From Bacteroidales bacterium (GTDB lineage Bacteria; Bacteroidota; Bacteroidia; Bacteroidales; WCHB1-69): a stretch of DNA of 64,000 bases. The translations under genes and the position numbers were made by a program. The stretch lies in NCBI GenBank assembly GCA_017525245.1, contig JAFXTE010000012.1:1-64000 (forward strand), in the 5' to 3' direction. Shown in pieces: positions 1 through 64,000 of this stretch. How positions within the stretch are numbered: position 1 is the first letter of the stretch; each line of letters starts with the position of its first letter. The notes beneath the pieces are model-generated. The model saw only the letters and a program-made list of their open reading frames with translations, was not told the DNA's origin and ran no database searches.

Positions 1-450
1 ATTTGGGCGAGCCGGCGCGGTTTAGGGGGCGACGCTTCTAAGCGTCGCAGACACACGTTAAAGAGGCCCATGTCAAGAAACGCCAGTTCCTGAAACCGCG
101 CCGTCGGGCTATCCGTTCCAATGTTTTTTTGCCTGTCGGAGGCCTTCGACAGGTTCAAGCAGCGTCGTCATCCAGTGGTTGAGCTTGTCAATACCACCAT
201 CTGGCAAAAAAAACATTCCCACTTCTATCCCTCTCGCGACACCCGTCCCAACCAATTGCCACTTTCGCGGCGAAGGAACCGATCCCCTCGCCCCACCATC
301 TTTTCGCGCCGCGAATTCCCGCACACGGAATTTCCCCGGCGGTTCGCGGATGTTTCCCCTCCGGCTACAGACAGGCAACCGCTAACGCGGTTGTGTGCCA
401 CTCCGCAAAAGTGAATCAATATCAACAAAAATCGGGAAAATATTAACAAT
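1..450. other. Gene-free leader left of the insertion sequence, duplicated at 1902-2287
   Basis: I see no credible gene here. The stretch shares ordered blocks with 1902-2287: a GC-rich 18-mer (3-20 versus 1902-1919), a block containing CCGCGCCGTCGGGCT (94-124 versus 1992-2022), a block around the word CGCGGCGAA (about 262-330 versus 2150-2215), and a block containing GGCTACAGACA followed by a CAACCGC-TAAC-GCGGTTG hairpin (363-393 versus 2257-2287). The segments between blocks differ. The order and spacing are conserved, so this is a repeated leader rather than chance similarity. Its function is unknown. Confidence 0.6.
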
Positions 451-1688
451 CAGGTGTTTAATTATTTTTGTATTGATATTTTTATTACTTTTGCATCACT
501 GTTCATTTATTAAATACCAATATGGAAAGCAACCTTTGGAACCATTTCAAGAACCTTGATGATCCGCGCAGGGTCACCCACGTCCTTCACCCCGTCCGTA
601 ACATCATCTACATCACCTTCGCCGCCATCCTGTGCGGGTTGAGGGGGTGGGAGGACATCGCGGACTTCGGCAACGAGCGAATCGAGTTCTTCGAGAAACG
701 GCTGGACCTGTCCAACGGCATCCCCTCGCACGACACTTTTGACCGATTTTTCCAACTCGTTGACAAGGAGTCCTTTAACCGCTGCTTCATGAGCTGGGTG
801 TCCTCCGTGGCAAAAGAGGTGGAGGGGGAGACTGTCAGCATTGACGGCAAGACCATCCGCTGCGCAAGCAAGATGTCGGACGACGCACTCCCTATCCACA
901 TCCTCAGTGCCTGGGCCGACGAGAACAAGATGGTGATCGCCCAGCTCCAACTTGACTGGCAGGAAGGCAAGGACAAGCAGGAGAACGAGATTGTCGCCGT
1001 CCCGAAGTTTCTTGACATGCTGGATATTGCGGGCAATGTGGTCACCGCAGACGCCATCAGCACCCAAACGGCCATCGCGGAGAAAATCGTGGACAAAGAG
1101 GCGGACTACGTGTTGAGCGTGAAAGACAACCAGCCGACCCTTCACAGCGACATCAAACGATACTTCGACCGCCATCCCGACCTTCCTTTCCACGAGGTTG
1201 TAGACTTCGGCCACGGAAGGGTGGAGACGCGCCGCTGCACCCTCTCCACGGATCTCTCCTACCTGATAGAACCTGGCAGGTGGAAGGGGCTCGCGGCCAT
1301 CGCGAAGATACACTCCAAGCGTGAGAACAAGCGCACCGGGGTGGCGACCGAGGAGGACAGGTACTTCATCACCACGCTCACGGACACCAAGAGGGTGATG
1401 AATGCCGTTCGCAGCCACTGGGGCGTTGAGAGCATGCACTGGATGCTGGACATGGACTTCGGGGAAGACCGCAGCGCCAAGCGAGCACTCAACGCAGCTG
1501 CCAACTTCAATGTCGCCTGCAAAATCGCACTCAACCTGCTCGCCAACGACGGCTTCGACCATGGTAAGAAGAAACTGTCCATAAAGCGCAAAATGCTCAA
1601 GGCCATGCTCAACCAGAAATATCTGGAGCACCTGCTGTCAAGGCTGTAAGCCTACGTTTAAGCACAACATTCTCTTATCAAACACCTG
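451..1688 (+). mobile_element. ISAs1-family insertion sequence
   Basis: A single transposase gene is bracketed by short terminal inverted repeats: CAGGTGTTT at 451-459 and its reverse complement AAACACCTG at 1680-1688. The resulting 1238-bp length suits the ISAs1 family. The repeats are perfect for only nine bases, and the flanking bases (ttaacaat left, taaccact right) are not an exact target duplication, so the ends are provisional. The element sits just downstream of a leader copy that recurs on its other side. Confidence 0.65.
522..1649 (+). CDS. ISAs1-family DDE transposase
   Basis: Catalyses cut-and-paste movement of the surrounding element. The 375-residue product has the usual family length. 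The N-terminal ~95 residues match the ISAs1-associated region (HPVRNIIY, GWEDIADFG, IPSHDTFDRFF). The DDE core shows IDGKTIR with D108, TADAIS with D177, and the HWGVESMHW segment with E303, so all three acidic catalytic residues are in place and the frame is intact. The ATG at 522 follows an AT-rich leader that lies inside the inverted repeats. No passenger gene is present. The enzyme looks active by sequence, although no clean target duplication is visible. Confidence 0.93.
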   Translation: MESNLWNHFKNLDDPRRVTHVLHPVRNIIYITFAAILCGLRGWEDIADFGNERIEFFEKRLDLSNGIPSHDTFDRFFQLVDKESFNRCFMSWVSSVAKEVEGETVSIDGKTIRCASKMSDDALPIHILSAWADENKMVIAQLQLDWQEGKDKQENEIVAVPKFLDMLDIAGNVVTADAISTQTAIAEKIVDKEADYVLSVKDNQPTLHSDIKRYFDRHPDLPFHEVVDFGHGRVETRRCTLSTDLSYLIEPGRWKGLAAIAKIHSKRENKRTGVATEEDRYFITTLTDTKRVMNAVRSHWGVESMHWMLDMDFGEDRSAKRALNAAANFNVACKIALNLLANDGFDHGKKKLSIKRKMLKAMLNQKYLEHLLSRL

Positions 1689-1834
1689 TAACCACTTGAT
1701 AATCAAAAAGTGCTGCTTCGGCGTGCCTTTTTCTCCGAAAAAAAGGCCGCTTGACACGGCAAAAGGAGAAAAAATCGTCTGACGACTTTACGCAACATAC
1801 TTCAACGCCCCTTACGGTCTGAATCTTGGGAAGT

Positions 1835-1891
1835 TGATGCGTAAGCCCTGGGAACCCGACACAAGAACCATTTTTCATGGCTTACGCATCA
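1835..1891. repeat. 13-bp inverted repeat
   Basis: TGATGCGTAAGCC at 1835-1847 is exactly reverse-complemented at 1879-1891, with a 31-bp spacer. It could be the end of a decayed mobile element or an RNA hairpin. No T-run follows directly in the plus direction that would make a standard terminator convincing. Confidence 0.5.
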
Positions 1892-1901
1892 TTTTTTTAT
1901 T

Positions 1902-2287
1902 TTGGGCGAGCCGGCGCGGCAACCACCATTTCCCATTACCGTCCCGAACTCCCTGCCAATAACCAACAACCCATAACCCATAACCATTAAAAGCCGCGCC
2001 GTCGGGCTTTCCGCTCCAATGTCCGGCAGCACCTGCCACGGCACTTGTCGGTCTCTCCACCATCACCCCCCTTTAGGGGGGCAGGGGGGGGGGGCAAACC
2101 GCCGTCCATTTCCGCTTCAATCCCTCTCGCACGCCCGTCCGAACCATCCCCCCCATTTCGCGGCGAACCACCCGCTCCCCTCGCCTGATCCATTCCCCCG
2201 CGCCGCGAACCCCGCACCCGAACCATCACCCGCTAATGGGATTCGTACACATATCTGGCTACAGACATGCAACCGCTAACGCGGTTG
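1902..2287. repeat. Second copy of the ~400-bp GC-rich leader
   Basis: Carries the same ordered blocks as 3-393, with diverged intervening sequence. It lies directly upstream of the Rpn-type nuclease gene, as the first copy lies directly upstream of the insertion sequence. The final block contains a perfect 7-bp stem, CAACCGC-TAAC-GCGGTTG. Confidence 0.6.
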
Positions 2288-2549
2288 ACAGCATCCATTC
2301 CGTTTGGCCTCCCACCACCACCGGAAACGACACGCCTTGCCGACAACCACTGCATCAACGAAAAAGAGATGCACCGGCCGGCCAAATGGAACCCCCGACC
2401 CGCAAGAGCTGGAAATAACGAATTTAGGTAGTTTTTGCCAAAACAATGCAAAATATTCATTTTATTTTTGCAATTATTTGTTAATTATTTTTCAATAAAA
2501 TCCAACAACTTATTGATTAACAATACAAAATAAAAATTTTCAAAACCTC

Positions 2550-2580
2550 TTGACAAAGGGACTTTCTTGTTGTATCTTTG
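2550..2580 (+). promoter_or_regulatory. Promoter of first Rpn gene
   Basis: A TTGAC box at 2550-2554 and TATCTTTG at 2573-2580 match the Bacteroidota -33/-7 consensus. The same boxes with identical 23-bp spacing precede the second Rpn gene (12502-12532). Their position rules out the TTG at 2578 as a start codon. Confidence 0.8.
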
Positions 2581-2601
2581 CAGCAGAAAAACTATTCAAA
2601 C

Positions 2602-3495
2602 ATGATGACATATTGCAAATATTACAGCCCAGTGACCGATGTCACCTTCCGGAAGGTCTTCGGGGAGCACCCCGAACTGACTGCCAGCCTGCTCAACGCC
2701 TTCCTCCCTTTGGAGGAGGGCCGCACCATCACCGAACTGCGCTACCTCCCGCCAGAACTGATGCCCGAGACCCCCGCGCGCAAACACAGCATTGTCGATG
2801 TGCACTGCACCGACTCTGCTGGCGCTACGTTCCTCGTCGAGATGCAACTCAACTATGACTCGGATTTCTTCCAGCGCGTCTTTTTCAACGCCTCCAAGGC
2901 ATACGTCAGGCAGCTCAAGGCCGGGGAGCAGTTCAAGCTGCTGCAACCCGTCTATTCCCTCAACTTCGTCAGTGGCGACCTCCACAAAGGACTCAACGAA
3001 TGGTATCATCCTTATCAATTTGTCCACATCTACCACAGCGACCGTGTTTTCGACGGACTCAAGATTGTCTTCGCCGAAATGGACAAGTACAAGAGACTAT
3101 CCGACAAGGGCGACACCAAGAAGGACTTGTGGATGCGCTATTTCACGGAGATGACCGAAGAGACAAGGCAGCCCGCGCCCGAGCTGCTCGCCGACCCTGA
3201 CATTGCCAAGGCCATTGAGCTGTTAGAGATCATCAACTACAACGAGGCGGAGGAGTACCTCTATGACAAATACTGGGATGCCGTCAGCATTGAGGCCACT
3301 TGGAAGGGCATCGGCCACCGTGAAGGGGAAAAGGAAGGGCTGGAGAAAGGATTGCAGCAGGGTTTGCAACAAGGACGCGAAGATGAGAAACGCCAGCTCG
3401 CCCTCAACATGCTCGCCAAAGGTTTCGCCCCAAACCTCGTGGCGGAAATCACCGGACTGACTACCGAAGATGTGCTATCCCTTGTCGCGCACTGA
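2602..3495 (+). CDS. Rpn/PD-(D/E)XK nuclease family protein (PDDEXK_2)
   Basis: A 297-residue Rpn-type protein, a family of DNA nucleases that promote RecA-independent recombination and are often annotated as putative transposases. The N-terminal motif TDVTFRKVFG and the core IVDVHC...FLVEMQ supply D66, E80 and Q82, the D...ExQ variant common in this family. The tail contains a charged low-complexity stretch (EGEKEGLEKGLQQGLQQG) and a helical end (LALNMLAKGFAPNLVAEITG). I chose the ATG at 2602 because the longer TTG start lies inside the promoter. The last ~35 codons are nearly identical at DNA level to the Rpn gene at 12656, while the middles differ strongly, suggesting a modular history. 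Confidence 0.88.
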   Translation: MMTYCKYYSPVTDVTFRKVFGEHPELTASLLNAFLPLEEGRTITELRYLPPELMPETPARKHSIVDVHCTDSAGATFLVEMQLNYDSDFFQRVFFNASKAYVRQLKAGEQFKLLQPVYSLNFVSGDLHKGLNEWYHPYQFVHIYHSDRVFDGLKIVFAEMDKYKRLSDKGDTKKDLWMRYFTEMTEETRQPAPELLADPDIAKAIELLEIINYNEAEEYLYDKYWDAVSIEATWKGIGHREGEKEGLEKGLQQGLQQGREDEKRQLALNMLAKGFAPNLVAEITGLTTEDVLSLVAH

Positions 3496-3527
3496 TGGAC
3501 AGAAGAGCACGGCAAATCAAAAAAAAC

Positions 3528-4361
3528 TCAATTCCTGATCCGCCACCCCTCCCAATCAATCTCCGACTCAATCCTGCTCTCCACATCGTCGGGCAACAGC
3601 GGGAAAAAGTCGATACCCGTGAGGTTCTCAACGTAATCCACTGTACGACAATAGTGATTAAGATTGTGATGGATCGGATTGTTGGCACAAACGAATCCGA
3701 CGGCTTTCCATTCGCCGCGCATGTCGCACAAAACGACCTTGTAGAAGGAGTCAGGGACGGCGATACAGTTCTCCCCAATCGTCTCGGGATGCTTCGAGAC
3801 TATCGGACCGCACGCCACATAGACTTTGCAGAAGAAGTTGGCCCAGCCTCGCACGCGGTTCTCCAGATAGTTCCAGTCGCCCTCGTTGAAGGTGTGGTTC
3901 TGCGGACAGATGTTGCTCAGGTAGAAGCACTCGCGCATGGCGGTCTCATCCCATTTCATGTCGCCGGCCGGCACCAGATGGCCACGGTCGTAGGTCGTGT
4001 TCTTGTAGTCCCACCACTGCGCGGTCGCGCCCTTCACCTGCGGGTCGGGCACGAACTTGGTGTAGCGCTCCACAGGGCCTTTGGTCTGCTCGCTCGTCAG
4101 CGAATAGGCCACCCAGTTCGCCAGCCGCCACTCCTCGTTGTAATCCACCGTGTAGGCCTTGTGCGCTATCTGCTGCGAATGCTCCCGCGAGCGGGTAAAT
4201 GTCGGGATCTCGAGCGCGCCATCCGGCACCACGGCTGTTGTTTTCTCCGCACGGGCAAACTCCGCCTGCGCTCCGGATTTCCCTTTCGTGGCGAAACCCA
4301 CCGCCACCACCGCAACGGCCAACACCGCCGCCGTAATAATCGTTATCGTTTTCTTATTCAT
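3528..4361 (-). CDS. DNA/RNA non-specific endonuclease, NUC1 family
   Basis: Sugar-non-specific nuclease of the beta-beta-alpha-metal class. The 277-residue product starts with a hydrophobic segment (residues 5-24) that is a membrane anchor or signal peptide, so it probably acts outside the cytoplasm. The DRGH motif at 125-128 provides the catalytic histidine, followed by SNICPQ and the metal-site region FNEGDWNYLE (N159, E167). Family length is normal and nothing is missing. It is convergent with the Rpn gene upstream in the window. The role could be nutrient scavenging or degrading extracellular DNA; the sequence does not distinguish these. Confidence 0.9.
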   Translation of the reverse strand: MNKKTITIITAAVLAVAVVAVGFATKGKSGAQAEFARAEKTTAVVPDGALEIPTFTRSREHSQQIAHKAYTVDYNEEWRLANWVAYSLTSEQTKGPVERYTKFVPDPQVKGATAQWWDYKNTTYDRGHLVPAGDMKWDETAMRECFYLSNICPQNHTFNEGDWNYLENRVRGWANFFCKVYVACGPIVSKHPETIGENCIAVPDSFYKVVLCDMRGEWKAVGFVCANNPIHHNLNHYCRTVDYVENLTGIDFFPLLPDDVESRIESEIDWEGWRIRN

Positions 4362-4523
4362 CGTTTTTCATCGTTTTTCATCGTCCATTTCATCATCCGT
4401 ACCCCTACCGAGCTCTTGCCCCTACCGGGGCTGCTCAAGGAATATATTTTTTATATTACTACCCCGGCCTACGGCCACCCCTTCTACAACAGAAGGGGAA
4501 TTGGGGTCGCCCGTCACTAACTG

Positions 4524-4964
4524 CTAACTACTAACTGCTTCCAGAGCCTCCTCCATCCCAAACCCTTTCGACAGCAAGTGCCGCACCAGTTTGGGGCTGT
4601 TGGCCGGTTCGTCGGGATGCGAGCGGCGCCATTTGGCGATGGCATCTCGCAGTTTCCCTTGATAATCATCCGCAGGGATTTGCGCACAGGCATGGTCAAT
4701 GAGTTCCGCAGGGATACGCTTCGTCCGCAACGCCGCCACAATCTTCTGCACGCCCCACCCTACTCTCACTTTGCCTCTCACAAACACTTCCACAAAACGC
4801 TCTTCGTCCAGAAAATTGTTCTCGCGCAACGATTTTATCACAGCGTCTTCTTGACTTTCCGACAAATGAAATGACGTGAGCTTTTTCCTCACGTCATTTT
4901 CACACCGTTCCTGATAGGCGCAGAAACGTTCGATTTTAGTCATTATTTCAGATGGAATCTCCAT
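4524..4964 (-). CDS. RecX family regulatory protein
   Basis: A small helical protein of 146 residues that in characterised bacteria binds RecA filaments and modulates recombination. The recognisable pattern is the three-helix repeat architecture: CENDVRKKL, ENNFLDEERFVEVFVRGKVRVGWG, and a C-terminal SPKLVRHLLSKGFGMEEALEAV. It lies 2 bp downstream of the rng stop, so the two are probably cotranscribed from rng. recA is not in this window. The downstream spacer (4400-4520) is repeat-like. Confidence 0.88.
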   Translation of the reverse strand: MEIPSEIMTKIERFCAYQERCENDVRKKLTSFHLSESQEDAVIKSLRENNFLDEERFVEVFVRGKVRVGWGVQKIVAALRTKRIPAELIDHACAQIPADDYQGKLRDAIAKWRRSHPDEPANSPKLVRHLLSKGFGMEEALEAVSS

Positions 4965-4966
4965 CG

Positions 4967-6553
4967 TTACTCTCTTGCGGGTTCGTTCCAGAGGATGATG
5001 TCCTCGTTATGATTGTTCATATAATGCACCTCTGTAAGGCGGCTGCTCTGATTAGGAACGATTCTGATGTTCTTCTTATACTGGAAACACCATTTCATCC
5101 GGATAGACGGGAACCCTTTGGTAAGATAAGCATACACAAACGGATGGGTGACGATGGTGATTTTGGGTTCGTGTTGCTTGTCAAAGAGGAAGTCGAGAGC
5201 ATTTGCAATCTCGTCTTCAATAACAATCGGCGGCTTAATCTTGCCTGTGCCTTTACAGGTGGGACAAACCTCCGTATTCTCGATGATGGTAGCCTGCCGC
5301 ACACGTTGCCGGGTAATCTGAATCAGTCCGAACTTGTTGAGAGGCAGTATGGTATGTTTGGCTTTGTCGTTGCGCATAAACTCGGCCATCGCCTTGTTGA
5401 GCGTATTCTTGTTGGCGGGGTCATGCAAATCCACAAAGTCGATGGTGATGATGCCGCCCATATCCCGAAGACGAAGCTGACGGGCGATTTCCTGAGCCGC
5501 TATCATATTGGTATTCAACGCATTCTGTTCAGGCGTTTGGGAAGATTTCACGCGGTTTCCGCTGTTGACGTCAATCACGTGCATGGCTTCGGTGTGCTCG
5601 ATAATCAGATACACTCCGTTTTTCACGGTCACCACCTTGCCGAAAGAGCCCTTGATCTGCTTGGCTACATTGAAGTAGTCGAAGATGGGGCGTTTCTCGT
5701 TATAGAGATTGACAATGGCCTCCTGCTCGGGCGCGTGCACGTGCAGGTAGTTCTTCACTTCCGTGAACATTTCGGGCGTATCGACATAGATGGCGTGGAA
5801 CGAGTCGTTGAGGAAGTCGCGAAGCAGGGAAGCCACGCGGTTTTCCTCTTGGGCGAGGCGCAACGGGGCCTTGGAGGCGAAGAGGTTCTCCACCGTGGTG
5901 TCCCAACGGTAACGGAGCATGTCGAGGTCGGCGGACAACTCCTCCACCGACTTGTTTTCCGCCACGGTGCGGATGATGATGCCAAAATTGCGCGGACGGA
6001 TGCTCTGTACAGCGGTACGGAGACGTTTGCGTTCTTCGCTGCTCTTAATCTTTTGTGAGACAGATACTTTGTCGCCGAACGGCACCAGCACCAAATAGCG
6101 GCCGGCAAAGGAAATTTCCGTGGTGATGCGCGGTCCTTTGGTTGAGATGGGCTCTTTAGCCACCTGCACCATGATCTGCTGTCCAGATGTGAGCACATCG
6201 CTGATTTTCCCGTTCTTAGGGATTTCCTCCAGGTACTGCACCCGGCTGATACTGCGTTTCCCTGTCGTTATAGCTTGACTGACAAACGCATTGATAGTGC
6301 GGCCATGCAGGCCGAGGTCGAGATAATGCAAAAAAGCCTCCCTTTCACTCCCCACATCCACAAAAGCCGCATTCAAACCGGGCATGATTTTCTTCACCCT
6401 TCCCAAATAGATATCTCCGACAGAAAACTGCGCCGAGGACTTCTCGGTATGAATTTCCATCAGCTTCTTGTCTTCCAACAAAGCCACCTGGACTTCATTG
6501 GTGTGCGAAGTGATGACGATTTCTTTTGTGATTTCTGCTTGATTATTCTCCAT
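4967..6553 (-). CDS. Ribonuclease E/G family endoribonuclease (RNase G type)
   Basis: Single-strand endoribonuclease for rRNA maturation and mRNA decay. The 528-residue length is that of RNase G, without the long RNase E scaffold tail. An S1-like RNA-binding region lies around residues 40-125 (SVGDIYLGRVKKIMPGLNAAFVDVG). Catalytic metal ligands correspond to D328 in HVIDVNSG and D372 in IDFVD, and the zinc-link CPTC is at 430-433 followed by KGTGK. The start at 6553 follows a T-rich leader after a hairpin that likely terminates the upstream hup/small-protein transcript. recX follows with a 2-bp gap. Confidence 0.95.
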   Translation of the reverse strand: MENNQAEITKEIVITSHTNEVQVALLEDKKLMEIHTEKSSAQFSVGDIYLGRVKKIMPGLNAAFVDVGSEREAFLHYLDLGLHGRTINAFVSQAITTGKRSISRVQYLEEIPKNGKISDVLTSGQQIMVQVAKEPISTKGPRITTEISFAGRYLVLVPFGDKVSVSQKIKSSEERKRLRTAVQSIRPRNFGIIIRTVAENKSVEELSADLDMLRYRWDTTVENLFASKAPLRLAQEENRVASLLRDFLNDSFHAIYVDTPEMFTEVKNYLHVHAPEQEAIVNLYNEKRPIFDYFNVAKQIKGSFGKVVTVKNGVYLIIEHTEAMHVIDVNSGNRVKSSQTPEQNALNTNMIAAQEIARQLRLRDMGGIITIDFVDLHDPANKNTLNKAMAEFMRNDKAKHTILPLNKFGLIQITRQRVRQATIIENTEVCPTCKGTGKIKPPIVIEDEIANALDFLFDKQHEPKITIVTHPFVYAYLTKGFPSIRMKWCFQYKKNIRIVPNQSSRLTEVHYMNNHNEDIILWNEPARE

Positions 6554-6567
6554 ATATTATAAAGAAA

Positions 6568-6603
6568 GAAAACTAAATGACTCGTTAAAATCATTTAGTT
6601 TTC
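6568..6603 (-). terminator. Hairpin between the HU region and rng
   Basis: A 13-bp perfect stem (6568-6580 with 6591-6603; core AAAACTAAATGA) around a 10-nt loop. Read on the minus strand it is followed by a T-rich run (TTTTCTTTCTTT), as expected for an intrinsic terminator of the upstream small-protein transcript. It ends ~15 bp before the rng start, so it could also act as a 5' element of rng. Confidence 0.55.
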
Positions 6604-6624
6604 ATTTTTACAACGCGGAAAGAA

Positions 6625-6714
6625 CTATCTTGATTTATGTCTGTTCTTTCTCAATCTTTTTTTGCGTTTGTGCGTATTCATTTTCGCACGTTTACGTTTT
6701 TTTCCGCTAGGCAT
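6625..6714 (-). CDS. Very small basic protein, AURKAIP1/COX24 (mS38)-like
   Basis: A 29-residue ORF reading MPSGKKRKRAKMNTHKR... and ending in KNRHKSR. This lysine/arginine-rich pattern is a small protein conserved in Bacteroidota and usually annotated as AURKAIP1/COX24 domain-containing, related to mitochondrial ribosomal protein mS38. A role as a small-subunit ribosomal component is inference from that relationship. It lies 23 bp downstream of the HU gene on the same strand and before the hairpin at 6568, so it probably shares the HU transcript. Its size makes it easy to miss in automated gene calls. Confidence 0.8.
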   Translation of the reverse strand: MPSGKKRKRAKMNTHKRKKRLRKNRHKSR

Positions 6715-6737
6715 AATAAATTGAATTGGATTTATGA

Positions 6738-7022
6738 TTATTTCGTGTTTTTCTTAACAGCTTCGACGAAATCCTTGCAAGGTTTGAAAGCGGGGATGTT
6801 GTGGGCCTTGATGGTGATCGTCTCATTCTTGGAAATATTGCGAGCAGTCTTCTCAGCTCTGTGTTTTACGATGAAACTACCGAAACTTCTCAGATAAACG
6901 TTCTCACCGTTCACCATATTTTTCTTCACTGAATCCATGAAAGCTTCAACGATAGTTTGAACGCTATTCTTCTCATAACCAGTACGATTGGAAATTTCAT
7001 TAACGATTTCTGCTTTAGTCAT
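6738..7022 (-). CDS. HU family DNA-binding protein
   Basis: A 94-residue nucleoid protein that bends DNA as a dimer. The sequence follows the HU/IHF pattern: N-terminal helices (MTKAEIVNEISNRTGYEKNSV), then LRSFGSFIVKHRAEKTARN and the arm region ending in IPAFKPCKDFVEAVKK. Length and motifs are normal. It has its own promoter (TATTTTTG on the minus strand at 7067-7074) and is followed by the 29-residue basic protein. Confidence 0.95.
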   Translation of the reverse strand: MTKAEIVNEISNRTGYEKNSVQTIVEAFMDSVKKNMVNGENVYLRSFGSFIVKHRAEKTARNISKNETITIKAHNIPAFKPCKDFVEAVKKNTK

Positions 7023-7066
7023 AATCTTAATTTGTTTAAAGTTTGATACTTAATTTTTTCGGGCTG

Positions 7067-7074
7067 CAAAAATA
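7067..7074 (-). promoter_or_regulatory. -7 box of the HU gene
   Basis: TATTTTTG on the minus strand, 45 bp upstream of the HU start, matching TAnnTTTG. The leader that follows is A/T-rich without a Shine-Dalgarno sequence, which is normal for Bacteroidota. Confidence 0.65.
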
Positions 7075-7099
7075 CAATAATTTCTTTATAATCCAACAC

Positions 7100-7966
7100 T
7101 TATACAAAAAATTCTTGAATTTTTTCAAAAACCTTGTTGGCAAGCCTGCTTGTGCCTACCCTGAAGAGTTCCGGCACAGCCCACTCCTTGCCCATATTGT
7201 GCTTCCAAATATGCAAATAGGTGTATGCCTGTGCCAATTCTGACACGCCGCCGGCGACTTTGATGCCCACTTTCTGCCCTGTGGCCAGATAATGCTGCCT
7301 GATAGCGAACATCATCACCCAAAAGGCTTCAGGCGTGGCATTCACGGCAATCTTTCCTGTGGAAGTCTTCAGGAAATCCGCGCCAGCATAGATGGCCAAC
7401 TGCGAGGCGCGGAAAATGTTCTGAGGCGTCTGCAGTTCGCCCGTCTCCAGAATCACCTTCAACTTCTGCCTCGGACAAGCCTTGCGAATGGCACGGATTT
7501 CGTCATAAACCCGCTGGTAATCACCCTCTAAGAAAGCGCCCCTCGAAATCACCATGTCGATCTCGTCAGCGCCTTGGGCGACAGCGTATTCCACCTCCGC
7601 CACCTTCAGGTTGATGGGAAGCTGTCCTGCCGGAAAACCGCCGGCGACAGACGCCACGTGGATGGGCGTACCCTGCAGCCAATCCTTCGCCAACGCCACA
7701 AACGGCGAATAGACGCACACGGACGCCGTGGAGGGAATCCCTTTCTCGTCATCTCGGAATCCCATAGCCGTGTCGCACAGCTTTCCGACCTTTTCATTCG
7801 TGTCCGACCCTTCCAATGTGGTCAAATCGATGCAACCCAGAATCGTTTTGCACATCTCCAACTCCTCCTCGGGAGTATATTTGAAGGTGGTATCGGCTTT
7901 CAGACGCTGCTTGAACTGCACGTCTGAGAAAGGAAATTTTTGGATTTTTATCTTATTGTCTGGCAT
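7100..7966 (-). CDS. deoC: Deoxyribose-phosphate aldolase
   Basis: Cleaves 2-deoxyribose-5-phosphate to glyceraldehyde-3-phosphate and acetaldehyde in deoxynucleoside catabolism. The 288-residue product belongs to the longer DeoC type. It shows EIDMV (D137), the Schiff-base lysine K200 in FLKTSTGK, and K236 in GIKVAGG. I prefer the ATG at 7966 over a TTG at 7990, which would overlap the preceding gene. With the ATG start there is a 4-bp gap to the PorV-like gene, so it is likely translated from the same message as the barrel and rRNA methyltransferase genes. Confidence 0.94.
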   Translation of the reverse strand: MPDNKIKIQKFPFSDVQFKQRLKADTTFKYTPEEELEMCKTILGCIDLTTLEGSDTNEKVGKLCDTAMGFRDDEKGIPSTASVCVYSPFVALAKDWLQGTPIHVASVAGGFPAGQLPINLKVAEVEYAVAQGADEIDMVISRGAFLEGDYQRVYDEIRAIRKACPRQKLKVILETGELQTPQNIFRASQLAIYAGADFLKTSTGKIAVNATPEAFWVMMFAIRQHYLATGQKVGIKVAGGVSELAQAYTYLHIWKHNMGKEWAVPELFRVGTSRLANKVFEKIQEFFV

Positions 7967-7970
7967 AATG

Positions 7971-9050
7971 CTATTTTTTGAATTTGTCAATGGCTACTTT
8001 AAGTGAAAAAACATGGGAATACTGGGCTATCGACAAGTTGCCCAAATCGGTGAAGGCATAGTCGATGGATACAATATTTTTAATGCACACCCCCACCCCG
8101 AAATTGATTTGCAACGTGGTTTTCTGCTTCCCGTCGAAATCGGTTTCGCGCTGGAAATTGCCGATACCGGCACGCAACGCCACAATTTTCTTATAATCGA
8201 ACTCCATTCCGAAATGAGGATCCACATTAATGACCTTGCTCTTTATCAGCGAATTACGCTTTCCATCGAAGGTGCAATCAAAACCCAAGGCAAACGTCCC
8301 GTGGAACCCTTTTCCGAAATGGACTGTCTTGCCGCCGCCCAACAACAATGCCGGAACGGTTAATTCCAGATCGTTTTCGGGAATCTCGTTGCCCGTCTGT
8401 TCAAACACAGCGATCACGTCATCCGTCAGAGAATAACGCCATGCGTTGAACGTGGAGGTGCCATCGCGCAGCATCAATCCGGCCTGCCAACCCTTGCGGT
8501 TATACATCAACCCGAAATCCAAGCCGAAGCCCCAGGATCGGGCAAATTTTCCAATCTTGCGATGCACGATTTTGGCATTCGCGCCCAACGAAAGACCCGG
8601 CACCTGCGGAAACGCGTATGCATAGCTCAACAAGAAAGCGTTGTCGGCGGACGAGAAATAGGTGATTCTGTCGTAATCCACATTCCCTTGATCGTCAATG
8701 AGCTGCGTGGTGTTCATAATGTTATCGACACCGAAGCGGATGTACGAAAATGCCACCGACTGGTTCGAATCGATTTTGAAACCGAGACCCGCGTAGTCAT
8801 ATTTGGCGATGCCTGCGAAATATTCGGCGTGCATCAAAGCTAACTGGTATCGCTTATCCATACGGGTCAAACCGGCGGGATTCCAATAGGCGGAGGTCAC
8901 GTCATCCGTCAGCGCACACATGGTGTTCGCCATGCCCAGTCCACGCGCACCCAAACCCAACGAAAGGAATTCGTTGCTGTATTTGCTCTGCGCATGGCCA
9001 AAAAGCGTCACGGACAAAAGCAACATGATGATATAGAACCCCCGTCTCAT
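7971..9050 (-). CDS. PorV/PorQ-like (UPF0164) outer-membrane beta-barrel protein
   Basis: A 359-residue protein with an N-terminal signal peptide (MRRGFYIIMLLLSVTLFGHAQ). It then shows the pattern SLGLGARGLGMANTMCALTDDVTSAYWNPAGL, which recurs in PorV/PorQ and UPF0164 proteins of Bacteroidota. The remainder consists of alternating aromatic strands typical of an outer-membrane barrel. PorV and PorQ act in T9SS cargo delivery, but this protein may be another family member, so I do not assign a T9SS role. Its start overlaps the stop of the RNA methyltransferase gene by 4 bp (9047-9050), implying translational coupling. Confidence 0.75.
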   Translation of the reverse strand: MRRGFYIIMLLLSVTLFGHAQSKYSNEFLSLGLGARGLGMANTMCALTDDVTSAYWNPAGLTRMDKRYQLALMHAEYFAGIAKYDYAGLGFKIDSNQSVAFSYIRFGVDNIMNTTQLIDDQGNVDYDRITYFSSADNAFLLSYAYAFPQVPGLSLGANAKIVHRKIGKFARSWGFGLDFGLMYNRKGWQAGLMLRDGTSTFNAWRYSLTDDVIAVFEQTGNEIPENDLELTVPALLLGGGKTVHFGKGFHGTFALGFDCTFDGKRNSLIKSKVINVDPHFGMEFDYKKIVALRAGIGNFQRETDFDGKQKTTLQINFGVGVCIKNIVSIDYAFTDLGNLSIAQYSHVFSLKVAIDKFKK

Positions 9051-10207
9051 TTTTTCCGCATTTTGCTGGTTACAAACTGTTTGCGATCTCCGGCGAACAA
9101 CTCATATTCCTGAAACATGCACTCCAACGAGCCGTTCAACATCGGCCACTTGTGAGCCGGTTTCAAGCCGATATGCTTCAGAGCATCAATATCAGAACTG
9201 ATAATGAACGCTTTACATCCTGCATAACGTTTCTTCAGCGTGTCGCCGATTTCCTGATACAAGGTATTGATGTCATCTACCGAAAGACGCTCCCCATAGG
9301 GCGGGTTCATCATCACCACAGAGGGTACATTCTCTGGTGAAGAATGACGGATGTCCTGACGTTCCAGAATGATAAAATCCTGCAAACGAGCCTTTTGCAC
9401 ATTCGCACGGGCAATATCAAGGAAATGGCCGTCAATGTCAGAACCGTAAAAGTTAATGTCCACATCATCTTTGATATCCGCCTCGTCGCGCACCTTCTTC
9501 CATAGCTTACGGTCGAAATTCTTCCACTGGTAGAATCCGTACTCGCGGCGGTAGAAACCGGCGGGGATGTTCAGCGCCTGCATGGCCGCCTCGACGAGCA
9601 GGGTCGCGCCCCCGCACATCGGGTCGATGAAATCGCAGTCGCCGCTCCAGCCGCTCTTCATGACCATGGCGGCGGCCACCACCTCGTTCAGCGGAGCGGG
9701 ATGGTTGCGCACCTTGTAACCGCGCTTGTGCAACGACTCGCCGGAGCTGTCCATGAACAGCTGCGCCTCGTCCTTGTAGATATGCAGATGGAACTGCACG
9801 TCAGGGTATTCTTTATCCACTGAAGGACGACGCTCAAACTGATCTCTGAAGCGGTCGCAGATGGCGTCTTTGGCCAAAACGGAAGCGTACAACGGTGTGC
9901 TGAAGATGGTATCGACAATCGTGGCGTGGACGGCCAACGTCCCGTCAGGAGAAAGGTACTCTTCGGCGGGAAAATCAAAAATCTGTTCGTAAAACTGGCG
10001 GTTGCTCTTGAAAGTGAACCGTTTTTGCCGCCATAATATGCGCAATGCAGTGCGGCAATAGTAATTCGCCCGGTACAGCATCTCCATGTCGCCCTCGAAA
10101 GCCACGGCACGACTGAGTTTCTCGCAATTCTTGGCGCCCAGCGCGTGCAGTTCCTTCAAAAGTTCCGTCTCCAGACCGGCGAACGTTTTTGCCACGAAAT
10201 ATTCCAT
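9047..10207 (-). CDS. THUMP-domain class I rRNA methyltransferase (RlmL/YcbY N-half-like)
   Basis: A 386-residue SAM-dependent methyltransferase resembling the N-terminal half of E. coli RlmKL, which makes m2G in 23S rRNA. The N-terminal ~160 residues contain the THUMP RNA-binding region. The methylase core follows with motif I DPMCGG (195-200), GSDIDGHFLDIARANV (256-270) and the catalytic NPPYGERL (301-308). The length suits the stand-alone Bacteroidota form. It is first in a cluster with the PorV-like protein (4-bp overlap) and deoC. The exact rRNA target cannot be read from sequence. Confidence 0.88.
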   Translation of the reverse strand: MEYFVAKTFAGLETELLKELHALGAKNCEKLSRAVAFEGDMEMLYRANYYCRTALRILWRQKRFTFKSNRQFYEQIFDFPAEEYLSPDGTLAVHATIVDTIFSTPLYASVLAKDAICDRFRDQFERRPSVDKEYPDVQFHLHIYKDEAQLFMDSSGESLHKRGYKVRNHPAPLNEVVAAAMVMKSGWSGDCDFIDPMCGGATLLVEAAMQALNIPAGFYRREYGFYQWKNFDRKLWKKVRDEADIKDDVDINFYGSDIDGHFLDIARANVQKARLQDFIILERQDIRHSSPENVPSVVMMNPPYGERLSVDDINTLYQEIGDTLKKRYAGCKAFIISSDIDALKHIGLKPAHKWPMLNGSLECMFQEYELFAGDRKQFVTSKMRKK

Positions 10208-10233
10208 TCTTGTAATGGTTATTGGTTATTGAA

Positions 10234-10261
10234 GTAGGGGCGAATGATTATTCGCCCCTAC
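10234..10261 (-). terminator. Perfect 12-bp stem-loop after the glycosyltransferase gene
   Basis: GTAGGGGCGAAT and its reverse complement surround a 4-nt loop (10234-10261), just 3' of the stop of the glycosyltransferase gene on the minus strand. It probably ends that transcript or protects its end. Similar short palindromes beginning GTAGGG or GTAGAG occur elsewhere in the window, so it may also belong to a dispersed palindrome class. Confidence 0.5.
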
Positions 10262-10263
10262 AA

Positions 10264-11019
10264 TTAATTCTTAATTAATTTGGCGCGGTTATCGACGCGT
10301 TCCCATTTCCGGAACCAGCTGCGGATTTTGAGGCCGATGACGCCGAAGATGGCTTCACGGAAGATGCCGGAGCTCATCTTGGACACGCCCAAAGTTCTGT
10401 CTTTGAAGATGATAGGAACCTCCACAATCTTGAAACCGAGTTTCCAAGCGGTGAATTTCATCTCAATTTGGAAACCATAGCCGATATGTTTGATCTTGTC
10501 GAAATCAATGGAGTTGAGGACGTCGGCGCGGTAGCAGATGAAGCCGGCAGTGGTGTCTTTCGCGGGCACACCCAAGACTGTGCGCACGTACGCGGAGCCG
10601 TAGTAGGACATCAGCAGACGCCCCATCGGCCAGTTCAACACGTTGACACCCTGACAGTAACGGGAACCGATGGCAACATCGGCATTCTGCGTCTCGCAAG
10701 CGTCATACAGGCGTTGCAGGTCGTGCGGATCGTGCGAGAAATCGGCGTCCATCTCAAACATATAGTCGTAACCCCGTGCCAACCCCCACTTGAACCCGTG
10801 GATATAAGCGGTTCCCAAACCGAGCTTGCCCGTGCGTTCCTCAATGAACAGCCGTCCCTCAAACTCCGGAATCAGCGACTTCACAATGTCCGCGGTGCCG
10901 TCCGGCGAATTGTCATCAATTATCAAGATATGGACATCAATCAGGTCGTAAATCGCCCGGATGATGTTCTCGATGTTCTCTTTCTCCTTATAAGTCGGAA
11001 TAATAACCAGTCGTTTCAT
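10264..11019 (-). CDS. Polyprenol monophosphomannose synthase-like glycosyltransferase (GT2)
   Basis: A 251-residue family 2 glycosyltransferase of the DPM1 type, which transfers a sugar from a nucleotide donor to a polyprenyl phosphate at the inner membrane. Visible motifs are the N-terminal VIIPTYKEKENI, the nucleotide-binding IIDDNSPDGTADIV, and the metal-binding EMDADFSHDP. No C-terminal transmembrane segments are present, matching the soluble DPM1-like form. It is not in a polysaccharide cluster here. A role in supplying a lipid-linked sugar for protein or envelope glycosylation is inference. Confidence 0.87.
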   Translation of the reverse strand: MKRLVIIPTYKEKENIENIIRAIYDLIDVHILIIDDNSPDGTADIVKSLIPEFEGRLFIEERTGKLGLGTAYIHGFKWGLARGYDYMFEMDADFSHDPHDLQRLYDACETQNADVAIGSRYCQGVNVLNWPMGRLLMSYYGSAYVRTVLGVPAKDTTAGFICYRADVLNSIDFDKIKHIGYGFQIEMKFTAWKLGFKIVEVPIIFKDRTLGVSKMSSGIFREAIFGVIGLKIRSWFRKWERVDNRAKLIKN

Positions 11020-11163
11020 AATTATTGTTGTTGTTTTATTCTTTCACATTCACCCCACACTGCGCTTTGCTTGTATGGGGTTATTAAAATCTTGCCCTTT
11101 CAGGGCTGCTCAATGAATTATTTCATCATATCATTTTTCATCGCATCATCGTATCATCGTCCT

Positions 11164-12183
11164 TCAGCGCGTCAGCACAATATACACCGGCAGGTGGTCG
11201 CTGTAGCCGCCCTGGTAGTTGCCGCCCGCGAAGGTGCGGAACGGGTAGTCCATATAGGATCCCGATTTCGTAAACAGGAAGTCTTTTCTGAAGATATGGG
11301 CGGAACGGAATTTGTAGGTGCCGGCCTTAGCGTTCACAAGGCCGCCGGAGATGATGATGTTGTCGAGCATCTCCCAGGAGTCGCGGTAGGCGTATGAGCC
11401 CAGTCCGTCGCGGAAGAGCTTCCACATCGGGTTGTAGAGGTCGTACTGCGTGAGTTTTTCGGGTTTGGTTTTCGTGTTCATCTCCGCCAAGATGCACTTG
11501 GAGGTCGGGTTGTCATTGAGGTCGCCCATGTAGATGAACTTCGCGTTGGGGCGGGATTGCAGCACGGAATCAGCGATCTGGCGACCGAGTTGCCCGGCTG
11601 CCATGCGTCCCGGCAGGCTTCTTTTCTCGCCGCCCGACTTGGAAGGCCAGTGGTTAACAACAATGTCCAATGTATCAACACCGTCCAGCACGCCCGTCAT
11701 CAGCCATTGGTCGCGGGTGATGAAGTCGGGGTTGTTCGGCACAATCGTCGGAAAAGCCCTGGTGTTCAAGATCTTGAAACGAGATGCGTCGTAGAAGAAA
11801 GCCACATCCACACCACGGCGGTCAGGCGACTCGTGATGACAGACCGACAAATGGTAAGGTTTCAGAAGATCTGTGGCGGCCAAATCCAGCAACACCTTCT
11901 CGTTCTCGATTTCGGAGACGCCCAGCACCACCAAACCGCCGTCAATCTTGGCGATTTCAGCAATCACCTTGGAAAGACTTTGCAACTTGGCATTGTAACG
12001 TGAGGTATTCCAACGATAATCGCCATCAGGCAGGAACTGTTCATCGTTCTTGACAGGGTCGTCAATCGTATCAAAAAGGTTTTCCACATTGTAAAAACCG
12101 ATAACAGCCTTATTGTAAGGTTGTTGCGCAAACAAAGAAACAGCGAGCAACAATCCGATAATCAGTAAAAAAGTTCTTTTCAT
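11164..12183 (-). CDS. Secreted endonuclease/exonuclease/phosphatase family protein
   Basis: A 339-residue protein with a signal peptide (MKRTFLLIIGLLLAVSLFAQ). The EEP fold follows: IGFYNVENLFDTIDD (metal-binding N and E), GVSEIENEKVL, VVNHWPSKSGGE, IYMGDLNDNP and the C-terminal YSDHLPVYIVL. All expected catalytic segments are present, so it is probably active in the periplasm or outside the cell. The substrate (nucleic acid, phosphoester or lipid head group) cannot be told from sequence. A minus-strand TACTTTTG box lies ~20 bp upstream of the start. Its 3' flank has a 33-bp stretch (11054-11086) that recurs at 51043-51075. Confidence 0.88.
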   Translation of the reverse strand: MKRTFLLIIGLLLAVSLFAQQPYNKAVIGFYNVENLFDTIDDPVKNDEQFLPDGDYRWNTSRYNAKLQSLSKVIAEIAKIDGGLVVLGVSEIENEKVLLDLAATDLLKPYHLSVCHHESPDRRGVDVAFFYDASRFKILNTRAFPTIVPNNPDFITRDQWLMTGVLDGVDTLDIVVNHWPSKSGGEKRSLPGRMAAGQLGRQIADSVLQSRPNAKFIYMGDLNDNPTSKCILAEMNTKTKPEKLTQYDLYNPMWKLFRDGLGSYAYRDSWEMLDNIIISGGLVNAKAGTYKFRSAHIFRKDFLFTKSGSYMDYPFRTFAGGNYQGGYSDHLPVYIVLTR

Positions 12184-12501
12184 AACCCGATAATATAAGT
12201 TTGCAAAAGTACAAAAATTATTGTATCAACGGGTAAACGAAAAAAGTGGCTTTGAATTATGCTCCTTTCATTATTTGGAATTACTACCGAGTCCTTTAGC
12301 CCTCAGGCCGCATCGCGAACGACACGACATCCTGGCCATCATGTCATCACCCTTTCATCGACCTCCATAGTCCCTTCATCGTGCCATCCTCTCATTTTCC
12401 CGCGAAATCATGACTCTAAAATTTACAATCACAAGACTAATAGTTAACGTCAAATTTGTAAAACATTGATTCCAAGCGAGAAAAAAAAATACGCAAAACC
12501 C
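12184..12501. other. Gene-free spacer upstream of second Rpn gene
   Basis: Contains the minus-strand promoter of the EEP gene near 12204-12211, then a stretch rich in TTTCATCG/CATCATCG-like words (about 12335-12400). This resembles spacers at 4370-4400, 11122-11163 and 13838-13862. No ORF is convincing. Confidence 0.45.
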
Positions 12502-12532
12502 TTGACAAACGGGATGTTTTGTTGTATCTTTG
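12502..12532 (+). promoter_or_regulatory. Promoter of second Rpn gene
   Basis: TTGAC at 12502-12506 and TATCTTTG at 12525-12532, with the same 23-bp spacing and nearly the same flanking bases as the promoter at 2550-2580. The two Rpn genes therefore share their promoter module. Confidence 0.8.
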
Positions 12533-12576
12533 CCATCGGAAACACGGTTGGAAGAAGGACATGTTGTGCCGCTGTT

Positions 12577-12604
12577 GTAGAGACGTGCCATGGCGCGTCT
12601 CTAC
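12577..12604. repeat. Variant copy of the GTAGAGACG palindrome
   Basis: GTAGAGACG ... CGTCTCTAC with a GCCATGGC core. It is a diverged member of the 28-bp palindrome family (32017, 39953, 47857, 54630, 62690). It lies between the promoter and the ATG of the second Rpn gene, so it would form a hairpin in the 5' UTR. Confidence 0.7.
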
Positions 12605-12655
12605 GGACAACCGTCTGACCGGAACGAACAAAATAACAAACCTAAACAAAAAACA

Positions 12656-13669
12656 ATGACAAAAAAGAAAACAAAAAGAAAGTCTAAAACAGAATCATTG
12701 GCAGACGAGGTAAACAACAGACGGATTGACCTGACTCCCGAGCAGGTGGAGACTATCATTACAGAACGGGGGCTTGTGTTTATAGATCCGCTCTCCGATT
12801 TCGGCTTCAAACGACTACTCGGAATGGAGCGGACTAAAGACATCACTGTTCATCTCCTCAACACTTTCATGAGTGACGACACGGGCGTGATCAGCGACAT
12901 CACTTTCATCTCGTCAGAACAGGTCGGACTGCTGCCGGGGAAGAAAAAGGTTCGTCTGGACATCCACTGTAAAACGCAGAACAGCGACCATATCATCATA
13001 GAGATGCAACGTGAGCGGCAGATGTTTTTTGTCAGACGGCTGCGGGCATATCACAGCCACTCCACAATCAGCGGCGTGAAAATCGGTGACATGGTGTATG
13101 CGACAGTGCCGAAAGTGTTCTCCATAAGTTTCATGGAGAAAGACATGCCCGAATTCAAGGGCAAAAACAGGTTCCTTTGGAAAGTTTATCCCAAAGATGA
13201 CGACAACGAAATATTTTCTAAAGAAAATGTTTGGTATTTTGTAGAATTGTGTAAATTTGCCGCGCAGTTGGAAACGCTGGATTTGACCGATGAGAAGAAC
13301 CGTTGGCTTTACATGCTCACCCATGTAGCGGACATCAGCGAGGATGAGGTTCGGCAGATGGATGCAGTTTACCAACGGTTTTACGAAGAATGCCGAATAT
13401 CAAACCTTAATGAAATGGAAAAGAAAGAATACGTGACGAGTGTGTTGGAGTACGACGATGTACGGGAGTCGATGATGTGCGAACGCGAAGTGGGGAGAGA
13501 GGAAGGGCGCGAGGAAGGACGCGAGGAAGGGTTGCTGCAAGGAGAGGTCAACACTAAACGCCAGCTCGCCCTCAAGATGCTCGCCAAGGATTTCGCCCCA
13601 GACCTCGTGGCGGAAATCACCGGGTTGACAGAGGAGGAGGTCTGCGCTTTGGTTGCTCATACTGATTGA
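12656..13669 (+). CDS. Rpn/PD-(D/E)XK nuclease family protein (PDDEXK_2)
   Basis: A 337-residue Rpn-type nuclease. The core DFGFKRLLG (48-56), VRLDIHC (D102) and IIIEMQRE (E116, Q118) give the D...ExQ site. A lysine-rich N-terminus and a charged stretch (REEGREEGREEG) before the C-terminal LALKMLAKDFAPDLVAEITG complete the family picture. I chose the ATG at 12656 because the upstream ATG at 12590 lies inside a palindromic repeat in the untranslated leader. The C-terminal ~35 residues and promoter nearly match the Rpn gene at 2602 while the catalytic regions are much less alike. Confidence 0.87.
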   Translation: MTKKKTKRKSKTESLADEVNNRRIDLTPEQVETIITERGLVFIDPLSDFGFKRLLGMERTKDITVHLLNTFMSDDTGVISDITFISSEQVGLLPGKKKVRLDIHCKTQNSDHIIIEMQRERQMFFVRRLRAYHSHSTISGVKIGDMVYATVPKVFSISFMEKDMPEFKGKNRFLWKVYPKDDDNEIFSKENVWYFVELCKFAAQLETLDLTDEKNRWLYMLTHVADISEDEVRQMDAVYQRFYEECRISNLNEMEKKEYVTSVLEYDDVRESMMCEREVGREEGREEGREEGLLQGEVNTKRQLALKMLAKDFAPDLVAEITGLTEEEVCALVAHTD

Positions 13670-13846
13670 CGGAAGCTTGACAATTCTGCCAGTGCGCACC
13701 CTGGCGAGTTCGGGATTCCGTTTTGCAACCCTGTCCTCACGAGCCACCGCCTGCTTCGTGTGTTATTGCTTTCGCTTGCGGCTCAAATCCGACCTTGACC
13801 GGCCAAACGGAAACTGGGACTCGCAAGAGCTCCATTTATCGTTCTT

Positions 13847-14416
13847 TCATCGCATCATCGACACTTCCGTCAGCCCGCCCTTGTTGCCGACCACGAACAG
13901 TGTCGGGGCGTTGCTGCCGTGTACGAAGTTGTCGAGGTAGAGCGGCTCCCCGATGACGAAACAGGAACAGGAGAAGGAGTCGCCGGGTTTGAGCTTGGAG
14001 TTCTCGCTTTCCATCACCATGAAACTCCCTTCGCCGAGATGGCGCAGCAGCACGCGGCGGTCTGGCGACCATGTGATGCGCACGAGGCCTTCCTGTGGGA
14101 TATCTTCGGAATGCAGGGCGCGGCCGAGCACTAGATTCGAGGATTCGCCTGTGCGGTTGTGGTTGGTCAGGAAGTCCTCCCAGTCGCGGAAACCCACGCA
14201 ACGGGCGAGAACGGATAGGGTGGAGTAGCGGGTGGTGTCATAGCCCTCCACATAACCCCAGATACGTTTGAGGGTGGTCACGCCGAGCGTTTCTTTGCAG
14301 CGTTCTTGGATTACGCCGGTTAGGAACTGGAAGTCGGCCGGGGTTTTCATCTTGCGCGACACGGACTCCTCTACCATTTCGCGAAGTTGCAGGATTTCGG
14401 TTTCGTTGGGTTTCAT
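13847..14416 (-). CDS. Conserved Bacteroidales protein of unknown function, possible DNA-binding N-terminus
   Basis: A 189-residue protein that I do not recognise by name. The N-terminal half is helical and contains GVTTLKRIWGYVEGYDTTRYSTLSVLARCVGF-DWEDF (split here), which reads like a helix-turn-helix of the Xre/SinR kind (inference). The C-terminal half is beta-rich (SFMVMESENSKLKPGDSF). It has no signal peptide or membrane segment. It is convergent with the second Rpn gene and lies downstream of the cytidylate-kinase-like gene, separated by a hexamer-type array. It could be a small regulator. It might equally belong with the Rpn gene as accessory content. Confidence 0.6.
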   Translation of the reverse strand: MKPNETEILQLREMVEESVSRKMKTPADFQFLTGVIQERCKETLGVTTLKRIWGYVEGYDTTRYSTLSVLARCVGFRDWEDFLTNHNRTGESSNLVLGRALHSEDIPQEGLVRITWSPDRRVLLRHLGEGSFMVMESENSKLKPGDSFSCSCFVIGEPLYLDNFVHGSNAPTLFVVGNKGGLTEVSMMR

Positions 14417-14486
14417 AAAGGAAATTTTAGACGCGCAAAATTATAAAATTCGGACAAAGGGTGGCGGTCCGAATTGGTCCCAATGC

Positions 14487-14531
14487 CGATTTACGATTTG
14501 CCGTAAACCGTAAACCGAAAATCGTAAATCG
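14487..14531. repeat. Inverted CGATTTACG-type array
   Basis: CGATTTACGATTT at 14487-14499 is inverted at 14519-14531, with CCGTAAA words between. A related array of CGGTTTACGG/CGATTTGCGG words lies at 15211-15262, so the cytidylate-kinase-like gene is bracketed by the same word family. Confidence 0.55.
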
Positions 14532-15164
14532 TTATAGCGGGTATTTTCGTCGCACGTTCTCTGCGAGGAACTGCGCTACCTGGTCGGTGGAGAGTCCCGA
14601 CACGTTGAGGACCATATCGTAGTTGCGGGCGTCATAGCGGGAAGTTCCGGCGAAGGACTTTGTGTAGTTTTCACGAGCCTTGTCGGTGCGCTCCATGATT
14701 TCGCGGGCTTCCTCTTCGCTCACGCTCTGCTTTTTCATCAGCCGTTTCATGCGGTGTTCTGGGTTGGCGATGATGAGCAGGCGCATGGCGTTGGGGTTGT
14801 TCTTGAAGATGTGGAAGCCGGTGCGTCCCACGATGATGCAGGATTCTTGTTCAGCAAGGTCGCGGAGAATCTGTTCCTCTTCGGCGTAAAGTTGTTTCGA
14901 ATCGACCTCGAAAGAGTCGTATGCGATGGCGGCGGTGGTGCCGAACTGTTTGTAGAATCGGCAGAAATCCGCCCACCATCCCGGTTTCGTCGCCTTGATT
15001 TTCTCGGCGTCTTCGTGGGTGAGATTGTACTTTTCGAGGATGGAGGCGAGAATCTCCTTGCCATAGACTTTCACACCGAGCAGTTCGCCCAGCTTGGTGG
15101 CGATCTCCTTGCCGCCGGAACCGCTCTCGCGGTTGATGGTGATGACGAATTTTTGGGGTTCCAT
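14532..15164 (-). CDS. Cytidylate kinase-like family protein
   Basis: A 210-residue P-loop protein of the cytidylate-kinase-like family, predicted to phosphorylate a nucleotide or related small substrate. It starts with VITINRESGSGGKEIATKLGELLG, a P-loop variant (GSGGKEI). It then contains IIVGRTGFHIF and the arginine-rich lid region (EHRMKRLMKKQSVSEEEAREIMERTDKARENY, split across helices). The protein is distinct from the essential Cmk. The true substrate is not known from sequence. It is monocistronic, flanked on both sides by CGATTTACG-type arrays. Confidence 0.82.
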   Translation of the reverse strand: MEPQKFVITINRESGSGGKEIATKLGELLGVKVYGKEILASILEKYNLTHEDAEKIKATKPGWWADFCRFYKQFGTTAAIAYDSFEVDSKQLYAEEEQILRDLAEQESCIIVGRTGFHIFKNNPNAMRLLIIANPEHRMKRLMKKQSVSEEEAREIMERTDKARENYTKSFAGTSRYDARNYDMVLNVSGLSTDQVAQFLAENVRRKYPL

Positions 15165-15310
15165 ATCGTTTGTTTTTTGCTTCGAAATTGAGACCGCAAA
15201 AGTACGATTTTTCGGTTTACGGTTTTCGATTTTCGATTTGCGGCTTACGACTTTCGGTTTACATTTTTTTCAAATCACTGTTTACCACTCACTGTTCACT
15301 AAAAAAATAC

Positions 15311-15318
15311 TACTTTTG
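15311..15318 (+). promoter_or_regulatory. -7 box of the deaminase gene
   Basis: TACTTTTG, 24 bp before the ATG at 15342, fits TAnnTTTG. An A-rich leader without Shine-Dalgarno follows. Confidence 0.65.
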
Positions 15319-15341
15319 CGCCCGAAAAAAAACAAACGAAA

Positions 15342-15812
15342 ATGTACAATCCTGATTTCATGAAAGAAGCCATCCGTTTGGCTAACGAGTGCTTTGAGAC
15401 AGGTTCAGGCGGTCCGTTCGGGGCGGTGGTGGTGAAGGACGGCGAGATTGTGGGGCGCGGCCGCAATATGGTGACGGTACACAACGACCCCACGGCGCAT
15501 GCGGAGGTGCAGGCCATCCGCGACGCATGCCGAAACCTCGGAACATTCCAGCTTACCGGTTGCGAGCTCTACGCCAGCAGCGAACCCTGTCCGATGTGCT
15601 TCGGGGCGATTTATTGGGCGCGTCCCGACCGTATCTACTATGGCGCTTCTTGCGAAGTTGCTGCTGACGCCGGCTTCGACGACACTTTTATCTATGAGGA
15701 GATTGGCAAGCCCCATGCGGAGTGCTCCATTCCCACCGAGCAGCACGACGCGGAACTCGCCGCCATGACGTTTAAACGATGGAAGGGGTTTGAGGGACGG
15801 GTCGAGTATTAG
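15342..15812 (+). CDS. guaD: Guanine deaminase-like nucleoside/base deaminase
   Basis: A 156-residue zinc deaminase of the CDA fold. The zinc site is HAE (H53, E55) and PCPMC (C83, C86). Several features match the B. subtilis GuaD type rather than TadA: the length, GGPFGAVVVKDG, NDPTAHAEVQAIR, the segment AGFDDTFIYEEI, and the C-terminus ending in a tyrosine. GuaD converts guanine to xanthine in purine salvage. Other purine or pterin substrates cannot be excluded. It has its own promoter, and an array of GACGTGAGAC-like words follows the stop. Confidence 0.85.
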   Translation: MYNPDFMKEAIRLANECFETGSGGPFGAVVVKDGEIVGRGRNMVTVHNDPTAHAEVQAIRDACRNLGTFQLTGCELYASSEPCPMCFGAIYWARPDRIYYGASCEVAADAGFDDTFIYEEIGKPHAECSIPTEQHDAELAAMTFKRWKGFEGRVEY

Positions 15813-15845
15813 ACGTAAGACGTGAGACGAGAGACGAGAGATGTG
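15812..15845. repeat. GACGTAAGACGTGAGAC-type array, left of the four-helix-bundle gene
   Basis: A degenerate 6-8-bp array. A matching array in inverted orientation lies at 16392-16423, so the gene between them is bracketed. Related arrays occur at 33060-33106 and 58118-58176. Confidence 0.55.
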
Positions 15846-15968
15846 AAGTTTGGGATGAGGCCTTAGTTGTTAAGCGTGGGGTGTTGATATTTATTTTATT
15901 AGAGGTGTGTGCATGATCCAAAAACATTTATTTTTGCAGAAATAATTATTAACAAAATGTTAAAACTT

Positions 15969-16388
15969 ATGAAAACTTATTCCTTTGAAAATCTAGAAGT
16001 TTGGAAGAAATCCAGAGAACTTGTGTTCTATGTTTATCAGATCCAATCAGCATTTCCTCATTATGAAAAGTATGGTTTAGGGGACCAGCTGAGGCGAGCT
16101 GTAGTTTCTGTTTCGTCTAACATCGCAGAGGGCAATGCCAGATATTCAGCTAAAGAGCAGGTTCATTTTATAGAAATTGCCATTGGTTCTCTGATGGAAG
16201 TGTATTGTCAAATAGTTTTGGCATACGATTTGAAATATATTACAGAAGAACAACTGAATCAGTGCAATGAAAGAATAGAGACAGTTCTCAAACTCCTTAA
16301 TGGATTGAGATATCAAAAATTCAAACTTATATCATCAAGTACCTCCAATAAAAGCTCGATGATACCCAAAACTCCCGTTTTCTCGTAA
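15969..16388 (+). CDS. Four-helix-bundle protein of the S23/23S-rRNA-IVS family
   Basis: A 139-residue protein with the family signature: FENLEVWKKSRELVFYVYQI at the start, GLGDQLRRAVVSVSSNIAEG in the middle, then EQVHFIEIAIGSLMEVYCQI. These proteins form helical bundles and were first seen in rRNA intervening sequences. The molecular role is unresolved, and many copies are free-standing. I prefer the ATG at 15969 (MKTYSFENL) to one at 15957. A TATTTTTG box lies at 15929-15936. The gene is AT-richer than both neighbours and sits between inverted hexamer-type arrays, which suggests insertion into this spot. Confidence 0.85.
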   Translation: MKTYSFENLEVWKKSRELVFYVYQIQSAFPHYEKYGLGDQLRRAVVSVSSNIAEGNARYSAKEQVHFIEIAIGSLMEVYCQIVLAYDLKYITEEQLNQCNERIETVLKLLNGLRYQKFKLISSSTSNKSSMIPKTPVFS

Positions 16389-16391
16389 CCC

Positions 16392-16423
16392 CCAACGTCA
16401 TACGTCTCCCGTCATACGTCTTA
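16392..16423. repeat. Inverted partner array right of the four-helix-bundle gene
   Basis: CGTCATACGTCTCCCGTCAT... reads on the other strand as AAGACGTATGACGGGAGACG, the inverted counterpart of 15812-15845. Confidence 0.5.
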
Positions 16424-16449
16424 ATTCATTCATGTTAAATACAACCAAA

Positions 16450-17172
16450 ATGGAAAAAATCGGCAAGCTATACCTTATCCCCACTCCCATCGCGGAGGGC
16501 GCGTTCGGGAACTTCTTCCCGATGGTGAACGCGGATATCATCAATGAAACGGACTACTACATCGTGGAAGCGGTGCGGACGGCGCGGCGTTTCCTGCGGT
16601 ACGCGGGCATCAAGAAACCCATCGACGAGCTGACCTTTTTCGAATTGAACGAGCACACGCAGGGGGTGGAGATCAACGATTTCCTGCGACCTTGTTTGGA
16701 AGGCAAGAACGTGGCGGTGATGTCTGAAGCGGGTGTGCCGTGTGTGGCCGACCCGGGGCACAAGGCGGTGGAGAAGGCGCATCAGTTGGGAATTGAGGTG
16801 GTTCCGCTGATCGGGCCCAGTTCGCTGATCCTCGCGCTGATGGGCAGCGGCATGAACGGACAGAGTTTCGTGTTTCATGGATATCTTCCGTCGGAGCAGT
16901 ATGACCGAGAGAAGCGGCTGAAGGAGCTTGAGGCGGTGGCGGTGAAAACGGGTCAGACGCAGATGTTCATCGAGACGCCCTATCGCAACAACCGGATGAC
17001 GGCGTCGATCTGCCATGTTTTGCAACCGGCCACGCGGATATGCATCGCTGCGAACCTGACTGGCGAGAATGCGTTGTTGAAGACACAATCGGTGTCAAAA
17101 TGGCGGAAATATTTTGAGAAGGAGGAGAACCAATTGGGGAAGGTTCCTTGTATTTATCTGATTAATAGGTAG
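16450..17172 (+). CDS. RsmI-like tetrapyrrole-methylase-fold SAM methyltransferase
   Basis: A 240-residue protein of the tetrapyrrole methylase fold, closest in pattern to RsmI, which 2'-O-methylates C1402 of 16S rRNA. Motifs: LYLIPTPIAEG at the N-terminus, VMSEAGVPCVADPGHKAV (the SAM-binding SxAGxPxxxDPG loop), and IGPSSLILALMGSGMNGQSF. It is shorter at the C-terminus than E. coli RsmI. Bacteroidota often carry such a shorter paralogue, so the exact target is uncertain. I prefer the ATG at 16450, preceded by an A-rich leader, over 16432. Confidence 0.85.
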   Translation: MEKIGKLYLIPTPIAEGAFGNFFPMVNADIINETDYYIVEAVRTARRFLRYAGIKKPIDELTFFELNEHTQGVEINDFLRPCLEGKNVAVMSEAGVPCVADPGHKAVEKAHQLGIEVVPLIGPSSLILALMGSGMNGQSFVFHGYLPSEQYDREKRLKELEAVAVKTGQTQMFIETPYRNNRMTASICHVLQPATRICIAANLTGENALLKTQSVSKWRKYFEKEENQLGKVPCIYLINR

Positions 17173-17215
17173 ATAAAAATTTTAAGAAAGAATAGCGGGA
17201 ATAACAAAAAAAGTG

Positions 17216-17223
17216 TATTTTTG
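17216..17223 (+). promoter_or_regulatory. -7 box of the tRNA-Leu/tRNA-Gly unit
   Basis: TATTTTTG, 43 bp before the tRNA-Leu gene. The two tRNA genes lie 6 bp apart and are probably one transcript. Confidence 0.6.
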
Positions 17224-17265
17224 CCCCGTCATTTTTGCAATGACAAGTTCATTGGATGGCGTAAT

Positions 17266-17349
17266 GCCGAAGTGGTGGAATGGTAGACACGAGGGACTTA
17301 AAATCCCTTGCTTATTGCAAGCGTGTGGGTTCAAGTCCCACCTTCGGTA
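17266..17349 (+). tRNA. tRNA-Leu (UAA)
   Basis: Class II tRNA. Acceptor GCCGAAG pairs with CTTCGGT, the anticodon loop reads CTTAAAA giving anticodon TAA, the variable arm is long (GCTTATTGCAAGC), and the T loop is GTTCAAGTCC. CCA is not encoded. Confidence 0.93.
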
Positions 17350-17355
17350 CCGAAT

Positions 17356-17428
17356 GCGGAAGTAGCTCAGTTGGTAGAGCACAACCTTGCCAAGGTTGGG
17401 GTCGCGAGTTCGAGTCTCGTTTTCCGCT
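17356..17428 (+). tRNA. tRNA-Gly (GCC)
   Basis: Acceptor GCGGAAG pairs with TTTCCGC, the D arm is GCTCAGTTGGTAGAGC, and the anticodon stem-loop is CAACC-TTGCCAA-GGTTG with anticodon GCC. The T arm reads GCGAGTTCGAGTCTCGT. CCA is not encoded. Confidence 0.94.
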
Positions 17429-17434
17429 CTCTGT

Positions 17435-17457
17435 AGGGACGCGATATTCGTGTCCCT
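17435..17457 (+). terminator. Stem-loop after the tRNA pair
   Basis: AGGGACGCGA-TAT-TCGTGTCCCT forms a 10-bp stem with one G-T pair, followed by GTGTGTTTT. It starts 7 bp after tRNA-Gly and is the likely end of the tRNA transcript. Confidence 0.55.
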
Positions 17458-17851
17458 GTGTGTTTTAAAAAGTCAGCAAACCACCAAATTCGATGCAGTG
17501 TGGTGAATTCGCAAAGCGTTTTATATAGAATGAGAGTTGTAACGTGTTGATAGATAGTGTGTTTGTGTTAATTGTGGGCGTTATGACATAACAACCTTTT
17601 GCCTGCCAGAAATCCAAGGAATGCGTGCAAGAGTAGGAATAATTTGAACTGGTGTAAACATACGGAGGGTGATTGCATTGGGAGGATTCTATTCGAGTCC
17701 AGCATCGTGGAAGCGGCTGTCAACCAGTATATAGTCACCAATTTTTACTCTAAGGCCGTAAATCACTAAAAGTTATAACGTAAAGATATAGGGTCAACAG
17801 GAAAACTTTTGTTAAGAAAAACTTTCTCGAATGATTTTTCTGATTATTTCG
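17458..17851. other. Gene-free spacer between tRNA-Gly and ddh
   Basis: About 390 bp without a credible ORF. It includes a 13-bp palindrome, GTTATGACATAAC (17580-17592), and a stretch near 17690 that vaguely resembles a tRNA T-arm but lacks a matching acceptor. The right edge is the ddh promoter. Confidence 0.45.
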
Positions 17852-17859
17852 TATTTTTG
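17852..17859 (+). promoter_or_regulatory. -7 box of ddh
   Basis: TATTTTTG, 22 bp before the ATG at 17881. Confidence 0.6.
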
Positions 17860-17880
17860 CGCCTTTAAAAACGGAAAAAT

Positions 17881-18741
17881 ATGAAGACTCGCATCGCAAT
17901 TATTGGTTACGGCAACATCGGAAAGGCCGTGGAACAGGCGGTGATGGCCGCGGAGGACATGCAACTGGTAGGCATTTACCATCATAACGACAATTTGGAT
18001 TCTATAGACGCGGATGTGGCGGCTTTGTGTACGCCTACCCGCGAAGTGCCCGCTTTTGCGGAGAAACTGCTGCGCCGTGGCATCTGCACGGTTGATAGTT
18101 TTGACATTCACGGGCAGATTTACGATCTTCGCAAGCAGTTGACCCCGCTGACTCAAGCAAACAAGGCGGTGAGTGTCATCGCCGCCGGTTGGGATCCCGG
18201 TTCCGACTCCATGGTCCGCGCCCTGCTCACAGCCATCGCACCCAAAGGCATCACCTACACCAACTTCGGTCCCGGCAGAAGCATGGGGCACACCGTGGCG
18301 GCAAAGGCCATCCCCGGCGTGAAGGACGCGCTCTCGATGACCATCCCGCTCGGCACGGGCATCCACCGCCGCATGGTCTATATCGAGTTAGAAGATGGCG
18401 CCGACTTCGGCACCGTGGAGAAACTGCTGCTCGCGGACGACTACTTCGCCCACGATGAGACTCACGTGATTCCTGTTCCGTCGGTAGATGCGCTGAATAA
18501 CGTGGCCCACGGCGTGCATCTGGAGCGTTCCGGCGTGAGCGGTGACACCCACAACCAGCGGTTCGAGTTCAACATGACCATCAACAATCCGGCACTCACC
18601 GGTCAGGTGCTGGTGGCCGTCGCCCGTGCGGCTGTGCGCATGAAGGAAGAGCAACGGTTCGGAGCTTACACGATGATTGAGATCCCGCCTATCTATATGC
18701 TTCCCGGCGACGAGGAACAGCTGATCCGGACGCTGGTGTAG
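17881..18741 (+). CDS. ddh: meso-diaminopimelate D-dehydrogenase
   Basis: Converts tetrahydrodipicolinate directly to meso-diaminopimelate with NADPH and ammonia, a one-step branch of lysine/peptidoglycan precursor synthesis found in some Bacteroidota. The 286-residue product begins with the Rossmann motif IAIIGYGNIGKAVEQAV. It contains the family blocks VDSFDIHGQIYDLR, AAGWDPGSDSMVRALL, YTNFGPGRSMGHT and NNPALTGQVLVAVARAA. No frameshift or missing segment is visible. The gene appears monocistronic, with its own promoter. An aspartate kinase lies at 36650 but is not linked. Confidence 0.95.
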   Translation: MKTRIAIIGYGNIGKAVEQAVMAAEDMQLVGIYHHNDNLDSIDADVAALCTPTREVPAFAEKLLRRGICTVDSFDIHGQIYDLRKQLTPLTQANKAVSVIAAGWDPGSDSMVRALLTAIAPKGITYTNFGPGRSMGHTVAAKAIPGVKDALSMTIPLGTGIHRRMVYIELEDGADFGTVEKLLLADDYFAHDETHVIPVPSVDALNNVAHGVHLERSGVSGDTHNQRFEFNMTINNPALTGQVLVAVARAAVRMKEEQRFGAYTMIEIPPIYMLPGDEEQLIRTLV

Positions 18742-18805
18742 AGGGTTCGGATGAGCTGATGCCGTAGGGAGTATGCTTTTGTGCAAAATCAGGATTGTCA
18801 ACTAA

Positions 18806-19366
18806 ATGGTATATATTAATGAAAATACGGGGAATTTAGATCTTGCTGCTGCTTTGGCGGAGGTTTCCCCGCAGCGGCGCGAGCAGGCGCTGAAGTTCCG
18901 GCATGAAAACGGAAGGCGCCTTTCCGTGGCCGTTTACCTTCTGTTGAAAAAGGGCCTTCAAGAAGAATACGGAATCACCGCTAATCCTGTTTTTGGCTAT
19001 TCGGAAGAGGGGAAGCCTTTCATCATAGACCATTCTGACATCCATTTCAGCTTCAGTCATTCCGGCGATGTGGCTTTATGCGCCATTAGCGGGCAACCCG
19101 TCGGGGCGGATGTGGAAGTGCCCCGGAAAATCTCCCCTTCGCTGGTCAGTTACACGATGAACGACGATGAACAGGCCCAAATCAACGCTTCCCCGGATCC
19201 GATGATGCAATTTCTCTTTTTCTGGACCCGCAAGGAGGCCCTCCTCAAACTCACCGGTGAAGGAATCCGCAATAACATGAAAGAAGTATTGGTCGCAATG
19301 GAAAAATATCATATTGACACCATTGTGACGGATAATTACATTTATTCTGTTGCGAAATTCAAATAA
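18806..19366 (+). CDS. 4'-phosphopantetheinyl transferase superfamily protein
   Basis: Transfers phosphopantetheine from CoA to a carrier-protein serine. The 186-residue product has the Sfp-superfamily hallmarks: FSFSHSGDVALCAI, VGADVE with metal ligands D102 and E104, and WTRKEALLKLTGEGI (140-155). It is shorter than two-domain Sfp at the N-terminus. No polyketide or nonribosomal cluster is nearby, so the partner is more likely the fatty-acid acyl carrier protein or an unlinked carrier. It follows ddh by 64 bp. Confidence 0.88.
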   Translation: MVYINENTGNLDLAAALAEVSPQRREQALKFRHENGRRLSVAVYLLLKKGLQEEYGITANPVFGYSEEGKPFIIDHSDIHFSFSHSGDVALCAISGQPVGADVEVPRKISPSLVSYTMNDDEQAQINASPDPMMQFLFFWTRKEALLKLTGEGIRNNMKEVLVAMEKYHIDTIVTDNYIYSVAKFK

Positions 19367-19395
19367 AGGTGTGATTTTTCACACGCTATTCCGCC

Positions 19396-19929
19396 CTATT
19401 TGACAATTTTCCATTCGCCCGGCTGGAGTTCTCCCAAGCTGAGGTCGCCGATTTGGACGCGGATAAGCCGCAGCGTGGGGAAGCCGACCGCGGCGGTGAT
19501 ATGCCGCACTTGACGGTTCTTGCCCTCGGTGAGGGTGAGGCGCACCCAGCTGGTGGGGATGTTGGCGCGATAGCGAATCGGGGGCACTCGCTCCCAGAGG
19601 TTCTCCGGCGGCAGCGCCTTCTCGGCCTTGCAGGGACGGGTACGGTACCCTTTGATGACCACCCCTTTTCGCAGCTGTTGCAGGGCCTCATCGGTGATTT
19701 CGCCATCCACCTGTGCGAGGTAGGTACGCGGGTGGGCGTTCTTCGGATCCAGCAGTCGTTTCACCAGCCGTCCGTCGTCGGTCAGCAGCAGGGCACCCTC
19801 GCTGTCGTGGTCCAGCCGTCCCGCGGCATAGACGCCGGGCGGGAATCCGAACTCGTTGAGGGCGGGATGTCCCGCCTCGGGGGTGAACTGGCTCAGCACG
19901 CCGTAGGGTTTGTTGAAGAGGATGACCAT
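19396..19929 (-). CDS. RluE-like rRNA pseudouridine synthase (RsuA family)
   Basis: A 177-residue pseudouridine synthase without an S4 domain, like RluE. The catalytic aspartate is D40 in GRLDHDSEGALLLT. Other conserved parts are ILFNKPYGVLSQF at the start, PRTYLAQVDG, and LTEGKNRQVRHITAAVGFPTLRLIR (split) near the end. RluE modifies U2457 of E. coli 23S rRNA; the target here is inferred. It converges with the phosphopantetheinyl transferase gene and lies 36 bp downstream of the flavodoxin-like gene. Confidence 0.9.
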   Translation of the reverse strand: MVILFNKPYGVLSQFTPEAGHPALNEFGFPPGVYAAGRLDHDSEGALLLTDDGRLVKRLLDPKNAHPRTYLAQVDGEITDEALQQLRKGVVIKGYRTRPCKAEKALPPENLWERVPPIRYRANIPTSWVRLTLTEGKNRQVRHITAAVGFPTLRLIRVQIGDLSLGELQPGEWKIVK

Positions 19930-19965
19930 AGGGGGGCTTTTGGATTCGGTCAGATAGAGGTATGG

Positions 19966-20640
19966 TTATTGGGCCGAATTCACGAGCCGCTGTCCCAACT
20001 CGTAGGCGTTTTGCAGGTCAATGGGGAAATGCTCGTCGCGGAATTTGCGTTTGGCCTCCTCGTTGAACATCGTCATGGCATAGCGGGAATAGTCGTTGAA
20101 CTGGTACGTGTTGCAGACGTACAGGGTCTCGCAGTGGCCGAAGTTCGCCCGCAGCTGGTCGCCGCAGGTGCCGAGCAGCACAGGGTAATTCCACTCCGGC
20201 ATCGCCTCCTCGGGGATGTTCATCGTGAAAATCATCGCCGTTTGTTTGGGGGTAATGGGGCGTTTGCGGTTGCCGTGCTCGTCAATGTCGTACGTGAAGT
20301 TAGGGAAGACCAGCCGTTCCAGGAACGAGCGTGTCTCTCCAGTCGGGTAGCTAAGATAGACGGGCGAGCCGACCACAATCACATCGGCCTCGCGGGCTTT
20401 CTCGAGCAAAGGTCTCAGCCCGTCGCGGATGGCGCACACGCCGTCGGTCTTGGCGTTCTTCAGCTGGCAGGCGAAACAGCTCTTGCATCCCGTGAATGTG
20501 AGGTCATAAAGGTGAACCATTTCGGCTTGCGCCCCCGCCTCCACAGCGCCACACATGGCACTTTCCAGCAGCAAAGCCGTATTCTTGTTTTTACGCGGAC
20601 CGCCGTTGACAAACAGCGCTTTAACAGTCTTTTTCTCCAT
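19966..20640 (-). CDS. NAD(P)H-dependent flavin oxidoreductase (flavodoxin-like fold)
   Basis: A 224-residue FMN-binding protein with ALFVNGGPRKNKNTALLLESA (phosphate-binding loop after the first strand) and ADVIVVGSPVYLSYPTGETRSFLER. It also has the cysteine-bearing GCKSCFACQLKN segment common in iron-sulfur flavoprotein relatives. It probably reduces quinones or another small acceptor in the cytosol. An open frame extends to 20832, but I chose the ATG at 20640 because a minus-strand TATCTTTG promoter box lies at 20666-20673, just upstream of it. A terminator-like hairpin insulates it from the island upstream. Confidence 0.87.
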   Translation of the reverse strand: MEKKTVKALFVNGGPRKNKNTALLLESAMCGAVEAGAQAEMVHLYDLTFTGCKSCFACQLKNAKTDGVCAIRDGLRPLLEKAREADVIVVGSPVYLSYPTGETRSFLERLVFPNFTYDIDEHGNRKRPITPKQTAMIFTMNIPEEAMPEWNYPVLLGTCGDQLRANFGHCETLYVCNTYQFNDYSRYAMTMFNEEAKRKFRDEHFPIDLQNAYELGQRLVNSAQ

Positions 20641-20677
20641 GAACAAAGGGGTTTTAATGATGTGACAAAGATACAAA

Positions 20678-20704
20678 AAAAGGCAATGCCATGCATTGCC
20701 TTTT
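20678..20704 (-). terminator. Terminator-like hairpin at the edge of the accessory island
   Basis: A perfect 12-bp stem (AAAAGGCAATGC with GCATTGCCTTTT) with a 3-nt loop, followed by a T-run on the minus strand. It ends immediately before the flavodoxin promoter and would stop transcription coming from the AlbA_2 gene. Confidence 0.6.
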
Positions 20705-20761
20705 CTTCCGCGGAGAGAGAGGGATTGCAGTTTATTAATTGCAGCTATATCTTGCAGCAGT

Positions 20762-20832
20762 TTGTATTCATTTAATTGTGTTGCAAATGAATGAATGCCA
20801 GCAAAATATGCATATTTGTTAAATGAATACAA
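20762..20832. promoter_or_regulatory. Nested dyad-symmetry element
   Basis: A 14-bp inverted repeat (TTGTATTCATTTAA at 20762-20775 and its complement at 20819-20832) encloses a perfect 14-bp palindrome, AAATATGCATATTT (20804-20817). The intervening AATGAATGAATG-like words are also repetitive. The surrounding stretch (20705-21010) has no gene. The symmetry suggests a protein-binding site or a recombination/attachment site; nothing decides between them. Confidence 0.45.
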
Positions 20833-21010
20833 GGTGTGTTTGTTTGCAGAATAACGTGTTTTTATTGTTCCGGTGCAATTTTTCGGAGCGGGAAATGTAT
20901 GGGAGGGGATAATTCGCCATGTGTGTTTCTCTTCGGGTGGTTAGTGAAAAATACAAAAATATGAGAAGGTGTAAGGGGATCCTCTGTAAAAACACAACTG
21001 TTCGTTTTTC

Positions 21011-21175
21011 AAAGACGTTTTCAAAGACGTTTTCAAAGACGTTTATAAAGACGTTTATAAAGACGTTTATAAAGACGTTTATAAAGACGTTTTCAAAGAC
21101 GTTTATAAAGACGTTTATAAAGACGTTTATAAAGACGTTTATAAAGACGTTTATAAAGACGTTTATAAAGACGTT
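21011..21175. repeat. 12-bp tandem repeat array (13 full units)
   Basis: Thirteen uninterrupted 12-bp units, AAAGACGTTTAT or AAAGACGTTTTC, plus a 9-bp partial unit. Ten units are of the first type. Units 1, 2 and 7 are of the second. The array starts 8 bp beyond the stop of the AlbA_2 gene in its reading direction. Twelve is a multiple of three, so frames stay open; on the plus strand one frame reads KTFI repeated. Confidence 0.95.
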
Positions 21176-21182
21176 ACCGGAT

Positions 21183-22679
21183 TTATTTGAGAATAATCCA
21201 AAAACCTTTACCTCTTCCTTTTCTATCTAAAAAGCCTTTCTGTTTCAGCAAGTCTGTACGATATTTCATCGCTCTTTCTCCAATTCCAAGCCTTTCCGAA
21301 AGTTGTGCCAACGTCTCTGTAGGATGTTCTTTAACAATAAGATAGGCTTTTTTCAGAGTGTCTTTTAAATCATTGTATTCTTCAATCAAACCGCCATTAA
21401 CTGTAATGGGCATTCCGACAAAATCTGGATGACATGGAATATCTATCAAAAAGAAAGATCTTTCATCATCTGTTTCTATAATTGCTCGTGGTGAACCATT
21501 TGCTTTAAGTGCAGCCTGGATTGTTGGAATACCTGTGGCATGTCCTTCCGTTAACCCCAGTTCTTTAAGAAAATCACCCAACCTACGATTCCTATACCTG
21601 CGCGAACGCAAAGCCCTTGCTTGCCGAATAGCATCAGCACTAATTGAACGGTCTGGCCCTGAATAACTTAATATAGTGATTTGGTTTGGTTCAATAGTTA
21701 TTTCCACGGGTTCATAAAGCTTATAGTCCCTATGATAAAGTGCATTTGTAACACTTTCTTCCAATGCAGCGTATGGATAATTGAAATACTTGATGGGTTC
21801 TTGCTTGTTGGACACTTTAATAATTCTCTCCTTTATGACATTTGTTTTCAAGTATTCTAAAGTGGTTCGAATGATATGAGGTACTGTGCCTTTTATTGTA
21901 GGTGCCTCTGTCATGTTATCCGGATTTTGCTCACGGCCTTCTGGAAAGATCACAATATCCACTTGACAATACGGAAAAAATTTATCGGGTGTTTCACAGA
22001 ACATCATAGCTGCGACATTTTTTATACATTGCCGTTCAGATGGACCTGTCAACAAATTCAGGTCTCTCATAAGTACCTCAATGGGCACACGACCTACGCT
22101 TTGTGACAGCCGACTACCAGTTGCCACCAAATAATCGCGCAACTGGACCAATGAAATGTCGTCATAACAGATGGAGGAGTTTCCTCTATCATCGAAAGGG
22201 ATTTTCGCAGAAATCTCTCTCAATTGATCTAGAGTTTCACCGACAGCCTCAATACTATTGGAACCATATCGTACATAGTATTTTGGTTTTTTATGTCTTG
22301 CCGTAATATCTTCGGGCACAGTATAAGGTCTCTCCATGCCACTTGGGACCCAAATTGCCAACAAATAATTGCCATCAACCTCTTCCACCGAGATGCGAGG
22401 TTGATAGTAAGGTTCTATTAAATGATTAAAACCAACCATTTGCTTTTGCATACTATCTAATTGTTCCATCGGAATTCCTTGAATGGGACGCTCTGCTACA
22501 CCATTCTTCTCCTTTACTCCGACAAGAATATATCCACCTCCCAGGTTATCTATATCGTTAGCAAAGGCACAAATGGAATGATAGATGCTAATTGGATTCC
22601 ATCCTGTCTTAAATTCTATTCTATTCGATTCAACTTTTCTTTTGTTCAGCAAGTCTTCAATGTTAATTGGTATTGCCAT
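21183..22679 (-). CDS. AlbA_2-domain ATP-binding protein with C-terminal winged helix
   Basis: A 498-residue protein of the family usually annotated as AlbA_2/Schlafen-like DNA-binding plus divergent HATPase (AAA_4). The AlbA_2 region is at about 16-135, with SNRIEFKTGW and GGGYILVGVKE. The HATPase-like region around 300-410 contains AALEESVTNALYHRDY and ILSYSGPDRSIS. The C-terminal ~60 residues form a winged helix (ETLAQLSERLGIGERAMKYR). Members are thought to be nucleic-acid-associated regulators, and relatives often occur near defence genes, but no activity is established here. The gene is AT-rich and divergent from the WYL regulator. A minus-strand TATTTTTG box lies near 22704-22711. Confidence 0.85.
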   Translation of the reverse strand: MAIPINIEDLLNKRKVESNRIEFKTGWNPISIYHSICAFANDIDNLGGGYILVGVKEKNGVAERPIQGIPMEQLDSMQKQMVGFNHLIEPYYQPRISVEEVDGNYLLAIWVPSGMERPYTVPEDITARHKKPKYYVRYGSNSIEAVGETLDQLREISAKIPFDDRGNSSICYDDISLVQLRDYLVATGSRLSQSVGRVPIEVLMRDLNLLTGPSERQCIKNVAAMMFCETPDKFFPYCQVDIVIFPEGREQNPDNMTEAPTIKGTVPHIIRTTLEYLKTNVIKERIIKVSNKQEPIKYFNYPYAALEESVTNALYHRDYKLYEPVEITIEPNQITILSYSGPDRSISADAIRQARALRSRRYRNRRLGDFLKELGLTEGHATGIPTIQAALKANGSPRAIIETDDERSFFLIDIPCHPDFVGMPITVNGGLIEEYNDLKDTLKKAYLIVKEHPTETLAQLSERLGIGERAMKYRTDLLKQKGFLDRKGRGKGFWIILK

Positions 22680-22888
22680 TGTTATTCCCTTTTTTCAATT
22701 CGCAAAAATACATAATTCAGCAATGCGAAAACATCGGTTGTTTATTCTTAGGGCAAACAAATATAGACACTGAAGCAGGCTGTAAAAGTAGCGAGTTAAT
22801 AGTGAACCGAATGGAATCAGAGTTAGTTACGTTATTTGATTTTTATACTTTCTTAATTTCCTTGCCTTTGAAGTATTCCGAAAAATGC

Positions 22889-22896
22889 TACTTTTG
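22889..22896 (+). promoter_or_regulatory. -7 box of the WYL regulator
   Basis: TACTTTTG, 30 bp before the ATG at 22927. The 247-bp divergent spacer also carries the opposing AlbA_2 promoter, so one regulator could control both directions. Confidence 0.6.
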
Positions 22897-22926
22897 CAAG
22901 CTTGTTTGCCATAAAAGTATCGTGTT

Positions 22927-23937
22927 ATGCCGAATTCCAAAAATGCAGATGTCCGCATCAAGGTCATTGACCGCTGTCTGAGTGACAAAAACCGCAAGTA
23001 TTCGATGGCGGAGATGATGGAATTATGCAATGAGGAGTTGGAACTACACGATTTCCCGCCCGTGTCGGCAATGAACACCATTCGCGGCGATATAGAACAG
23101 ATTCAACGGATATACGCCCCGAATGCGGATGTGGAAAGTTTCCGGGAGGGGCGGAACATCCGCTATCACTATGCCGATCCCGATTTCTCCATCTACAGGC
23201 CGCTGCTGAAGCCCGAGGAGACGGCACAGCTCATCCAGACACTCTGCTTGCTGAAACGGTTCAAGGGGATGCCGCAGTTCGACTGGATCAGCGAGATTTC
23301 CGACCGTTTGGGCGCTTCGTTGAAAATCGATGAGATTTCCACAGACGAGGTGGTCGGTTTTGACGAGAACATGGATTTGGAAGGGCTGGATCACTTCACG
23401 CCGCTGTTCAACGCCATCAGCGAAAAGCGGACGTTGTGCATCACCTACAAAAGTTTCAGGCAGGACAAGGAGGTGGAATACGTGGTCTATCCCTACTATC
23501 TGAAACAGTACAACAAGCGGTGGTTTCTGATTGCCAGGAATGTGGGTTATGAGACGTTGACCAACTACGCCCTCGACCGTATCCTGGGCATCAAAGAGAC
23601 GGATGAGCCGTTCCAACCCGCCGGCATCAACTTCGCCGACTATTTTGACGAGATGATCGGGGTGTCCAAAGATTCAAACGCGGAGCCCACGCTCGTCAAG
23701 CTGTGGGTCTCCCCGGTCTCGTGGCCGTACGTCCGCACCAAGCCGCTCCATGGCACGCAAAAGAAGGTCAGCGAGGATGACACCGGCGCCGTCATCACCA
23801 TCGAAGTGTATCTGAACTACGAGTTGGAGCAACTGATCCTGTCCTTTGGCGAAAACATGGAAGTGCTTGAACCGGAATGGTTTCGGGAGAAGATAAAGAT
23901 GAGGTTTGAGAAGGGATTGGAGAGGTACGGGGAATAG
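22927..23937 (+). CDS. WYL-domain transcriptional regulator
   Basis: A 336-residue protein with an N-terminal helical DNA-binding region (about 1-80: IKVIDRCLSDKNRKYSMAEMM), a central region, and a WYL domain around 150-225 (RTLCITYKSFRQDKEVEYVVYPYYLKQYNKRWFLIAR, split). A C-terminal WCX-like extension follows (LWVSPVSWPYVRTKPLH). WYL proteins sense ligands such as nucleic acids and frequently repress phage-defence operons (BrxR/CapW type). That role is inferred here from its position 71 bp upstream of the methylase-kinase gene. Unlike the next gene, its GC-rich codon use resembles the core genome. Confidence 0.88.
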   Translation: MPNSKNADVRIKVIDRCLSDKNRKYSMAEMMELCNEELELHDFPPVSAMNTIRGDIEQIQRIYAPNADVESFREGRNIRYHYADPDFSIYRPLLKPEETAQLIQTLCLLKRFKGMPQFDWISEISDRLGASLKIDEISTDEVVGFDENMDLEGLDHFTPLFNAISEKRTLCITYKSFRQDKEVEYVVYPYYLKQYNKRWFLIARNVGYETLTNYALDRILGIKETDEPFQPAGINFADYFDEMIGVSKDSNAEPTLVKLWVSPVSWPYVRTKPLHGTQKKVSEDDTGAVITIEVYLNYELEQLILSFGENMEVLEPEWFREKIKMRFEKGLERYGE

Positions 23938-24008
23938 GTTCAGTATGGGTGAACGTGAAAGTTGTTATTTTGCACCGTCAAATCGATGTTAAATTAATTT
24001 TTTGCGAT

Positions 24009-27000
24009 ATGGAAAATATTTCTTGGTCTGAAGAGCAGGTTTTAGCAGTTGTAAATGAGTTTAATGACAAGATGGAAGAACTTCGAAAACAAGCTCCGAA
24101 ATTCCAGCATATTGATTTTGTCAAGTTTGCTCTTATTTATCTGACACGCGAAGGCTTGACAACCGACTTGCTAATTGAAGATGTGAAAGATAAAAAAGTC
24201 GGAAGTGTTTTACAATACTTCAACGAGGTGATGGCTGATTCGAATTTCAAGCTCAAGCCTAACAATGAACAGATCACCTATACCCTTAAAGAAGCCATTC
24301 TTGAGATCTATAGCAATACGATTAAAGTCATTCCTTTTGAGGTTTTCATAGTGAATTATTTTGATTCTATCTTTATTCTTTTGGGTGATTTTTGGAATAA
24401 TCGAATCGAAGAATTTAATGTGATATCATCTTATAAGGCTTATGGTTTGAACGACAAATCGTTGTATATAAAAGGGTATTGTGCTTTTTCAGCTTTACTC
24501 ACAAAACTTGAAGATCCAAAATCCATTTGGGATAATAAGATTGCCATAGAATTTGACGATTTTGATGATTTATACATTTTTGATATAATATATGGAGCTC
24601 GCATTTCCACCATTCAGGACAAAATTGTTTTCATAAACCAGGCGCCTTTCGATGGAAATCAAAAAATTGACTTATACATAGACATGACTTTTGATTTCAA
24701 CAAAACTTCTTCTGTCCTTGAGCAACTTACACTAAAGGGGAAGGTCGTTGCAGGAGTAAATGAGCATGTTATCAAGGGAGAGAATCAAATCGTTCGTGAA
24801 CTGTTTGATGATAGACGAGTACAAACAGTACATACTAACGGGATAGATAATGGTTGGATAGAATTCGGAATTGAGAAATATAGTTTGTCACCATTCTTTT
24901 ATTCATCAGACCATGATCTGTATCGTGAAATAGAGACTGAAGAGATAATTCGTTATGGTTACTCATTAGATTATGAGAGATATGAAGTGTTCGAAAAAGT
25001 TGATGGGTTTATGACAACGATTGCTGATAATCTTCAAAATTTAGTTGAAGGTTATGAGGCAAGTACAGCATCTCTTTTCCTTATTCCTTATTTCAAAAAG
25101 CATTATAAAGGTGTGCTGTCAACTTTGATTGATGAATTTACTTACCCTGATTTCAAGACTTTAGAAGATAATTGCATAAAACGACATGAAGACGAGAAAG
25201 CACAGGTTATTCGTGCGTTTAATTTTTGTATCTCCCAAATAGGACGTGTCGATTATTATTCTGACGCTAAATATCAACATTTCCTTAATGCAATAAGGAT
25301 GATTGAAACCATTGATGACAATATCTTTCATAAGTATTATTCTGAAATAATTGAGAGAATCTGTGAAAGGGTAGTTCGATCTTCTTATACATCTCAATAT
25401 CAATTTATAGAATCTCAAATAGGAAATGCCGATGATTTACAGATTGTTGTTAGGAAAGACGATTATGCCGACATTATCTATCCAGGAGACAGTGGTATTG
25501 ATGAACTAACATCCTATGCAGGTTGGGGAAGTGTTATCACACCAAAAACATTGAAGGGAAAATCGGTTGAAATAGAAATGGCTTTTGACATTGATGCAGA
25601 GGAGTTTTACTATGACCCTGTGTGTTCTGCATCACAATATGTCATATTTAACGCAATGCGCGGTAAAAACAAGTCTCAATATGTTCGTGACATTGCGATT
25701 CCAATCTGTGATGTCGCCGATGTTGTCATTGATTTGCACAAAGACATCCGTCAATATGAAACGATTTCAAAATCGCATCTCAAGCATGGAGGACTATACG
25801 TGACTTTTGTCATGAAAAAAGATTTAGGATTATGCCAACCAGTCATCGAGAAACTCATCAAGGAAAATGTCTTAGATAAAGTCATCAGTCTCAACAATCG
25901 CTACTTGTTATTCATTAACCAAAGCAAACAGGATGACAAAGTAGTTTTGGCTAAGTTCAATCATGTTGATGAAGACCGGTGGCTGCAATCCTATCAAACT
26001 ATCATTGACGAATTGGCTTTAAATGCCGATTCCAAGCATGTTAGAATCTTGTCTTCGAAAGATTTTGCAGCAACTAATTATTCCATCTCGACAGATTCCT
26101 ATTTCACCGCCGTTGATTCTCATAGTATTGAAAGTGTTATTCATTCCCTGATCGCCCGTCACAATGTTGAGTATAATGCCATAGACATTTTGCTATACAT
26201 TCTGTCGAGAGTTGGTCATCTTCATAGATATGGTGTGGAATTTCCGTATTTTTCAAAAACCATAGAGAAGTTGGATGGGGTCTATGACAGTATGCTTGAT
26301 TATGAAGAACTTTTGATGGACAACTACACGGAATGTGTCAACACCGTGATTCAAATATATGGTACAGAGGTTTTTGCTCACGAACATTTCCAGCCCGGAA
26401 TCTCCAAATTGATGGTGGATGTCCTCTCGCCAGACAGTATCCACAATGTTTATAACCCGTTTGCAGGATTGGTAAGTTTTTGCTACTTGCTACCCAAGGC
26501 AGACTATTTTGGAAGTGAAATTGACGAGAATGTATTTACATTTGCAGCTTATCGATTGGAAGCCAATGGCCTATACGATCAAGCAATGTTCGAGTGTAGG
26601 GATTCTACAATTGATGATGCGGATGATGTCGCGCCCTTTGACACAATTCTCACTATTCTCCCATTCATGATTAAGAATGAGACCCGTTTGTATGATTATC
26701 TATTCGGGAAGTGCTTCTCTATGTTGGAGGAGAATGGTAAAATGATGGTGGCTCTCCCTTCCAAGTTCACTTTTGACAAATCACCCGCAATGACCGAACT
26801 TCGAAAAAAAATTGTGGAAAACAAGTGGGTGGAGAAAGTTATATGTTTGCCCAAAGGCGCATTCACAGGAACGAATGTCAACACCTGTTTGATTCAACTA
26901 TCAAAGCGAGCTAATCAGGAAATATTATTCTGTGATGCCACTCAAATGGTTGAATATGACAAAGGAAAAGGGACGATTCAGATGGAGGCAATTGTTTCTG

Positions 27001-28340
27001 CAATCAATCAGGAGGAGTCGTCTTGCTGCTTCAGAATTGCCAATTCGGCTGTCTTGGAAAATAATTATTCGCTTAACCTATTCGTCTATAAACCATTCCC
27101 GTCAGAAGAGGGCACAATTCAATGTCGGCTGAACAATTTCTTGACCGAGATTAAACGAACCCCGGCTCTTTCTTTGCCAGAAGGTTTGTTGTTCACTCAA
27201 GACATGCTTTCGTCGGATGTGGTGAATTATAGAAAAGGTTTAGATGATTTGAAAACAGGTGGTGTAAGTGAGTCCATGATGAAACTCCAAGGCGATGCGC
27301 TGATTGTCTCATCCGTTCAAAGCAATCTGAAACCCACGTACTTGGAAGTTGGAGAAGACACGTGTTATTACATGAATCGTGGTCTGTTGGCCTTTAAGGT
27401 GGATACCACAAAAGTGTTGCCTGGATATATTTGTCACGCATTAACACAGCCGGAAATATTGAAGCAAATCGACAATTATCGTATAGGAACGCTTGCAAAG
27501 ATTTCCTCAGACGACTTTCTAAACGTGCGGATTAACCTGCCAGATCTTTCTGCACAAAGAGCTATTGTTGATGATCTCACTCGTGAGCAATACACTAAGA
27601 AAAAGCAGGAATTAAACAAGATATATGGTGATGTTTATGCGGAAAAGGAAGAGGAATTCAAATCCTTGAAACATGCTATGGGAAAATCTGTTGCTGGAAT
27701 CACCGCTGCTGTAGATAATCTGTATAAGTATTTTGAAGGGAAGGGGCAGTTAGACACCATTGTTCATGAGCGCAGGTCATCCACACTGGGCGACAAACTT
27801 AATGTAATACAACAAAGTGTCCAGCATATTGCTGTACTTTTGAAACATGGAGCAGACTTTTTGGATGTATCCCAATACCCGATAGAATCGGTTTCCATCG
27901 ATGATCTTTGGCGGTGCATAACGTACGAAACAAACAGATTCTCTCTCAGCAAGTATAATGTGTTGGAAGATTCAATCAAACGTATGACTATCAGAATGAA
28001 TGTCGATTTATTCAAGATACTCGTGAATGATATACTGTCTAATGCGGAGAAACATGCTTTTGAAGACAACAATCCTATCAATACGGTTCGCGTAGAATAC
28101 GTTTGTGACAATTCTTGGTTCACACTGTTTGTCTCGAATAATGGTCGGCCTTTCCCGGATGATGTGGATGTGAAAAAATTCACGAAAAGATACTGGTCTG
28201 CTGGAAATCACCAAGGAAGTGGAATCGGCGGACACGATATTCTCAAGATAATGACCGCTTTTCAGGGAGAGTTTGAATTGTTGACGGATTACGAGGATTC
28301 CTATCCGACTTGCTATGTGTTAAGATTCCCTGTTGAGTAA
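24009..28340 (+). CDS. Methylase-like / specificity-like / histidine-kinase fusion protein
   Basis: A 1443-residue soluble protein with no signal peptide or membrane segment. Residues 1-~480 match no named domain. A type I methylase-like core starts at N816-PFAGLVSF (motif I region) and continues through D878-TILTILPF (motif IV region), MLEENGKMMVALPS and VICLPKGAFTGTNVNTCLIQLS. The catalytic NPPF is ILPF at 883-886, so methyl transfer is doubtful. Residues ~1050-1195 look like one specificity-subunit recognition unit (GDALIVSSVQ..., ending INLPDLSAQRAIVDDL). A helical segment carries SLKHAMGKS with H1222, like a HisKA phosphoacceptor. The HATPase has N-box LSNAEKHAF (N1345) and G2 GSGIGG (1403-1408). 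The ATG at 24009 avoids an upstream non-ATG extension. Strongly AT-rich. Predicted DNA-sensing kinase. Confidence 0.8.
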   Translation: MENISWSEEQVLAVVNEFNDKMEELRKQAPKFQHIDFVKFALIYLTREGLTTDLLIEDVKDKKVGSVLQYFNEVMADSNFKLKPNNEQITYTLKEAILEIYSNTIKVIPFEVFIVNYFDSIFILLGDFWNNRIEEFNVISSYKAYGLNDKSLYIKGYCAFSALLTKLEDPKSIWDNKIAIEFDDFDDLYIFDIIYGARISTIQDKIVFINQAPFDGNQKIDLYIDMTFDFNKTSSVLEQLTLKGKVVAGVNEHVIKGENQIVRELFDDRRVQTVHTNGIDNGWIEFGIEKYSLSPFFYSSDHDLYREIETEEIIRYGYSLDYERYEVFEKVDGFMTTIADNLQNLVEGYEASTASLFLIPYFKKHYKGVLSTLIDEFTYPDFKTLEDNCIKRHEDEKAQVIRAFNFCISQIGRVDYYSDAKYQHFLNAIRMIETIDDNIFHKYYSEIIERICERVVRSSYTSQYQFIESQIGNADDLQIVVRKDDYADIIYPGDSGIDELTSYAGWGSVITPKTLKGKSVEIEMAFDIDAEEFYYDPVCSASQYVIFNAMRGKNKSQYVRDIAIPICDVADVVIDLHKDIRQYETISKSHLKHGGLYVTFVMKKDLGLCQPVIEKLIKENVLDKVISLNNRYLLFINQSKQDDKVVLAKFNHVDEDRWLQSYQTIIDELALNADSKHVRILSSKDFAATNYSISTDSYFTAVDSHSIESVIHSLIARHNVEYNAIDILLYILSRVGHLHRYGVEFPYFSKTIEKLDGVYDSMLDYEELLMDNYTECVNTVIQIYGTEVFAHEHFQPGISKLMVDVLSPDSIHNVYNPFAGLVSFCYLLPKADYFGSEIDENVFTFAAYRLEANGLYDQAMFECRDSTIDDADDVAPFDTILTILPFMIKNETRLYDYLFGKCFSMLEENGKMMVALPSKFTFDKSPAMTELRKKIVENKWVEKVICLPKGAFTGTNVNTCLIQLSKRANQEILFCDATQMVEYDKGKGTIQMEAIVSAINQEESSCCFRIANSAVLENNYSLNLFVYKPFPSEEGTIQCRLNNFLTEIKRTPALSLPEGLLFTQDMLSSDVVNYRKGLDDLKTGGVSESMMKLQGDALIVSSVQSNLKPTYLEVGEDTCYYMNRGLLAFKVDTTKVLPGYICHALTQPEILKQIDNYRIGTLAKISSDDFLNVRINLPDLSAQRAIVDDLTREQYTKKKQELNKIYGDVYAEKEEEFKSLKHAMGKSVAGITAAVDNLYKYFEGKGQLDTIVHERRSSTLGDKLNVIQQSVQHIAVLLKHGADFLDVSQYPIESVSIDDLWRCITYETNRFSLSKYNVLEDSIKRMTIRMNVDLFKILVNDILSNAEKHAFEDNNPINTVRVEYVCDNSWFTLFVSNNGRPFPDDVDVKKFTKRYWSAGNHQGSGIGGHDILKIMTAFQGEFELLTDYEDSYPTCYVLRFPVE

Positions 28341-28392
28341 GTGGTCGTTTTATAGCTAAATCAATTTGATAGTATCATAAAACCAATAAATT

Positions 28393-29559
28393 ATGGCATA
28401 TAAAGTTTTGTGGGTTGATGACGAGTTTGATACCGATGCGTTACAAGAAGTAGCTGATTCCGCTGCAAACCGAGGAATCAATATGGATACGGCGTGCAAG
28501 TCTGCAGAAGAGGCTTTGGCACATTTGCAACATGCTAAAGATTTTGATGCAATCATTTTGGATGCCCGCTTTTTAACGTCAACAAGCGACACTCTTGACA
28601 GTAAAGGCGGAGTGAAAGGCTTAGGTAGAGTTATAAAACGTATTCGACAGTTGAAGGATGCGGGAGACTATATCCCGACATTCATCTTTTCTGGTCAGCC
28701 CGACACTTTCAAGAGCGAATGGTTTGCGGAAACATACGAAGAGTATGAGGTTTTCCAAAAGGGGTTGGACAACATGAGGTTGTTTGATGCGATTATTCGC
28801 GCTGTGAACGAAAGAGAGGTAAGCCAAGTGAAGCTGAAATATGCTCCACTGTTTGACATTGGTGTGCCGAAATATCTGTTTGATTCTTCAGATATTGCCG
28901 ATCGTCTGTTGAATTATGCTATACAAGTCGAGCATAACGATACGAAGAAAACGGATTATTTGAATGATATGCGTAAACTGATAGAAGAACTTTTTGAAAA
29001 GTGTGAACAAGTCGGTTTGCTTCGTTCAGGAATCAACTCACTGAATGAAAAGAGTAAGTTTTTGTGTGACAACAATATGCAGAAGTTCATTCCTCCGTAT
29101 GTTCAAGAGTCTATTCGACATATTCTCCGTTGCACCCAAGAAGGTTCTCATCATGGGTCTGCAGATGCCGATATGCGAAACGGTATCGCACCGTTTTTGT
29201 TCAGATCTCTGTTTTTCTCCCTTGCCACAGTGTTGGTTTGGTGGAAACAATTTGTTGACAGTAATTGCGATAAAGATGCATTAAAACAATTTGTGGAATC
29301 TATCCAAGTAGAGTCAGATCAGGCAAAAAAAGAAAAGAAGCCTGAAGAATCAGAGCGAGATGCCACAACGCCTCTTCCATACACATATATCGTAGAAAAG
29401 GATAGTGACGGATTTTATCATTGTGGCCCTTATTTGATGTCATCAAAGCACGGACAAGCAATAGAAGGGAGAATGGTGACAGTTCTCGATGAGGATGCCA
29501 ATACGAAAAAAAAGATTGATGTGTACCCGAGATTTGCGAAGAGAGTTAAGGAGGTTTGA
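28393..29559 (+). CDS. Receiver-domain protein with helical R-x6-H C-terminal domain
   Basis: A 388-residue partner of the upstream kinase fusion, 52 bp downstream on the same strand. Residues 1-~125 are a complete response-regulator receiver: acidic pair D9-D10 in LWVDDE, phosphoacceptor D57 in AIILDARF, the switch serine in TFIFSGQ, and the lysine in VFQKGLD. The rest is helical and is not a recognised DNA-binding output domain. It contains R246-CTQEGS-H253-H254 followed by a hydrophobic helix (PFLFRSLFFSLATVLVWW), an arrangement reminiscent of HEPN RNases (R-x4-6-H), which is inference. Residues ~310-325 are a lysine/glutamate linker. A beta-rich tail (YTYIVEKDSDGFYHCGPYL) ends the protein. 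Confidence 0.8.
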   Translation: MAYKVLWVDDEFDTDALQEVADSAANRGINMDTACKSAEEALAHLQHAKDFDAIILDARFLTSTSDTLDSKGGVKGLGRVIKRIRQLKDAGDYIPTFIFSGQPDTFKSEWFAETYEEYEVFQKGLDNMRLFDAIIRAVNEREVSQVKLKYAPLFDIGVPKYLFDSSDIADRLLNYAIQVEHNDTKKTDYLNDMRKLIEELFEKCEQVGLLRSGINSLNEKSKFLCDNNMQKFIPPYVQESIRHILRCTQEGSHHGSADADMRNGIAPFLFRSLFFSLATVLVWWKQFVDSNCDKDALKQFVESIQVESDQAKKEKKPEESERDATTPLPYTYIVEKDSDGFYHCGPYLMSSKHGQAIEGRMVTVLDEDANTKKKIDVYPRFAKRVKEV

Positions 29560-29602
29560 AAGTGATAGAGAATAGGTTCACTATCCCTGAACCTACCCGT
29601 TG

Positions 29603-29610
29603 TATTTTTG
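29603..29610 (+). promoter_or_regulatory. -7 box before the small membrane peptide and rmuC
   Basis: TATTTTTG, 43 bp upstream of the small ORF at 29654. Confidence 0.55.
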
Positions 29611-29653
29611 CCGCCGGAAATCAACGTTATTATTCATCAAAATTTTTGGAGTT

Positions 29654-29755
29654 ATGATTATTTACATTCTCATTGGTTGTTTCGGCTGGCTTCTGGAAGC
29701 CGTAGGTGGCGCTTTAATTGGCAAGAATCCCGGAGACATGTTCGGCAAAAAGTAG
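29654..29755 (+). CDS. Putative 33-residue membrane peptide
   Basis: The ORF begins MIIYILIGCFGWLLEAVGG and ends MFGKK, with one hydrophobic helix, glycines and a basic tail. It has a promoter-like box upstream and precedes rmuC by 57 bp. I do not recognise it. The GxxLxG-rich helix resembles small phage- or toxin-type or glycine-zipper peptides, but this is weak. It may be a real short gene or merely the open leader of rmuC. Confidence 0.4.
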   Translation: MIIYILIGCFGWLLEAVGGALIGKNPGDMFGKK

Positions 29756-29812
29756 TTCAAATCTTCTTAATTGCAGGTCAACATTCATCAATTATTCATC
29801 AAATATCTCGCT

Positions 29813-31596
29813 ATGAACACTTTCATATACATCATTTTAGCATTGGTGGCAGTTTGCACCATCTGCACAGTCATCGTTATGGTCAAAGTCTTTTCCAGAC
29901 AAGAAACCACCTCGGATGTCTCTTCGAAAGACTTCGACCGCTTGGAAGGGAAAATCTCGGAAGAGAACAGGAGTGCCCGGCAGGAACTGTCGGACAACAT
30001 CGATAAAATCCGAAAAGAGCTGTCGGAGAACGTCGGACACATGCGGACGGAAACGGTGGACAACATGGGAAAGATGCGGGAGGAACTCTCTGGCAACGTG
30101 GGGAAGATGCGCGAAGAGATTTCGGGCACGGTGAACAAATTACGCTCTGAATTCACTGAAAATGTCAGTCAGTTGAGGAAAGAATCGTCGGAAACGTCCA
30201 AAAACCAGCGAGAAGAGACAAAGAAAGCCTTTACGGACTTTCAGACCGCATTTGGTGACAATGTCGCAAAACTCAATTCTTTCCAAAAAGAAGGCTTCGA
30301 TGACATGGGGAAGCGCAACAAGGAGTTTGTGGGCACCATGGAGTCCAAACTTGAAAACTTGAAGGATACCACCAACACGACGCTGACAAAATCGTTCGAG
30401 CAATTCTTCAAAACATTCGATGCCAACACTGACAAATCGGTTGAGGCGCAGAATGCCGGTTTTGAGAAGATGGAGAAACGTCAGTCGGACTTGATTAAGA
30501 CTACGGAAACCAAACTTGATGCGCTGCGTTCCATCGTCGAGGAAAAGCTGACCACGATGTCCGAGAAGTTCCAGGAAGGGTTCGAGAAGAACACCGAAAA
30601 GATGGTGGAAGCTCAGAAGGAGCGGTTTGCCGAAATGGACAAGCGGCAGTCGGACCTGATCCAAACGACAGAGAAACGGTTGGATGAGATGCGGGCAACG
30701 GTGGATGAGAAGCTGCAGAAGACCCTGAACGACCGTCTCGGGCAGTCTTTCAAGCTGGTCAGCGAGCAACTCGAAAGCGTCCAAAAAGGGTTGGGCGAGA
30801 TGAAGAACCTCGCTTCCGATGTCGGAGGTTTGAAGAACGCGTTAACCAATGTCAAAGTGCGTGGCAATTTCGGGGAGCTGCAACTCAAGGCGTTGTTGGA
30901 GCAGATGCTGTCTCCTGAGCAATACGATGAGAATGTGGCCACCGTGCCCGGCAGCTCGGAACGCGTGGAGTTCGCCATCAAGTTGCCCGGTAAGGATGAT
31001 CCCCACCGGTGTATCTGCCTGTCGATTCCAAGTTCCCCAAGGATGTCTATGACCAGTATGTCGATGCCATAGACACGGGGGACGCCGCGACGATCAAATC
31101 GAAATCCAGCCAGTTTGAGAACACAATATTGGCCATGGCGAAGGACATCAGCACCAAGTACTTATCCGTCCCCGACACGACCAATTTCGCCATCATGTTT
31201 GTGCCCGTTGAGAACATCTACGCCGAGGTCATCCGCCGTTCGAAACTTACGCAGGAACTGAGGGACAAATGGAACGTGCTCGTCACAGGACCGACCACCT
31301 TGGGTGCCTTGCTCAGCAGTCTGCAGATGGGCTTCCGCACATTGGCCATCGAGAAACGTAGCAACGATGTCTGGACCACCTTGGGCGCGGTCAAGACGGA
31401 GTTTTCCAAATTCGGCGACCTCCTTGAGAAGGCCAAGAAGAACATCGACTCCGCTTCCGCGACCATCGAGCAGCTTCAGGGCACCCGCACCAAAGCCATC
31501 AAACGGAAACTGCGGGAGGTCGAGGTCCTGCCGACGGACCAGGCCGCCTCGTTGCTGCCGGATATGGGCGAGGAAGGTGTTTGGGATGAAGAATGA
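29813..31596 (+). pseudogene. rmuC: RmuC-family protein, split by a frameshift
   Basis: RmuC limits DNA inversion and rearrangement at short repeats and has a membrane anchor, a long coiled coil and a nuclease-like core. Here the first frame (from the ATG at 29813) has a membrane segment (residues ~3-25), ~300 residues of coiled coil, and the core start GNFGELQLKALLEQML, VEFAIKLPGKDD. It then runs out of frame at 31072. The core resumes one frame over with VYLPVDSKFPKDVYDQYVDA through GALLSSLQMGFRTLAIEK to 31596. Adding one C to the CCCC run at 31001-31004 restores a continuous reading (DDPPPVYLPVD). Either a real 1-nt deletion or an assembly error. Confidence 0.88.
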
Positions 31597-31975
31597 TGGT
31601 TTTTCCCCTATGCCTGGGCAGCTAATGGTTCCCCGTGCCACCTTCGAGACCACGGATGACCGTTTGACGTTCCTTATAAACATCCCTGTCCATCCCGGCT
31701 GTGATAACAAGCTGCTTCAATTAGATGCCCAAGGACAGGTTTCTGTCCCAGAGGGTGTACAGAAAAGTACACAGAAAGGTACACAGAAAAGTACACAGAA
31801 AATCCTTGAGCTTATCGCTGAAAACCCTAAAGTGACAACCCAAGAGATGGCAGATTCGCTTGGAATTATACGGCGAGCCGTTGCCAAGCATATAAAGAAA
31901 TTGCAGGAGCAAGGCGTCATCCGCCGGGTCGGACCGGACAAAGGCGGCCATTGGGAAGTCATAGAGAGACCATGA
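31586..31975 (+). pseudogene. 3' remnant of a second AlbA_2-type ATP-binding protein gene
   Basis: A ~130-codon open stretch whose product contains PRATFETTDDRLTFLINIPVHPGC (split), matching SPRAIIETDDERSFFLIDIPCHP in the intact protein at 21183. A QKSTQKGTQKSTQK repeat and a winged helix (VTTQEMADSLGIIRRAVAKHIK) follow. The AlbA_2 and HATPase parts are absent, and the piece overlaps the end of rmuC by 11 bp. It is a truncated fragment left by deletion or recombination. The 12-bp repeats (GTACACAGAAAA-type, about 31757-31803) encode the QKST units. Confidence 0.8.
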
Positions 31976-32016
31976 AACCACGATTATAGCAGAATACCCT
32001 TCCGGCATAAACAAAT

Positions 32017-32044
32017 GTAGAGACGTTTCATGAAACGTCTCTAC
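32017..32044. repeat. 28-bp palindrome copy (GTAGAGACG family)
   Basis: A perfect palindrome: GTAGAGACGTTTCA followed by its reverse complement. It lies between the AlbA_2 remnant and tRNA-Ser. Confidence 0.85.
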
Positions 32045-32051
32045 AAGGTTG

Positions 32052-32136
32052 CGGAGAGAGAGGGATTCGAACCCCCGGAGGTGTTACCCTCAACGGTTTT
32101 CAAGACCGCCGCAATCGACCGCTCTGCCATCTCTCC
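32052..32136 (-). tRNA. tRNA-Ser (UGA)
   Basis: Class II tRNA on the minus strand. Acceptor GGAGAGA pairs with TCTCTCC, the anticodon loop CTTGAAA gives anticodon TGA, a long variable arm is present, and the T loop is GGTTCGAATCC. It marks the right edge of the accessory stretch; I see no integrase or att duplication beside it. Confidence 0.92.
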
Positions 32137-32211
32137 GAATTGAGCGGCAAAAATACAATTTTTTTCGATATTCTGCCAACGAATGACGATTTTGTTGTAT
32201 TTATTTGATAT

Positions 32212-32991
32212 TTAGGTGTTTGTTATTGCCTTTTTGGTAATAAACCCCGCCTCTGTGATGTCGTAATCATCCGATAACCCAAAACAATTTCGGATATTAT
32301 CCTCGCTGAGGGCCGCGTTTTTGTCTCCAAAATGGAGCACATTCCCACCCTTCAACAACAACACCTGCTTGGAATAAGCCTTCGCGATCGGCAAGTCGTG
32401 GAGGATGATGAGCACCGTGACGTTCCGCTCCTCATTTAACTGTTGCAAGATGTCCATGATCTCGAACTTGTGCGTGACATCGATGTTGGAGAGCGGCTCG
32501 TCCAGGAGCATGATGCCGGTCTGCTGCGCCATGGCGCGGGCGATCATCACCCGCTGCCGCTCGCCACCGCTCAACGACTGTATCAACGTGTCGCGGTAGT
32601 GCCAAACGTTGCATTTTTGCAACATTGCCTCCACAATCTCTTTGTCCTCGGCTCGTTGCATTTCCCATGGGGTCTGATACGGGTTGCGCCCCAACATCAC
32701 GTAGTCGAACACGGAAATGTCGAACACGATGTCCTGATATTGCGGCACGTAGGCGATTTTTCTGGCCATATCCATCATCTTGTACTCAGACATCGGCTTT
32801 CCTTCCAACATAATCGTGCCGCCACTCGGTTGCAACAATCCGACGATGCACTTCAACAACGTGGTCTTGCCGGAGCCGTTCGGTCCCAGAATTGAGCAGA
32901 AGCCGCCTTGCGGGAAGCTTACGGACAAGTCGTTGAAGATTAAGCGGTTGTCGTAGGCGAATGTTAGGTTGGCTATGTTAATGCAATCCAT
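32212..32991 (-). CDS. ABC transporter ATP-binding protein, FecE/BtuD type
   Basis: ATPase of a probable metal-chelate (siderophore, heme or cobalamin) importer. In 259 residues it has Walker A GPNGSGKTT (36-44), the Q-loop in AYVPQYQDI, signature LSGGERQR, Walker B IMLLDEP and the switch histidine in LIILHDLP. The FecCD-like family is suggested by DYVMLGRNPYQ. No permease or binding-protein gene adjoins it, so it is an orphan here. A TTG at 32997 would extend the frame by two codons; I use the ATG at 32991. Hexamer-type repeats lie immediately upstream. Confidence 0.87.
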   Translation of the reverse strand: MDCINIANLTFAYDNRLIFNDLSVSFPQGGFCSILGPNGSGKTTLLKCIVGLLQPSGGTIMLEGKPMSEYKMMDMARKIAYVPQYQDIVFDISVFDYVMLGRNPYQTPWEMQRAEDKEIVEAMLQKCNVWHYRDTLIQSLSGGERQRVMIARAMAQQTGIMLLDEPLSNIDVTHKFEIMDILQQLNEERNVTVLIILHDLPIAKAYSKQVLLLKGGNVLHFGDKNAALSEDNIRNCFGLSDDYDITEAGFITKKAITNT

Positions 32992-32993
32992 GT

Positions 32994-33107
32994 TCAAGTT
33001 TCAAGTTTCAGGTTTCAGGTTTCAAGGTTCAAGGTTCAAAGTTCAAGGTTAATGGTTTTTAGGTCTTAAGTCTCACGTCTCACGTCTTAAGTCTCAAGTC
33101 TCAAGTC
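32994..33107. repeat. Degenerate TTTCAAG and GTCTCACG-type arrays
   Basis: Two adjoining imprecise arrays, about 32994-33054 (GTTTCAAGTTTCAGG words) and 33060-33106 (TCTCACGTCTTAAG words). They fill the space between mutL and the ABC gene. The same word families recur at 34990-35064, 35541-35590, 15812-15845 and 58118-58176. Confidence 0.75.
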
Positions 33108-34973
33108 TCATTCAAAATAGTGTCGCAACTCCTCCGCTCCAAAGATGTGCAGCGTGCTTTTGCCGGAAGGCGTCAACGTGGGCATGTCGCTTTCGAACAG
33201 TTTGCGAATCAGCGCTTTGACCTCTTCTTGGGTGGCGGGCACGCGCTGGCGAGAACGTTTCTGACGGGCCAGACTCTGCGCGATTCCGGCGATTTTGTCG
33301 CCCTTGTGGATGACTTGGTTGGTCTGGTAGGCGGTCAGCACGTTCTCGATCAGTGCCTGCACGTCCCCTTCTTCCTCCTCATCGTTGGGGGTGGCGTTGA
33401 CGGCCAGGTGCGTGTTGTCGATCTTTTCGAGGTCGTAGCCCAATCGGAGGAAATCCTCCTTCATCGAGATGGCCAAGTCGGTTTGGGCGGCGGTGAGCGT
33501 CACCGTTTGCGGAAACAGGCTCTGCTGCGGTCGTATCGGGGTGTTCTTCAGGGCGTTGACGTACATGTCGTAAAGGATGCGTTCCTGCACGTTGGGCAGG
33601 TCGGCGGCCATTACCTGACCGTTCAGCTCGAAAAAGAGGTAACGGCCTCCGAACACGAAAAACGGGATATTTTCGGGAATGTCGAGTTGGTTTTCTTCAG
33701 TATGAGATTGGAATTCAACCTGTTGCTGTTCCTCTTTCGGGTATTCCACTTTTTCCACATTCAGCTCTTTGAGGAAGTTTTCCCAGTCGTTGGAAGTGGG
33801 TGTCTCGCGACGGAAATTGCCGCCTCCAAACTGTTGGAAGGGGGAACTGTGCTTCTTTTCCGGCACTTTGTCGAAAGGATTGTAGTTGGGATTCGTGCGG
33901 ATGGTGGGCGCGACAATCTCTTTGTTCTCGGGACGGTCGGTGATAATGTCGGGAAAAGAGTCGTCAAAGTCGATCATCGGGGTGAGCGACATGGTACCGA
34001 GGGCTTTCTTCACCGTGGAGTTGAGGAACCCGAAAAACAACCGTTCGTCCTGCAACTTGACCTCCACTTTGGTGGGGCTGACGTTGACGTCGATCATGGC
34101 GGGGTCGATTTCGAGGGCAATGAAGTAGGCGGGGTGCGAACCCTGAGGGATGAGGTCGGCGTACGCCTTCTCGACCGCGAAGTTGAGCAGGCTGTGGCGT
34201 ACGTAGCGATGGTTGACGAACATGTACTGCTCGCTTTTCCGCTTGGCGTTTTCGGGCTTGGCGATGAAACCGGTGACGCGCATCAGTTCGTGGTTGAGCT
34301 CCACGGGGAAAAGTTTGTCGTTGAAGTGCTGACCGAAAACGTTGACGATGCGCTGGCGCATGTTGGAGGCGGGCAGCAGCAAGACGAGCTTGCCGTCGTT
34401 ATAGTATTGGAAGGTGAGGTCGTGGTGGATGAGTGCGACGCGGTAAAATTCCTCCTCGATGTGGGTGAGCTCCACCTTGTCGGACTTGAGGAAGTTTCGG
34501 CGGGCGGGCACGTTGAAAAAGAGGTTCTTGACGGCGATGGAGGTGCCGTCGGCGCAGGTGACGGGCGCATGTTCCTTGATGTCAGCACCTTCGATAAGGA
34601 CGAGGGTGCCCATCTCGTCGGCGGCGGGCTTGGTTTTGAGCTCCACATGCGCGATGGCCGCGATGGAGGCGAGGGCCTCGCCGCGGAATCCCTTGGTGCA
34701 GATGTGGAACAGGTCGTCGGCCTTGCGCAGTTTGGAGGTGGCATGACGCTCGAAGCAGAGGCGCGCGTCGTTGAACGACATGCCTTTGCCGTTGTCGGTC
34801 ACCTGGATGAGCGTTTTGCCGGCATCCTTGATGATGAGTTGGATCTGGGTTGCGCCGGCATCCACGGCGTTCTCAAGCAGCTCCTTGACCACGGAGGCGG
34901 GTCGCTGCACGACCTCTCCGGCCGCTATCTGGTTCGCCACCGCATCGGGCAGCAGGCGTATGATGTCTTCCAT
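33108..34973 (-). CDS. mutL: DNA mismatch repair protein MutL
   Basis: Couples MutS recognition to downstream repair. The 621-residue protein has intact N-terminal GHKL ATPase motifs: ELLENAVDAGA, VTDNGKGM, TSKLRKADDL and TKGFRGEALASI. The C-terminal dimerisation region contains FVFGGRYLFFELNGQVMAADLPNVQERILYD (split), aligned with the place where endonuclease-type MutLs have DQHA-x2-E-x4-E. Here the corresponding residues are D458-L-P-N-V-Q-E464...D469, so the histidine and alanine are gone. ATPase function should be normal. Latent endonuclease activity looks weakened or lost, which is inference from one motif. Confidence 0.95.
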   Translation of the reverse strand: MEDIIRLLPDAVANQIAAGEVVQRPASVVKELLENAVDAGATQIQLIIKDAGKTLIQVTDNGKGMSFNDARLCFERHATSKLRKADDLFHICTKGFRGEALASIAAIAHVELKTKPAADEMGTLVLIEGADIKEHAPVTCADGTSIAVKNLFFNVPARRNFLKSDKVELTHIEEEFYRVALIHHDLTFQYYNDGKLVLLLPASNMRQRIVNVFGQHFNDKLFPVELNHELMRVTGFIAKPENAKRKSEQYMFVNHRYVRHSLLNFAVEKAYADLIPQGSHPAYFIALEIDPAMIDVNVSPTKVEVKLQDERLFFGFLNSTVKKALGTMSLTPMIDFDDSFPDIITDRPENKEIVAPTIRTNPNYNPFDKVPEKKHSSPFQQFGGGNFRRETPTSNDWENFLKELNVEKVEYPKEEQQQVEFQSHTEENQLDIPENIPFFVFGGRYLFFELNGQVMAADLPNVQERILYDMYVNALKNTPIRPQQSLFPQTVTLTAAQTDLAISMKEDFLRLGYDLEKIDNTHLAVNATPNDEEEEGDVQALIENVLTAYQTNQVIHKGDKIAGIAQSLARQKRSRQRVPATQEEVKALIRKLFESDMPTLTPSGKSTLHIFGAEELRHYFE

Positions 34974-34989
34974 AGGGTTAAAAATGGTT

Positions 34990-35064
34990 AAAAGGTTATG
35001 TGGTTTCAGGTTTCAAGATTCAGGTTTCAGGTGAGTCTCAACTTGAAACTTGAAACCTGAAACC
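34990..35064. repeat. Imperfect inverted TTTCAGG/CCTGAAA array
   Basis: AGGTTTCA words on the left and TGAAACCT words on the right can fold into a long imperfect hairpin after the small membrane-protein gene. It may act as a terminator of minus-strand transcription. Confidence 0.6.
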
Positions 35065-35072
35065 TGTTCGGG

Positions 35073-35315
35073 TTAGAAGAATTTCCAGAGTACGAGGGCG
35101 AGTACAATCACGAAGAAAATCATGAAAAGGATGGTTATCGAAGAGTTGTTCTTGCGGTCACCGGTGTGGTTGCGTTTGCTTTGCCACTCGTCGTGGAGGT
35201 TGCGGGCGAAATCTCTCCGTGCGTCGCCGGTGGATTCTTCTTTCTTCGGGTCGTAGTACCTGGGTTTGTAGTTAAACTGCCGGGGTTCTCTGTTGTTGAA
35301 AAACGTGAATGCCAT
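35073..35315 (-). CDS. Small conserved Bacteroidales protein with C-terminal membrane helix
   Basis: An 80-residue protein starting MAFTFFNNREPRQFNYKPRYYDP, with a charged middle (DARRDFARNLHDEWQSKR) and a C-terminal hydrophobic helix (ITILFMIFFVIVLALVLWKFF, split across the bilayer). It resembles small proteins common in the order; no function is known to me. I chose the ATG at 35315 because the upstream extension crosses a minus-strand promoter-like stretch. It is encoded upstream of mutL on the same strand. Confidence 0.75.
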   Translation of the reverse strand: MAFTFFNNREPRQFNYKPRYYDPKKEESTGDARRDFARNLHDEWQSKRNHTGDRKNNSSITILFMIFFVIVLALVLWKFF

Positions 35316-35411
35316 AATCGTGAATTTTGTTTGGCAAAGATACGATTTTTTCGATAAAAAGGTGGTGAAAGAAAAATTTTTCAACATTTGACAAACTATC
35401 CAAAAAAAGTG

Positions 35412-35419
35412 TATTTTTG
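35412..35419 (+). promoter_or_regulatory. -7 box of tRNA-Met
   Basis: TATTTTTG, 14 bp before the tRNA gene, with TTGACA at 35388-35393. Confidence 0.65.
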
Positions 35420-35432
35420 CAGCCTCAAAAAA

Positions 35433-35506
35433 GGCGGGGTAGCTCAGTTGGTTAGAGCGTCGGATTCATAACCCGGAGGTCTCGAGTTCAACTCTCGATC
35501 CCGCCA
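35433..35506 (+). tRNA. tRNA with CAU anticodon (tRNA-Met, elongator type)
   Basis: Acceptor GGCGGGG pairs with TCCCGCC, the D arm is GCTCAGTTGGTTAGAGC, and the anticodon loop ATTCATAA gives CAT. The T arm is CTCGAGTTCAACTCTCG. Initiator-type features (a C-A mismatch at the acceptor end, three G-C pairs in the anticodon stem) are absent. A lysidine-modified tRNA-Ile cannot be excluded from sequence alone. Confidence 0.9.
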
Positions 35507-35508
35507 CA

Positions 35509-35539
35509 AAAGAAGGCGACTGTTGCAGTTGCCTTCTTT
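35509..35539 (+). terminator. Terminator of tRNA-Met
   Basis: AAAGAAGGC and GCCTTCTTT form a 9-bp stem 2 bp after the tRNA, followed by G then TTTC. Confidence 0.65.
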
Positions 35540-35659
35540 GTTTCAGGTTTCAAGTTTCAGGTTTCAAGTTTCAATCAAACCAGAAACGTGAAACCTCTTT
35601 TTTTGTATCTTCGCCAATCAATTTTTAAACATAGAAAAACCTTAATAATCTATTGTAAC

Positions 35660-36643
35660 ATGTTGAAAATTAAGTCGATATTTGTAGTGCTTATGGTGGC
35701 GGTTGTCTTTCTTCCGGCTTGCGACCGCACTAAGAAAACCCCAAAGGACACCCCACAGCCTACCGTCACCCTTCCGGCATTTGATAACGATTCCGCATTC
35801 GCTTTTGTGAAGACGCAAACTGATTTCGGGCCGCGTGTGTTGGGCACAGAGGCTCACGAAAACTGTCGCGTGTGGCTTCTCAACAAACTGAAAACGTATT
35901 GCGACACCGTCTATAATCAGTCTTTCACTGCGAAAACCTACGATGGCAAATCGTGGCCGTGTGCCAACCTCATTGGCAGTTTCGGACCCGAGCGGACGAA
36001 ACGTATTGTGCTGGCCGCGCACTGGGATGCCCGTCCTTTCGCCGACCACGACCCGAATCCGGCCAACCGCGAAACTCCCATTGATGGTGCTAACGACGGT
36101 GCCAGTGGGGTGGGGGTGCTGCTCGAAATCGCCCGTCAACTGCATGAGAACCAGCCTAATGTGGGGGTGGATATTATCTTCTTCGATGCTGAGGATTACG
36201 GTCCGAAGGAGAGCGAGAACGTTCCCGGTGACTGGTGGGGGTTAGGCGCGCAGCATTGGGCTAAAAATCCTCATGTCCAAGGATATACGGCTAATTATGG
36301 CATCTTGCTTGATATGGTCGGCAGTCCGAACGCGCAGTTCATGCAGGAGCAGTTCTCCTTGCGCGACGCGCAGGAGGTGGTGCGCAAAGTGTGGTCCACG
36401 GCATACGAACTCGGCCACGGCCAGTATTTCCAGAACAAACCCGGCGGCATCATCACCGATGACCACTACTATGTTAATAAGTATGCACCGTTCAAGATGA
36501 TTGACATCATCCACTATGACGCGGCATCCGGCACCGGTTTCGACCCCGTGTGGCATACGTTGAATGACAACATCCAGAATATTGACAAGAACACGCTCGG
36601 AGTGGTGGGAACAACATTATTGCAAGTCCTTAAAAACGAATAA
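35660..36643 (+). CDS. M28-family lipoprotein, glutaminyl-peptide cyclotransferase-like
   Basis: A 327-residue protein with a lipoprotein signal (MLKIKSIFVVLMVAVVFLPAC, cysteine ~21). The M28/QC fold follows: GPRVLGTEAH, LAAHWDARPFAD (zinc ligand H), DGANDGASGVGVLLEIA, IIFFDAEDYG and a late zinc histidine. The family forms N-terminal pyroglutamate on secreted proteins. In Bacteroidota, T9SS and other exported proteins often start with glutamine after signal cleavage, which fits several cargo proteins here. The ATG at 35660 is chosen because it begins the signal peptide. The aspartate kinase gene follows after 6 bp. Confidence 0.88.
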   Translation: MLKIKSIFVVLMVAVVFLPACDRTKKTPKDTPQPTVTLPAFDNDSAFAFVKTQTDFGPRVLGTEAHENCRVWLLNKLKTYCDTVYNQSFTAKTYDGKSWPCANLIGSFGPERTKRIVLAAHWDARPFADHDPNPANRETPIDGANDGASGVGVLLEIARQLHENQPNVGVDIIFFDAEDYGPKESENVPGDWWGLGAQHWAKNPHVQGYTANYGILLDMVGSPNAQFMQEQFSLRDAQEVVRKVWSTAYELGHGQYFQNKPGGIITDDHYYVNKYAPFKMIDIIHYDAASGTGFDPVWHTLNDNIQNIDKNTLGVVGTTLLQVLKNE

Positions 36644-36649
36644 AATACG

Positions 36650-37930
36650 ATGAAAGTTTTTAAATTCGGCGGTGCCTCAGTGAAGGACGCCCCAGCCATT
36701 GAAAATCTGAAAAACATCCTGCAACGTTATGAAAACGAGCAACTTGTGGTAGTGATTTCCGCCATGGGCAAGACCACCAATTTTTTGGAAAAATTGTTGG
36801 ATGCCTATTACCATGCGCAAGAAAATGTGCCTGTCTTGTTAGCTGAGTTGCGGACGAACCATGAGACTGTTGCAGCGCAACTTATGGGTACTGAGAATCC
36901 TTTCCAGCCCCAGTCCGAACGGCTCTTCACCCTTCTGAACGAACAGTTGCAACGGCCCACTTCCGACAATTTCGACTACGACTATGACCGTGTCGTCAGT
37001 TTCGGCGAACTGCTTTCCACGACATTGATTTCCACATATCTTAATACCCAAGGTGTTGAAACGCAATGGCTTGATGCACGGCAGCTCATTCGTACTGACA
37101 ACACCTACCGTGAAGGGCATGTCGATTGGACGGTGACGCAGAAATTGGCTGGCAACACCATAAAACCCTATTTCCAGAATAGAGCGCACGGCATCGTGCT
37201 GACGCAGGGGTTCATCGCGGGCACAGCGGAGAACCAGACAACCACGCTCGGGCGCGAAGGTTCCGACTACTCTGCCGCAATTCTTGCGCATACTCTTGAT
37301 GCCGATAGTGTTACCGTATGGAAAGATGTGCCCGGCATCCTTAATGCTGACCCGAAACGTTTCCCGAATGCGGTCAAAATCGACACGCTGACCTATCACG
37401 AGACGGTGGAGTTGGCTTACTATGGTGCGAGTGTCATCCATCCTAAAACCCTTAGACCGCTGCATAACAAACAGATACCATTGTTCGTGAAATCCTTCTT
37501 CCATCCGGAAAATGAAGGCAGTAAGATTACACAACAGGCTGATACAGTTGAAATTCCATCCTATATCGTGAAAGATAACCAGCTGCTGCTTTCGGTCTCC
37601 CCGCGAGATTTTTCCATTATCGGGGTAGAAAATTTGTCCAAAATTCTGGATGTTCTGTCTGAGTATCGGGTTAAAATCAATCTGATCCAGAATTCCGCGC
37701 TTACGTTTTCGGTGTGTACGGACAATGTGCCGTTACGGTTGCAGCCCTGCATAGAGGCATTAGGCAAAGAGTTTGTGGTGAAATTCAACGAAGATATCCG
37801 TTTGGTCACAATTAGGCATTATGATTCTGAATCAGAAAAAGAAATTCTGAAAATGTTTGATAAAGAAGAAGTTATTATTCGCCAAAACAACCGCCACACC
37901 ATCCAGCTCGTCCTTAAGCAAATAAACTAA
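36650..37930 (+). CDS. lysC: Aspartate kinase (monofunctional)
   Basis: Phosphorylates aspartate at the head of the lysine/threonine/methionine/diaminopimelate pathway. The 426-residue product has VFKFGGASVKDAPAI at the N-terminus, VVISAMGKTTNFLE, TTLGREGSDYSAAILA and VWKDVPGILNADP. C-terminal ACT-type regulatory segments (FSIIGVENLSKILDVL; LIQNSALTFSVC) follow. It is not fused to homoserine dehydrogenase. The 6-bp gap suggests cotranscription with the QC-like lipoprotein, an odd functional pairing. Confidence 0.93.
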   Translation: MKVFKFGGASVKDAPAIENLKNILQRYENEQLVVVISAMGKTTNFLEKLLDAYYHAQENVPVLLAELRTNHETVAAQLMGTENPFQPQSERLFTLLNEQLQRPTSDNFDYDYDRVVSFGELLSTTLISTYLNTQGVETQWLDARQLIRTDNTYREGHVDWTVTQKLAGNTIKPYFQNRAHGIVLTQGFIAGTAENQTTTLGREGSDYSAAILAHTLDADSVTVWKDVPGILNADPKRFPNAVKIDTLTYHETVELAYYGASVIHPKTLRPLHNKQIPLFVKSFFHPENEGSKITQQADTVEIPSYIVKDNQLLLSVSPRDFSIIGVENLSKILDVLSEYRVKINLIQNSALTFSVCTDNVPLRLQPCIEALGKEFVVKFNEDIRLVTIRHYDSESEKEILKMFDKEEVIIRQNNRHTIQLVLKQIN

Positions 37931-37961
37931 CGAAATTACTCACTCCACGACAAAAGTCAGT

Positions 37962-38006
37962 TTAAGTATTAAGTCTAAGTCTAAGTTTAAGTATTAAGTC
38001 TAAGTT
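37962..38006. repeat. Degenerate TAAGTC/TAAGTT array
   Basis: Short AAGTCTAAGT/AAGTATTAAGT words between the aspartate kinase gene and the next promoter. A larger relative lies at 45605-45750. Confidence 0.7.
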
Positions 38007-38041
38007 ATTTCACATTCATCATCGACCCTGAATTTTTTTTC

Positions 38042-38071
38042 TTGACTTTTTCAAACAAAAATGTATTTTTG
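38042..38071 (+). promoter_or_regulatory. Promoter of the T9SS-sorted Omp28-like gene
   Basis: TTGAC at 38042-38046 (the -33 region) and TATTTTTG at 38064-38071. The ATG follows at 38118. Confidence 0.75.
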
Positions 38072-38117
38072 CAGGATTGAAATTAATAGAATTATTCACA
38101 TAAAATTATTTAAAAGT

Positions 38118-39824
38118 ATGAAGAAAACTTTACTTGTTTTAGTTGTTGCGATTTTGGCTGGTTTGACTGGCTTCGCACAAATCACCGACACGATTGTGTC
38201 AACGACTCCTTCCAACCGCAATGTGTTGCTTGAGGAATACACGGGTGTCCAATGTACTTGGTGTCCTGACGGTCACCGTATGGCCAACGAACTCAAAGCA
38301 ACGAATCCGGATCGCATTTGCCTCATCAACATTCACCAAGGAAGCTTTGCAGCCAATACTTACACGACCCAGTTCGGTAACGCTTTGGCTAACCAGACGA
38401 ACTTGGATGGTTATCCTTCGGGTACAATTAACCGCCATGTGTTTTCTGGAAATAAAACCGCTTTGAACAGAGGTGAATGGGCGAACTGTGCCAACCAGAT
38501 CCTCAACATGTCTTCTCCTGTGAACATCGCTGCAGAAGGTACGCTTGACATGAGTACCAGAACGGTGAATATTCGTGTTCAACTCTATTACACAGGTTCA
38601 CAGACGGTTACATCCAATTCTTTGAATGTTGCTATCCTTCAAGACAATGTGTTGGGCTCTCAAGTGGGTATGTCCATGAATCCTGCTCAGGTTGTCGGCA
38701 ATCAATACAACCACATGCACATGTTGCGCCATCTAATTACCGGTCAATGGGGTGAAACAATTGAAACTATAGCCCAAGGCACGTTGGTGGAGAAGAATTA
38801 CGAATATGTGATTCCCGCAGAGTTAGGCTCCCCGAATGCTATTGAAGCCGTGCTTTCGGATTTGAACTTTGTTGCTTTTGTTTGCGAAGGTCATCAGGAA
38901 GTGCTCACCAGCATTGAAGTTCCCATTGAACGCATCAACCTGCCTGCTATCGCCGGACGTGTCGCCAATGTGTATGAGACACCGTCTTTGACGTGTACGG
39001 AGCAGGCCAATGCCTATTTCCAATTCATGAACCAAGGTGCTGAAACGGTAACCTCTCTGGCTTACACCTATAGCATTGGAGGCAACACGCAGACTGCCAC
39101 ATGGAACGGCAGTGTAAGTTCATTTGACATCACCAATGTTGACATCCCGACTTTTAACATTAACGTCAATGTCAACAATACGTTGACTGTGCAAGTTACG
39201 CAAATCAACGGTACGGATGTGGATATTGCTCCCAGAACACTTACAATTAAGAAAAATGTTTATGGAGGTGCCGGAACTATGACGTTTATTTTGAAAACCG
39301 ATAACTATGGTTCTGAAACGACCTTCAAATTCTTCGGTCCTGACGGCAACGAGGTGCTTTCCGGTGGACCTTTCACCAACACTTCTGCTGAACATACTTT
39401 TACGTTCGCTCCTACGACTCTGGGATGCTATCGTCTTGAGGTTTATGACAGCTATGGAGATGGTATCAACAACGGCTATGGCTCAGGTTGGTTCAAGTTA
39501 ATGGCCGAGGATGGCACCCAGATTTTCCGCGACAACGGCAAGTTCGGCAGTCAGGTTACCTACATGATAGATGTTACCGGTGTTGGTGTTGAAGATTTCA
39601 CGTTGGAAACCACCGTTTATCCCAACCCCGCTACGGACGTAATCAATATCAATACGACTAATAATGTGCAGCGTGTGGAAATTTTCAACATGCAAGGTCA
39701 GTTAGTGAAAGTTGAGACTGGTGACGTGACGCGCGTCTCTGTGAAGGATCTTGCCAACGGTCTCTATACGTTGAAGCTCACGACCGACAATGGTACTTCC
39801 ATGCACAAGATTGTCAAGAAATAA
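38118..39824 (+). CDS. Omp28-related, thioredoxin-fold protein with T9SS sorting domain
   Basis: A 568-residue exported protein. A signal peptide (1-20, ending GFAQ) is followed by an Omp28/thioredoxin-like domain with C46-TW-C49 in LLEEYTGVQCTWCPDGHR and YPSGTINRHVF. Beta-rich repeats fill the middle (CCT/PPC-like GCYRLEVYDSYGDGINNGYGSGW, split). The C-terminal ~75 residues (VYPNPATDVININ...GLYTLKLTTDNG...KIVKK) are a type A T9SS sorting domain. Probably attached to the cell surface or released. A redox role is suggested by the CxxC but unproven. It is monocistronic, with a clear promoter and terminator. Confidence 0.9.
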   Translation: MKKTLLVLVVAILAGLTGFAQITDTIVSTTPSNRNVLLEEYTGVQCTWCPDGHRMANELKATNPDRICLINIHQGSFAANTYTTQFGNALANQTNLDGYPSGTINRHVFSGNKTALNRGEWANCANQILNMSSPVNIAAEGTLDMSTRTVNIRVQLYYTGSQTVTSNSLNVAILQDNVLGSQVGMSMNPAQVVGNQYNHMHMLRHLITGQWGETIETIAQGTLVEKNYEYVIPAELGSPNAIEAVLSDLNFVAFVCEGHQEVLTSIEVPIERINLPAIAGRVANVYETPSLTCTEQANAYFQFMNQGAETVTSLAYTYSIGGNTQTATWNGSVSSFDITNVDIPTFNINVNVNNTLTVQVTQINGTDVDIAPRTLTIKKNVYGGAGTMTFILKTDNYGSETTFKFFGPDGNEVLSGGPFTNTSAEHTFTFAPTTLGCYRLEVYDSYGDGINNGYGSGWFKLMAEDGTQIFRDNGKFGSQVTYMIDVTGVGVEDFTLETTVYPNPATDVININTTNNVQRVEIFNMQGQLVKVETGDVTRVSVKDLANGLYTLKLTTDNGTSMHKIVKK

Positions 39825-39845
39825 TTTTGATAAGTCTCATAAAGA

Positions 39846-39876
39846 AAAAGACCGGCAGCGATGTCGGTCTTTTTTT
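39846..39876 (+). terminator. Intrinsic terminator after the Omp28-like gene
   Basis: AAAGACCG / CGGTCTTT stem with a T7 tail, 22 bp after the stop. Strong and unidirectional. Confidence 0.85.
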
Positions 39877-39952
39877 GTTATTGGCTATTGGCACATTGGC
39901 TTAGTCGCCGATAATACTGTTGAAATTTATCCTTGTGTACGTCTCTTTGGGA

Positions 39953-39980
39953 TAAGAGACGTTTCAGGAAACGTCTCTAC
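39953..39980. repeat. 28-bp palindrome copy, slightly diverged
   Basis: TAAGAGACGTTTCAGG... differs at two positions from the consensus of 32017. It lies between the terminator and the 3' end of tex. Confidence 0.8.
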
Positions 39981-39986
39981 CACTGA

Positions 39987-42125
39987 CTATTTGATGGGTT
40001 CGAGGGAGAGGCTGATGCGTTTGCGGTCGATTTCGACATTTTCCACACGCACCATGACCTTTTGGTTGAGGTGGACCACTTCCGATGGGTCGGAAATGCG
40101 GTGGTCGCTCAGGCGGCTGATGTGGATGAGGCCGTCCTGATGTACACCGATATCGACAAAACAGCCAAAGTTGGTGATATTGGTGATGATACCTGGCAGT
40201 ACCATCCCGATATAAAGATCGTTGATAGTGTGTACGTTTTTGTCGAACTCAAACATTTCGAACTGGGTTCGCGGGTCGCGGCCGGGTTTGTCAAGCTCGT
40301 TCATGATGTCTTGCAGGGTGGGCATCCCGACCGTTTTGGTGATATATTTCTTCAGTTTGATTTGCTGCCGGAGCTGTTTGTTGGCCATCAGGTCGGCTAC
40401 CGAGCAATCGAGGTCGGCGGCCATTTGGCTGACCACGTTGTAGCTTTCGGGGTGTACCGCGCTGGCGTCCAGCGGGTTCTCGGCACCTCGGATTCTCAGG
40501 AATCCCGCTGCCTGTTGGAAGGCTTTGGCTCCGAAACGAGGTACTTTTTTCAATGCTTCACGGGAGGCGAAGGCTCCGTTTTCGTTGCGGTAATCGACAA
40601 TGTTCTGCGCCAATGCCGGTCCGACACCGGAGACGTAAGAGAGCAGCTGCTTGCTGGCGGTGTTCAGCTCCACGCCCACGTAGTTGACGCAGCTCTCGAC
40701 GGTGGTTTGCAAGCTTTCCTGCAGCATTTTCTGGTTTACGTCATGCTGATATTGTCCCACCCCGATGGATTTCGGGTCTATTTTCACCAACTCGGCCAGC
40801 GGATCCATCAGTCGTCGCCCGATGGAAACTGCGCCGCGCACCGTGACATCGTAGTTGGGGAACTCTTCACGCGCCACGGGCGAGGCTGAATAGACAGACG
40901 CGCCGCTCTCGTTCACCATGAAGGCTTTGACCTCCCGCTCGAAAGGGATGTGACGGACGAAATTCTCGGTTTCGCGGCCGGCAGTGCCGTTTCCGATGGC
41001 GATGGCATCCACTTTGTACTGGAGGACCAACCGTTTCAGCTTGTCGGAGGCGAGCTTGTACTGCGCCACCGGCGGGTGCGGGTAGATAGTCTCGTTGTAG
41101 AGCAGTTTGCCTTGCGGGTCCAGAATCACGACTTTGCAGCCGGTGCGGAAGCCAGGGTCGATGGCGAGAGTGGTGACCTGTCCCAGCGGGGCGGCCAACA
41201 GCAGTTGCCGAGCATTCTTCGAGAAGACAGCAATGGCCTCTTTGTCGGCCTTTTCTTTGTAGAATTTACGCATCTCGGTCTCCATTTGGGGCTGCAGCAA
41301 CCGTTTGTAGGAGTCGGTGGCTGCCTGCCAGACCTGTTGCGCGGAGTTGCTGTTGTTCTTGACGATACGGCGTTTCATGTCCGCGAGTGTGCGTTCCTCG
41401 TCCGGGGCGATGTGTATGCGGAGGATGCCCTCCTCCTCGCCACGGAGCATGGCCAGGATGCGGTGTGAGGGTGCTTTGGCGAGAGACTCCTCAGACTTGT
41501 AGTAGATGCGGTATTTCTCTTCCTCGTCAATTTTGTCGGGGATTTGCTGGGTGGAGATGCGGCTGTGGCGGAGGAACGTGTCGCGCAGACGAGCCCGGAT
41601 GTTGGGGTTTTCGCTGATTTTCTCGGCGATGATGTCGCGCGCGCCAGCCAAGGCCTCTTCCACGTTCGCCACCCCTTTTTCCGGGTTCACGAACTTGGCT
41701 GCTTCGCGTTGCAAATCCAGCTGGCGTTGTGCCCATAGCAGTTTCGACAGCGGTTGCAACCCTTTCTCCACTGCCACGGAAGCCCGGGTCTTGCGCTTGG
41801 GCCGGTAAGGGAGGTACAAGTCCTCCAAAACGCTCATGGTTTCAGCCTCTTCGATCTGTTTGCGCAGGTCGGGCGTGAGTTTGCCCTGTTCGGCAATGGA
41901 ATCCAGGATGGCGGCACGGCGTTTGTCTAACTCCAACCACTTGGCGTATAAATCCTTGATGTTCCCGATTTGTACCTCGTCTAATGAGCCGGTGACCTCT
42001 TTCCTGTATCGCGAGATGAAGGGGATTGTGGCACCGGTTTCCAGTAAATTCAGGGTGTTCTGCACCTGCTCCTCCGTCAATTGGAGTGACTGTGCAATTC
42101 GTAGGGCGTAATTTTGTTCGGACAT
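39987..42125 (-). CDS. tex: Tex-family S1 RNA-binding protein
   Basis: Transcription accessory protein that binds nucleic acid through a C-terminal S1 domain. The 712-residue sequence covers the whole family: N-terminal helical region (TGATIPFISRYRKEVTG), YqgF/RuvC-like region (LAIDPGFRTGCKVVILD), helix-hairpin-helix (YVSGVGPALAQNIVDYRNENGAF), and the S1 domain at about 635-705 (GMVLPGIITNITNFGCFVDIGVHQDGLIHIS, split). Nothing is missing. The upstream spacer contains a 14-bp inverted repeat. Tex is broadly conserved and is implicated in transcription and stress responses. Confidence 0.95.
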   Translation of the reverse strand: MSEQNYALRIAQSLQLTEEQVQNTLNLLETGATIPFISRYRKEVTGSLDEVQIGNIKDLYAKWLELDKRRAAILDSIAEQGKLTPDLRKQIEEAETMSVLEDLYLPYRPKRKTRASVAVEKGLQPLSKLLWAQRQLDLQREAAKFVNPEKGVANVEEALAGARDIIAEKISENPNIRARLRDTFLRHSRISTQQIPDKIDEEEKYRIYYKSEESLAKAPSHRILAMLRGEEEGILRIHIAPDEERTLADMKRRIVKNNSNSAQQVWQAATDSYKRLLQPQMETEMRKFYKEKADKEAIAVFSKNARQLLLAAPLGQVTTLAIDPGFRTGCKVVILDPQGKLLYNETIYPHPPVAQYKLASDKLKRLVLQYKVDAIAIGNGTAGRETENFVRHIPFEREVKAFMVNESGASVYSASPVAREEFPNYDVTVRGAVSIGRRLMDPLAELVKIDPKSIGVGQYQHDVNQKMLQESLQTTVESCVNYVGVELNTASKQLLSYVSGVGPALAQNIVDYRNENGAFASREALKKVPRFGAKAFQQAAGFLRIRGAENPLDASAVHPESYNVVSQMAADLDCSVADLMANKQLRQQIKLKKYITKTVGMPTLQDIMNELDKPGRDPRTQFEMFEFDKNVHTINDLYIGMVLPGIITNITNFGCFVDIGVHQDGLIHISRLSDHRISDPSEVVHLNQKVMVRVENVEIDRKRISLSLEPIK

Positions 42126-42131
42126 AATTTT

Positions 42132-42170
42132 GGCTCTTAGCTATTAGCTTCTGGCCAATAGCTAAGAGCC
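42132..42170. repeat. 14-bp inverted repeat upstream of tex
   Basis: GGCTCTTAGCTATT (42132-42145) is inverted at 42157-42170. GGCTATTAGC-type words recur nearby and at 63498-63520. It may terminate the upstream FKBP gene or be a repeat of the hexamer-array kind. Confidence 0.65.
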
Positions 42171-42193
42171 AAAAGCTAATAGCCTAAAAATAA

Positions 42194-43054
42194 TTATTCG
42201 TTTACGATTTCAAGCAGTTCGATGTCAAATTCCAGCGGGGAGTAGGGGGGGATGCCGCGGGTACCCTCGCCGTAGGCCATGCTGGAAGGAATGAGCACGG
42301 TCACCTTGTCGCCGACTTTCATTTCAGAGACGGTGGCATCCCAGCCAGGAATCACTTGGCCAGAACCCACTGTGAAGGAGAATGGTTCGCCGCGTTCAAC
42401 GGAACTGTCAAAGACAGTGCCATCGGTGAAACGACCCGTATAGTGAACTTTTACGGTCTGCAACGGTTCCACTTTGGCTCCAGTACCTTTTTTAACGTTT
42501 TTCACATATACACCTGCTTGGTTTTGCTTCATACCCGGGTGTTTTTGCAGATAAGCGTCAATTTCCTCCACTTCTTTCACTTTCCGGTCATCCAACTGGG
42601 CTTCAAATTCCGCCTTGGCTTTCTCGAAATCAGCCTTTTTCATGACTCCGTAAAGCATCACATCGAGATAGAGTGGTTCTTCGCCAAATTCGTATTCTTG
42701 AGCAGGATTCATCATCTTTTCGAAGAATTGTTTGCCGTCAAGGATGAAAGTCGCGCTGTCTCCCACATGCATCATACGGATGGCTTCAAAAATGTCACCT
42801 TCGTAAAGGGAGTCCATAAGCATTTCATTTGGCATCATGGGGAAGAGAAGGGAGTCACCAGCTCGCAAAGACATCAGAACCCCCACTAAATCACCAGTCA
42901 TAGGCTGGTCTGCGGTGTCATTTTGTACATGGAACTGGTAGTATAAACCTGATTTGTTTTTTTTGAATCCTTTGTATTTGCTACAAGCTCCGAGTGAGAG
43001 TAAAAGGGTCGCTGCAATCCCGAAAAGGATTAATTTTGTTACGTTTTTCTTCAT
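42194..43054 (-). CDS. FKBP-type peptidyl-prolyl isomerase lipoprotein (1 of 3)
   Basis: A 286-residue lipoprotein (signal MKKNVTKLILFGIAATLLLSLGAC). A first FKBP-like segment (about 35-140, with DLVGVLMSLRAGDSLLFPM and MMHVGDSATFIL) lacks the usual active-site pattern. The C-terminal ~110 residues form a normal FKBP domain (VKVHYTGRFTDGTVFDSSVERG, FTVGSGQVIPGWDATVSEMKVGD, PSSMAYGEGTRG). It probably folds exported proteins in the periplasm or at the outer membrane. It is third in the order of transcription of three adjacent FKBP genes and is a paralogue of the next one. Confidence 0.9.
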   Translation of the reverse strand: MKKNVTKLILFGIAATLLLSLGACSKYKGFKKNKSGLYYQFHVQNDTADQPMTGDLVGVLMSLRAGDSLLFPMMPNEMLMDSLYEGDIFEAIRMMHVGDSATFILDGKQFFEKMMNPAQEYEFGEEPLYLDVMLYGVMKKADFEKAKAEFEAQLDDRKVKEVEEIDAYLQKHPGMKQNQAGVYVKNVKKGTGAKVEPLQTVKVHYTGRFTDGTVFDSSVERGEPFSFTVGSGQVIPGWDATVSEMKVGDKVTVLIPSSMAYGEGTRGIPPYSPLEFDIELLEIVNE

Positions 43055-43088
43055 TTTTTTTCTTTTTTTTCTGTTGTTAATAAGGTTT

Positions 43089-43943
43089 TTATTTTAAAAT
43101 CTTCAATAATTCAACTTCATAAACCACTGGAGTGTAAGGCGGGATTTTGAAAACCTCGTTTCCTTTGTCTCCAAAGGCATAAGGGGAGGGTAGGATAACC
43201 GTCACTTGGTCGCCCACGCACATATTCTGTACTATGACCTCTATCCCTCGCGCCACCTCATCTTTCCCTATTTCGAAAGTGACAGGGTGTTCGGGATCTG
43301 TGCTGATGTCAAACAAAGAGTTGTCCAGCCTGCGGCCTCGAGCCAGAATCTGAACGGTTTGTTTATTTTTCGCTTTCGGGCCCGAACCTTTTTTGTTCAA
43401 TGTATAATGCAGGCCATGATATTTTTTGTCTATGCGGTATTCGGCCACATAGTCCAAAATGAGTGAATCTTCAACGTGACGAAGCTGCTTTTTGTATTCC
43501 TGATAACGTTCTTCGGCTTTTTCCAAATTTTGTTTTGACATGATTTTCAGCAGTTTAATGTCAACATAGATGGGGCTTTTCCCATAAGGATATTCTCCCA
43601 TGCCTAAGAAGTCCTCATAAAATGGCTGGCCGTCGAAAATGAATGTGGCGCTGTCACCGAGGTGCATGTCGCGCAGGGCGGAGTATAGGTCACCTTTGTA
43701 AAGTTCGTCAACCAGCATGTTGTTTCGAGTCATTGGCGAGATAACGGTGTCTTGGGTTCGCAGGCCCATATTGACGACCACAAAGTCTCCGGTTTGCGGT
43801 TGTTCGTTGTTTTCGTTTTGGCTGAAATAGTGGTAGTAATATCCTGAAGAGTCATGTTTAAATCCGCTGTATTTCCGGCACGAAATAACGGAAATACAGG
43901 TCAGAAAGAGAAGTGCAGGCAATATCAAGAATTTGATTTTCAT
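43089..43943 (-). CDS. FKBP-type peptidyl-prolyl isomerase lipoprotein (2 of 3)
   Basis: A 284-residue lipoprotein (signal ends ISVISC) with the same two-part architecture as its neighbour. The N-terminal half keeps the pattern NMGLRTQDTVISPM / DMHLGDSATFIFDG, and the C-terminal FKBP half ends ILPSPYAFGDKGNEVFKIPPYTPVVYEVELL (split). The C-terminal domain is less canonical, lacking the HYTG and FDSS signature (ILARGRRLDNSLFDIS), so isomerase activity is less certain than in the neighbour. It lies 4 bp downstream of the GldI-like gene and is likely cotranscribed with it. Confidence 0.85.
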   Translation of the reverse strand: MKIKFLILPALLFLTCISVISCRKYSGFKHDSSGYYYHYFSQNENNEQPQTGDFVVVNMGLRTQDTVISPMTRNNMLVDELYKGDLYSALRDMHLGDSATFIFDGQPFYEDFLGMGEYPYGKSPIYVDIKLLKIMSKQNLEKAEERYQEYKKQLRHVEDSLILDYVAEYRIDKKYHGLHYTLNKKGSGPKAKNKQTVQILARGRRLDNSLFDISTDPEHPVTFEIGKDEVARGIEVIVQNMCVGDQVTVILPSPYAFGDKGNEVFKIPPYTPVVYEVELLKILK

Positions 43944-43947
43944 TGTT

Positions 43948-44556
43948 CTAATTGTATGGATTAGGTATATAGTTGGTTTTCGAACGATTGTCAGTTTTTT
44001 CCAAAAGTTTTATTTCCATCATGACAGGTTGGAGACCTTGGATGCGGTCGCCGTCGCCGGCCACTCCGTAAGCTAAATAGGAAGGAATGACCAATCGTGC
44101 CCGGGCGCCGGGTCGAAGCATTTGCGCAGCCTCGTGCAGCGCGTCAATCTCTTCGGATCTGTTCACCACGAACTGTTTCGCACCGAGACTGTCGGAACTG
44201 TATATCATTTCACCGGAGAGCAGGAATGTACTATACTCTAAAGTCACGGGGTCGTTTTCCTTGTAAAGTTCGCCGTTGCCGGGTTCCAACACCTCGATGT
44301 AGAGTCCTGTGGGCGTGCGTTGCATATCCCATCCATACCGTTTTAGAAACATCTGGATTTCTTCGTTTTCCCGACGCATGATATTCTTGTTTCCTTCCAC
44401 GTATGGGTCGGTTTTCTCCATCTTTTCCTTTTCAGACGAGCCTATTACGCTGCCTGTGGCGTTTTTACGGTGGCAGGAGTAGAAGGCGCTGGAAAAGAGT
44501 GTGAGAAGCGCAAGAAAACAGATGTTACAAATTCGCTTGTTAAGACTGTTGTGCAT
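43948..44556 (-). CDS. gldI: GldI-like FKBP-type lipoprotein (3 of 3)
   Basis: A 202-residue lipoprotein (MHNSLNKRICNICFLALL..., cysteine before HRKN). Its single FKBP domain resembles GldI, a gliding/T9SS-associated lipoprotein of Bacteroidota (RTPTGLYIEVLEPGNGE; LRPGARARLVIPSYLAYGVAGDGDRI, split). The open frame reaches back to 44793 inside nrnA. I chose the ATG at 44556 because it starts the signal peptide, giving a 17-bp overlap with the nrnA end. The T9SS cargo genes in this window make a T9SS-related folding role plausible; the GldI name rests on pattern only. Confidence 0.75.
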   Translation of the reverse strand: MHNSLNKRICNICFLALLTLFSSAFYSCHRKNATGSVIGSSEKEKMEKTDPYVEGNKNIMRRENEEIQMFLKRYGWDMQRTPTGLYIEVLEPGNGELYKENDPVTLEYSTFLLSGEMIYSSDSLGAKQFVVNRSEEIDALHEAAQMLRPGARARLVIPSYLAYGVAGDGDRIQGLQPVMMEIKLLEKTDNRSKTNYIPNPYN

Positions 44557-45553
44557 TTTCCCGTACCGCTTTTTCAAAGTGAGCAATGGCATCTTCCATG
44601 GAGCCGTGGTAAAAGGCGCCGGCGGCGTTGGCATGTCCGCCGCCCTCGAAGTATTTGCGGGCGAAGAGGTTGACATCCACAATCCCTTTGGAGCGGAAGG
44701 ACACGCGGATTCGGTTATCCCGCTCTGTGAAAAAAGCCGTGTAATGCACAATGCCCATGGATAGTCCGTAGTTGACGAACCCTTCCGTATCACCGATTTG
44801 GAAACCGTTGTCGGTCAGGTCTTTCTTGGTCAGATACATGTAGGAGGCACCAAATTCCGGCATCACCACCATGCGCTGCGACAAGGCCAGTCCCAACAGT
44901 TTCATACGGCTTTCGGTGTAGTTGTCATAGACTTTACGATGGATTTCCTCACCATTGATGTCGGCCTCGATAAGTTTGCGCAACACGGTGTAGGATTTCG
45001 GGTAGTCGCAGGTGTAAGACATGGAGCCGGTGTCGGTGATGATCCCCACATAAAGGCATTCGGCAATCTCTTTTGTGATAGGCTTTTCGGGTGTAAGATA
45101 TTGGTACAGGAAATCATACACCAATTCGGAGGCGGAGGTTGTGAGATGTGTGGAGTACATGACATCGCATTTGATGTCGGGCTGCACATGATGGTCGATC
45201 AGCACCTTGAAATGTGTGGATTTTGAAATCGCATTCTGCAGGTCTTGACCGGCGCGGTGCGGGGCATTCATATCGACCACGAAAAGCATGTCGGCGTCGC
45301 GGATGCGTTTGCGCGCCTCCACGAGGTTTTCCTGCGCCACGATGATTTGTTCTGCGCCGGGCATCCATTGCAGGAAGTTCGGGAACGGGTTGGGTGAAAT
45401 GACAGAGGCTTCATAACCTTCGTCCTGAAAATAATGGTATAAGGCCAGCGCACTACCCAAAGCATCCCCGTCGGGATTGAAATGGAAGACAATGGCAATG
45501 GTCTTTGTCTCTTTCAGCGCAGCCTGAATTTTCTGTATATCCTGTTCTTCCAA
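44540..45553 (-). CDS. nrnA: DHH-family oligoribonuclease / pAp phosphatase NrnA
   Basis: Degrades short oligoribonucleotides and 3'-phosphoadenosine-5'-phosphate. The 337-residue protein carries the DHH metal motifs (HFNPDGDALGSALAL, VVDMNAPHR, LIDHHVQPD, TDTGSMSYTCDYP) and the C-terminal DHHA1 signature GGGHANAAGAF. The start is a TTG at 45553. No in-frame ATG exists between the promoter-like TATCTTTG on the minus strand (near 45575-45582) and this codon, and the protein N-terminus (EEQDIQKIQAALKE) fits the family there. It heads a minus-strand run into the FKBP genes. Confidence 0.92.
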   Translation of the reverse strand: MEEQDIQKIQAALKETKTIAIVFHFNPDGDALGSALALYHYFQDEGYEASVISPNPFPNFLQWMPGAEQIIVAQENLVEARKRIRDADMLFVVDMNAPHRAGQDLQNAISKSTHFKVLIDHHVQPDIKCDVMYSTHLTTSASELVYDFLYQYLTPEKPITKEIAECLYVGIITDTGSMSYTCDYPKSYTVLRKLIEADINGEEIHRKVYDNYTESRMKLLGLALSQRMVVMPEFGASYMYLTKKDLTDNGFQIGDTEGFVNYGLSMGIVHYTAFFTERDNRIRVSFRSKGIVDVNLFARKYFEGGGHANAAGAFYHGSMEDAIAHFEKAVRENAQQS

Positions 45554-45604
45554 TGTATCAGATTTTGAGGGCGCAAAGATAGTAATTTTTTTGTCACAGA
45601 AATA

Positions 45605-45750
45605 ATGTCTATAACTTAGACTATGACTTAGACTATGACTATGGTTGATTGTTAATCAGTCTTAGCTTAAGTTTAAGTCTAAGTTTAAGTCTAAGTTTAA
45701 GTCTATGTCTATGTCTAAGTTTAAGTCTAAGTCAAAGTTTAAATCTATGT
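45605..45750. repeat. Large degenerate hexamer array forming an imperfect hairpin
   Basis: CTTAGACTATGACTTAGAC words on the left face AAGTCTAAGTTTAAGTC words on the right, so the ~145 bp can fold back on itself. It separates the SDR gene from nrnA and is the longest of the intergenic arrays. Confidence 0.8.
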
Positions 45751-46520
45751 CAAAGCTCCCTTCGTACGATGCGGGAGAGAATGGGTATGCGCCATCGTTC
45801 GGGAATGATTTTGGTGAGGAGGTAGCTGAGCGGGTTGAGGATGATCTGGCGTTTGCCGCGGAGCATCCCGTCGATATATTTGCGGGCGATGTCGGAGGTG
45901 GATTTCAGGGTGGCGCGGCCGAAGAAGCCCTGCTTGGCGATACGGGCGCTTACTTCCGTGTTGGTGGCCATCGCGCCGGGCGCGGCCAACGTGACCGAAA
46001 TGCCCGTGCCTTTCAGCTCCTCGCGCAAGCTTTTCGAGAAGGCGTGGACGTATGCTTTGGATGCGGGATAGACGGTCTTGTAGGCAGTGGCTGTGAATCC
46101 TGCCATGCTGCCGATGTTCAGGATATGGGAGGGCGTGTTTTGTTGCAGATTCTGAAGCAATAATTTTGTCAAGATGGTGGTACACAAAACGTTGAGGTGG
46201 AGAATTCGCAGCAGGTAGTCCATGTCGGCGGTTTCGATGGCCCGGCTGCCGCCAGTGCCCACGTTGTTGACGAGGATGCTTATCGGGTATTCTTTCGCGA
46301 TGGATTCCGCCCATCCCTGCACCGCCTTCTCATTGGATAAATCCACGATGAACGACTGGCTGTCAACGGGATATTTGTTGACGATTTCTTCGCGCACGGC
46401 ATGTACGGTTTCAGTTGAGCTGACCAATAGGGTGGGGTAACCCCGCCGCGCCAACTCAAATGCAAGCTCCCGGCCCAATCCTTTGCTGGCTCCCGTAATT
46501 ATGGCATATTTGTTGTTCAT
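45750..46520 (-). CDS. Short-chain dehydrogenase/reductase
   Basis: A 256-residue classical SDR with the cofactor loop ITGASKGLGRELA, ILVNNVGTGG, the catalytic serine in NIGSMAGFTATAYKTVYPASKAYVHAF (split; Y-x3-K) and a downstream LAAPGAMATN. The TGxxxGxG loop gives no clear acidic discriminator after it, so cofactor preference is uncertain. The C-terminal ~60 residues (KSTSDIARKYIDGMLRGKRQIIL) resemble the YqjQ/DltE-like subgroup. The substrate is unknown. The 3' end abuts the hexamer array, which may carry its terminator. Confidence 0.88.
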   Translation of the reverse strand: MNNKYAIITGASKGLGRELAFELARRGYPTLLVSSTETVHAVREEIVNKYPVDSQSFIVDLSNEKAVQGWAESIAKEYPISILVNNVGTGGSRAIETADMDYLLRILHLNVLCTTILTKLLLQNLQQNTPSHILNIGSMAGFTATAYKTVYPASKAYVHAFSKSLREELKGTGISVTLAAPGAMATNTEVSARIAKQGFFGRATLKSTSDIARKYIDGMLRGKRQIILNPLSYLLTKIIPERWRIPILSRIVRREL

Positions 46521-46663
46521 TGAATTTGTTGGACTTTGGACTTTGGACTTGAGACTTTGGACTTTGGATTTGAAATATTGGATTTAATAGAGAATGAGAA
46601 GATTTGGGAATAAGAAGACTTTGACAAGGGAGAAATAAGTACTAACCCAATAATTATCAATTA

Positions 46664-47785
46664 TCAATTATCAATTCTCTTCCGGTAGCACCTCCTTCTT
46701 GCAATCACCTCCGAGTCGTACTTCTGCCAGATGCGGGCGGCGATGTTGTCTTCGAGTTGCTGCGAGGTGTAGGCGTATTCGAAGCCGTGGCGCAGGAAGG
46801 CCTCGTGGAGCTGTTTGTGGTAGATGGCGTGGATGCCGGTGTGCGCGTATTCGGGCAGCACACCCGTGAGCAGCAGGTCCACACTCTTGTTGTGACGCAG
46901 TGCGTGGAGTATGTGGAGCGCCCCGAACGGCCACAGCTTACCATCCGCTTTCTTAAAAGCCTGATTCAAAGATGGTATGCTCATGGCAATGCCGACTAAC
47001 CTGCCGTTTTCATCTTCCAAAAGGGACACCAAGTCCAAAATCCCGACGGAAAGGTTTTCATCGATAATCCAGGTCATCTCCTCGTGGGTGAGCGGGATGA
47101 AGTTGAAGATGTTGTGATAGCTTTCGTTCAAGACCTCCAAAAAAGCGTAGCCGTCCCTTTTCAACTGTTCTTTGTCCTTGATTTCGCGCAGATGCACATG
47201 GTATTTCCGGCTCAGCAGGTCGGCCATGCGGGAAATCCGTTCGGACACGGGCGTGACTTTCACCTTGTACTGGATGTAGTCCACTTCTTTCTCAAAGCCC
47301 ATAAGGTCCATGTATTCAGGATAATACGGGTAGTTGTAGTCGGCGCCGAGGGAGGTGAGGTGGTCGAAGCCCTCTACCAGCATAGCTTGTTTCTCCATGT
47401 TGGAGTAGCGTGACGGACCGCAGATTTCCTCCAGACCTTGCGACTTTCCCCATTCTTCCACCGTCTGGAACAGCTTTTGGGCCACTTCGAGGTCCTCAAT
47501 GACATCGAACCAGGCGAAGCGGATGCGTTTTTGTCCCTTGATTTCGTTGCATCGGCGGTTGATGATGCCCGCGATGCGCCCGATGATTTTGCCGTCGCGA
47601 AGGGCGAGCCACATCCGTAAGTCGCAGAATGCTAGAGCCGGATGCTTGGTCAGCAGCTTCTCCTCGCCCTTGTCCAACGCAGGCACGTAATAAGGACACG
47701 ACTTATACAGTTCTCGCGGGAATTGTATAAACTTTTTCAACTCCTCACTATTTTTAACTTCTTTTATTTCAATAGTTTGTGCCAT
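46664..47785 (-). CDS. GNAT-like N-acetyltransferase family protein
   Basis: A 373-residue protein widespread in Bacteroidota. It begins TIEIKEVKNSEELKKFIQFPRELYK and has RMWLALRDGKIIGRIAGIIN plus a C-terminal GNAT-like segment (LLLTGVLPEYAHTGIHAIYHKQLHEAFLRHGF, split). The family is sometimes called YghO-like; its substrate is not known to me. Its promoter is embedded in a 91-bp repeat (47809-47899) that is shared, inverted, with the gene at 62793. Confidence 0.75.
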   Translation of the reverse strand: MAQTIEIKEVKNSEELKKFIQFPRELYKSCPYYVPALDKGEEKLLTKHPALAFCDLRMWLALRDGKIIGRIAGIINRRCNEIKGQKRIRFAWFDVIEDLEVAQKLFQTVEEWGKSQGLEEICGPSRYSNMEKQAMLVEGFDHLTSLGADYNYPYYPEYMDLMGFEKEVDYIQYKVKVTPVSERISRMADLLSRKYHVHLREIKDKEQLKRDGYAFLEVLNESYHNIFNFIPLTHEEMTWIIDENLSVGILDLVSLLEDENGRLVGIAMSIPSLNQAFKKADGKLWPFGALHILHALRHNKSVDLLLTGVLPEYAHTGIHAIYHKQLHEAFLRHGFEYAYTSQQLEDNIAARIWQKYDSEVIARRRCYRKRIDN

Positions 47786-47808
47786 AATCGGAAGTTTGAA
47801 TTAGCGAG

Positions 47809-47899
47809 CAAATGTACATAAATTACGAATATACACAGACAAATGAAATTGATGCTGTAGAGACGTTTCATGAAACGTCTCTACAATTTCAGAGGAAAG
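47809..47899 (-). repeat. Promoter-bearing 91-bp repeat, copy 1
   Basis: Read on the minus strand, this 91-bp segment matches 62675-62765 without gaps and with 7 mismatches. It contains the 28-bp palindrome (47857-47884) and ends in a -7 box, TACATTTG (47809-47816), 24 bp before the acetyltransferase start. Confidence 0.85.
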
Positions 47900-47983
47900 A
47901 TACTAATTTTTGTGAGTGATTCACAATTCACAATAAACAATGAACAAGCTTCAATAACCAATAATCCATAACCATTATTTTTG

Positions 47984-47991
47984 TATTTTTG
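47984..47991 (+). promoter_or_regulatory. -7 box of the DUF975 gene
   Basis: TATTTTTG, 43 bp before the ATG at 48034. Confidence 0.6.
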
Positions 47992-48033
47992 CGCCATAAA
48001 AAATCAATCATTCACCAATAAAATCGAAACATT

Positions 48034-48732
48034 ATGGGAAAAATCAACGATTTGAAAGAACAGGCATTGGCCACCTTGCGTGGTAAATGGGGCTCTTTTG
48101 TGGGTCTCACGTTCCTATACATTCTGTTGGCTGGTATAGCCTCTACCACCACTCAGTTCGGCAATATTTTCACGGGTAGTTCTTTTACCACATTGGCCAA
48201 AGTGATGACAGGTTCAGGAGCCTTGTTGACTCTTTTGGCTTTGCCTCTGCAATATGGCTACTATGTTGCATATTTGAATTCTTCCCGCCAGGATTTACCT
48301 GCTGACATCGGGGATTTGTTCTGTGGCTACAAACGTTTTGGGAAAGTGTTAGGCACCTTTTTGCTGATGATGCTGGCAGTGATTGGTGGTTTCATCTTGC
48401 TCGTGGTTCCCGGTATCATTCTTTGTTTTGCATACGCGATGGTTCCATACGTGTTGCGTGACAACCCCGAACTTTCCTGCACAGAAACGCTGGCAAAGAG
48501 CCGCGAGATGATGAAAGGTCACAAATGGGAACTGTTTGTGTTGTATCTCAGCTTCATCGGCTGGGCCATCCTCTGTGTGTTTACCTTCTTCATCGGTTTT
48601 CTCTGGCTTACTCCCTATATGCAGATGACCGAGACCAAATTTTACGAGAAGCTCCGTGCGGAATACGAGGGCTTCGGAGAAGAGGAAATGCCTTTGCGAG
48701 AGGAAGTTGCGCCTGTGGAAGATGACGAATAA
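48034..48732 (+). CDS. DUF975 family membrane protein
   Basis: A 232-residue integral membrane protein with about five hydrophobic segments. It shows DUF975 features: the N-terminal LKEQALATLRGKWGSFV, a cytoplasmic loop with DIGDLFCGYKRFGKVLGTFL, and the conserved AYAMVPYVLRDNPELSCTETLAKSREMMKGHKWELF (split). The C-terminus is acidic. The function is unknown. It has its own promoter. Its 3' end converges with the DUF5618 gene 15 bp away. Confidence 0.88.
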   Translation: MGKINDLKEQALATLRGKWGSFVGLTFLYILLAGIASTTTQFGNIFTGSSFTTLAKVMTGSGALLTLLALPLQYGYYVAYLNSSRQDLPADIGDLFCGYKRFGKVLGTFLLMMLAVIGGFILLVVPGIILCFAYAMVPYVLRDNPELSCTETLAKSREMMKGHKWELFVLYLSFIGWAILCVFTFFIGFLWLTPYMQMTETKFYEKLRAEYEGFGEEEMPLREEVAPVEDDE

Positions 48733-48747
48733 TATTGTTTCGTTGTA

Positions 48748-49158
48748 CTACGCGCACACCGGCTTCGGCAGAATCATCGCGCAGTGGTCGATGATGTGGT
48801 TGGTGATTTCGAAACCTCTGTCACAGATTTTCTTATCCGTTGTGCCGTCATAGCCCATATACAGATGGGTGACGTCGTATCCGTTATTAACAAAACTCAG
48901 CAATTTCCCGTCCCGTTTTGCAACAGCATCACGATACTTTTCGATTGACGGACGACCTTTGCCCTTGCGCACTTGAAAGACCGTGTCAAGGGCAATCAAA
49001 CAACCTTTCCACAGAATATCCCCAGCAGTCCGGACATATTTGCTGTCCATATAAGACTGTGTCTCAGGGTTATACTTGGCCTTTTGGATAACACCCTCGG
49101 CGTTGGCCACATATCTCCGGGCCTCTTCGATGGAATACGTGATTTTAGTGTCTTTCAT
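48748..49158 (-). CDS. DUF5618 family protein
   Basis: A 136-residue mostly helical protein (EEARRYVANAEGVIQKAKYN, YVRTAGDILWKGCLIALDTVF, IEKYRDAVAKRDGKLLSFVNNGYDVTHLYMGYDG, split). It matches the DUF5618 pattern seen in Bacteroidota, which has a HEPN-like helical look. There is no known function. It is monocistronic and convergent with the DUF975 gene. Confidence 0.75.
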   Translation of the reverse strand: MKDTKITYSIEEARRYVANAEGVIQKAKYNPETQSYMDSKYVRTAGDILWKGCLIALDTVFQVRKGKGRPSIEKYRDAVAKRDGKLLSFVNNGYDVTHLYMGYDGTTDKKICDRGFEITNHIIDHCAMILPKPVCA

Positions 49159-49318
49159 TTTATTTCAGGTTTGAAATTAACGCGGCAAAGATACACTTTT
49201 TCTGATAAGCTTCGCCATTATATTAATATTATTTTGAATATTGATTTTTTAACAATTAACTAAGTGTTTTCTACCTGAAACGGCATGAAAGTTGCATTCT
49301 ACGCTTTGGATTGCGTCT

Positions 49319-50980
49319 CTACAGGGAAAATACCACCTTCACAGGTGTCTCCCACTCTCCCATCATCGCCTTGAACTTCTTCGACGATTTGGCGGAAATG
49401 CCCTCTTTGGGCAGACTTAACGTCCTTGTAATCATTATCGTATTACCGCCCACCACAACATCAATCAGGAGTTTGGCGCCCTCGACGGTGATTTCTTTGT
49501 GTGAAGTTTTCGTCAGACAACGGGCGTTAGCGGGCAATTTGACTGTGTAACCGTATTTCTCGCTCGATTCTTTTGTGTCCACATCGTATTTGCGGTCGTT
49601 GTGGATGTTCACGGAACGTATCGGTGTGCCATATTGACCGTCGTCGATGGTCATTTCGTAATATTTGCCCGTGAGCTGCGAGACGGACACTTCAGTGGCT
49701 CCGGTTCCATGTACTAGCAGATATTTCATCTGTGGCGATTCCACTTTCTGTTCCATTTTCACCACTGGATCATCCAATTTTCCGCTTTCAAGCGTGATTT
49801 CGGCCACTCTTTCCACGGATATGGGCTGTGCCGTCACATTCTCTATTTTGCCGTCCTGCATGATGAGTGTGGCGGGCGCGAAGAAAGCGTCCAAACTCAG
49901 TTCTTCAATCTCGTTAGCAGAAATATAATCGGTTGCTCCATTTCGTTGGATGCGCACAACGGTCTTCAAATCAGAGGCTAACGAGTTTCCCATAAACGCT
50001 AATTGCGCATCGTTCCCCAAACTTTGCAATACGCCCGCCAACAGGATGTTCTTCTCGATGGGCAACGCGCAGTTGCTCTCCCACACCTGTTGCGGCGAGG
50101 CGAACATATAGTTCAACACGTTGGCATCCAGATGATTGGTCTGGATATTGTCGTGGATGTAATCCCTAACTGACAAAACCTTGTCCATATCAGTCATCTC
50201 TTCCGTGAATCGACTCATGAAGAAGTCTGTAATCTTCTGATTGCTAAATTTTTGCATTGCATTTTGCTGGGCGATTTTGCCGATGATAAGATGCGGTTCA
50301 TCCATGGTGTAAAACGTGACGGCCTTATAATCACCAGGGAAAATGTACTCATCCGTAGGATATTCTGGCAGATTGGTGAAGGTCATTACGGTGGTTTTCA
50401 TCCCTTTGTCGGTGCTTTCGGTTTCCGTGTAGGAAAGTTTTCCGTTCAACACAAATTTCGCGGGCTTGTAGTCCGGCGAGGTCACGCTGACCACGTATTT
50501 TTCCACCGGCACCTCCTCCTGCAAATCGACCTTTTCCAACAGTTCCTGGAAGAAGAAGTTCTTGGAGCGGATGGTGTAGTCAAGGACGATGACGGCGTCG
50601 TACTCCAGCGCCGTGTGCGTCACCACCATGGTGCGTATGCCGTTGAGCCGCTCGCATTTTGTGCAGCCCTCCGGCAGCATCGGGTTGAAGGCATTCTGGG
50701 GCGTTTCCACCTTGCTGCCATCCTTGCGGATGGTGTAGGCCTCGTTGATAATGAGCTCCTGGAAATCAGGGTTGTAGGTGATGAACGTCTCCCCGAAATG
50801 GTCGAACGTCATCCGCGTGAAAATCTGCAGCTCCGTGCGCTTGCGGAACTCCGTGGAACCGTCCGTATTCAACGTGTAACTCTCGGAAATGAGCTTATAG
50901 ACGGCGTCCTTTTCGGGGGCCTTGGCCATGACGGTTGACATGGCGCATATTGCGATGATTATGAGTATGTATCTTTTCAT
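49319..50980 (-). CDS. Secreted DUF3857/transglutaminase-like protein (1 of 2)
   Basis: A 553-residue protein with a signal peptide (MKRYILIIIAICAMSTVMA), an N-terminal DUF3857-type beta domain (YTLNTDGSTEFRKRTELQIF, EAYTIRKDGSKVETPQNAF), and a central transglutaminase-like region with a candidate nucleophile in ESNCALPIEKNILLAGVLQSLG. The C-terminus is beta-rich. These proteins are common in Bacteroidota envelopes without assigned roles. The neighbour at 51165 has the same domain order. Each of the two genes is preceded by a ~55-bp GC-rich repeat. Confidence 0.82.
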   Translation of the reverse strand: MKRYILIIIAICAMSTVMAKAPEKDAVYKLISESYTLNTDGSTEFRKRTELQIFTRMTFDHFGETFITYNPDFQELIINEAYTIRKDGSKVETPQNAFNPMLPEGCTKCERLNGIRTMVVTHTALEYDAVIVLDYTIRSKNFFFQELLEKVDLQEEVPVEKYVVSVTSPDYKPAKFVLNGKLSYTETESTDKGMKTTVMTFTNLPEYPTDEYIFPGDYKAVTFYTMDEPHLIIGKIAQQNAMQKFSNQKITDFFMSRFTEEMTDMDKVLSVRDYIHDNIQTNHLDANVLNYMFASPQQVWESNCALPIEKNILLAGVLQSLGNDAQLAFMGNSLASDLKTVVRIQRNGATDYISANEIEELSLDAFFAPATLIMQDGKIENVTAQPISVERVAEITLESGKLDDPVVKMEQKVESPQMKYLLVHGTGATEVSVSQLTGKYYEMTIDDGQYGTPIRSVNIHNDRKYDVDTKESSEKYGYTVKLPANARCLTKTSHKEITVEGAKLLIDVVVGGNTIMITRTLSLPKEGISAKSSKKFKAMMGEWETPVKVVFSL

Positions 50981-51042
50981 TTTTTGTTTGTTTTTGTCGT
51001 TATTGCTGCTTCCGCAGTCCGGAGCAGTCTCCTATGTCAACC

Positions 51043-51075
51043 CCCACACTGCGCTGCGCTTATGTGGGGTTATTA
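51043..51075. repeat. 33-bp CCCACACTGCGCT repeat
   Basis: Matches 11054-11086 with a few mismatches; both copies end in GTGGGG/ATGGGG-TTATTA. It directly adjoins the 55-bp GC-rich repeat. Confidence 0.65.
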
Positions 51076-51127
51076 CCCCCCTGCCCTGCGGGCATCCCCC
51101 CTAAAGGGGGGAATGGTGCTTCGACCG
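51073..51127. repeat. 55-bp GC-rich repeat upstream of DUF3857 gene 1
   Basis: TTACCCCCCTGCC... CCCCCCTAAAGGGGGG... CTTCGACCG. It recurs at 53147-53199 with two substitutions and a 2-bp gap. It contains a CCCCCTAAAGGGGG palindrome. Confidence 0.85.
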
Positions 51128-51164
51128 AGACATTTTCGTTTAACTGCTAACTGCTAACTGCTAA

Positions 51165-53084
51165 CTACTTGATGAACACCACGGGATTCCCCATGTACCC
51201 CCGTTGGCACTGCACGGCTTTGCGGAACGCTGGCCATTCGGAGGCTTCATAGACGCGCTTGCCGAGGGAAATGGTCTCGTTGAATGTCACCATGTTGTAG
51301 CCGATGGTGTAACCGCCTTTGAACGAGATGCTTGGCGTGACGAATTGTCGTGCTTCGGGAGCGCTCACACGGGTGTAGCCTGACGGCACCTTCATCGTTT
51401 CGCTGATGGCGACGTAGCGCGAGCAGCGATCGGTGAAGGGGTAGTCGCGCTTTTCGAGACTCGTGTTGTAGTAGAGGTGGCGCATGGTGAAGTTGTAGAA
51501 GCCGTTGGCGAGGAACGGCGTGGCGATGACCTCGTTGTCGGTAACGGTTGCGTAATCAGGGATTTCGAACGTGTACGTAATCTTTACCGGCTGCTTTAGG
51601 TATTCGTCCTCGCTGGTGTATTTTACGCTCTTGAGTTTCGCGTTGGGGTACTCTTGGTAGAGCATCTCCTCCACGCTGCGCTGCCACTCCGTGCGGAAGC
51701 CGTAGAAGACGCCGCGCACGGTGCGGTCGCTCTGCCGGTCGGCGGTGATGGTGACAGTGCCCTTCAGTGTGCCGTTCTTGGTGACCTGCGTGTTGGCTGT
51801 CATCTTGACGTAGTGGTTTTTCGGATCGGAAACGGGCGTGAGTCCCAACTTCGCGCCGTTGGGGAGTCCCATGAGGTAGTTCTGCTGCTGCTCCGCGCTG
51901 GACCACAGTTCGCCGCGCACGCCCGGCACCCACGTGGGATCCAGGAGTTGGTAGTTGCCGTTGCGTCGCTGCACCACCGTGATGCAGTGGTTGAACTGGT
52001 CGGCGGGGATGTCCTCGATGCGCTCGCCGGCCATCGTCATCGCGGCGTAGGCCTTGAACCCTGCCGCCCGCAACATGCCGATGAGCATTCCGGCCTTGTC
52101 CTTGCAGACGCCACAACGGTCGCGGAAGGTCATCTCGCACTTGTGGAGCGTGAACCCCTCGCCCTCGCCCATGGAGATGCCGGAGTAGCGCACGTTGTCG
52201 GCCACCCAGTGCGTGAGGATGTCCAAGCTGTCGTTCTCGGTCTTGGCCGGCTTCAGCAGCTCATCGACCTTTGCTTGGATCTCCGGTGTGGCCTCGAAAC
52301 TGCCGAAGTCCTCGTTCACGCCGTAGAACCACATCGACTTGGCTTCCCAGTCTTTCGCGGTGGTCACGATGACTTTCGGCTCGATGTCATTGTTTGCCAC
52401 CGTGTAGCGCGGGGTCTTCAGCGGGAAATAGTCTTTGTTCTCGAAAGTGAAGATAGTGCGGTCGCCGTCCTTCTTCGTTTTCATGTTGAGATTGCCGTTA
52501 TAGATTTTGTACTGCAAGTTCTTGTTGGTCAGCACATTGACCTGATACACTTTCTCCTTCACGGGTTGGCTGTTCCAGAAGGGGACGATATCGTAGAAGT
52601 GGCCGCGCATGGGCGGGATGTACTTCGCGTCGGGGTCGTCGCCTTGCAGCAGGGCGTAGGTAAAGCCCTTCTTGTAGGTGAGGAACTCCACTTCGTCGCC
52701 GGGTTCGAGGCGGCCGAGGGCGACCATCTTCTGCCGCGCCCCCCAGTAGATCATGTGGGCCGGGGCGGGATAGTCGCAGACCATGAAGTCGGGGTGTTCC
52801 TCCGTGCCGTCGTGGCGATAGACGACCACGTCGCGGATCTCGCAGTAGGCCGACAGCGGGTCGTAATCGACGATGACGGTGTTGTAGTCGCGCCCGCCGA
52901 TATCACTCAAGATACGGTAGCGCTGGTGGTTGACATAGTGGCTGAGACCGTTCTCCTCCATGCGCACAGTCATGCTGTCGTAGAGGGTCACGCGGTCGTA
53001 GCCGGCGTAGGGGTCGTTCTCCTGCGCGGTAGCTGCCATGCCGAGGCACAGCAGCAGGGTTGATAGTAGGGTTCTTATGTTCAT
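51165..53084 (-). CDS. Secreted DUF3857/transglutaminase-like protein (2 of 2)
   Basis: A 639-residue exported protein (signal MNIRTLLSTLLLCLGMAATAQ). A DUF3857 domain covers about 30-230 (DRVTLYDSMTVRMEENGLSHYVNHQRYRIL, split). A transglutaminase-like domain lies around 290-400 with the cysteine in DRCGVCKDKAGMLIGMLRAAGFKAYAAM (split), the histidine in NHCITVV and the aspartate in YQLLDPTW. All three expected catalytic residues are present. C-terminal DUF2569/beta segments follow. The mature protein starts with Q, a substrate type for the QC-like enzyme at 35660. Confidence 0.87.
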   Translation of the reverse strand: MNIRTLLSTLLLCLGMAATAQENDPYAGYDRVTLYDSMTVRMEENGLSHYVNHQRYRILSDIGGRDYNTVIVDYDPLSAYCEIRDVVVYRHDGTEEHPDFMVCDYPAPAHMIYWGARQKMVALGRLEPGDEVEFLTYKKGFTYALLQGDDPDAKYIPPMRGHFYDIVPFWNSQPVKEKVYQVNVLTNKNLQYKIYNGNLNMKTKKDGDRTIFTFENKDYFPLKTPRYTVANNDIEPKVIVTTAKDWEAKSMWFYGVNEDFGSFEATPEIQAKVDELLKPAKTENDSLDILTHWVADNVRYSGISMGEGEGFTLHKCEMTFRDRCGVCKDKAGMLIGMLRAAGFKAYAAMTMAGERIEDIPADQFNHCITVVQRRNGNYQLLDPTWVPGVRGELWSSAEQQQNYLMGLPNGAKLGLTPVSDPKNHYVKMTANTQVTKNGTLKGTVTITADRQSDRTVRGVFYGFRTEWQRSVEEMLYQEYPNAKLKSVKYTSEDEYLKQPVKITYTFEIPDYATVTDNEVIATPFLANGFYNFTMRHLYYNTSLEKRDYPFTDRCSRYVAISETMKVPSGYTRVSAPEARQFVTPSISFKGGYTIGYNMVTFNETISLGKRVYEASEWPAFRKAVQCQRGYMGNPVVFIK

Positions 53085-53146
53085 AGTGGATGGGTGTTCT
53101 TTTTTTGGTTAGCACTTCGCACGTCTTGCCCCTTCGGGGCGGCTTT

Positions 53147-53199
53147 TTACCCCCCTGACCTGCGGGCATCCCCCCTAAAGGGGAATGGTCCTTCGACCG
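53147..53199. repeat. 53-bp GC-rich repeat upstream of DUF3857 gene 2
   Basis: Partner of 51073-51127 in the same orientation, so the two copies bracket DUF3857 gene 2. Confidence 0.85.
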
Positions 53200-53232
53200 T
53201 ATTATTCTACATTCATCATTCTACATTCTACA

Positions 53233-53823
53233 CTAAATAATGTCTTTTTCTTCGATGAGGTTGTTCAGGATGGCATAGACGGTGAGGGCCGCGACGGATT
53301 TGATGCCGGTTTTGCGGACGATGTTCTTGCGGTGGGTGATGACGGTGTGGACGGAGATGTTGAGGGTGTCGGCGATTTCGTTGTTTTTCAGTCCTTTGGA
53401 GAGGCAGATGAGCACTTCTTTCTCGCGGTCGGAGAGGGGAGCGGTGTCGGATTCGTCATCGTCGGATTGGATGGTGTTCACCACTTGGTTGATGGTGGAT
53501 TTGATGCGCTGGAGGTCGTCGTTGAGTTCAATGACGCCGGCGAACTGCCGCTGGTGCTGCGATTCGATGTAAGAGGTGACCAATCCGATGAGACGCAGGT
53601 TCGGCAGGTTGTCAAACTCGGCGCGGATGGTGGCGCGTTTGGCGTAGTCGTACAGCAACGGGTTGACAATCAGAATGTCAGGATGCAGGGCGTTTATTCT
53701 CGCATAGAGCGAGTTGAGGTTGTCGGTGGAGAAGACGACCTCAGCGTCGGGCAACTCCTGGAGCAGCTGCTCTAGTCCGATGCGCAGCATGATTGAGGGT
53801 TCGGCGATGGCGATCTTAGTCAT
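53233..53823 (-). CDS. LuxR/NarL-type response regulator with degenerate receiver
   Basis: A 196-residue regulator. The receiver-like N-terminus lacks key residues: the acidic pair is E8-P9 (KIAIAEPSIM) and the phosphoacceptor position is N54 (DILIVNPLL). The C-terminal LuxR helix-turn-helix is intact (LSDREKEVLICLSKGLKNNEIADTLNISVHTVITHRKNI, split). It overlaps the hemerythrin-like gene by 8 bp and no histidine kinase adjoins. I infer phosphorylation-independent control, perhaps through the hemerythrin protein. This pairing occurs in other Bacteroidota. Confidence 0.88.
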   Translation of the reverse strand: MTKIAIAEPSIMLRIGLEQLLQELPDAEVVFSTDNLNSLYARINALHPDILIVNPLLYDYAKRATIRAEFDNLPNLRLIGLVTSYIESQHQRQFAGVIELNDDLQRIKSTINQVVNTIQSDDDESDTAPLSDREKEVLICLSKGLKNNEIADTLNISVHTVITHRKNIVRKTGIKSVAALTVYAILNNLIEEKDII

Positions 53824-54535
53824 GGCGTTTGGATTCTAACAGTTGGATATACGGAACTAAGATGCGGTTTTCCATCATGGCATGTCTGGCGATGTCGTTG
53901 GAGAGGGCATACACGTCCAGCAGCATATCGACGCGCTCCATGGGGGAAATTTCGGCGGGTATGTACTTGAGCAACAGGTTGGAAAGATCGTTGAGGGTGT
54001 CCTCAATGTCATCGTGCTGTTGATGGAACGTGTTCTTCTGATAGGTGGCGGACTCGGTGGCTTCCTGTTCGGAGAGGATCTGCCGCAAGTAAGGGAAAAT
54101 CACCTCTTCCTCGTAACGGAAATGCTTCTCCATCTCTTTGCGGAATTCAGCGTAGAAGTTGGAGATGAGGGTGATGTATTTCTTGTCCATGGAAGCCAAC
54201 TGCATGTGGAGGTGCTGCTCAATATGGGGCAGTTTGTTCTCTAAATAGTCTTTGTGGGAGGAGACGAGGTATTGCAGGATGTCGGCCATGGGGCACTGTT
54301 GCAGCTCGTTAGCCGTCGGGTAGTAGTCTTCCTGACAATAGACACGGCTGATGAGGGTGAACAGGGGCAGCGAAACGTGGTGTTCGGAACAGAGTTGTTC
54401 GATGCTCTTCTCTCCGAATCCGAGAGGGATGTTAAGACGCGGAAGAACGGTCAACAGACTGTGATACTGGTTGATTGCATCGGCCATTTTCATTTTCGGC
54501 GACAGTTGCGGTGGAAAATCGGAAAGATTTTTCAT
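53816..54535 (-). CDS. Hemerythrin-domain protein, RIC/ScdA-like
   Basis: A 239-residue protein. The N-terminal ~75 residues (LLTVLPRLNIPLGFGEKSIEQLCSEHHV, split) resemble the ScdA_N-type region. The hemerythrin bundle follows with di-iron ligand candidates in HKDYLENKLPHIEQHL, HFRYEEEVIFPYL, HQQHDDIEDTL and HAMMENRILVPYI. RIC/ScdA proteins repair iron-sulfur or iron centres damaged by nitric oxide and oxidants. Here the gene is translationally coupled to a LuxR regulator, which suggests an O2/NO-responsive sensory role instead or as well. Confidence 0.86.
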   Translation of the reverse strand: MKNLSDFPPQLSPKMKMADAINQYHSLLTVLPRLNIPLGFGEKSIEQLCSEHHVSLPLFTLISRVYCQEDYYPTANELQQCPMADILQYLVSSHKDYLENKLPHIEQHLHMQLASMDKKYITLISNFYAEFRKEMEKHFRYEEEVIFPYLRQILSEQEATESATYQKNTFHQQHDDIEDTLNDLSNLLLKYIPAEISPMERVDMLLDVYALSNDIARHAMMENRILVPYIQLLESKRHD

Positions 54536-54586
54536 GTTTCAAATTTTCGGCAAAGATAGTATTTTTAAGGCAATTAGCAACAGGCA

Positions 54587-54617
54587 AAAGAGGCGCGAAT
54601 CATCATCGCGCCTCTTT
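54587..54617 (-). terminator. Intrinsic terminator of the T9SS cargo gene
   Basis: A 12-bp stem, AAAGAGGCGCGA / TCGCGCCTCTTT. Read on the minus strand it is followed by a T-rich TTTTGCC. It lies after the gene ending at 54669 and before the hemerythrin gene. Confidence 0.8.
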
Positions 54618-54629
54618 CGTGTATGGTCT

Positions 54630-54657
54630 GTAGAGACGTTTCATGAAACGTCTCTAC
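54630..54657. repeat. 28-bp palindrome copy
   Basis: A perfect copy of the GTAGAGACGTTTCA palindrome, 11 bp downstream of the stop of the 1121-residue T9SS protein. Confidence 0.85.
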
Positions 54658-54668
54658 AAAGGGACAAA

Positions 54669-57600
54669 TTATTTCCGTATCACCGGCATCGTGGCAATGC
54701 CCTTGTCTGTGAAGACCTTGGCAAAATAGGTGCCCGTGGCGAGAGCATGGACGGAAATTTCTACCGTGTTTCCGTTCACATACATCATATTCAGCAGTTG
54801 ACCATAAATGTTGTAAAGTTCCACCTTTTCGATGGTGACATTGTTGTTGTTCACGCTGATGGTTACATTGTTGACGGCGGGATTTGGATAAACGCTGAGG
54901 TTGTCTCGCAGCTCGTAATTGTCAATTCCGGACGGATTGTAGTCATGGACAGCAATCGCACTGTTGGCCATACCCTCTTTCATGGCAATGGCTTTCAGTG
55001 TGTAGTGTACGTTGAGCGGCAGAGGGAACATGTCGGTGAACAAGATAGAGGATTCGTCTGGATTAGTGCCGTCCTGCGTATAGTAGATGCTGGCACCGTC
55101 CGTGGCGCAGGTGATGGTGATTCTATAGAATTCCCCGTCCTTGAACCAATCGAACTCCGGTGTGGCAACGGTGTCCAACACAACCACAGAGTGAATGTTG
55201 ATGTCCTCATCGCCACGAGGATAGATTTGGTAGCCATGGTTGGTGGAGTAGCTGACGAAACCGGTCACGTCGGCCAGGTCACCGGCGGAAATTTCCGTAG
55301 TCAATGTGTTGAATCGGTTATAGATAGCCATCGTGTCGCCGTTTTGAACAAAAGTGGTGGCATTGATAAATGTCACATCATTCAGACGCACCAGCTTGGA
55401 TTCATAAACATCTGTGTATTGAGATTTGATGTTTGAGATGGTGGCGTTGGCGGGTGTGACCGTGACGGGAGTTCCAGTAGCCTCAAGAGCGTTATGTGTG
55501 GGCACCATCTCCACCATACCTTGATATGTGGTGTATTTGCCGAAAACACCGGCTTGGATGACGTCCCCTTCGTTGTAGGTGGTGGTAATCACGGGAGCGG
55601 AATTGTCGTAGATGAGCATGGCGGCGGTATTGTCCTCAACGAACATGTAGCGACCGCTGCGGAATACGAAGGTCATATCGCTCATGATCTGTTGCGGCTC
55701 ATTGGAAGCAGCGGCTTTGAAAGCTGCGATGTTGGCGACTTGCGCAGGGAATGAGATATTGGCGGTGGCTGTGAAACTTGGGGTCATACCCTCTTTCCAA
55801 GCCTTGGCCATGATGGTGGTGGTGGTGTTCACAGTGAACGGCTGGCTATAGACGGTGGAGCTTTCGGTAGGCTCGGTGCCGTCGGTGGTGTAACGAATCA
55901 CGGCATCGGCATCAGCACAGGTGATGCTGATTGTCTGGGGCTCGTAATAGAAACCTTCGCTTGGGTTAATGACAGGGGTTGTCACTACGGAAGGTGCCTG
56001 TCCCTGAACACCGAAGACCACGAGGCTGTCGATGACCACGCGGGAAGTGGAGGTGGGGTTGGTTTCGGGCAGAACGATTGTGAATTTCAGACGCACGAAA
56101 TTGTAACTGCCTGCCTCATCCACAACATACTCGAAGGTGTTTGCCGTGCTTTCCAGCGTGAAGGTTTCGCCGGCAGAGTAGGTGGTGCCACCGTCAATGG
56201 AATGCGACACGTTGACGTTTAAGCCGTTGGAACTTGCAGCGGCAAAGGTGACATGGGTCACGTTGTGCAGGTCAAAGTTCGTGTAAGTGTAGCCGATGTT
56301 TTCAGGGGCGGAGGCGTACCAGCGCATTTGCATTGACTGGGCACCCGCAATGTGGTTGTTGGTGGATGGTGTGCCGTAATAGGTACCCCATTGCGCACCC
56401 TCAGCGCCGGTAAATTCCACCGTGGTGTTGTTATAGACGTTGTTGGCGGTGAACCCTTCGGCGTCCTCAAAACCAACAGAATAGATGATGGAATCGTTGG
56501 ATGCGGGTTGGTCGATGATAACATAGGCAGCCGTTACGGTCGCGCTGGCGGTCCAGTCGGTCTTAAAAGCTTTGGCCTTGACAGTTGTGGTGGCGGTCAA
56601 AGTGACCGGGGCACTGTAGAGTATGGAAGCCTCAGTCGGTTCGGTGCCGTCGGTAGTGTAGTAGATCGTTGCGTCTTCCGTCGTGCAGGTGAGGCTGAAC
56701 GTCACGCTGTCGGTATAGGTGCCGGCAGCAGGGCTGAACACGGGAGCGGCCACTTCAGATGTGCCCCCGGCTTCTGCTAATACCAAGATGTTGTCAACCT
56801 CCCAACCGGCAGCGGAAGATTCTTCACTCGTATATACCCATGCGAAATAGAGGGGAGAAGCTCCGGCAATAATGATATCGCCGGATTCTGTCCAAGCCCA
56901 TGAACCGCTGCTCAAAGCGCATGCTGAAGTGATGTCCGTCCATGTGGCAGCAGCAGGAGAACCGGAACCGCTGTAGTTTGTGGAATACTTCACCTGGATG
57001 CCGGGACCGTTGTAGTTCTTGGCGGTTGTGAAGGAGAGTGTGACACCTCCGGCATTCAGCGGGGTGATGGCGGGCGTGATCAGCCAGGTCTCTGTGGCAC
57101 CTTGGTTGTACGCATTCGCGTATGCGTAGGTATTACCGCTGTGAGTCCCTGTCGTCCATTCGTAAGCGCCGGAAACATTGGTCACCGTCATTTGGCTGAG
57201 ACCGGCGGTTTCAAAGTTCTCAAAGAAAAGAGGAACGATATTCAGGATGGTGAAGTCTCTGGTTACCACGTTGCTGCTGTTTTCACCGGAAATGGCGATG
57301 GCTTTCATGGTGGTGGTCTCCGTGATGGTGAAAGGTGCCGTGTAAAGCGTTGAGTTGGCATCAGGTTCTGTCCCGTCCAAGGTGTAATGGATGGATACGC
57401 CATCCGCGGCGGACAGGGTAACTGTTACAGGGCCGAGGTAGGTGTCAGCGGACTGCATATTGCCGCTCACGGTAACCGTTGGCTCAGCCACGAAACCTTC
57501 GTTGGAGAGGGCGAAGACGGTCACATCATCCACAATCAGGTGGTTTGCTCCCTCGTTGGTGTTTCTGACGGAAAGGATGAACTCACCTGCGTCTATGGTA

Positions 57601-58034
57601 TTAGCCGCTACAACAGTGTCAGTGAATTGCTGGTAACTTGTGCTGTTAATGTTATGGTAATCGGAATAATCGGAATAGCCGGAACCCGTCTCTCGCCCGT
57701 CATACATCGCCACTCGAATATCGCCGCCTCCTTTAACCCAGAAGGAAATGACATATTGGGTGCCGTTATCCACATGGATGCTTTGGGTGGTGAAACGTTT
57801 GTGGCCGGAAGCGGTGTTGATAAGCTGGCAGGCAAAATCACCGGAGTGAGCCCCGGAAGTGACTTGCACCACGTTGGCGGCACCAATGTTGCTCTTAGAT
57901 CCCAACCATCCGTCTGGGGTAGTTCCCGTCCAATTTTCGAACCCCCCATTCGTGTTAATCTGTGAGAATCCAGTAAGGGTAAGCAGCATTAGGCATAACG
58001 TCAAAAAACTGTAGATAATAGAATTTTTTTTCAT
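54669..58034 (-). CDS. Large T9SS-sorted surface protein with chitobiase-C-like repeats
   Basis: A 1121-residue exported protein: signal peptide (1-~24, ending GFSQ), then several beta-sandwich modules. About five CHB_HEX_C_1-type repeats are visible by the recurring pattern GVSIHYTLDGTEPDANSTLY, ATIYYTTDGTEPTEASILY, AVIRYTTDGTEPTESSTVY and ASIYYTQDGTNPDESSILF. Carbohydrate-binding-like and lamin/DUF-type modules lie between. A type A T9SS sorting domain ends it (VYPNPAVNNVTISVN...GTYFAKVFTDKG...MPVIRK). It is probably surface-attached or secreted, with an adhesive or carbohydrate-related role. No catalytic domain is recognised. Confidence 0.87.
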   Translation of the reverse strand: MKKNSIIYSFLTLCLMLLTLTGFSQINTNGGFENWTGTTPDGWLGSKSNIGAANVVQVTSGAHSGDFACQLINTASGHKRFTTQSIHVDNGTQYVISFWVKGGGDIRVAMYDGRETGSGYSDYSDYHNINSTSYQQFTDTVVAANTIDAGEFILSVRNTNEGANHLIVDDVTVFALSNEGFVAEPTVTVSGNMQSADTYLGPVTVTLSAADGVSIHYTLDGTEPDANSTLYTAPFTITETTTMKAIAISGENSSNVVTRDFTILNIVPLFFENFETAGLSQMTVTNVSGAYEWTTGTHSGNTYAYANAYNQGATETWLITPAITPLNAGGVTLSFTTAKNYNGPGIQVKYSTNYSGSGSPAAATWTDITSACALSSGSWAWTESGDIIIAGASPLYFAWVYTSEESSAAGWEVDNILVLAEAGGTSEVAAPVFSPAAGTYTDSVTFSLTCTTEDATIYYTTDGTEPTEASILYSAPVTLTATTTVKAKAFKTDWTASATVTAAYVIIDQPASNDSIIYSVGFEDAEGFTANNVYNNTTVEFTGAEGAQWGTYYGTPSTNNHIAGAQSMQMRWYASAPENIGYTYTNFDLHNVTHVTFAAASSNGLNVNVSHSIDGGTTYSAGETFTLESTANTFEYVVDEAGSYNFVRLKFTIVLPETNPTSTSRVVIDSLVVFGVQGQAPSVVTTPVINPSEGFYYEPQTISITCADADAVIRYTTDGTEPTESSTVYSQPFTVNTTTTIMAKAWKEGMTPSFTATANISFPAQVANIAAFKAAASNEPQQIMSDMTFVFRSGRYMFVEDNTAAMLIYDNSAPVITTTYNEGDVIQAGVFGKYTTYQGMVEMVPTHNALEATGTPVTVTPANATISNIKSQYTDVYESKLVRLNDVTFINATTFVQNGDTMAIYNRFNTLTTEISAGDLADVTGFVSYSTNHGYQIYPRGDEDINIHSVVVLDTVATPEFDWFKDGEFYRITITCATDGASIYYTQDGTNPDESSILFTDMFPLPLNVHYTLKAIAMKEGMANSAIAVHDYNPSGIDNYELRDNLSVYPNPAVNNVTISVNNNNVTIEKVELYNIYGQLLNMMYVNGNTVEISVHALATGTYFAKVFTDKGIATMPVIRK

Positions 58035-58117
58035 ACTTTTGATGTTTAATTATTTGATTTTTATATATTTACGAATGTGAGTCAAAAATATTCACCAACG
58101 GCAAATATACATTTTTT

Positions 58118-58222
58118 TAGACGTGTGACGTGAGACGTAAGGCGTGTGACGTGAGATATAAGACATAAGACGTGAGATTTCGGGAACACCACTGCTAACT
58201 GCCAACTACTAACTGCTAACTG
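58118..58222. repeat. GACGTGAGAC and CTAACTGCTAACT arrays
   Basis: 58118-58176 is a degenerate array of GACGTGTGACGTGAGAC words. 58193-58222 has ACTGCTAACTGCCAACTACT words like those at 51140-51165 and 4516-4540. Together they fill the space between the T9SS gene and dus. Confidence 0.7.
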
Positions 58223-59129
58223 ACACAAATTCCCGTAAATCGCAAATCCGTAACAATTGCTGCAATTTTTCTTCAGACAATCCGGTAAAAATGGCGAAAT
58301 AGTGCCATAATTCTTTCAGATTGGCCAAAGTGCCCGATTCGCCTCGGATGGGCAGCAGCTTTTCGATAAAGTCCTGATAGAAGGCGAAAAACCGTTCCCT
58401 TTTGTCGCCAGTGTCTTGGCCTTTAATCTCTTCCGCCAAGAATGGATTCCGCAACAATCCGCGACCGAGCATCCAGGCAGCCACTTGCGGGAATCGCTCA
58501 GCCAACCTGTTGTAATCTTCCACTGTGAAAATGTCTCCGCTATAGACGATTTTGTGCTGCGTCAGTTGGCAAAACTCCGCGAAGGTGTCCAAGTCGGGAA
58601 TTCCTTCATACAGATCATCGCCCAAACGGGGATGGATGACCAGAAAATCCAGCGGATAGTCGTTGAGGCGGGGGAGCAGCTCGCGTCCTTCATCGGCATG
58701 GTGCAGGCCGAGGCGCATTTTCAGGGAAATGTGGAATGGTGTTTTCCCCGTCACTTCTGCCACAATTTGTTCCACGATGTCGGGGTGTGGCATCAGGCCG
58801 CAGCCGCGTGTGTGGCGCACCACGGGCGAGGAAGGACATCCGATGTTGATGTTAAAATGCTCGTAACCAAATTGTTCGTTCAGCATCCGTACCGTATCCA
58901 CAAACTGTTCCGGACGGTTGCCCATCAGTTGCGGAACGAGGGGGAGGGCGGTGTTGTTTGCAGGCGCAATATCCTGCCATACTCTTTGCCGGAATTTGCC
59001 GGCCGATTGTGTTGGGAGGAATGGTGCCATAAAACAATCTATGCCGCCAAAGTGACGGCATAGGGTGTTTCTGAATGTATAGGAAGTGATCCCATGCAAA
59101 GGTGCGAGCCAAATCTGCGGTGTTGTCAT
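58209..59129 (-). CDS. tRNA-dihydrouridine synthase family protein
   Basis: A 306-residue FMN enzyme that reduces uridine in the tRNA D-loop. It begins IWLAPLHGITSYTFRNTL and contains the catalytic-cysteine segment NINIGCPSSPVVRHTRGCGLM (split). KMRLGLHHADEG and VYSGDIFTVEDY line the FMN site. A C-terminal helical domain completes it. It is closer to the DusC-like, shorter subgroup than to DusA/B. Its start overlaps the end of the T9SS gene by 4 bp (59126-59129). Confidence 0.9.
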   Translation of the reverse strand: MTTPQIWLAPLHGITSYTFRNTLCRHFGGIDCFMAPFLPTQSAGKFRQRVWQDIAPANNTALPLVPQLMGNRPEQFVDTVRMLNEQFGYEHFNINIGCPSSPVVRHTRGCGLMPHPDIVEQIVAEVTGKTPFHISLKMRLGLHHADEGRELLPRLNDYPLDFLVIHPRLGDDLYEGIPDLDTFAEFCQLTQHKIVYSGDIFTVEDYNRLAERFPQVAAWMLGRGLLRNPFLAEEIKGQDTGDKRERFFAFYQDFIEKLLPIRGESGTLANLKELWHYFAIFTGLSEEKLQQLLRICDLREFVSVSS

Positions 59130-60097
59130 CGGATCGAGACCTTGTGGGTGCTGATTTTGTTGTCTGTCTTGATTTGCAGCAGGTACATGCCTGTGGCATA
59201 AGATCTTGTGTCAAGAATGGCTTTTCCGGAGGTTTTGCCTGTCTGGAGAATTTTTCCTGACATGTCGGTCAGGGTCCATTCATACACGTTCTCGTTGTCA
59301 GGTTGGATGTGTAACTGGTTGCTGGCAGGATTGGGATAGATTTTCCCGTCAAAATCTTCAAGTTCGGGGATGCCTACACCGCTGTATTCCAACGCGATGT
59401 CGTCCACGTAGAGTACAGAGCTGCTGTTCATCATCGTGGAAGAGAGGATGATAATCATGATGGAGTCGCACTCAGCGTTCGGTATGTCAAAATCGATTCC
59501 GATTTTCTGATAGCTGTTGGGGTTATCCGTTTGGAAGACGCCATAGTTGTAGCTTATCGGCATACCCTCTTTTTTCGCCACTGCGAACATCATAAGCTGG
59601 TCGCCTTCCTGCGGCTGGTATTTCACCCATGCGGTGACCGAGGCCGGGACAGTGGAACAGGGGACACCTTTGGAGAGCAGTTGTAATAGCGATGACATGG
59701 CGGCCAGGTTGTCTGGATCAAGCCCTGGTGTGCCGGTGGTGTCCTGAATGGCTTGGATGATGGCCAAGATGTCTTCCAAAGGGATGGAGAATCCTTCCGA
59801 TTCACCGGCTTGCAGAATGCCCGGCAGATTGAAGTTAAACTGCGTGTAGGGTATCGAGAAGTCGCTAGAGACTAACTTTACGGACGAGTTGCCCGAGTGA
59901 GCTTCATTGCTTTGGGTACCGAAATTGACCTCCACGGGAAGATTTATGATGGAGGTGAGGGTTCCATGCAACCCGACGGTCCAACCCACGGGTTTCCCGT
60001 AAGACCATAGTTCAAAATCGCTGTTAGGAATGGTGCTCTGGGCGGTCAAACCCCAGAAACTCGCTAAAAGCATCACTAATGTAAACGTTTTTTTCAT
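59126..60097 (-). CDS. T9SS-sorted protein with carbohydrate-type beta domain (PCMD-like)
   Basis: A 323-residue exported protein (signal MKKTFTLVMLLASFWGLTAQ). The main domain begins IPNSDFELWSYGKPVGWTVG and continues with HSGNSSVKLVSSDFSIPY and YVDDIALEYSG, the pattern of jelly-roll modules such as PCMD. The C-terminal ~75 residues (IYPNPASNQLHIQ...GMYLLQIKTDNKISTHKVSIR, split) are a type A sorting domain. Coupled by a 4-bp overlap to the tRNA-dihydrouridine synthase gene, an odd combination. No enzymatic motif is seen. Confidence 0.85.
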   Translation of the reverse strand: MKKTFTLVMLLASFWGLTAQSTIPNSDFELWSYGKPVGWTVGLHGTLTSIINLPVEVNFGTQSNEAHSGNSSVKLVSSDFSIPYTQFNFNLPGILQAGESEGFSIPLEDILAIIQAIQDTTGTPGLDPDNLAAMSSLLQLLSKGVPCSTVPASVTAWVKYQPQEGDQLMMFAVAKKEGMPISYNYGVFQTDNPNSYQKIGIDFDIPNAECDSIMIIILSSTMMNSSSVLYVDDIALEYSGVGIPELEDFDGKIYPNPASNQLHIQPDNENVYEWTLTDMSGKILQTGKTSGKAILDTRSYATGMYLLQIKTDNKISTHKVSIR

Positions 60098-60320
60098 ATT
60101 CGGTGGTTTTTATTACGATTTGCGAATTAAGGTTTGCGGTTTGCGAACGGCGCTTGGTCTCGTGTTCAAAAACGGTGCCGCAAAGATATTATTTTTTTGT
60201 TAGCGTAGTAGTTGTTGAAAAACGGCAGTTTTGTTTTTGCCTCGCAAGGACGCCTGGAACCGCAAAAAAAAGGTGCCTTTCCTGACACCCATATATTTCA
60301 CAAATTCCATAAGATACCGA

Positions 60321-62573
60321 TCACAAAACCGTGATTGCTCCCTTGTGCCAAGAAGCCACTCCTTCATAATCGACAATACGGAGGATGTAGGTGTAAGTGG
60401 CACCGAGGAAGAGTTTGCCGTTTTCAGTGCCGTTCCATTCGAAATCCTTGTTGGTGGTGTGATAGACGACCACACCATGGCGGTTGTAAACTGTGAATTC
60501 CAATTCTTTGATGAGGTTGCTCTGCGGGATGAAAAAGTAATCGTTCACGCCATCTTGGACACTCGGTGTGAAGGAATTGGGCAGATTCAGGAAGGGTTTG
60601 CAGGCCGGAATGACGATGCTTCCGCTGGCAGAGCAGCTGTCCTTGTTGATGATTTCCACAGAGTAGCTTCCAGGTTCGGTAATCGTGATGTAAGGGGATG
60701 TCTCCCCATTTGTCCACTTGTATTGCAGTATGGCGTCGGTGCTTTCGGCGGTCAAATTGGTGGTGAACGCCTCGCAGTAGTCCGGGTCGGAGGTGATTTC
60801 CACCTTGGGCTTGCGGATGTAGAGTGTGACATCCACAATGCTGTCGCATCCGTTCCAAGCCAGATTGTCGTAAGTGACACGTCGTGTGCCTTCGGTGGAC
60901 CAGGTGTGGTTTTCACCGAAATAGGCCTGGTCGAACACGTATGGTAGCTTTTCCTCGCAGGTGTACACCGTGTCTTTGGTCATCGTGTCCCGAATGGCTT
61001 TCAAGTCAAGGAAAATGCTTTTTATAGTGTCCATGCTGCATTTCTGCGCTGAATCTTGAATGCTGATTTTGATGATGGCTTCTCCGGTGAGCGTGTCTAT
61101 AAAGGGATACTGAAAGATGTAGTTTGTGGTAGCGGTGTTTTGGGTTATGGGGATGAAGTTGTTCGTTTGCAAGTTTTTGATATACCACTGGATGAGTTGC
61201 GTGTTCTGATAGTTGGTGTCCCAGTCAGCAGTGGCCGATGTTGGCGGGGTGACGGTGTATATTTTGCTGGAGTCGATGAGTTGCGCTCTCAAGTCGCAGT
61301 TGTTGAACAGTTGTTTGAAAGTGAAATCCGGCTCCAGAAAGTAGGACATGACGTTGGCTTCATAGATGAAGGGGACACCGGTGTAAGACTTCATTTCGCA
61401 GCGGTAGTAGGGCCATAGTCTTCCGCCTGGTTGGGAAAGCAGCACGTCTCTGTCTATATAAATATCATAGCTTCCGTTGGAAGTGATGCCGGCCGGCGGA
61501 TTATCCAAATCGAAATAACGGTTGTTCGCGTCTGTGGCATTATATCCATAGTGCCACTCGTAAGAGTTCTCGAGGAATCCCCAAGGTACGGACAAGTGGA
61601 TGGGTTCAGTTCCGCAAGCGTCCACCTTGATGGCTCCTGGAATCATCTTGGCGGCAAACAGAGCGTATGCCCAGTGGTATTGGGCGCCGCACGCTCTCAC
61701 ACGAATACGCAACTTCACCGATTTGTTTTGCTCGGCGTAGGTTTTCAAATCAAATGCGATAGGTTTTGCCTCAAACCATTTGACAGTATAACTTGAACGG
61801 CCGGATGTTTGATTGGAAGGACATTCACGGTATGGGAATGTTGTGGGTGTGGCTTGTGGGAATGCCCAGTAATAGGTGTTCAGTTGCAGGGCATCAGACC
61901 AAACATGGTGGTCTTGGGACGAGTTGCTCCCACTGGGCACAGCAAGGAAGCGGTTGTAAGGCCAGTTGGTGTTGGGCACCTCATTCGCAGTGCCGTTGGA
62001 TGCTTCTGTCGGATAATAGCCGCCCTGTATGACATTTCCTGTCTGCCCGTCCAGCACCTCAATGTAGAAACGCGGGTTGTAACTTGCTTCGTGATAGTCA
62101 ACATCCTCTTCCGCGAAAGAGAAATAGACCAACAGGGTGCTTTCATCTTCTTGTGGGTAGAACCAATATTCTATTTGGGAGTTCCCTGTGCATACGTCGC
62201 ATCCGTCACTACAGTCGTTACACCCAATCATGATAACCGTGTCCTGATGTTCCCCGGGAATACCAGACCAGGAAGGCAGAAGGTAAGATTCATGTTGGTA
62301 TGTGTTACCCACTTGGAAACATCTGCAGGGGTCATTCGAAGGCGTGGTGACCAGTTTGTGTGAAGTGCGGTTTCCGTATGAGTAGATGCCGGAATAGGAT
62401 TCATAGTTGTCTTGACCTGAACCATGGTTGGTGGAAAGTTTGACGTATGGATGGTTTTGATAGTCGAGTGTCATGAAATTCAGCGGTCCTTGAGCCGGTG
62501 TCCATGGCGCATATTGTGCGGCACAAGTCAGACATATCAAAACACAGGTGGTTAGGGCGAATATCTTTTTCAT
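60321..62573 (-). CDS. Large exported protein with gliding-motility C-terminal (type B sorting) domain
   Basis: A 750-residue protein with a signal peptide (1-~19, ending TCAAQ). Beta-rich modules follow, including Ig/PKD-like segments (SDPDYCEAFTTNLTAESTDAILQYKWTNGE, split). The C-terminal ~90 residues (NLPNSFTPSVQDGVNDYFFIP...EFTVYNRHGVVVYHTTNKDFEWNGTENG...GTYTYILRIVDYEG) are a gliding-motility-associated CTD, used as a type B T9SS signal. Probably displayed on or released from the surface. Monocistronic. No enzymatic domain was recognised. Confidence 0.87.
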   Translation of the reverse strand: MKKIFALTTCVLICLTCAAQYAPWTPAQGPLNFMTLDYQNHPYVKLSTNHGSGQDNYESYSGIYSYGNRTSHKLVTTPSNDPCRCFQVGNTYQHESYLLPSWSGIPGEHQDTVIMIGCNDCSDGCDVCTGNSQIEYWFYPQEDESTLLVYFSFAEEDVDYHEASYNPRFYIEVLDGQTGNVIQGGYYPTEASNGTANEVPNTNWPYNRFLAVPSGSNSSQDHHVWSDALQLNTYYWAFPQATPTTFPYRECPSNQTSGRSSYTVKWFEAKPIAFDLKTYAEQNKSVKLRIRVRACGAQYHWAYALFAAKMIPGAIKVDACGTEPIHLSVPWGFLENSYEWHYGYNATDANNRYFDLDNPPAGITSNGSYDIYIDRDVLLSQPGGRLWPYYRCEMKSYTGVPFIYEANVMSYFLEPDFTFKQLFNNCDLRAQLIDSSKIYTVTPPTSATADWDTNYQNTQLIQWYIKNLQTNNFIPITQNTATTNYIFQYPFIDTLTGEAIIKISIQDSAQKCSMDTIKSIFLDLKAIRDTMTKDTVYTCEEKLPYVFDQAYFGENHTWSTEGTRRVTYDNLAWNGCDSIVDVTLYIRKPKVEITSDPDYCEAFTTNLTAESTDAILQYKWTNGETSPYITITEPGSYSVEIINKDSCSASGSIVIPACKPFLNLPNSFTPSVQDGVNDYFFIPQSNLIKELEFTVYNRHGVVVYHTTNKDFEWNGTENGKLFLGATYTYILRIVDYEGVASWHKGAITVL

Positions 62574-62674
62574 AATAAAGAAAATTTACTCTTATAACGA
62601 AATTTTTCTTTGGATGTTACATGCTCTCTTGTAAATTAAGAATTGTGAAATCGGGTTGACGCAAAAAAATGTAC

Positions 62675-62765
62675 CTTTCTTCTGAAATTATGGAGACGTT
62701 TCATGAAACGTCTCTACAGCATCAATTTCATCTGTCTGTGTGTATTCGTATTTTATGTATATTTG
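62675..62765 (+). repeat. Promoter-bearing 91-bp repeat, copy 2
   Basis: Matches 47809-47899 in inverted orientation (7 mismatches, no gaps). It contains the 28-bp palindrome (62690-62717) and ends in a -7 box, TATATTTG (62758-62765), 28 bp before the ATG at 62793. Confidence 0.85.
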
Positions 62766-62792
62766 CCGTTTCAATAAAAACAGTGTTGAGGT

Positions 62793-63485
62793 ATGAAAAA
62801 ATCGGACATTATCGTTATAGCAGTCATTGTGTTGTGCCTGCTGCCATTCTTTCTGTTTGACAGCGTTTATGATGCATATTGTGCGGCCAACCAACGTTTC
62901 CCGTTGTGGATGGCATTCCTGAAGTTCGGCATTCTGGCCACCTTCGGGGAGATGCTCGGCAGCCGCGTGAAGACAGGACAGTACTACCATAAGGGCTTCG
63001 GCCTTGCCCCGAAATTCGTGGTCTGGGGACTTCTCGGCATGTGGATTGCTCTGGCAATGAACGTTTTCCGCCTCGGCGTGCCGGCTTTCATGGAACGTTA
63101 CGCGGCTTTCAGCGGAATTTCCGCGGCCATGTCCGAGCCGATGTCGTGGCTGAAACTCCTCGGCGCCTTCTGTGTCAGCGTGATGATGAACACCGCTTTC
63201 GCACCTGTCTTCATGACCGTCCACAAAATCTCCGATATGCACATCAACGAGCACGGCGGCGCTTTCTCGTCACTGTTCAAGCCCGTTGCCGTCAAACGGC
63301 ACATTTGCGAGATGGACTGGGGTGTGCAGTGGGGCTTCGTCTTCAAGAAGACCATCCCGCTGTTCTGGATTCCCGCCCACACGCTCACTTTCTGTCTGCC
63401 ACAGGATCTCCAAGTCCTCTTCGCTGCCTTCTGTAGCGTCATCCTCGGACTCTTCCTGTCAATCGCCGCGAAGAAAGGGAAGTAG
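62793..63485 (+). CDS. Multi-pass membrane protein, weakly Mpv17/PMP22-like
   Basis: A 230-residue integral membrane protein with four to five hydrophobic segments (IIVIAVIVLCLLPFFLF; FVVWGLLGMWIALAMNVF; LLGAFCVSVMMNTAFAPVFM; VLFAAFCSVILGLFLSI). The C-terminal block FKKTIPLFWIPAHTLTFCLP resembles the Mpv17/PMP22 signature (W-x-P...NFxxVP). The function is unknown. Expression is expected from the promoter inside the 91-bp repeat. It is followed by TTGGCTATTAGC-type repeat words. Confidence 0.65.
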   Translation: MKKSDIIVIAVIVLCLLPFFLFDSVYDAYCAANQRFPLWMAFLKFGILATFGEMLGSRVKTGQYYHKGFGLAPKFVVWGLLGMWIALAMNVFRLGVPAFMERYAAFSGISAAMSEPMSWLKLLGAFCVSVMMNTAFAPVFMTVHKISDMHINEHGGAFSSLFKPVAVKRHICEMDWGVQWGFVFKKTIPLFWIPAHTLTFCLPQDLQVLFAAFCSVILGLFLSIAAKKGK

Positions 63486-63529
63486 CTGTTGGTTTTGGCT
63501 GTTGGCTATTAGCTATTGGCTGGCAAAAA

Positions 63530-64000
63530 TTAGTACAAGAAATTATTGTACGGATAGATTTGGATATGTAGCTTCTTGATTTCTTCGTACAAGAAATCCT
63601 TCATTTCGTTGACGTTTTCCTTCGTTTTGGCGGAGATGAAGAGCGTTTTTGGACCGAGTTTCGCCATCCAGGTGGCTTTCAGCTCGTCTAATGTGATGTT
63701 CTCTTTGGTCTTCGGCGTGAGGTCGTCTTCCGCCTTCTCCACCCATGAGTATTGGTCTATCTTGTTGAAGATGATGACGGTGGGCTTACCGCCGCAGTCG
63801 ATTTCGTCTAATGTCCGCTGCACGGTTTGGATATGCTCCTCGAAGTCGGGATGGCTGATATCGACAACGTGCAGCAGCAGGTGTGTCTCACGGACTTCGT
63901 CGAGCGTTGATTTGAAAGACTCCACGAGGCCGTGCGGGAGTTTGCGGATAAACCCTACCGTGTCAGAGAGCAAAAATGGCAGGTTTTGGAAAACGACTTT
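63530..64000 (-). CDS. hflX: Ribosome-associated GTPase HflX, C-terminal part (runs off the window)
   Basis: The frame is open to the window edge; the N-terminus and G1 motif lie beyond 64000. Visible are LLSDTVGFIRKLPHGLVESF (G3 region), DEVRETHLLLHVVDISHPDFE, IIFNKIDQYS (G4 NKID) and LFISAKTKENV (G5 SAK), plus a short C-terminal tail. HflX splits stalled 70S ribosomes under stress. Motifs seen are intact. Confidence 0.93.
   Translation of the reverse strand, partial: KVVFQNLPFLLSDTVGFIRKLPHGLVESFKSTLDEVRETHLLLHVVDISHPDFEEHIQTVQRTLDEIDCGGKPTVIIFNKIDQYSWVEKAEDDLTPKTKENITLDELKATWMAKLGPKTLFISAKTKENVNEMKDFLYEEIKKLHIQIYPYNNFLY

Follow-up and report, generated by a model that had tools for sequence, protein, structure and literature searches.

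A kinase fused to a degenerate type I methylase recurs beside a partner receiver in Bacteroidota and may form a defence-associated two-component system

In the genome of an uncultured Bacteroidales bacterium, a gene joining a methylase-like core, a putative DNA-recognition half-domain and a histidine kinase is located directly upstream of a gene for a receiver protein. The window, i.e., the whole stretch of DNA that was analysed, comprises positions 1 to 64,000 of contig JAFXTE010000012.1. The pairing is more than a chance arrangement: in 27 of 28 loci the receiver gene comes immediately after the kinase gene, the remaining locus (L122) encoding a receiver protein without a kinase, and the linkage expected by the original prediction was thereby recovered among the homologues. 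From the sequence features described below, we lean modestly towards the view that the cassette is a mobile, defence-associated two-component system of Bacteroidota, in which a dead type I methylase and an HsdS-type half-domain would serve as the input. The recurrence of the pair suggests a DNA-reading step in some bacteria whose outcome is passed on, as an internal alarm, through transfer of phosphate. The genes considered here are as follows.

21183..22679, - strand: divergent neighbour P0004, Schlafen AlbA_2 / HATPase_c_4 / winged-helix (Pfam SLFN_AlbA_2 7.1e-17, HATPase_c_4 8.9e-7)
22927..23937, + strand: WYL/WCX regulator gene, P0001, 336 aa (Pfam WYL 9.4e-16, WCX 4.6e-12)
24009..28340, + strand: pseudo-methylase / recognition half-domain / histidine kinase fusion, P0002, 1443 aa (Pfam, PADLOC, family alignments)
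28393..29559, + strand: receiver protein gene, P0003, 388 aa (profile of its relatives matches receiver structures)

The open reading frames (ORFs) and Pfam matches bore out the order originally predicted for 22927-29559, namely WYL regulator, 1443-aa fusion and receiver protein, with intergenic gaps of 71 bp (WYL/fusion) and 52 bp (fusion/receiver); H1222, N1345 and D57 were found at the residue numbers claimed. The 1443-aa length of the fusion is counted from an ATG, and an alternative GTG start at 23949 would give 1463 aa. P0004 is possibly a separate defence gene, and a gene of its type does not adjoin the cassette in the related locus L003.

The 28 loci comprised 26 from Bacteroidota genomes, one Myroides plasmid (three Myroides records of the same length were counted as one) and one faecal phage scaffold. 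Locus L020 (genome G065), with a 770-aa ORF (E 3e-5) and no kinase found beside it, was dropped before this count. Outside Bacteroidota, the search extended to collections of plasmids and phages and, for close relatives, to one scan of genome contigs; scans of viral contigs confirmed no relative.

Within the fusion, the following features were delimited.

24009..25973, + strand: N-terminal module, residues 1-655, with a tentative second degenerate methylase at residues 505-631
26454..27089, + strand: pseudo-methylase core (N6_Mtase match; motif comparison with 12 HsdM proteins)
27366..27617, + strand: putative HsdS-type recognition half-domain, residues 1120-1203 (Methylase_S 0.0066; PADLOC Specificity_I 3.7e-7)
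27672..27674, + strand: codon of the phospho-acceptor candidate H1222, in the helix between the recognition domain and the HATPase domain
28011..28334, + strand: HATPase domain, residues 1335-1442, with N box (N1345, H1349), NNGxP G1 box and GxG G2 box

The fusion is of cytosolic type, as originally predicted, and its C-terminal part has the conserved His helix and the HATPase N and G boxes of a two-component kinase. The position of H1222 is occupied by His in 26 of 27 relatives; the exception, L015, shows a gap there, and its His falls in register in a MAFFT alignment. The HATPase domain claimed for the fusion was upheld by six box positions (N1345, H1349, N1377, G1379, G1405 and G1407) that are invariant in 27/27 relatives; the HATPase_c match of the window protein itself (5.4e-5, 24.0 bits) fell below the Pfam cut-off of 26.4. 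The G1 box of a canonical histidine kinase contains an Asp, and the fusion has Asn at that position.

The predicted methylase-like core was confirmed by an N6_Mtase match over the Pfam cut-off (3e-12) at about residues 901-1027 (26697-27089). Motif I of the window fusion reads NPFAGLV (26454-26474), and in place of the NPPF of motif IV it has ILPF (26655-26666), so it lacks the intact motif IV of a type I modification enzyme. A full motif IV, [NDS]PP[YFW], was present in only 1/20 fusion relatives versus 12/12 nearby HsdM controls, and that sole relative, L056, has lost motif I. Judged by these motifs, the methylase domain of the fusion is degenerate. Because motif IV is lost in nearly all the fusions and intact in the nearby HsdM proteins, the domain probably reads DNA rather than writes on it. 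An active DNA methylase controlled by the kinase domain could be argued from the N6_Mtase matches, which exceed the cut-off and reach 3.7e-40 in L016, from the partial retention of motif I in many members, and from the motif IV variants NPPL (L012, L053) and xPPF (L003, L013, L016, L051); we rejected this reading on the motif IV counts and the ILPF of the window protein, and regard it as highly improbable.

The recognition half-domain of the window protein matched Methylase_S below the Pfam cut-off (17.1 bits vs 22). When ten relatives were scanned singly, Methylase_S was above the cut-off in five, and no match at E 0.1 was obtained in the other five; a methylase match was not found in L018 and L096. 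A DNA reader is therefore not established family-wide. We also considered whether the kinase and the adjacent HsdS share a recognition site, but cross-scoring lent this no support: only 1/10 recognition domains scored best against the HsdS of the same locus, and only 1/11 pseudo-methylases against the HsdM beside them. A hypervariable recognition domain was not seen either, as its median identity (0.22) made it no more variable than the kinase (0.21). Taken together, nothing in the cross-scoring and the equal variability links the recognition domain to the neighbouring R-M specificity. The N-termini of the relatives include HARE-HTH domains in L016 and L017, with L097 just below the cut-off. 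Among 421 neighbour ORFs, the N-terminal module of the window protein had a relative in L003 only. Two collinear matches to HsdM in hhalign, both weak (E 0.069 and 0.14; probability <1%), tentatively point to a second degenerate methylase copy within the module, at residues 505-631.

The receiver protein is divided into two parts.

28393..28812, + strand: receiver domain (D57 codon at 28561-28563)
28813..29253, + strand: helical output domain with R194 and H253 (conservation across 28 loci)

P0003 scanned alone gave no Pfam match, and a profile of 18 receiver relatives matched solved receiver domains (best 7e-5; PorX 9.3e-4). The phospho-acceptor Asp, acidic pair and Lys of a two-component receiver are all present, D57 and K123 being found in 28/28 proteins and D10 in 27/28, in agreement with the predicted intact receiver. 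Kinase divergence correlated with that of the receiver at r 0.71 and with that of the output domain at 0.62 (23 loci, window/L003 pair excluded); the expected stronger kinase-receiver co-divergence is thus only weakly seen, these values carrying no significance test.

The C-terminus had originally been called HEPN-like, and an output acting as a HEPN ribonuclease would fit its helical character (judged by eye) and its invariant-type residues, R194 in 28/28 proteins and H253 in 27/28 (L099 being aligned by force). In the L099 relative, the output is replaced by a Schlafen AlbA_2 domain, which belongs to another RNase-type superfamily. Against this, R194 and H253 are 59 residues apart, only 3 of the 27 sequences having the conserved His show the RX4-6H motif, with an Arg 5-7 residues ahead of it, and sequence searches matched the output domain to no family or solved structure, HEPN included. 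The HEPN designation was not sustained by motif or matches, and we consider a HEPN ribonuclease unlikely.

Comparison with L003 delimited a divergent block.

25973..28909, + strand: divergent block vs L003 (60.7% DNA identity; flanks 98.1% and 94.7%)

Identity is 98% over the first 3.1 kb and then 61% across the 2.9-kb block, which covers the methylase core, recognition domain, kinase and receiver domain and thus crosses the gene boundary. The difference has the appearance of an allele exchange; no second copy of the exchanged block was found in the window's genome. Since the window and L003 both come from assemblies of uncultured bacteria, with contamination of the window's genome estimated at 6.46%, a chimera that joined two strains during assembly might produce such a pattern without any exchange in a cell. 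Yet each version keeps both genes open and in frame, with an identical order of domains, and the switches, which fall within genes, cause no shift of frame. A chimera would itself need two diverged real alleles, and we hold this explanation to be quite improbable.

The pair is bracketed by two inverted repeats, with a small ORF behind the second.

23938..23954, + strand: inverted repeat GTTCAGTATGGGTGAAC, candidate WYL operator, also in L003
29576..29592, + strand: second inverted repeat GTTCACTATCCCTGAAC, candidate WYL operator (sequence)
29654..29755, + strand: hydrophobic small ORF, 33 aa, behind the second repeat (codon comparison with L003)

P0001 contains the WYL and WCX domains of a WYL-domain regulator, and a WYL gene is the immediate neighbour of the kinase gene in 17/28 loci, with one gene between them in one more. 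Each repeat is followed after 6 nt by a promoter-like stretch (23961-23973 and 29599-29611, respectively), and the first is one of only two perfect GTTCANTATNNNTGAAC matches in the 3.68-Mb genome. The WYL protein probably represses the cassette via the flanking repeats. A crude scan for common 8- and 9-mers in 11 other loci revealed no shared WYL operator. Codons 1-28 of the small ORF differ from L003 by 5 synonymous and 0 nonsynonymous changes; among 295 Bacteroidales genomes, its only match was in the window's own.

Searches of the homologues' neighbourhoods often located defence genes, as originally expected. HsdM is the next or next-but-one gene downstream of the pair in 10/28 loci, and other pairs are located beside HsdR, McrBC, Shedu, type III CRISPR or DNA methylase genes. 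The HsdM neighbours, the WYL gene with its candidate operators and the type I methylase-like input would also suit a control module of R-M that senses unmethylated host sites and adjusts either the expression or the activity of the R-M genes beside it, as in restriction alleviation, with no immune effector of its own. We judge this rather unlikely, because no R-M genes directly adjoin the window's own cassette or occur in the stretch seen around several other pairs, L099 carries a Schlafen AlbA_2 output, and the input sequence is not matched to the neighbouring specificity.

For the two-component system that we favour, we infer from sequence DNA binding, signal direction, phosphotransfer, output and phage defence. 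A dimer of the fusion would grip DNA or an R-M/DNA complex, and the bound or methylation state would pass through the helix behind the recognition domain to the helix with H1222. The HATPase domain would then phosphorylate H1222, from which the phosphate would move to D57 of the partner receiver, and the C-terminal output domain may act as a back-up effector or as a controller of neighbouring defence genes. The WYL protein would repress the pair through the flanking repeats. A stronger version, possible but held only tentatively, is that the dead modification enzyme forms a new class of immune sensor kinase that converts methylation state into phosphotransfer to exchangeable effectors, serves as a back-up to restriction and changes its target by block exchange; the cognate receiver domain would then travel with the exchanged block, keeping signalling specificity.

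Restriction enzymes act directly on DNA. If the proposal is true, a restriction-derived DNA reader joined to a phosphorelay would couple the modification state of DNA to a response of the whole cell, could account for how cells detect that restriction was bypassed, and would represent a naturally occurring histidine kinase with DNA as input. The family is frequent enough for testing: the full-length receiver protein was found in at least 12/395 Bacteroidota genomes and the helical output domain in at least 13/393 Bacteroidales genomes, both lower bounds with few candidates scored per genome.

In the original prediction, no characterised system was known to have this architecture, and a literature search likewise found no description of the fusion and receiver arrangement in open papers. 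Detocs resembles the cassette in its two-component logic within a defence locus and its exchangeable effector, but, in the accessible parts of its descriptions (PMC11249213, PMC10952713), it has three genes, and the effector best described for it is a PNP domain that cleaves ATP. No PNP domain was matched by Pfam in the window proteins, nor was any Detocs-named match obtained in PADLOC 2023 and NCBIfam scans of them, libraries that may hold no Detocs models. With type I HsdM/HsdS the fusion shares a methylase core followed by a putative recognition half-domain; it differs in being joined to a kinase, in the loss of motif IV and in having no HsdR partner of its own in the window. BrxR-type WYL regulators, according to the accessible part of PMC9122601, similarly head defence cassettes with two inverted-repeat boxes, but repeat sequence and spacing differ, and the window operators are candidates. 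The domain order of P0004, whose gene is separate from the cassette, is that of Schlafen / minimal histidine-kinase-type ATPase / wHTH proteins beside BREX (accessible part of PMC12839542).

R-M-linked two-component systems of another family are already in print: HEF_HK/Response_reg_2 (PF19191/PF19192), the closest counterpart described so far, is a putative system of this kind, with a gene linkage of 91.6%, in the accessible text of Bellieny-Rabelo et al. 2021 (PMC8011034). In both cases, soluble kinase-like and receiver-like proteins lie side by side in R-M neighbourhoods. The input of HEF_HK in that text is, in most cases, HATPase_c_3 (paraMORC-like), and type II C5 methylases are found in its vicinity, whereas the present cassette has a degenerate type I methylase and a recognition domain inside the kinase, and type I R-M nearby. 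PF19191 and PF19192 gave no match at E<=1 in P0001-P0004 or 18 receiver proteins, at E<=2 in 9 receiver proteins, or in 10 kinases (E 0.1). What is new here is the degenerate methylase, the defence-gene neighbourhood, the apparent block exchange relative to L003 and the Schlafen output of L099.

On contig C98 (Bacteroidales assembly), three genes lie head to tail with intergenic gaps of 71 and 52 bp, and the gene order and gaps that had been predicted (WYL regulator, fusion, receiver protein) were borne out. A small ORF lies behind the second of two inverted repeats:

22927-23937, + strand: WYL/WCX regulator gene
24009-28340, + strand: gene of the 1443-aa methylase/recognition/histidine-kinase fusion (P0002)
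28393-29559, + strand: gene of the 388-aa receiver protein (P0003)
29654-29755: 33-aa hydrophobic ORF

The three large genes form a real and conserved two-component cassette, unusual for its dead-methylase input; the cassette is defence-linked and probably mobile. Pfam detected N6_Mtase in the fusion (3e-12), together with HATPase_c slightly below the cut-off (5.4e-5) and Methylase_S below it (0.0066), in agreement with the PADLOC methylase (6.1e-13) and specificity (3.7e-7) models. The receiver protein gave no Pfam match when searched singly, and a profile of 18 of its relatives matched solved receiver domains (best 7e-5; PorX 9.3e-4).

Homologues were sought with P0002, P0003 and profiles made from their relatives. 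They came from a RUG083 contig (L003), from a plasmid of Myroides odoratimimus (L012; three equally long records among 72,556), from a faecal phage scaffold without annotation (L013; 1 of 50,697 phage records) and, for the remainder, from Bacteroidota genomes. In a single sample of 395 Bacteroidota genomes, the window's own counted, a methylase-into-kinase match occurred in at least 9 and a full-length receiver-protein match in at least 12, and the helical C-terminal domain of the receiver protein was present in at least 13 of 393 Bacteroidales genomes; these are lower bounds, because few candidates were scored per genome. A thirteenth genome of that Bacteroidota sample (G679) had a receiver-domain-only match, and the adjoining gene encodes a kinase of the window's fusion family (L099). 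With the weak candidate L020 left out, the final set comprised 28 loci, window counted. In 27 of them the kinase gene directly precedes a co-directional receiver gene, the gene labels resting on profiles from these loci because the search used the pair's own proteins. As to unlinked homologues, a point raised by the original prediction, the only locus without an adjoining kinase gene was L122, where the next gene upstream of the receiver gene is MutS. N6_Mtase or HATPase_c was confirmed singly by Pfam in the window and 10 relatives, as was the HsdM of L003.

Residues N1345, H1349, N1377, G1379, G1405 and G1407 are invariant in 27/27 kinases, and H1222 is a histidine in 26/27; L015 is gapped there, and MAFFT places one of its histidines in register. 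All 28 receiver proteins have D57 and K123, and 27 have D10. The assignments of H1222, the HATPase domain and D57 were thereby upheld, and from these residues both kinase and receiver look active.

The predicted type I methylase-like core stood as far as the N6_Mtase match goes and failed at the catalytic motif: motif IV ([NDS]PP[YFW]) was retained in only 1 of 20 aligned members, a count that leaves out L018 and L096 (no methylase match) and L117-L121 (later finds). The single keeper, L056, has lost motif I, and remnants read NPPL (L012, L053) or xPPF (L003, L013, L016, L051). Among control HsdM proteins, NPPF/Y was present in 12/12 (11 from the same loci and one encoded in the window's own genome). 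What was a modification enzyme has become a protein that probably lacks modifying activity, with its kinase kept intact. Elsewhere in the window's genome (C41) there is what looks like a full type I R-M locus (L100, 6384-20000), comprising an HsdM with NPPF and HsdS- and HsdR-like genes; no kinase-receiver pair was found in the L100 stretch. Proteins annotated "N-6 DNA methylase" on Lactococcus plasmids (H25-H29) resemble the L099 fusion over a span that runs from its methylase into its recognition part, with a second methylase gene adjoining in three plasmid records, and are perhaps kinase-free relatives.

Of ten relatives scanned singly for input modules, Methylase_S was above the cut-off in five (L016, L018, L057, L097, L098) and gave no match at E 0.1 in the other five (L015, L017, L058, L096, L099). 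L016 and L017 have HARE-HTH N-termini, and in L097 HARE-HTH is slightly below the cut-off; L018 has an HNH match below threshold (0.0081) and no methylase. L096 retains the kinase part only, its methylase and recognition domains being gone, and its pair sits in a type III CRISPR row (605-12188) with Cas10, Cas6 and a Csx1-type CARF protein (slightly below cut-off), possibly as a CRISPR-linked phosphorelay. Among 421 neighbour ORFs, the first 655 residues of the window fusion had a relative in L003 only; two weak collinear HsdM matches hint at a second degenerate methylase there. The recognition domain was closest to its own HsdS in 1/10 cases and was not more variable than the kinase; neither result ties the putative reader to neighbouring R-M specificity.

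The C-terminal domain of the receiver proteins is helical as judged by eye. R194 occurs in 28/28 and H253 in 27/28 (the L121 ORF is cut short), the L099 residues in both counts being aligned by force because SLFN_AlbA_2 (6.4e-15) replaces the helical domain there, fused to the receiver domain (2438-3382). The suggested HEPN-like character was not borne out: RX4-6H is present in only 3/27 proteins, and no Pfam or PDB sequence identifies the domain. A profile of six tails, the window's not among them, weakly resembled cold-shock proteins (best E 0.028). From the one swap and this weak match, the C-terminus would be an exchangeable output module whose target is plausibly RNA.

In raw counts over the 28 loci, the gene that follows the receiver gene is HsdM in 9, and in L003, a tenth, HsdM comes second; the kinase gene has a WYL gene as its direct neighbour in 17, and in L016, a further locus, one gene separates the two. 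Also beside the pair are HsdR (L054), divergent HsdM/HsdS (L097), Shedu SduA (L117), N6_N4 methylase genes (L120, L121) and an AAA_15, PLD-like and UvrD set (L058); McrBC-type genes directly follow the L099 receiver gene, and L053 and L055 carry GmrSD genes behind their R-M genes. In the other loci, where several contigs end near the pair, no defence gene beyond WYL/Schlafen-like ones was recognised among the neighbours scanned. Two genomes of one genus (L051, 13484-17745; L055, 4800-7830) have four flanking genes in common yet differ in their kinase-receiver and R-M genes, which suggests a common insertion site. Upstream of the window's cassette is a divergent Schlafen AlbA_2/HATPase_c_4/winged-helix gene (Pfam; P0004), a type described beside BREX loci in passages of PMC12839542. 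Behind the cassette, a gene RmuC-like by eye (29771-31596) may be frameshifted or mis-assembled, because it occupies two frames that overlap (29771-31072, 31009-31596); the following ORF (31304-31975) matches P0004 (2e-8), carries TQK repeats and may be what is left of a second copy. KTF-type repeats were read at 20919-21230 (+ strand).

The inverted repeat GTTCAnTATnnnTGAAC, a pattern derived from the sites themselves, has two perfect matches in 3.68 Mb, one directly behind the WYL gene and the other directly behind the receiver gene. Two more places match with one mismatch, against one for the backward control pattern, and two window matches at up to two mismatches are not beyond chance. GTTGTwwTTTTGC, which resembles a Bacteroidota -7 element, begins 6 nt after each perfect site. 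L003 has the two sites as well, with one mismatch in its second; a scan of 11 other loci revealed no site in common. The arrangement is like that of BrxR, described in passages of PMC9122601 as a WYL repressor using two inverted-repeat boxes, the two sites here being candidate boxes. The 33-aa ORF, with five synonymous and no nonsynonymous changes against L003 over codons 1-28, had no match in the 294 other Bacteroidales genomes; the cassette may thereby include a small membrane protein as its product.

Identity between the window and L003 is 98.1% at 22873-25972, 60.7% at 25973-28909, 94.7% at 28910-29250, 78.0% at 29251-29559 and 94.3% at 29560-29700. The upstream flank of L003 matches the window's genome at 84-93% in three long matches, all on other contigs, so the cassette sits elsewhere; its downstream R-M region gave one 245-bp match (65%). 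The outer parts of the cassette are therefore at least as similar as flanking DNA, and the centre far less. In the fusion gene, the 25973-28909 block covers the methylase core, the recognition domain and the kinase; it extends over the gene boundary into the receiver gene, taking in the receiver domain and hardly any of the output domain. An assembly chimera could account for the difference, but both versions are open in frame; no second allele was found in the window's genome. In this one assembly pair, re-targeting of a sensor with its kinase and receiver kept matched would look like this.

In HsdS, the helix behind the recognition domain joins subunits. In the fusion it would continue into the H1222 helix and could relay the bound state, the pseudo-methylase and recognition domain most likely gripping DNA or an R-M complex; the phosphate would then pass to D57, freeing or assembling the output domain. 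A bolder and less certain reading, compatible with the evidence, is that the phosphorelay senses DNA methylation.

In line with the original prediction, which knew of no characterised system of this architecture, open papers (subscription papers, preprints and supplements lay outside the scope) yielded no account of a receiver-partnered methylase/recognition/kinase fusion; passages of PMC7641849 and PMC12255303 contain none, and those of the paraMORC paper (PMC2292703) do not mention receivers. Overlap with the predicted systems of PMC13092281 is possible, because a figure legend there lists HATPase and REC among their domains with too little detail to compare. PMC8011034 predicts a soluble two-component system beside R-M genes that consists of HEF_HK and Response_reg_2; for the most part its input is HATPase_c_3 and the methylases are C5 enzymes, and its domains have no match in the cassette proteins. 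Detocs is a defensive two-component system (PMC11249213, PMC10952713), and its parts, compared via citing passages, differ from those of the cassette.
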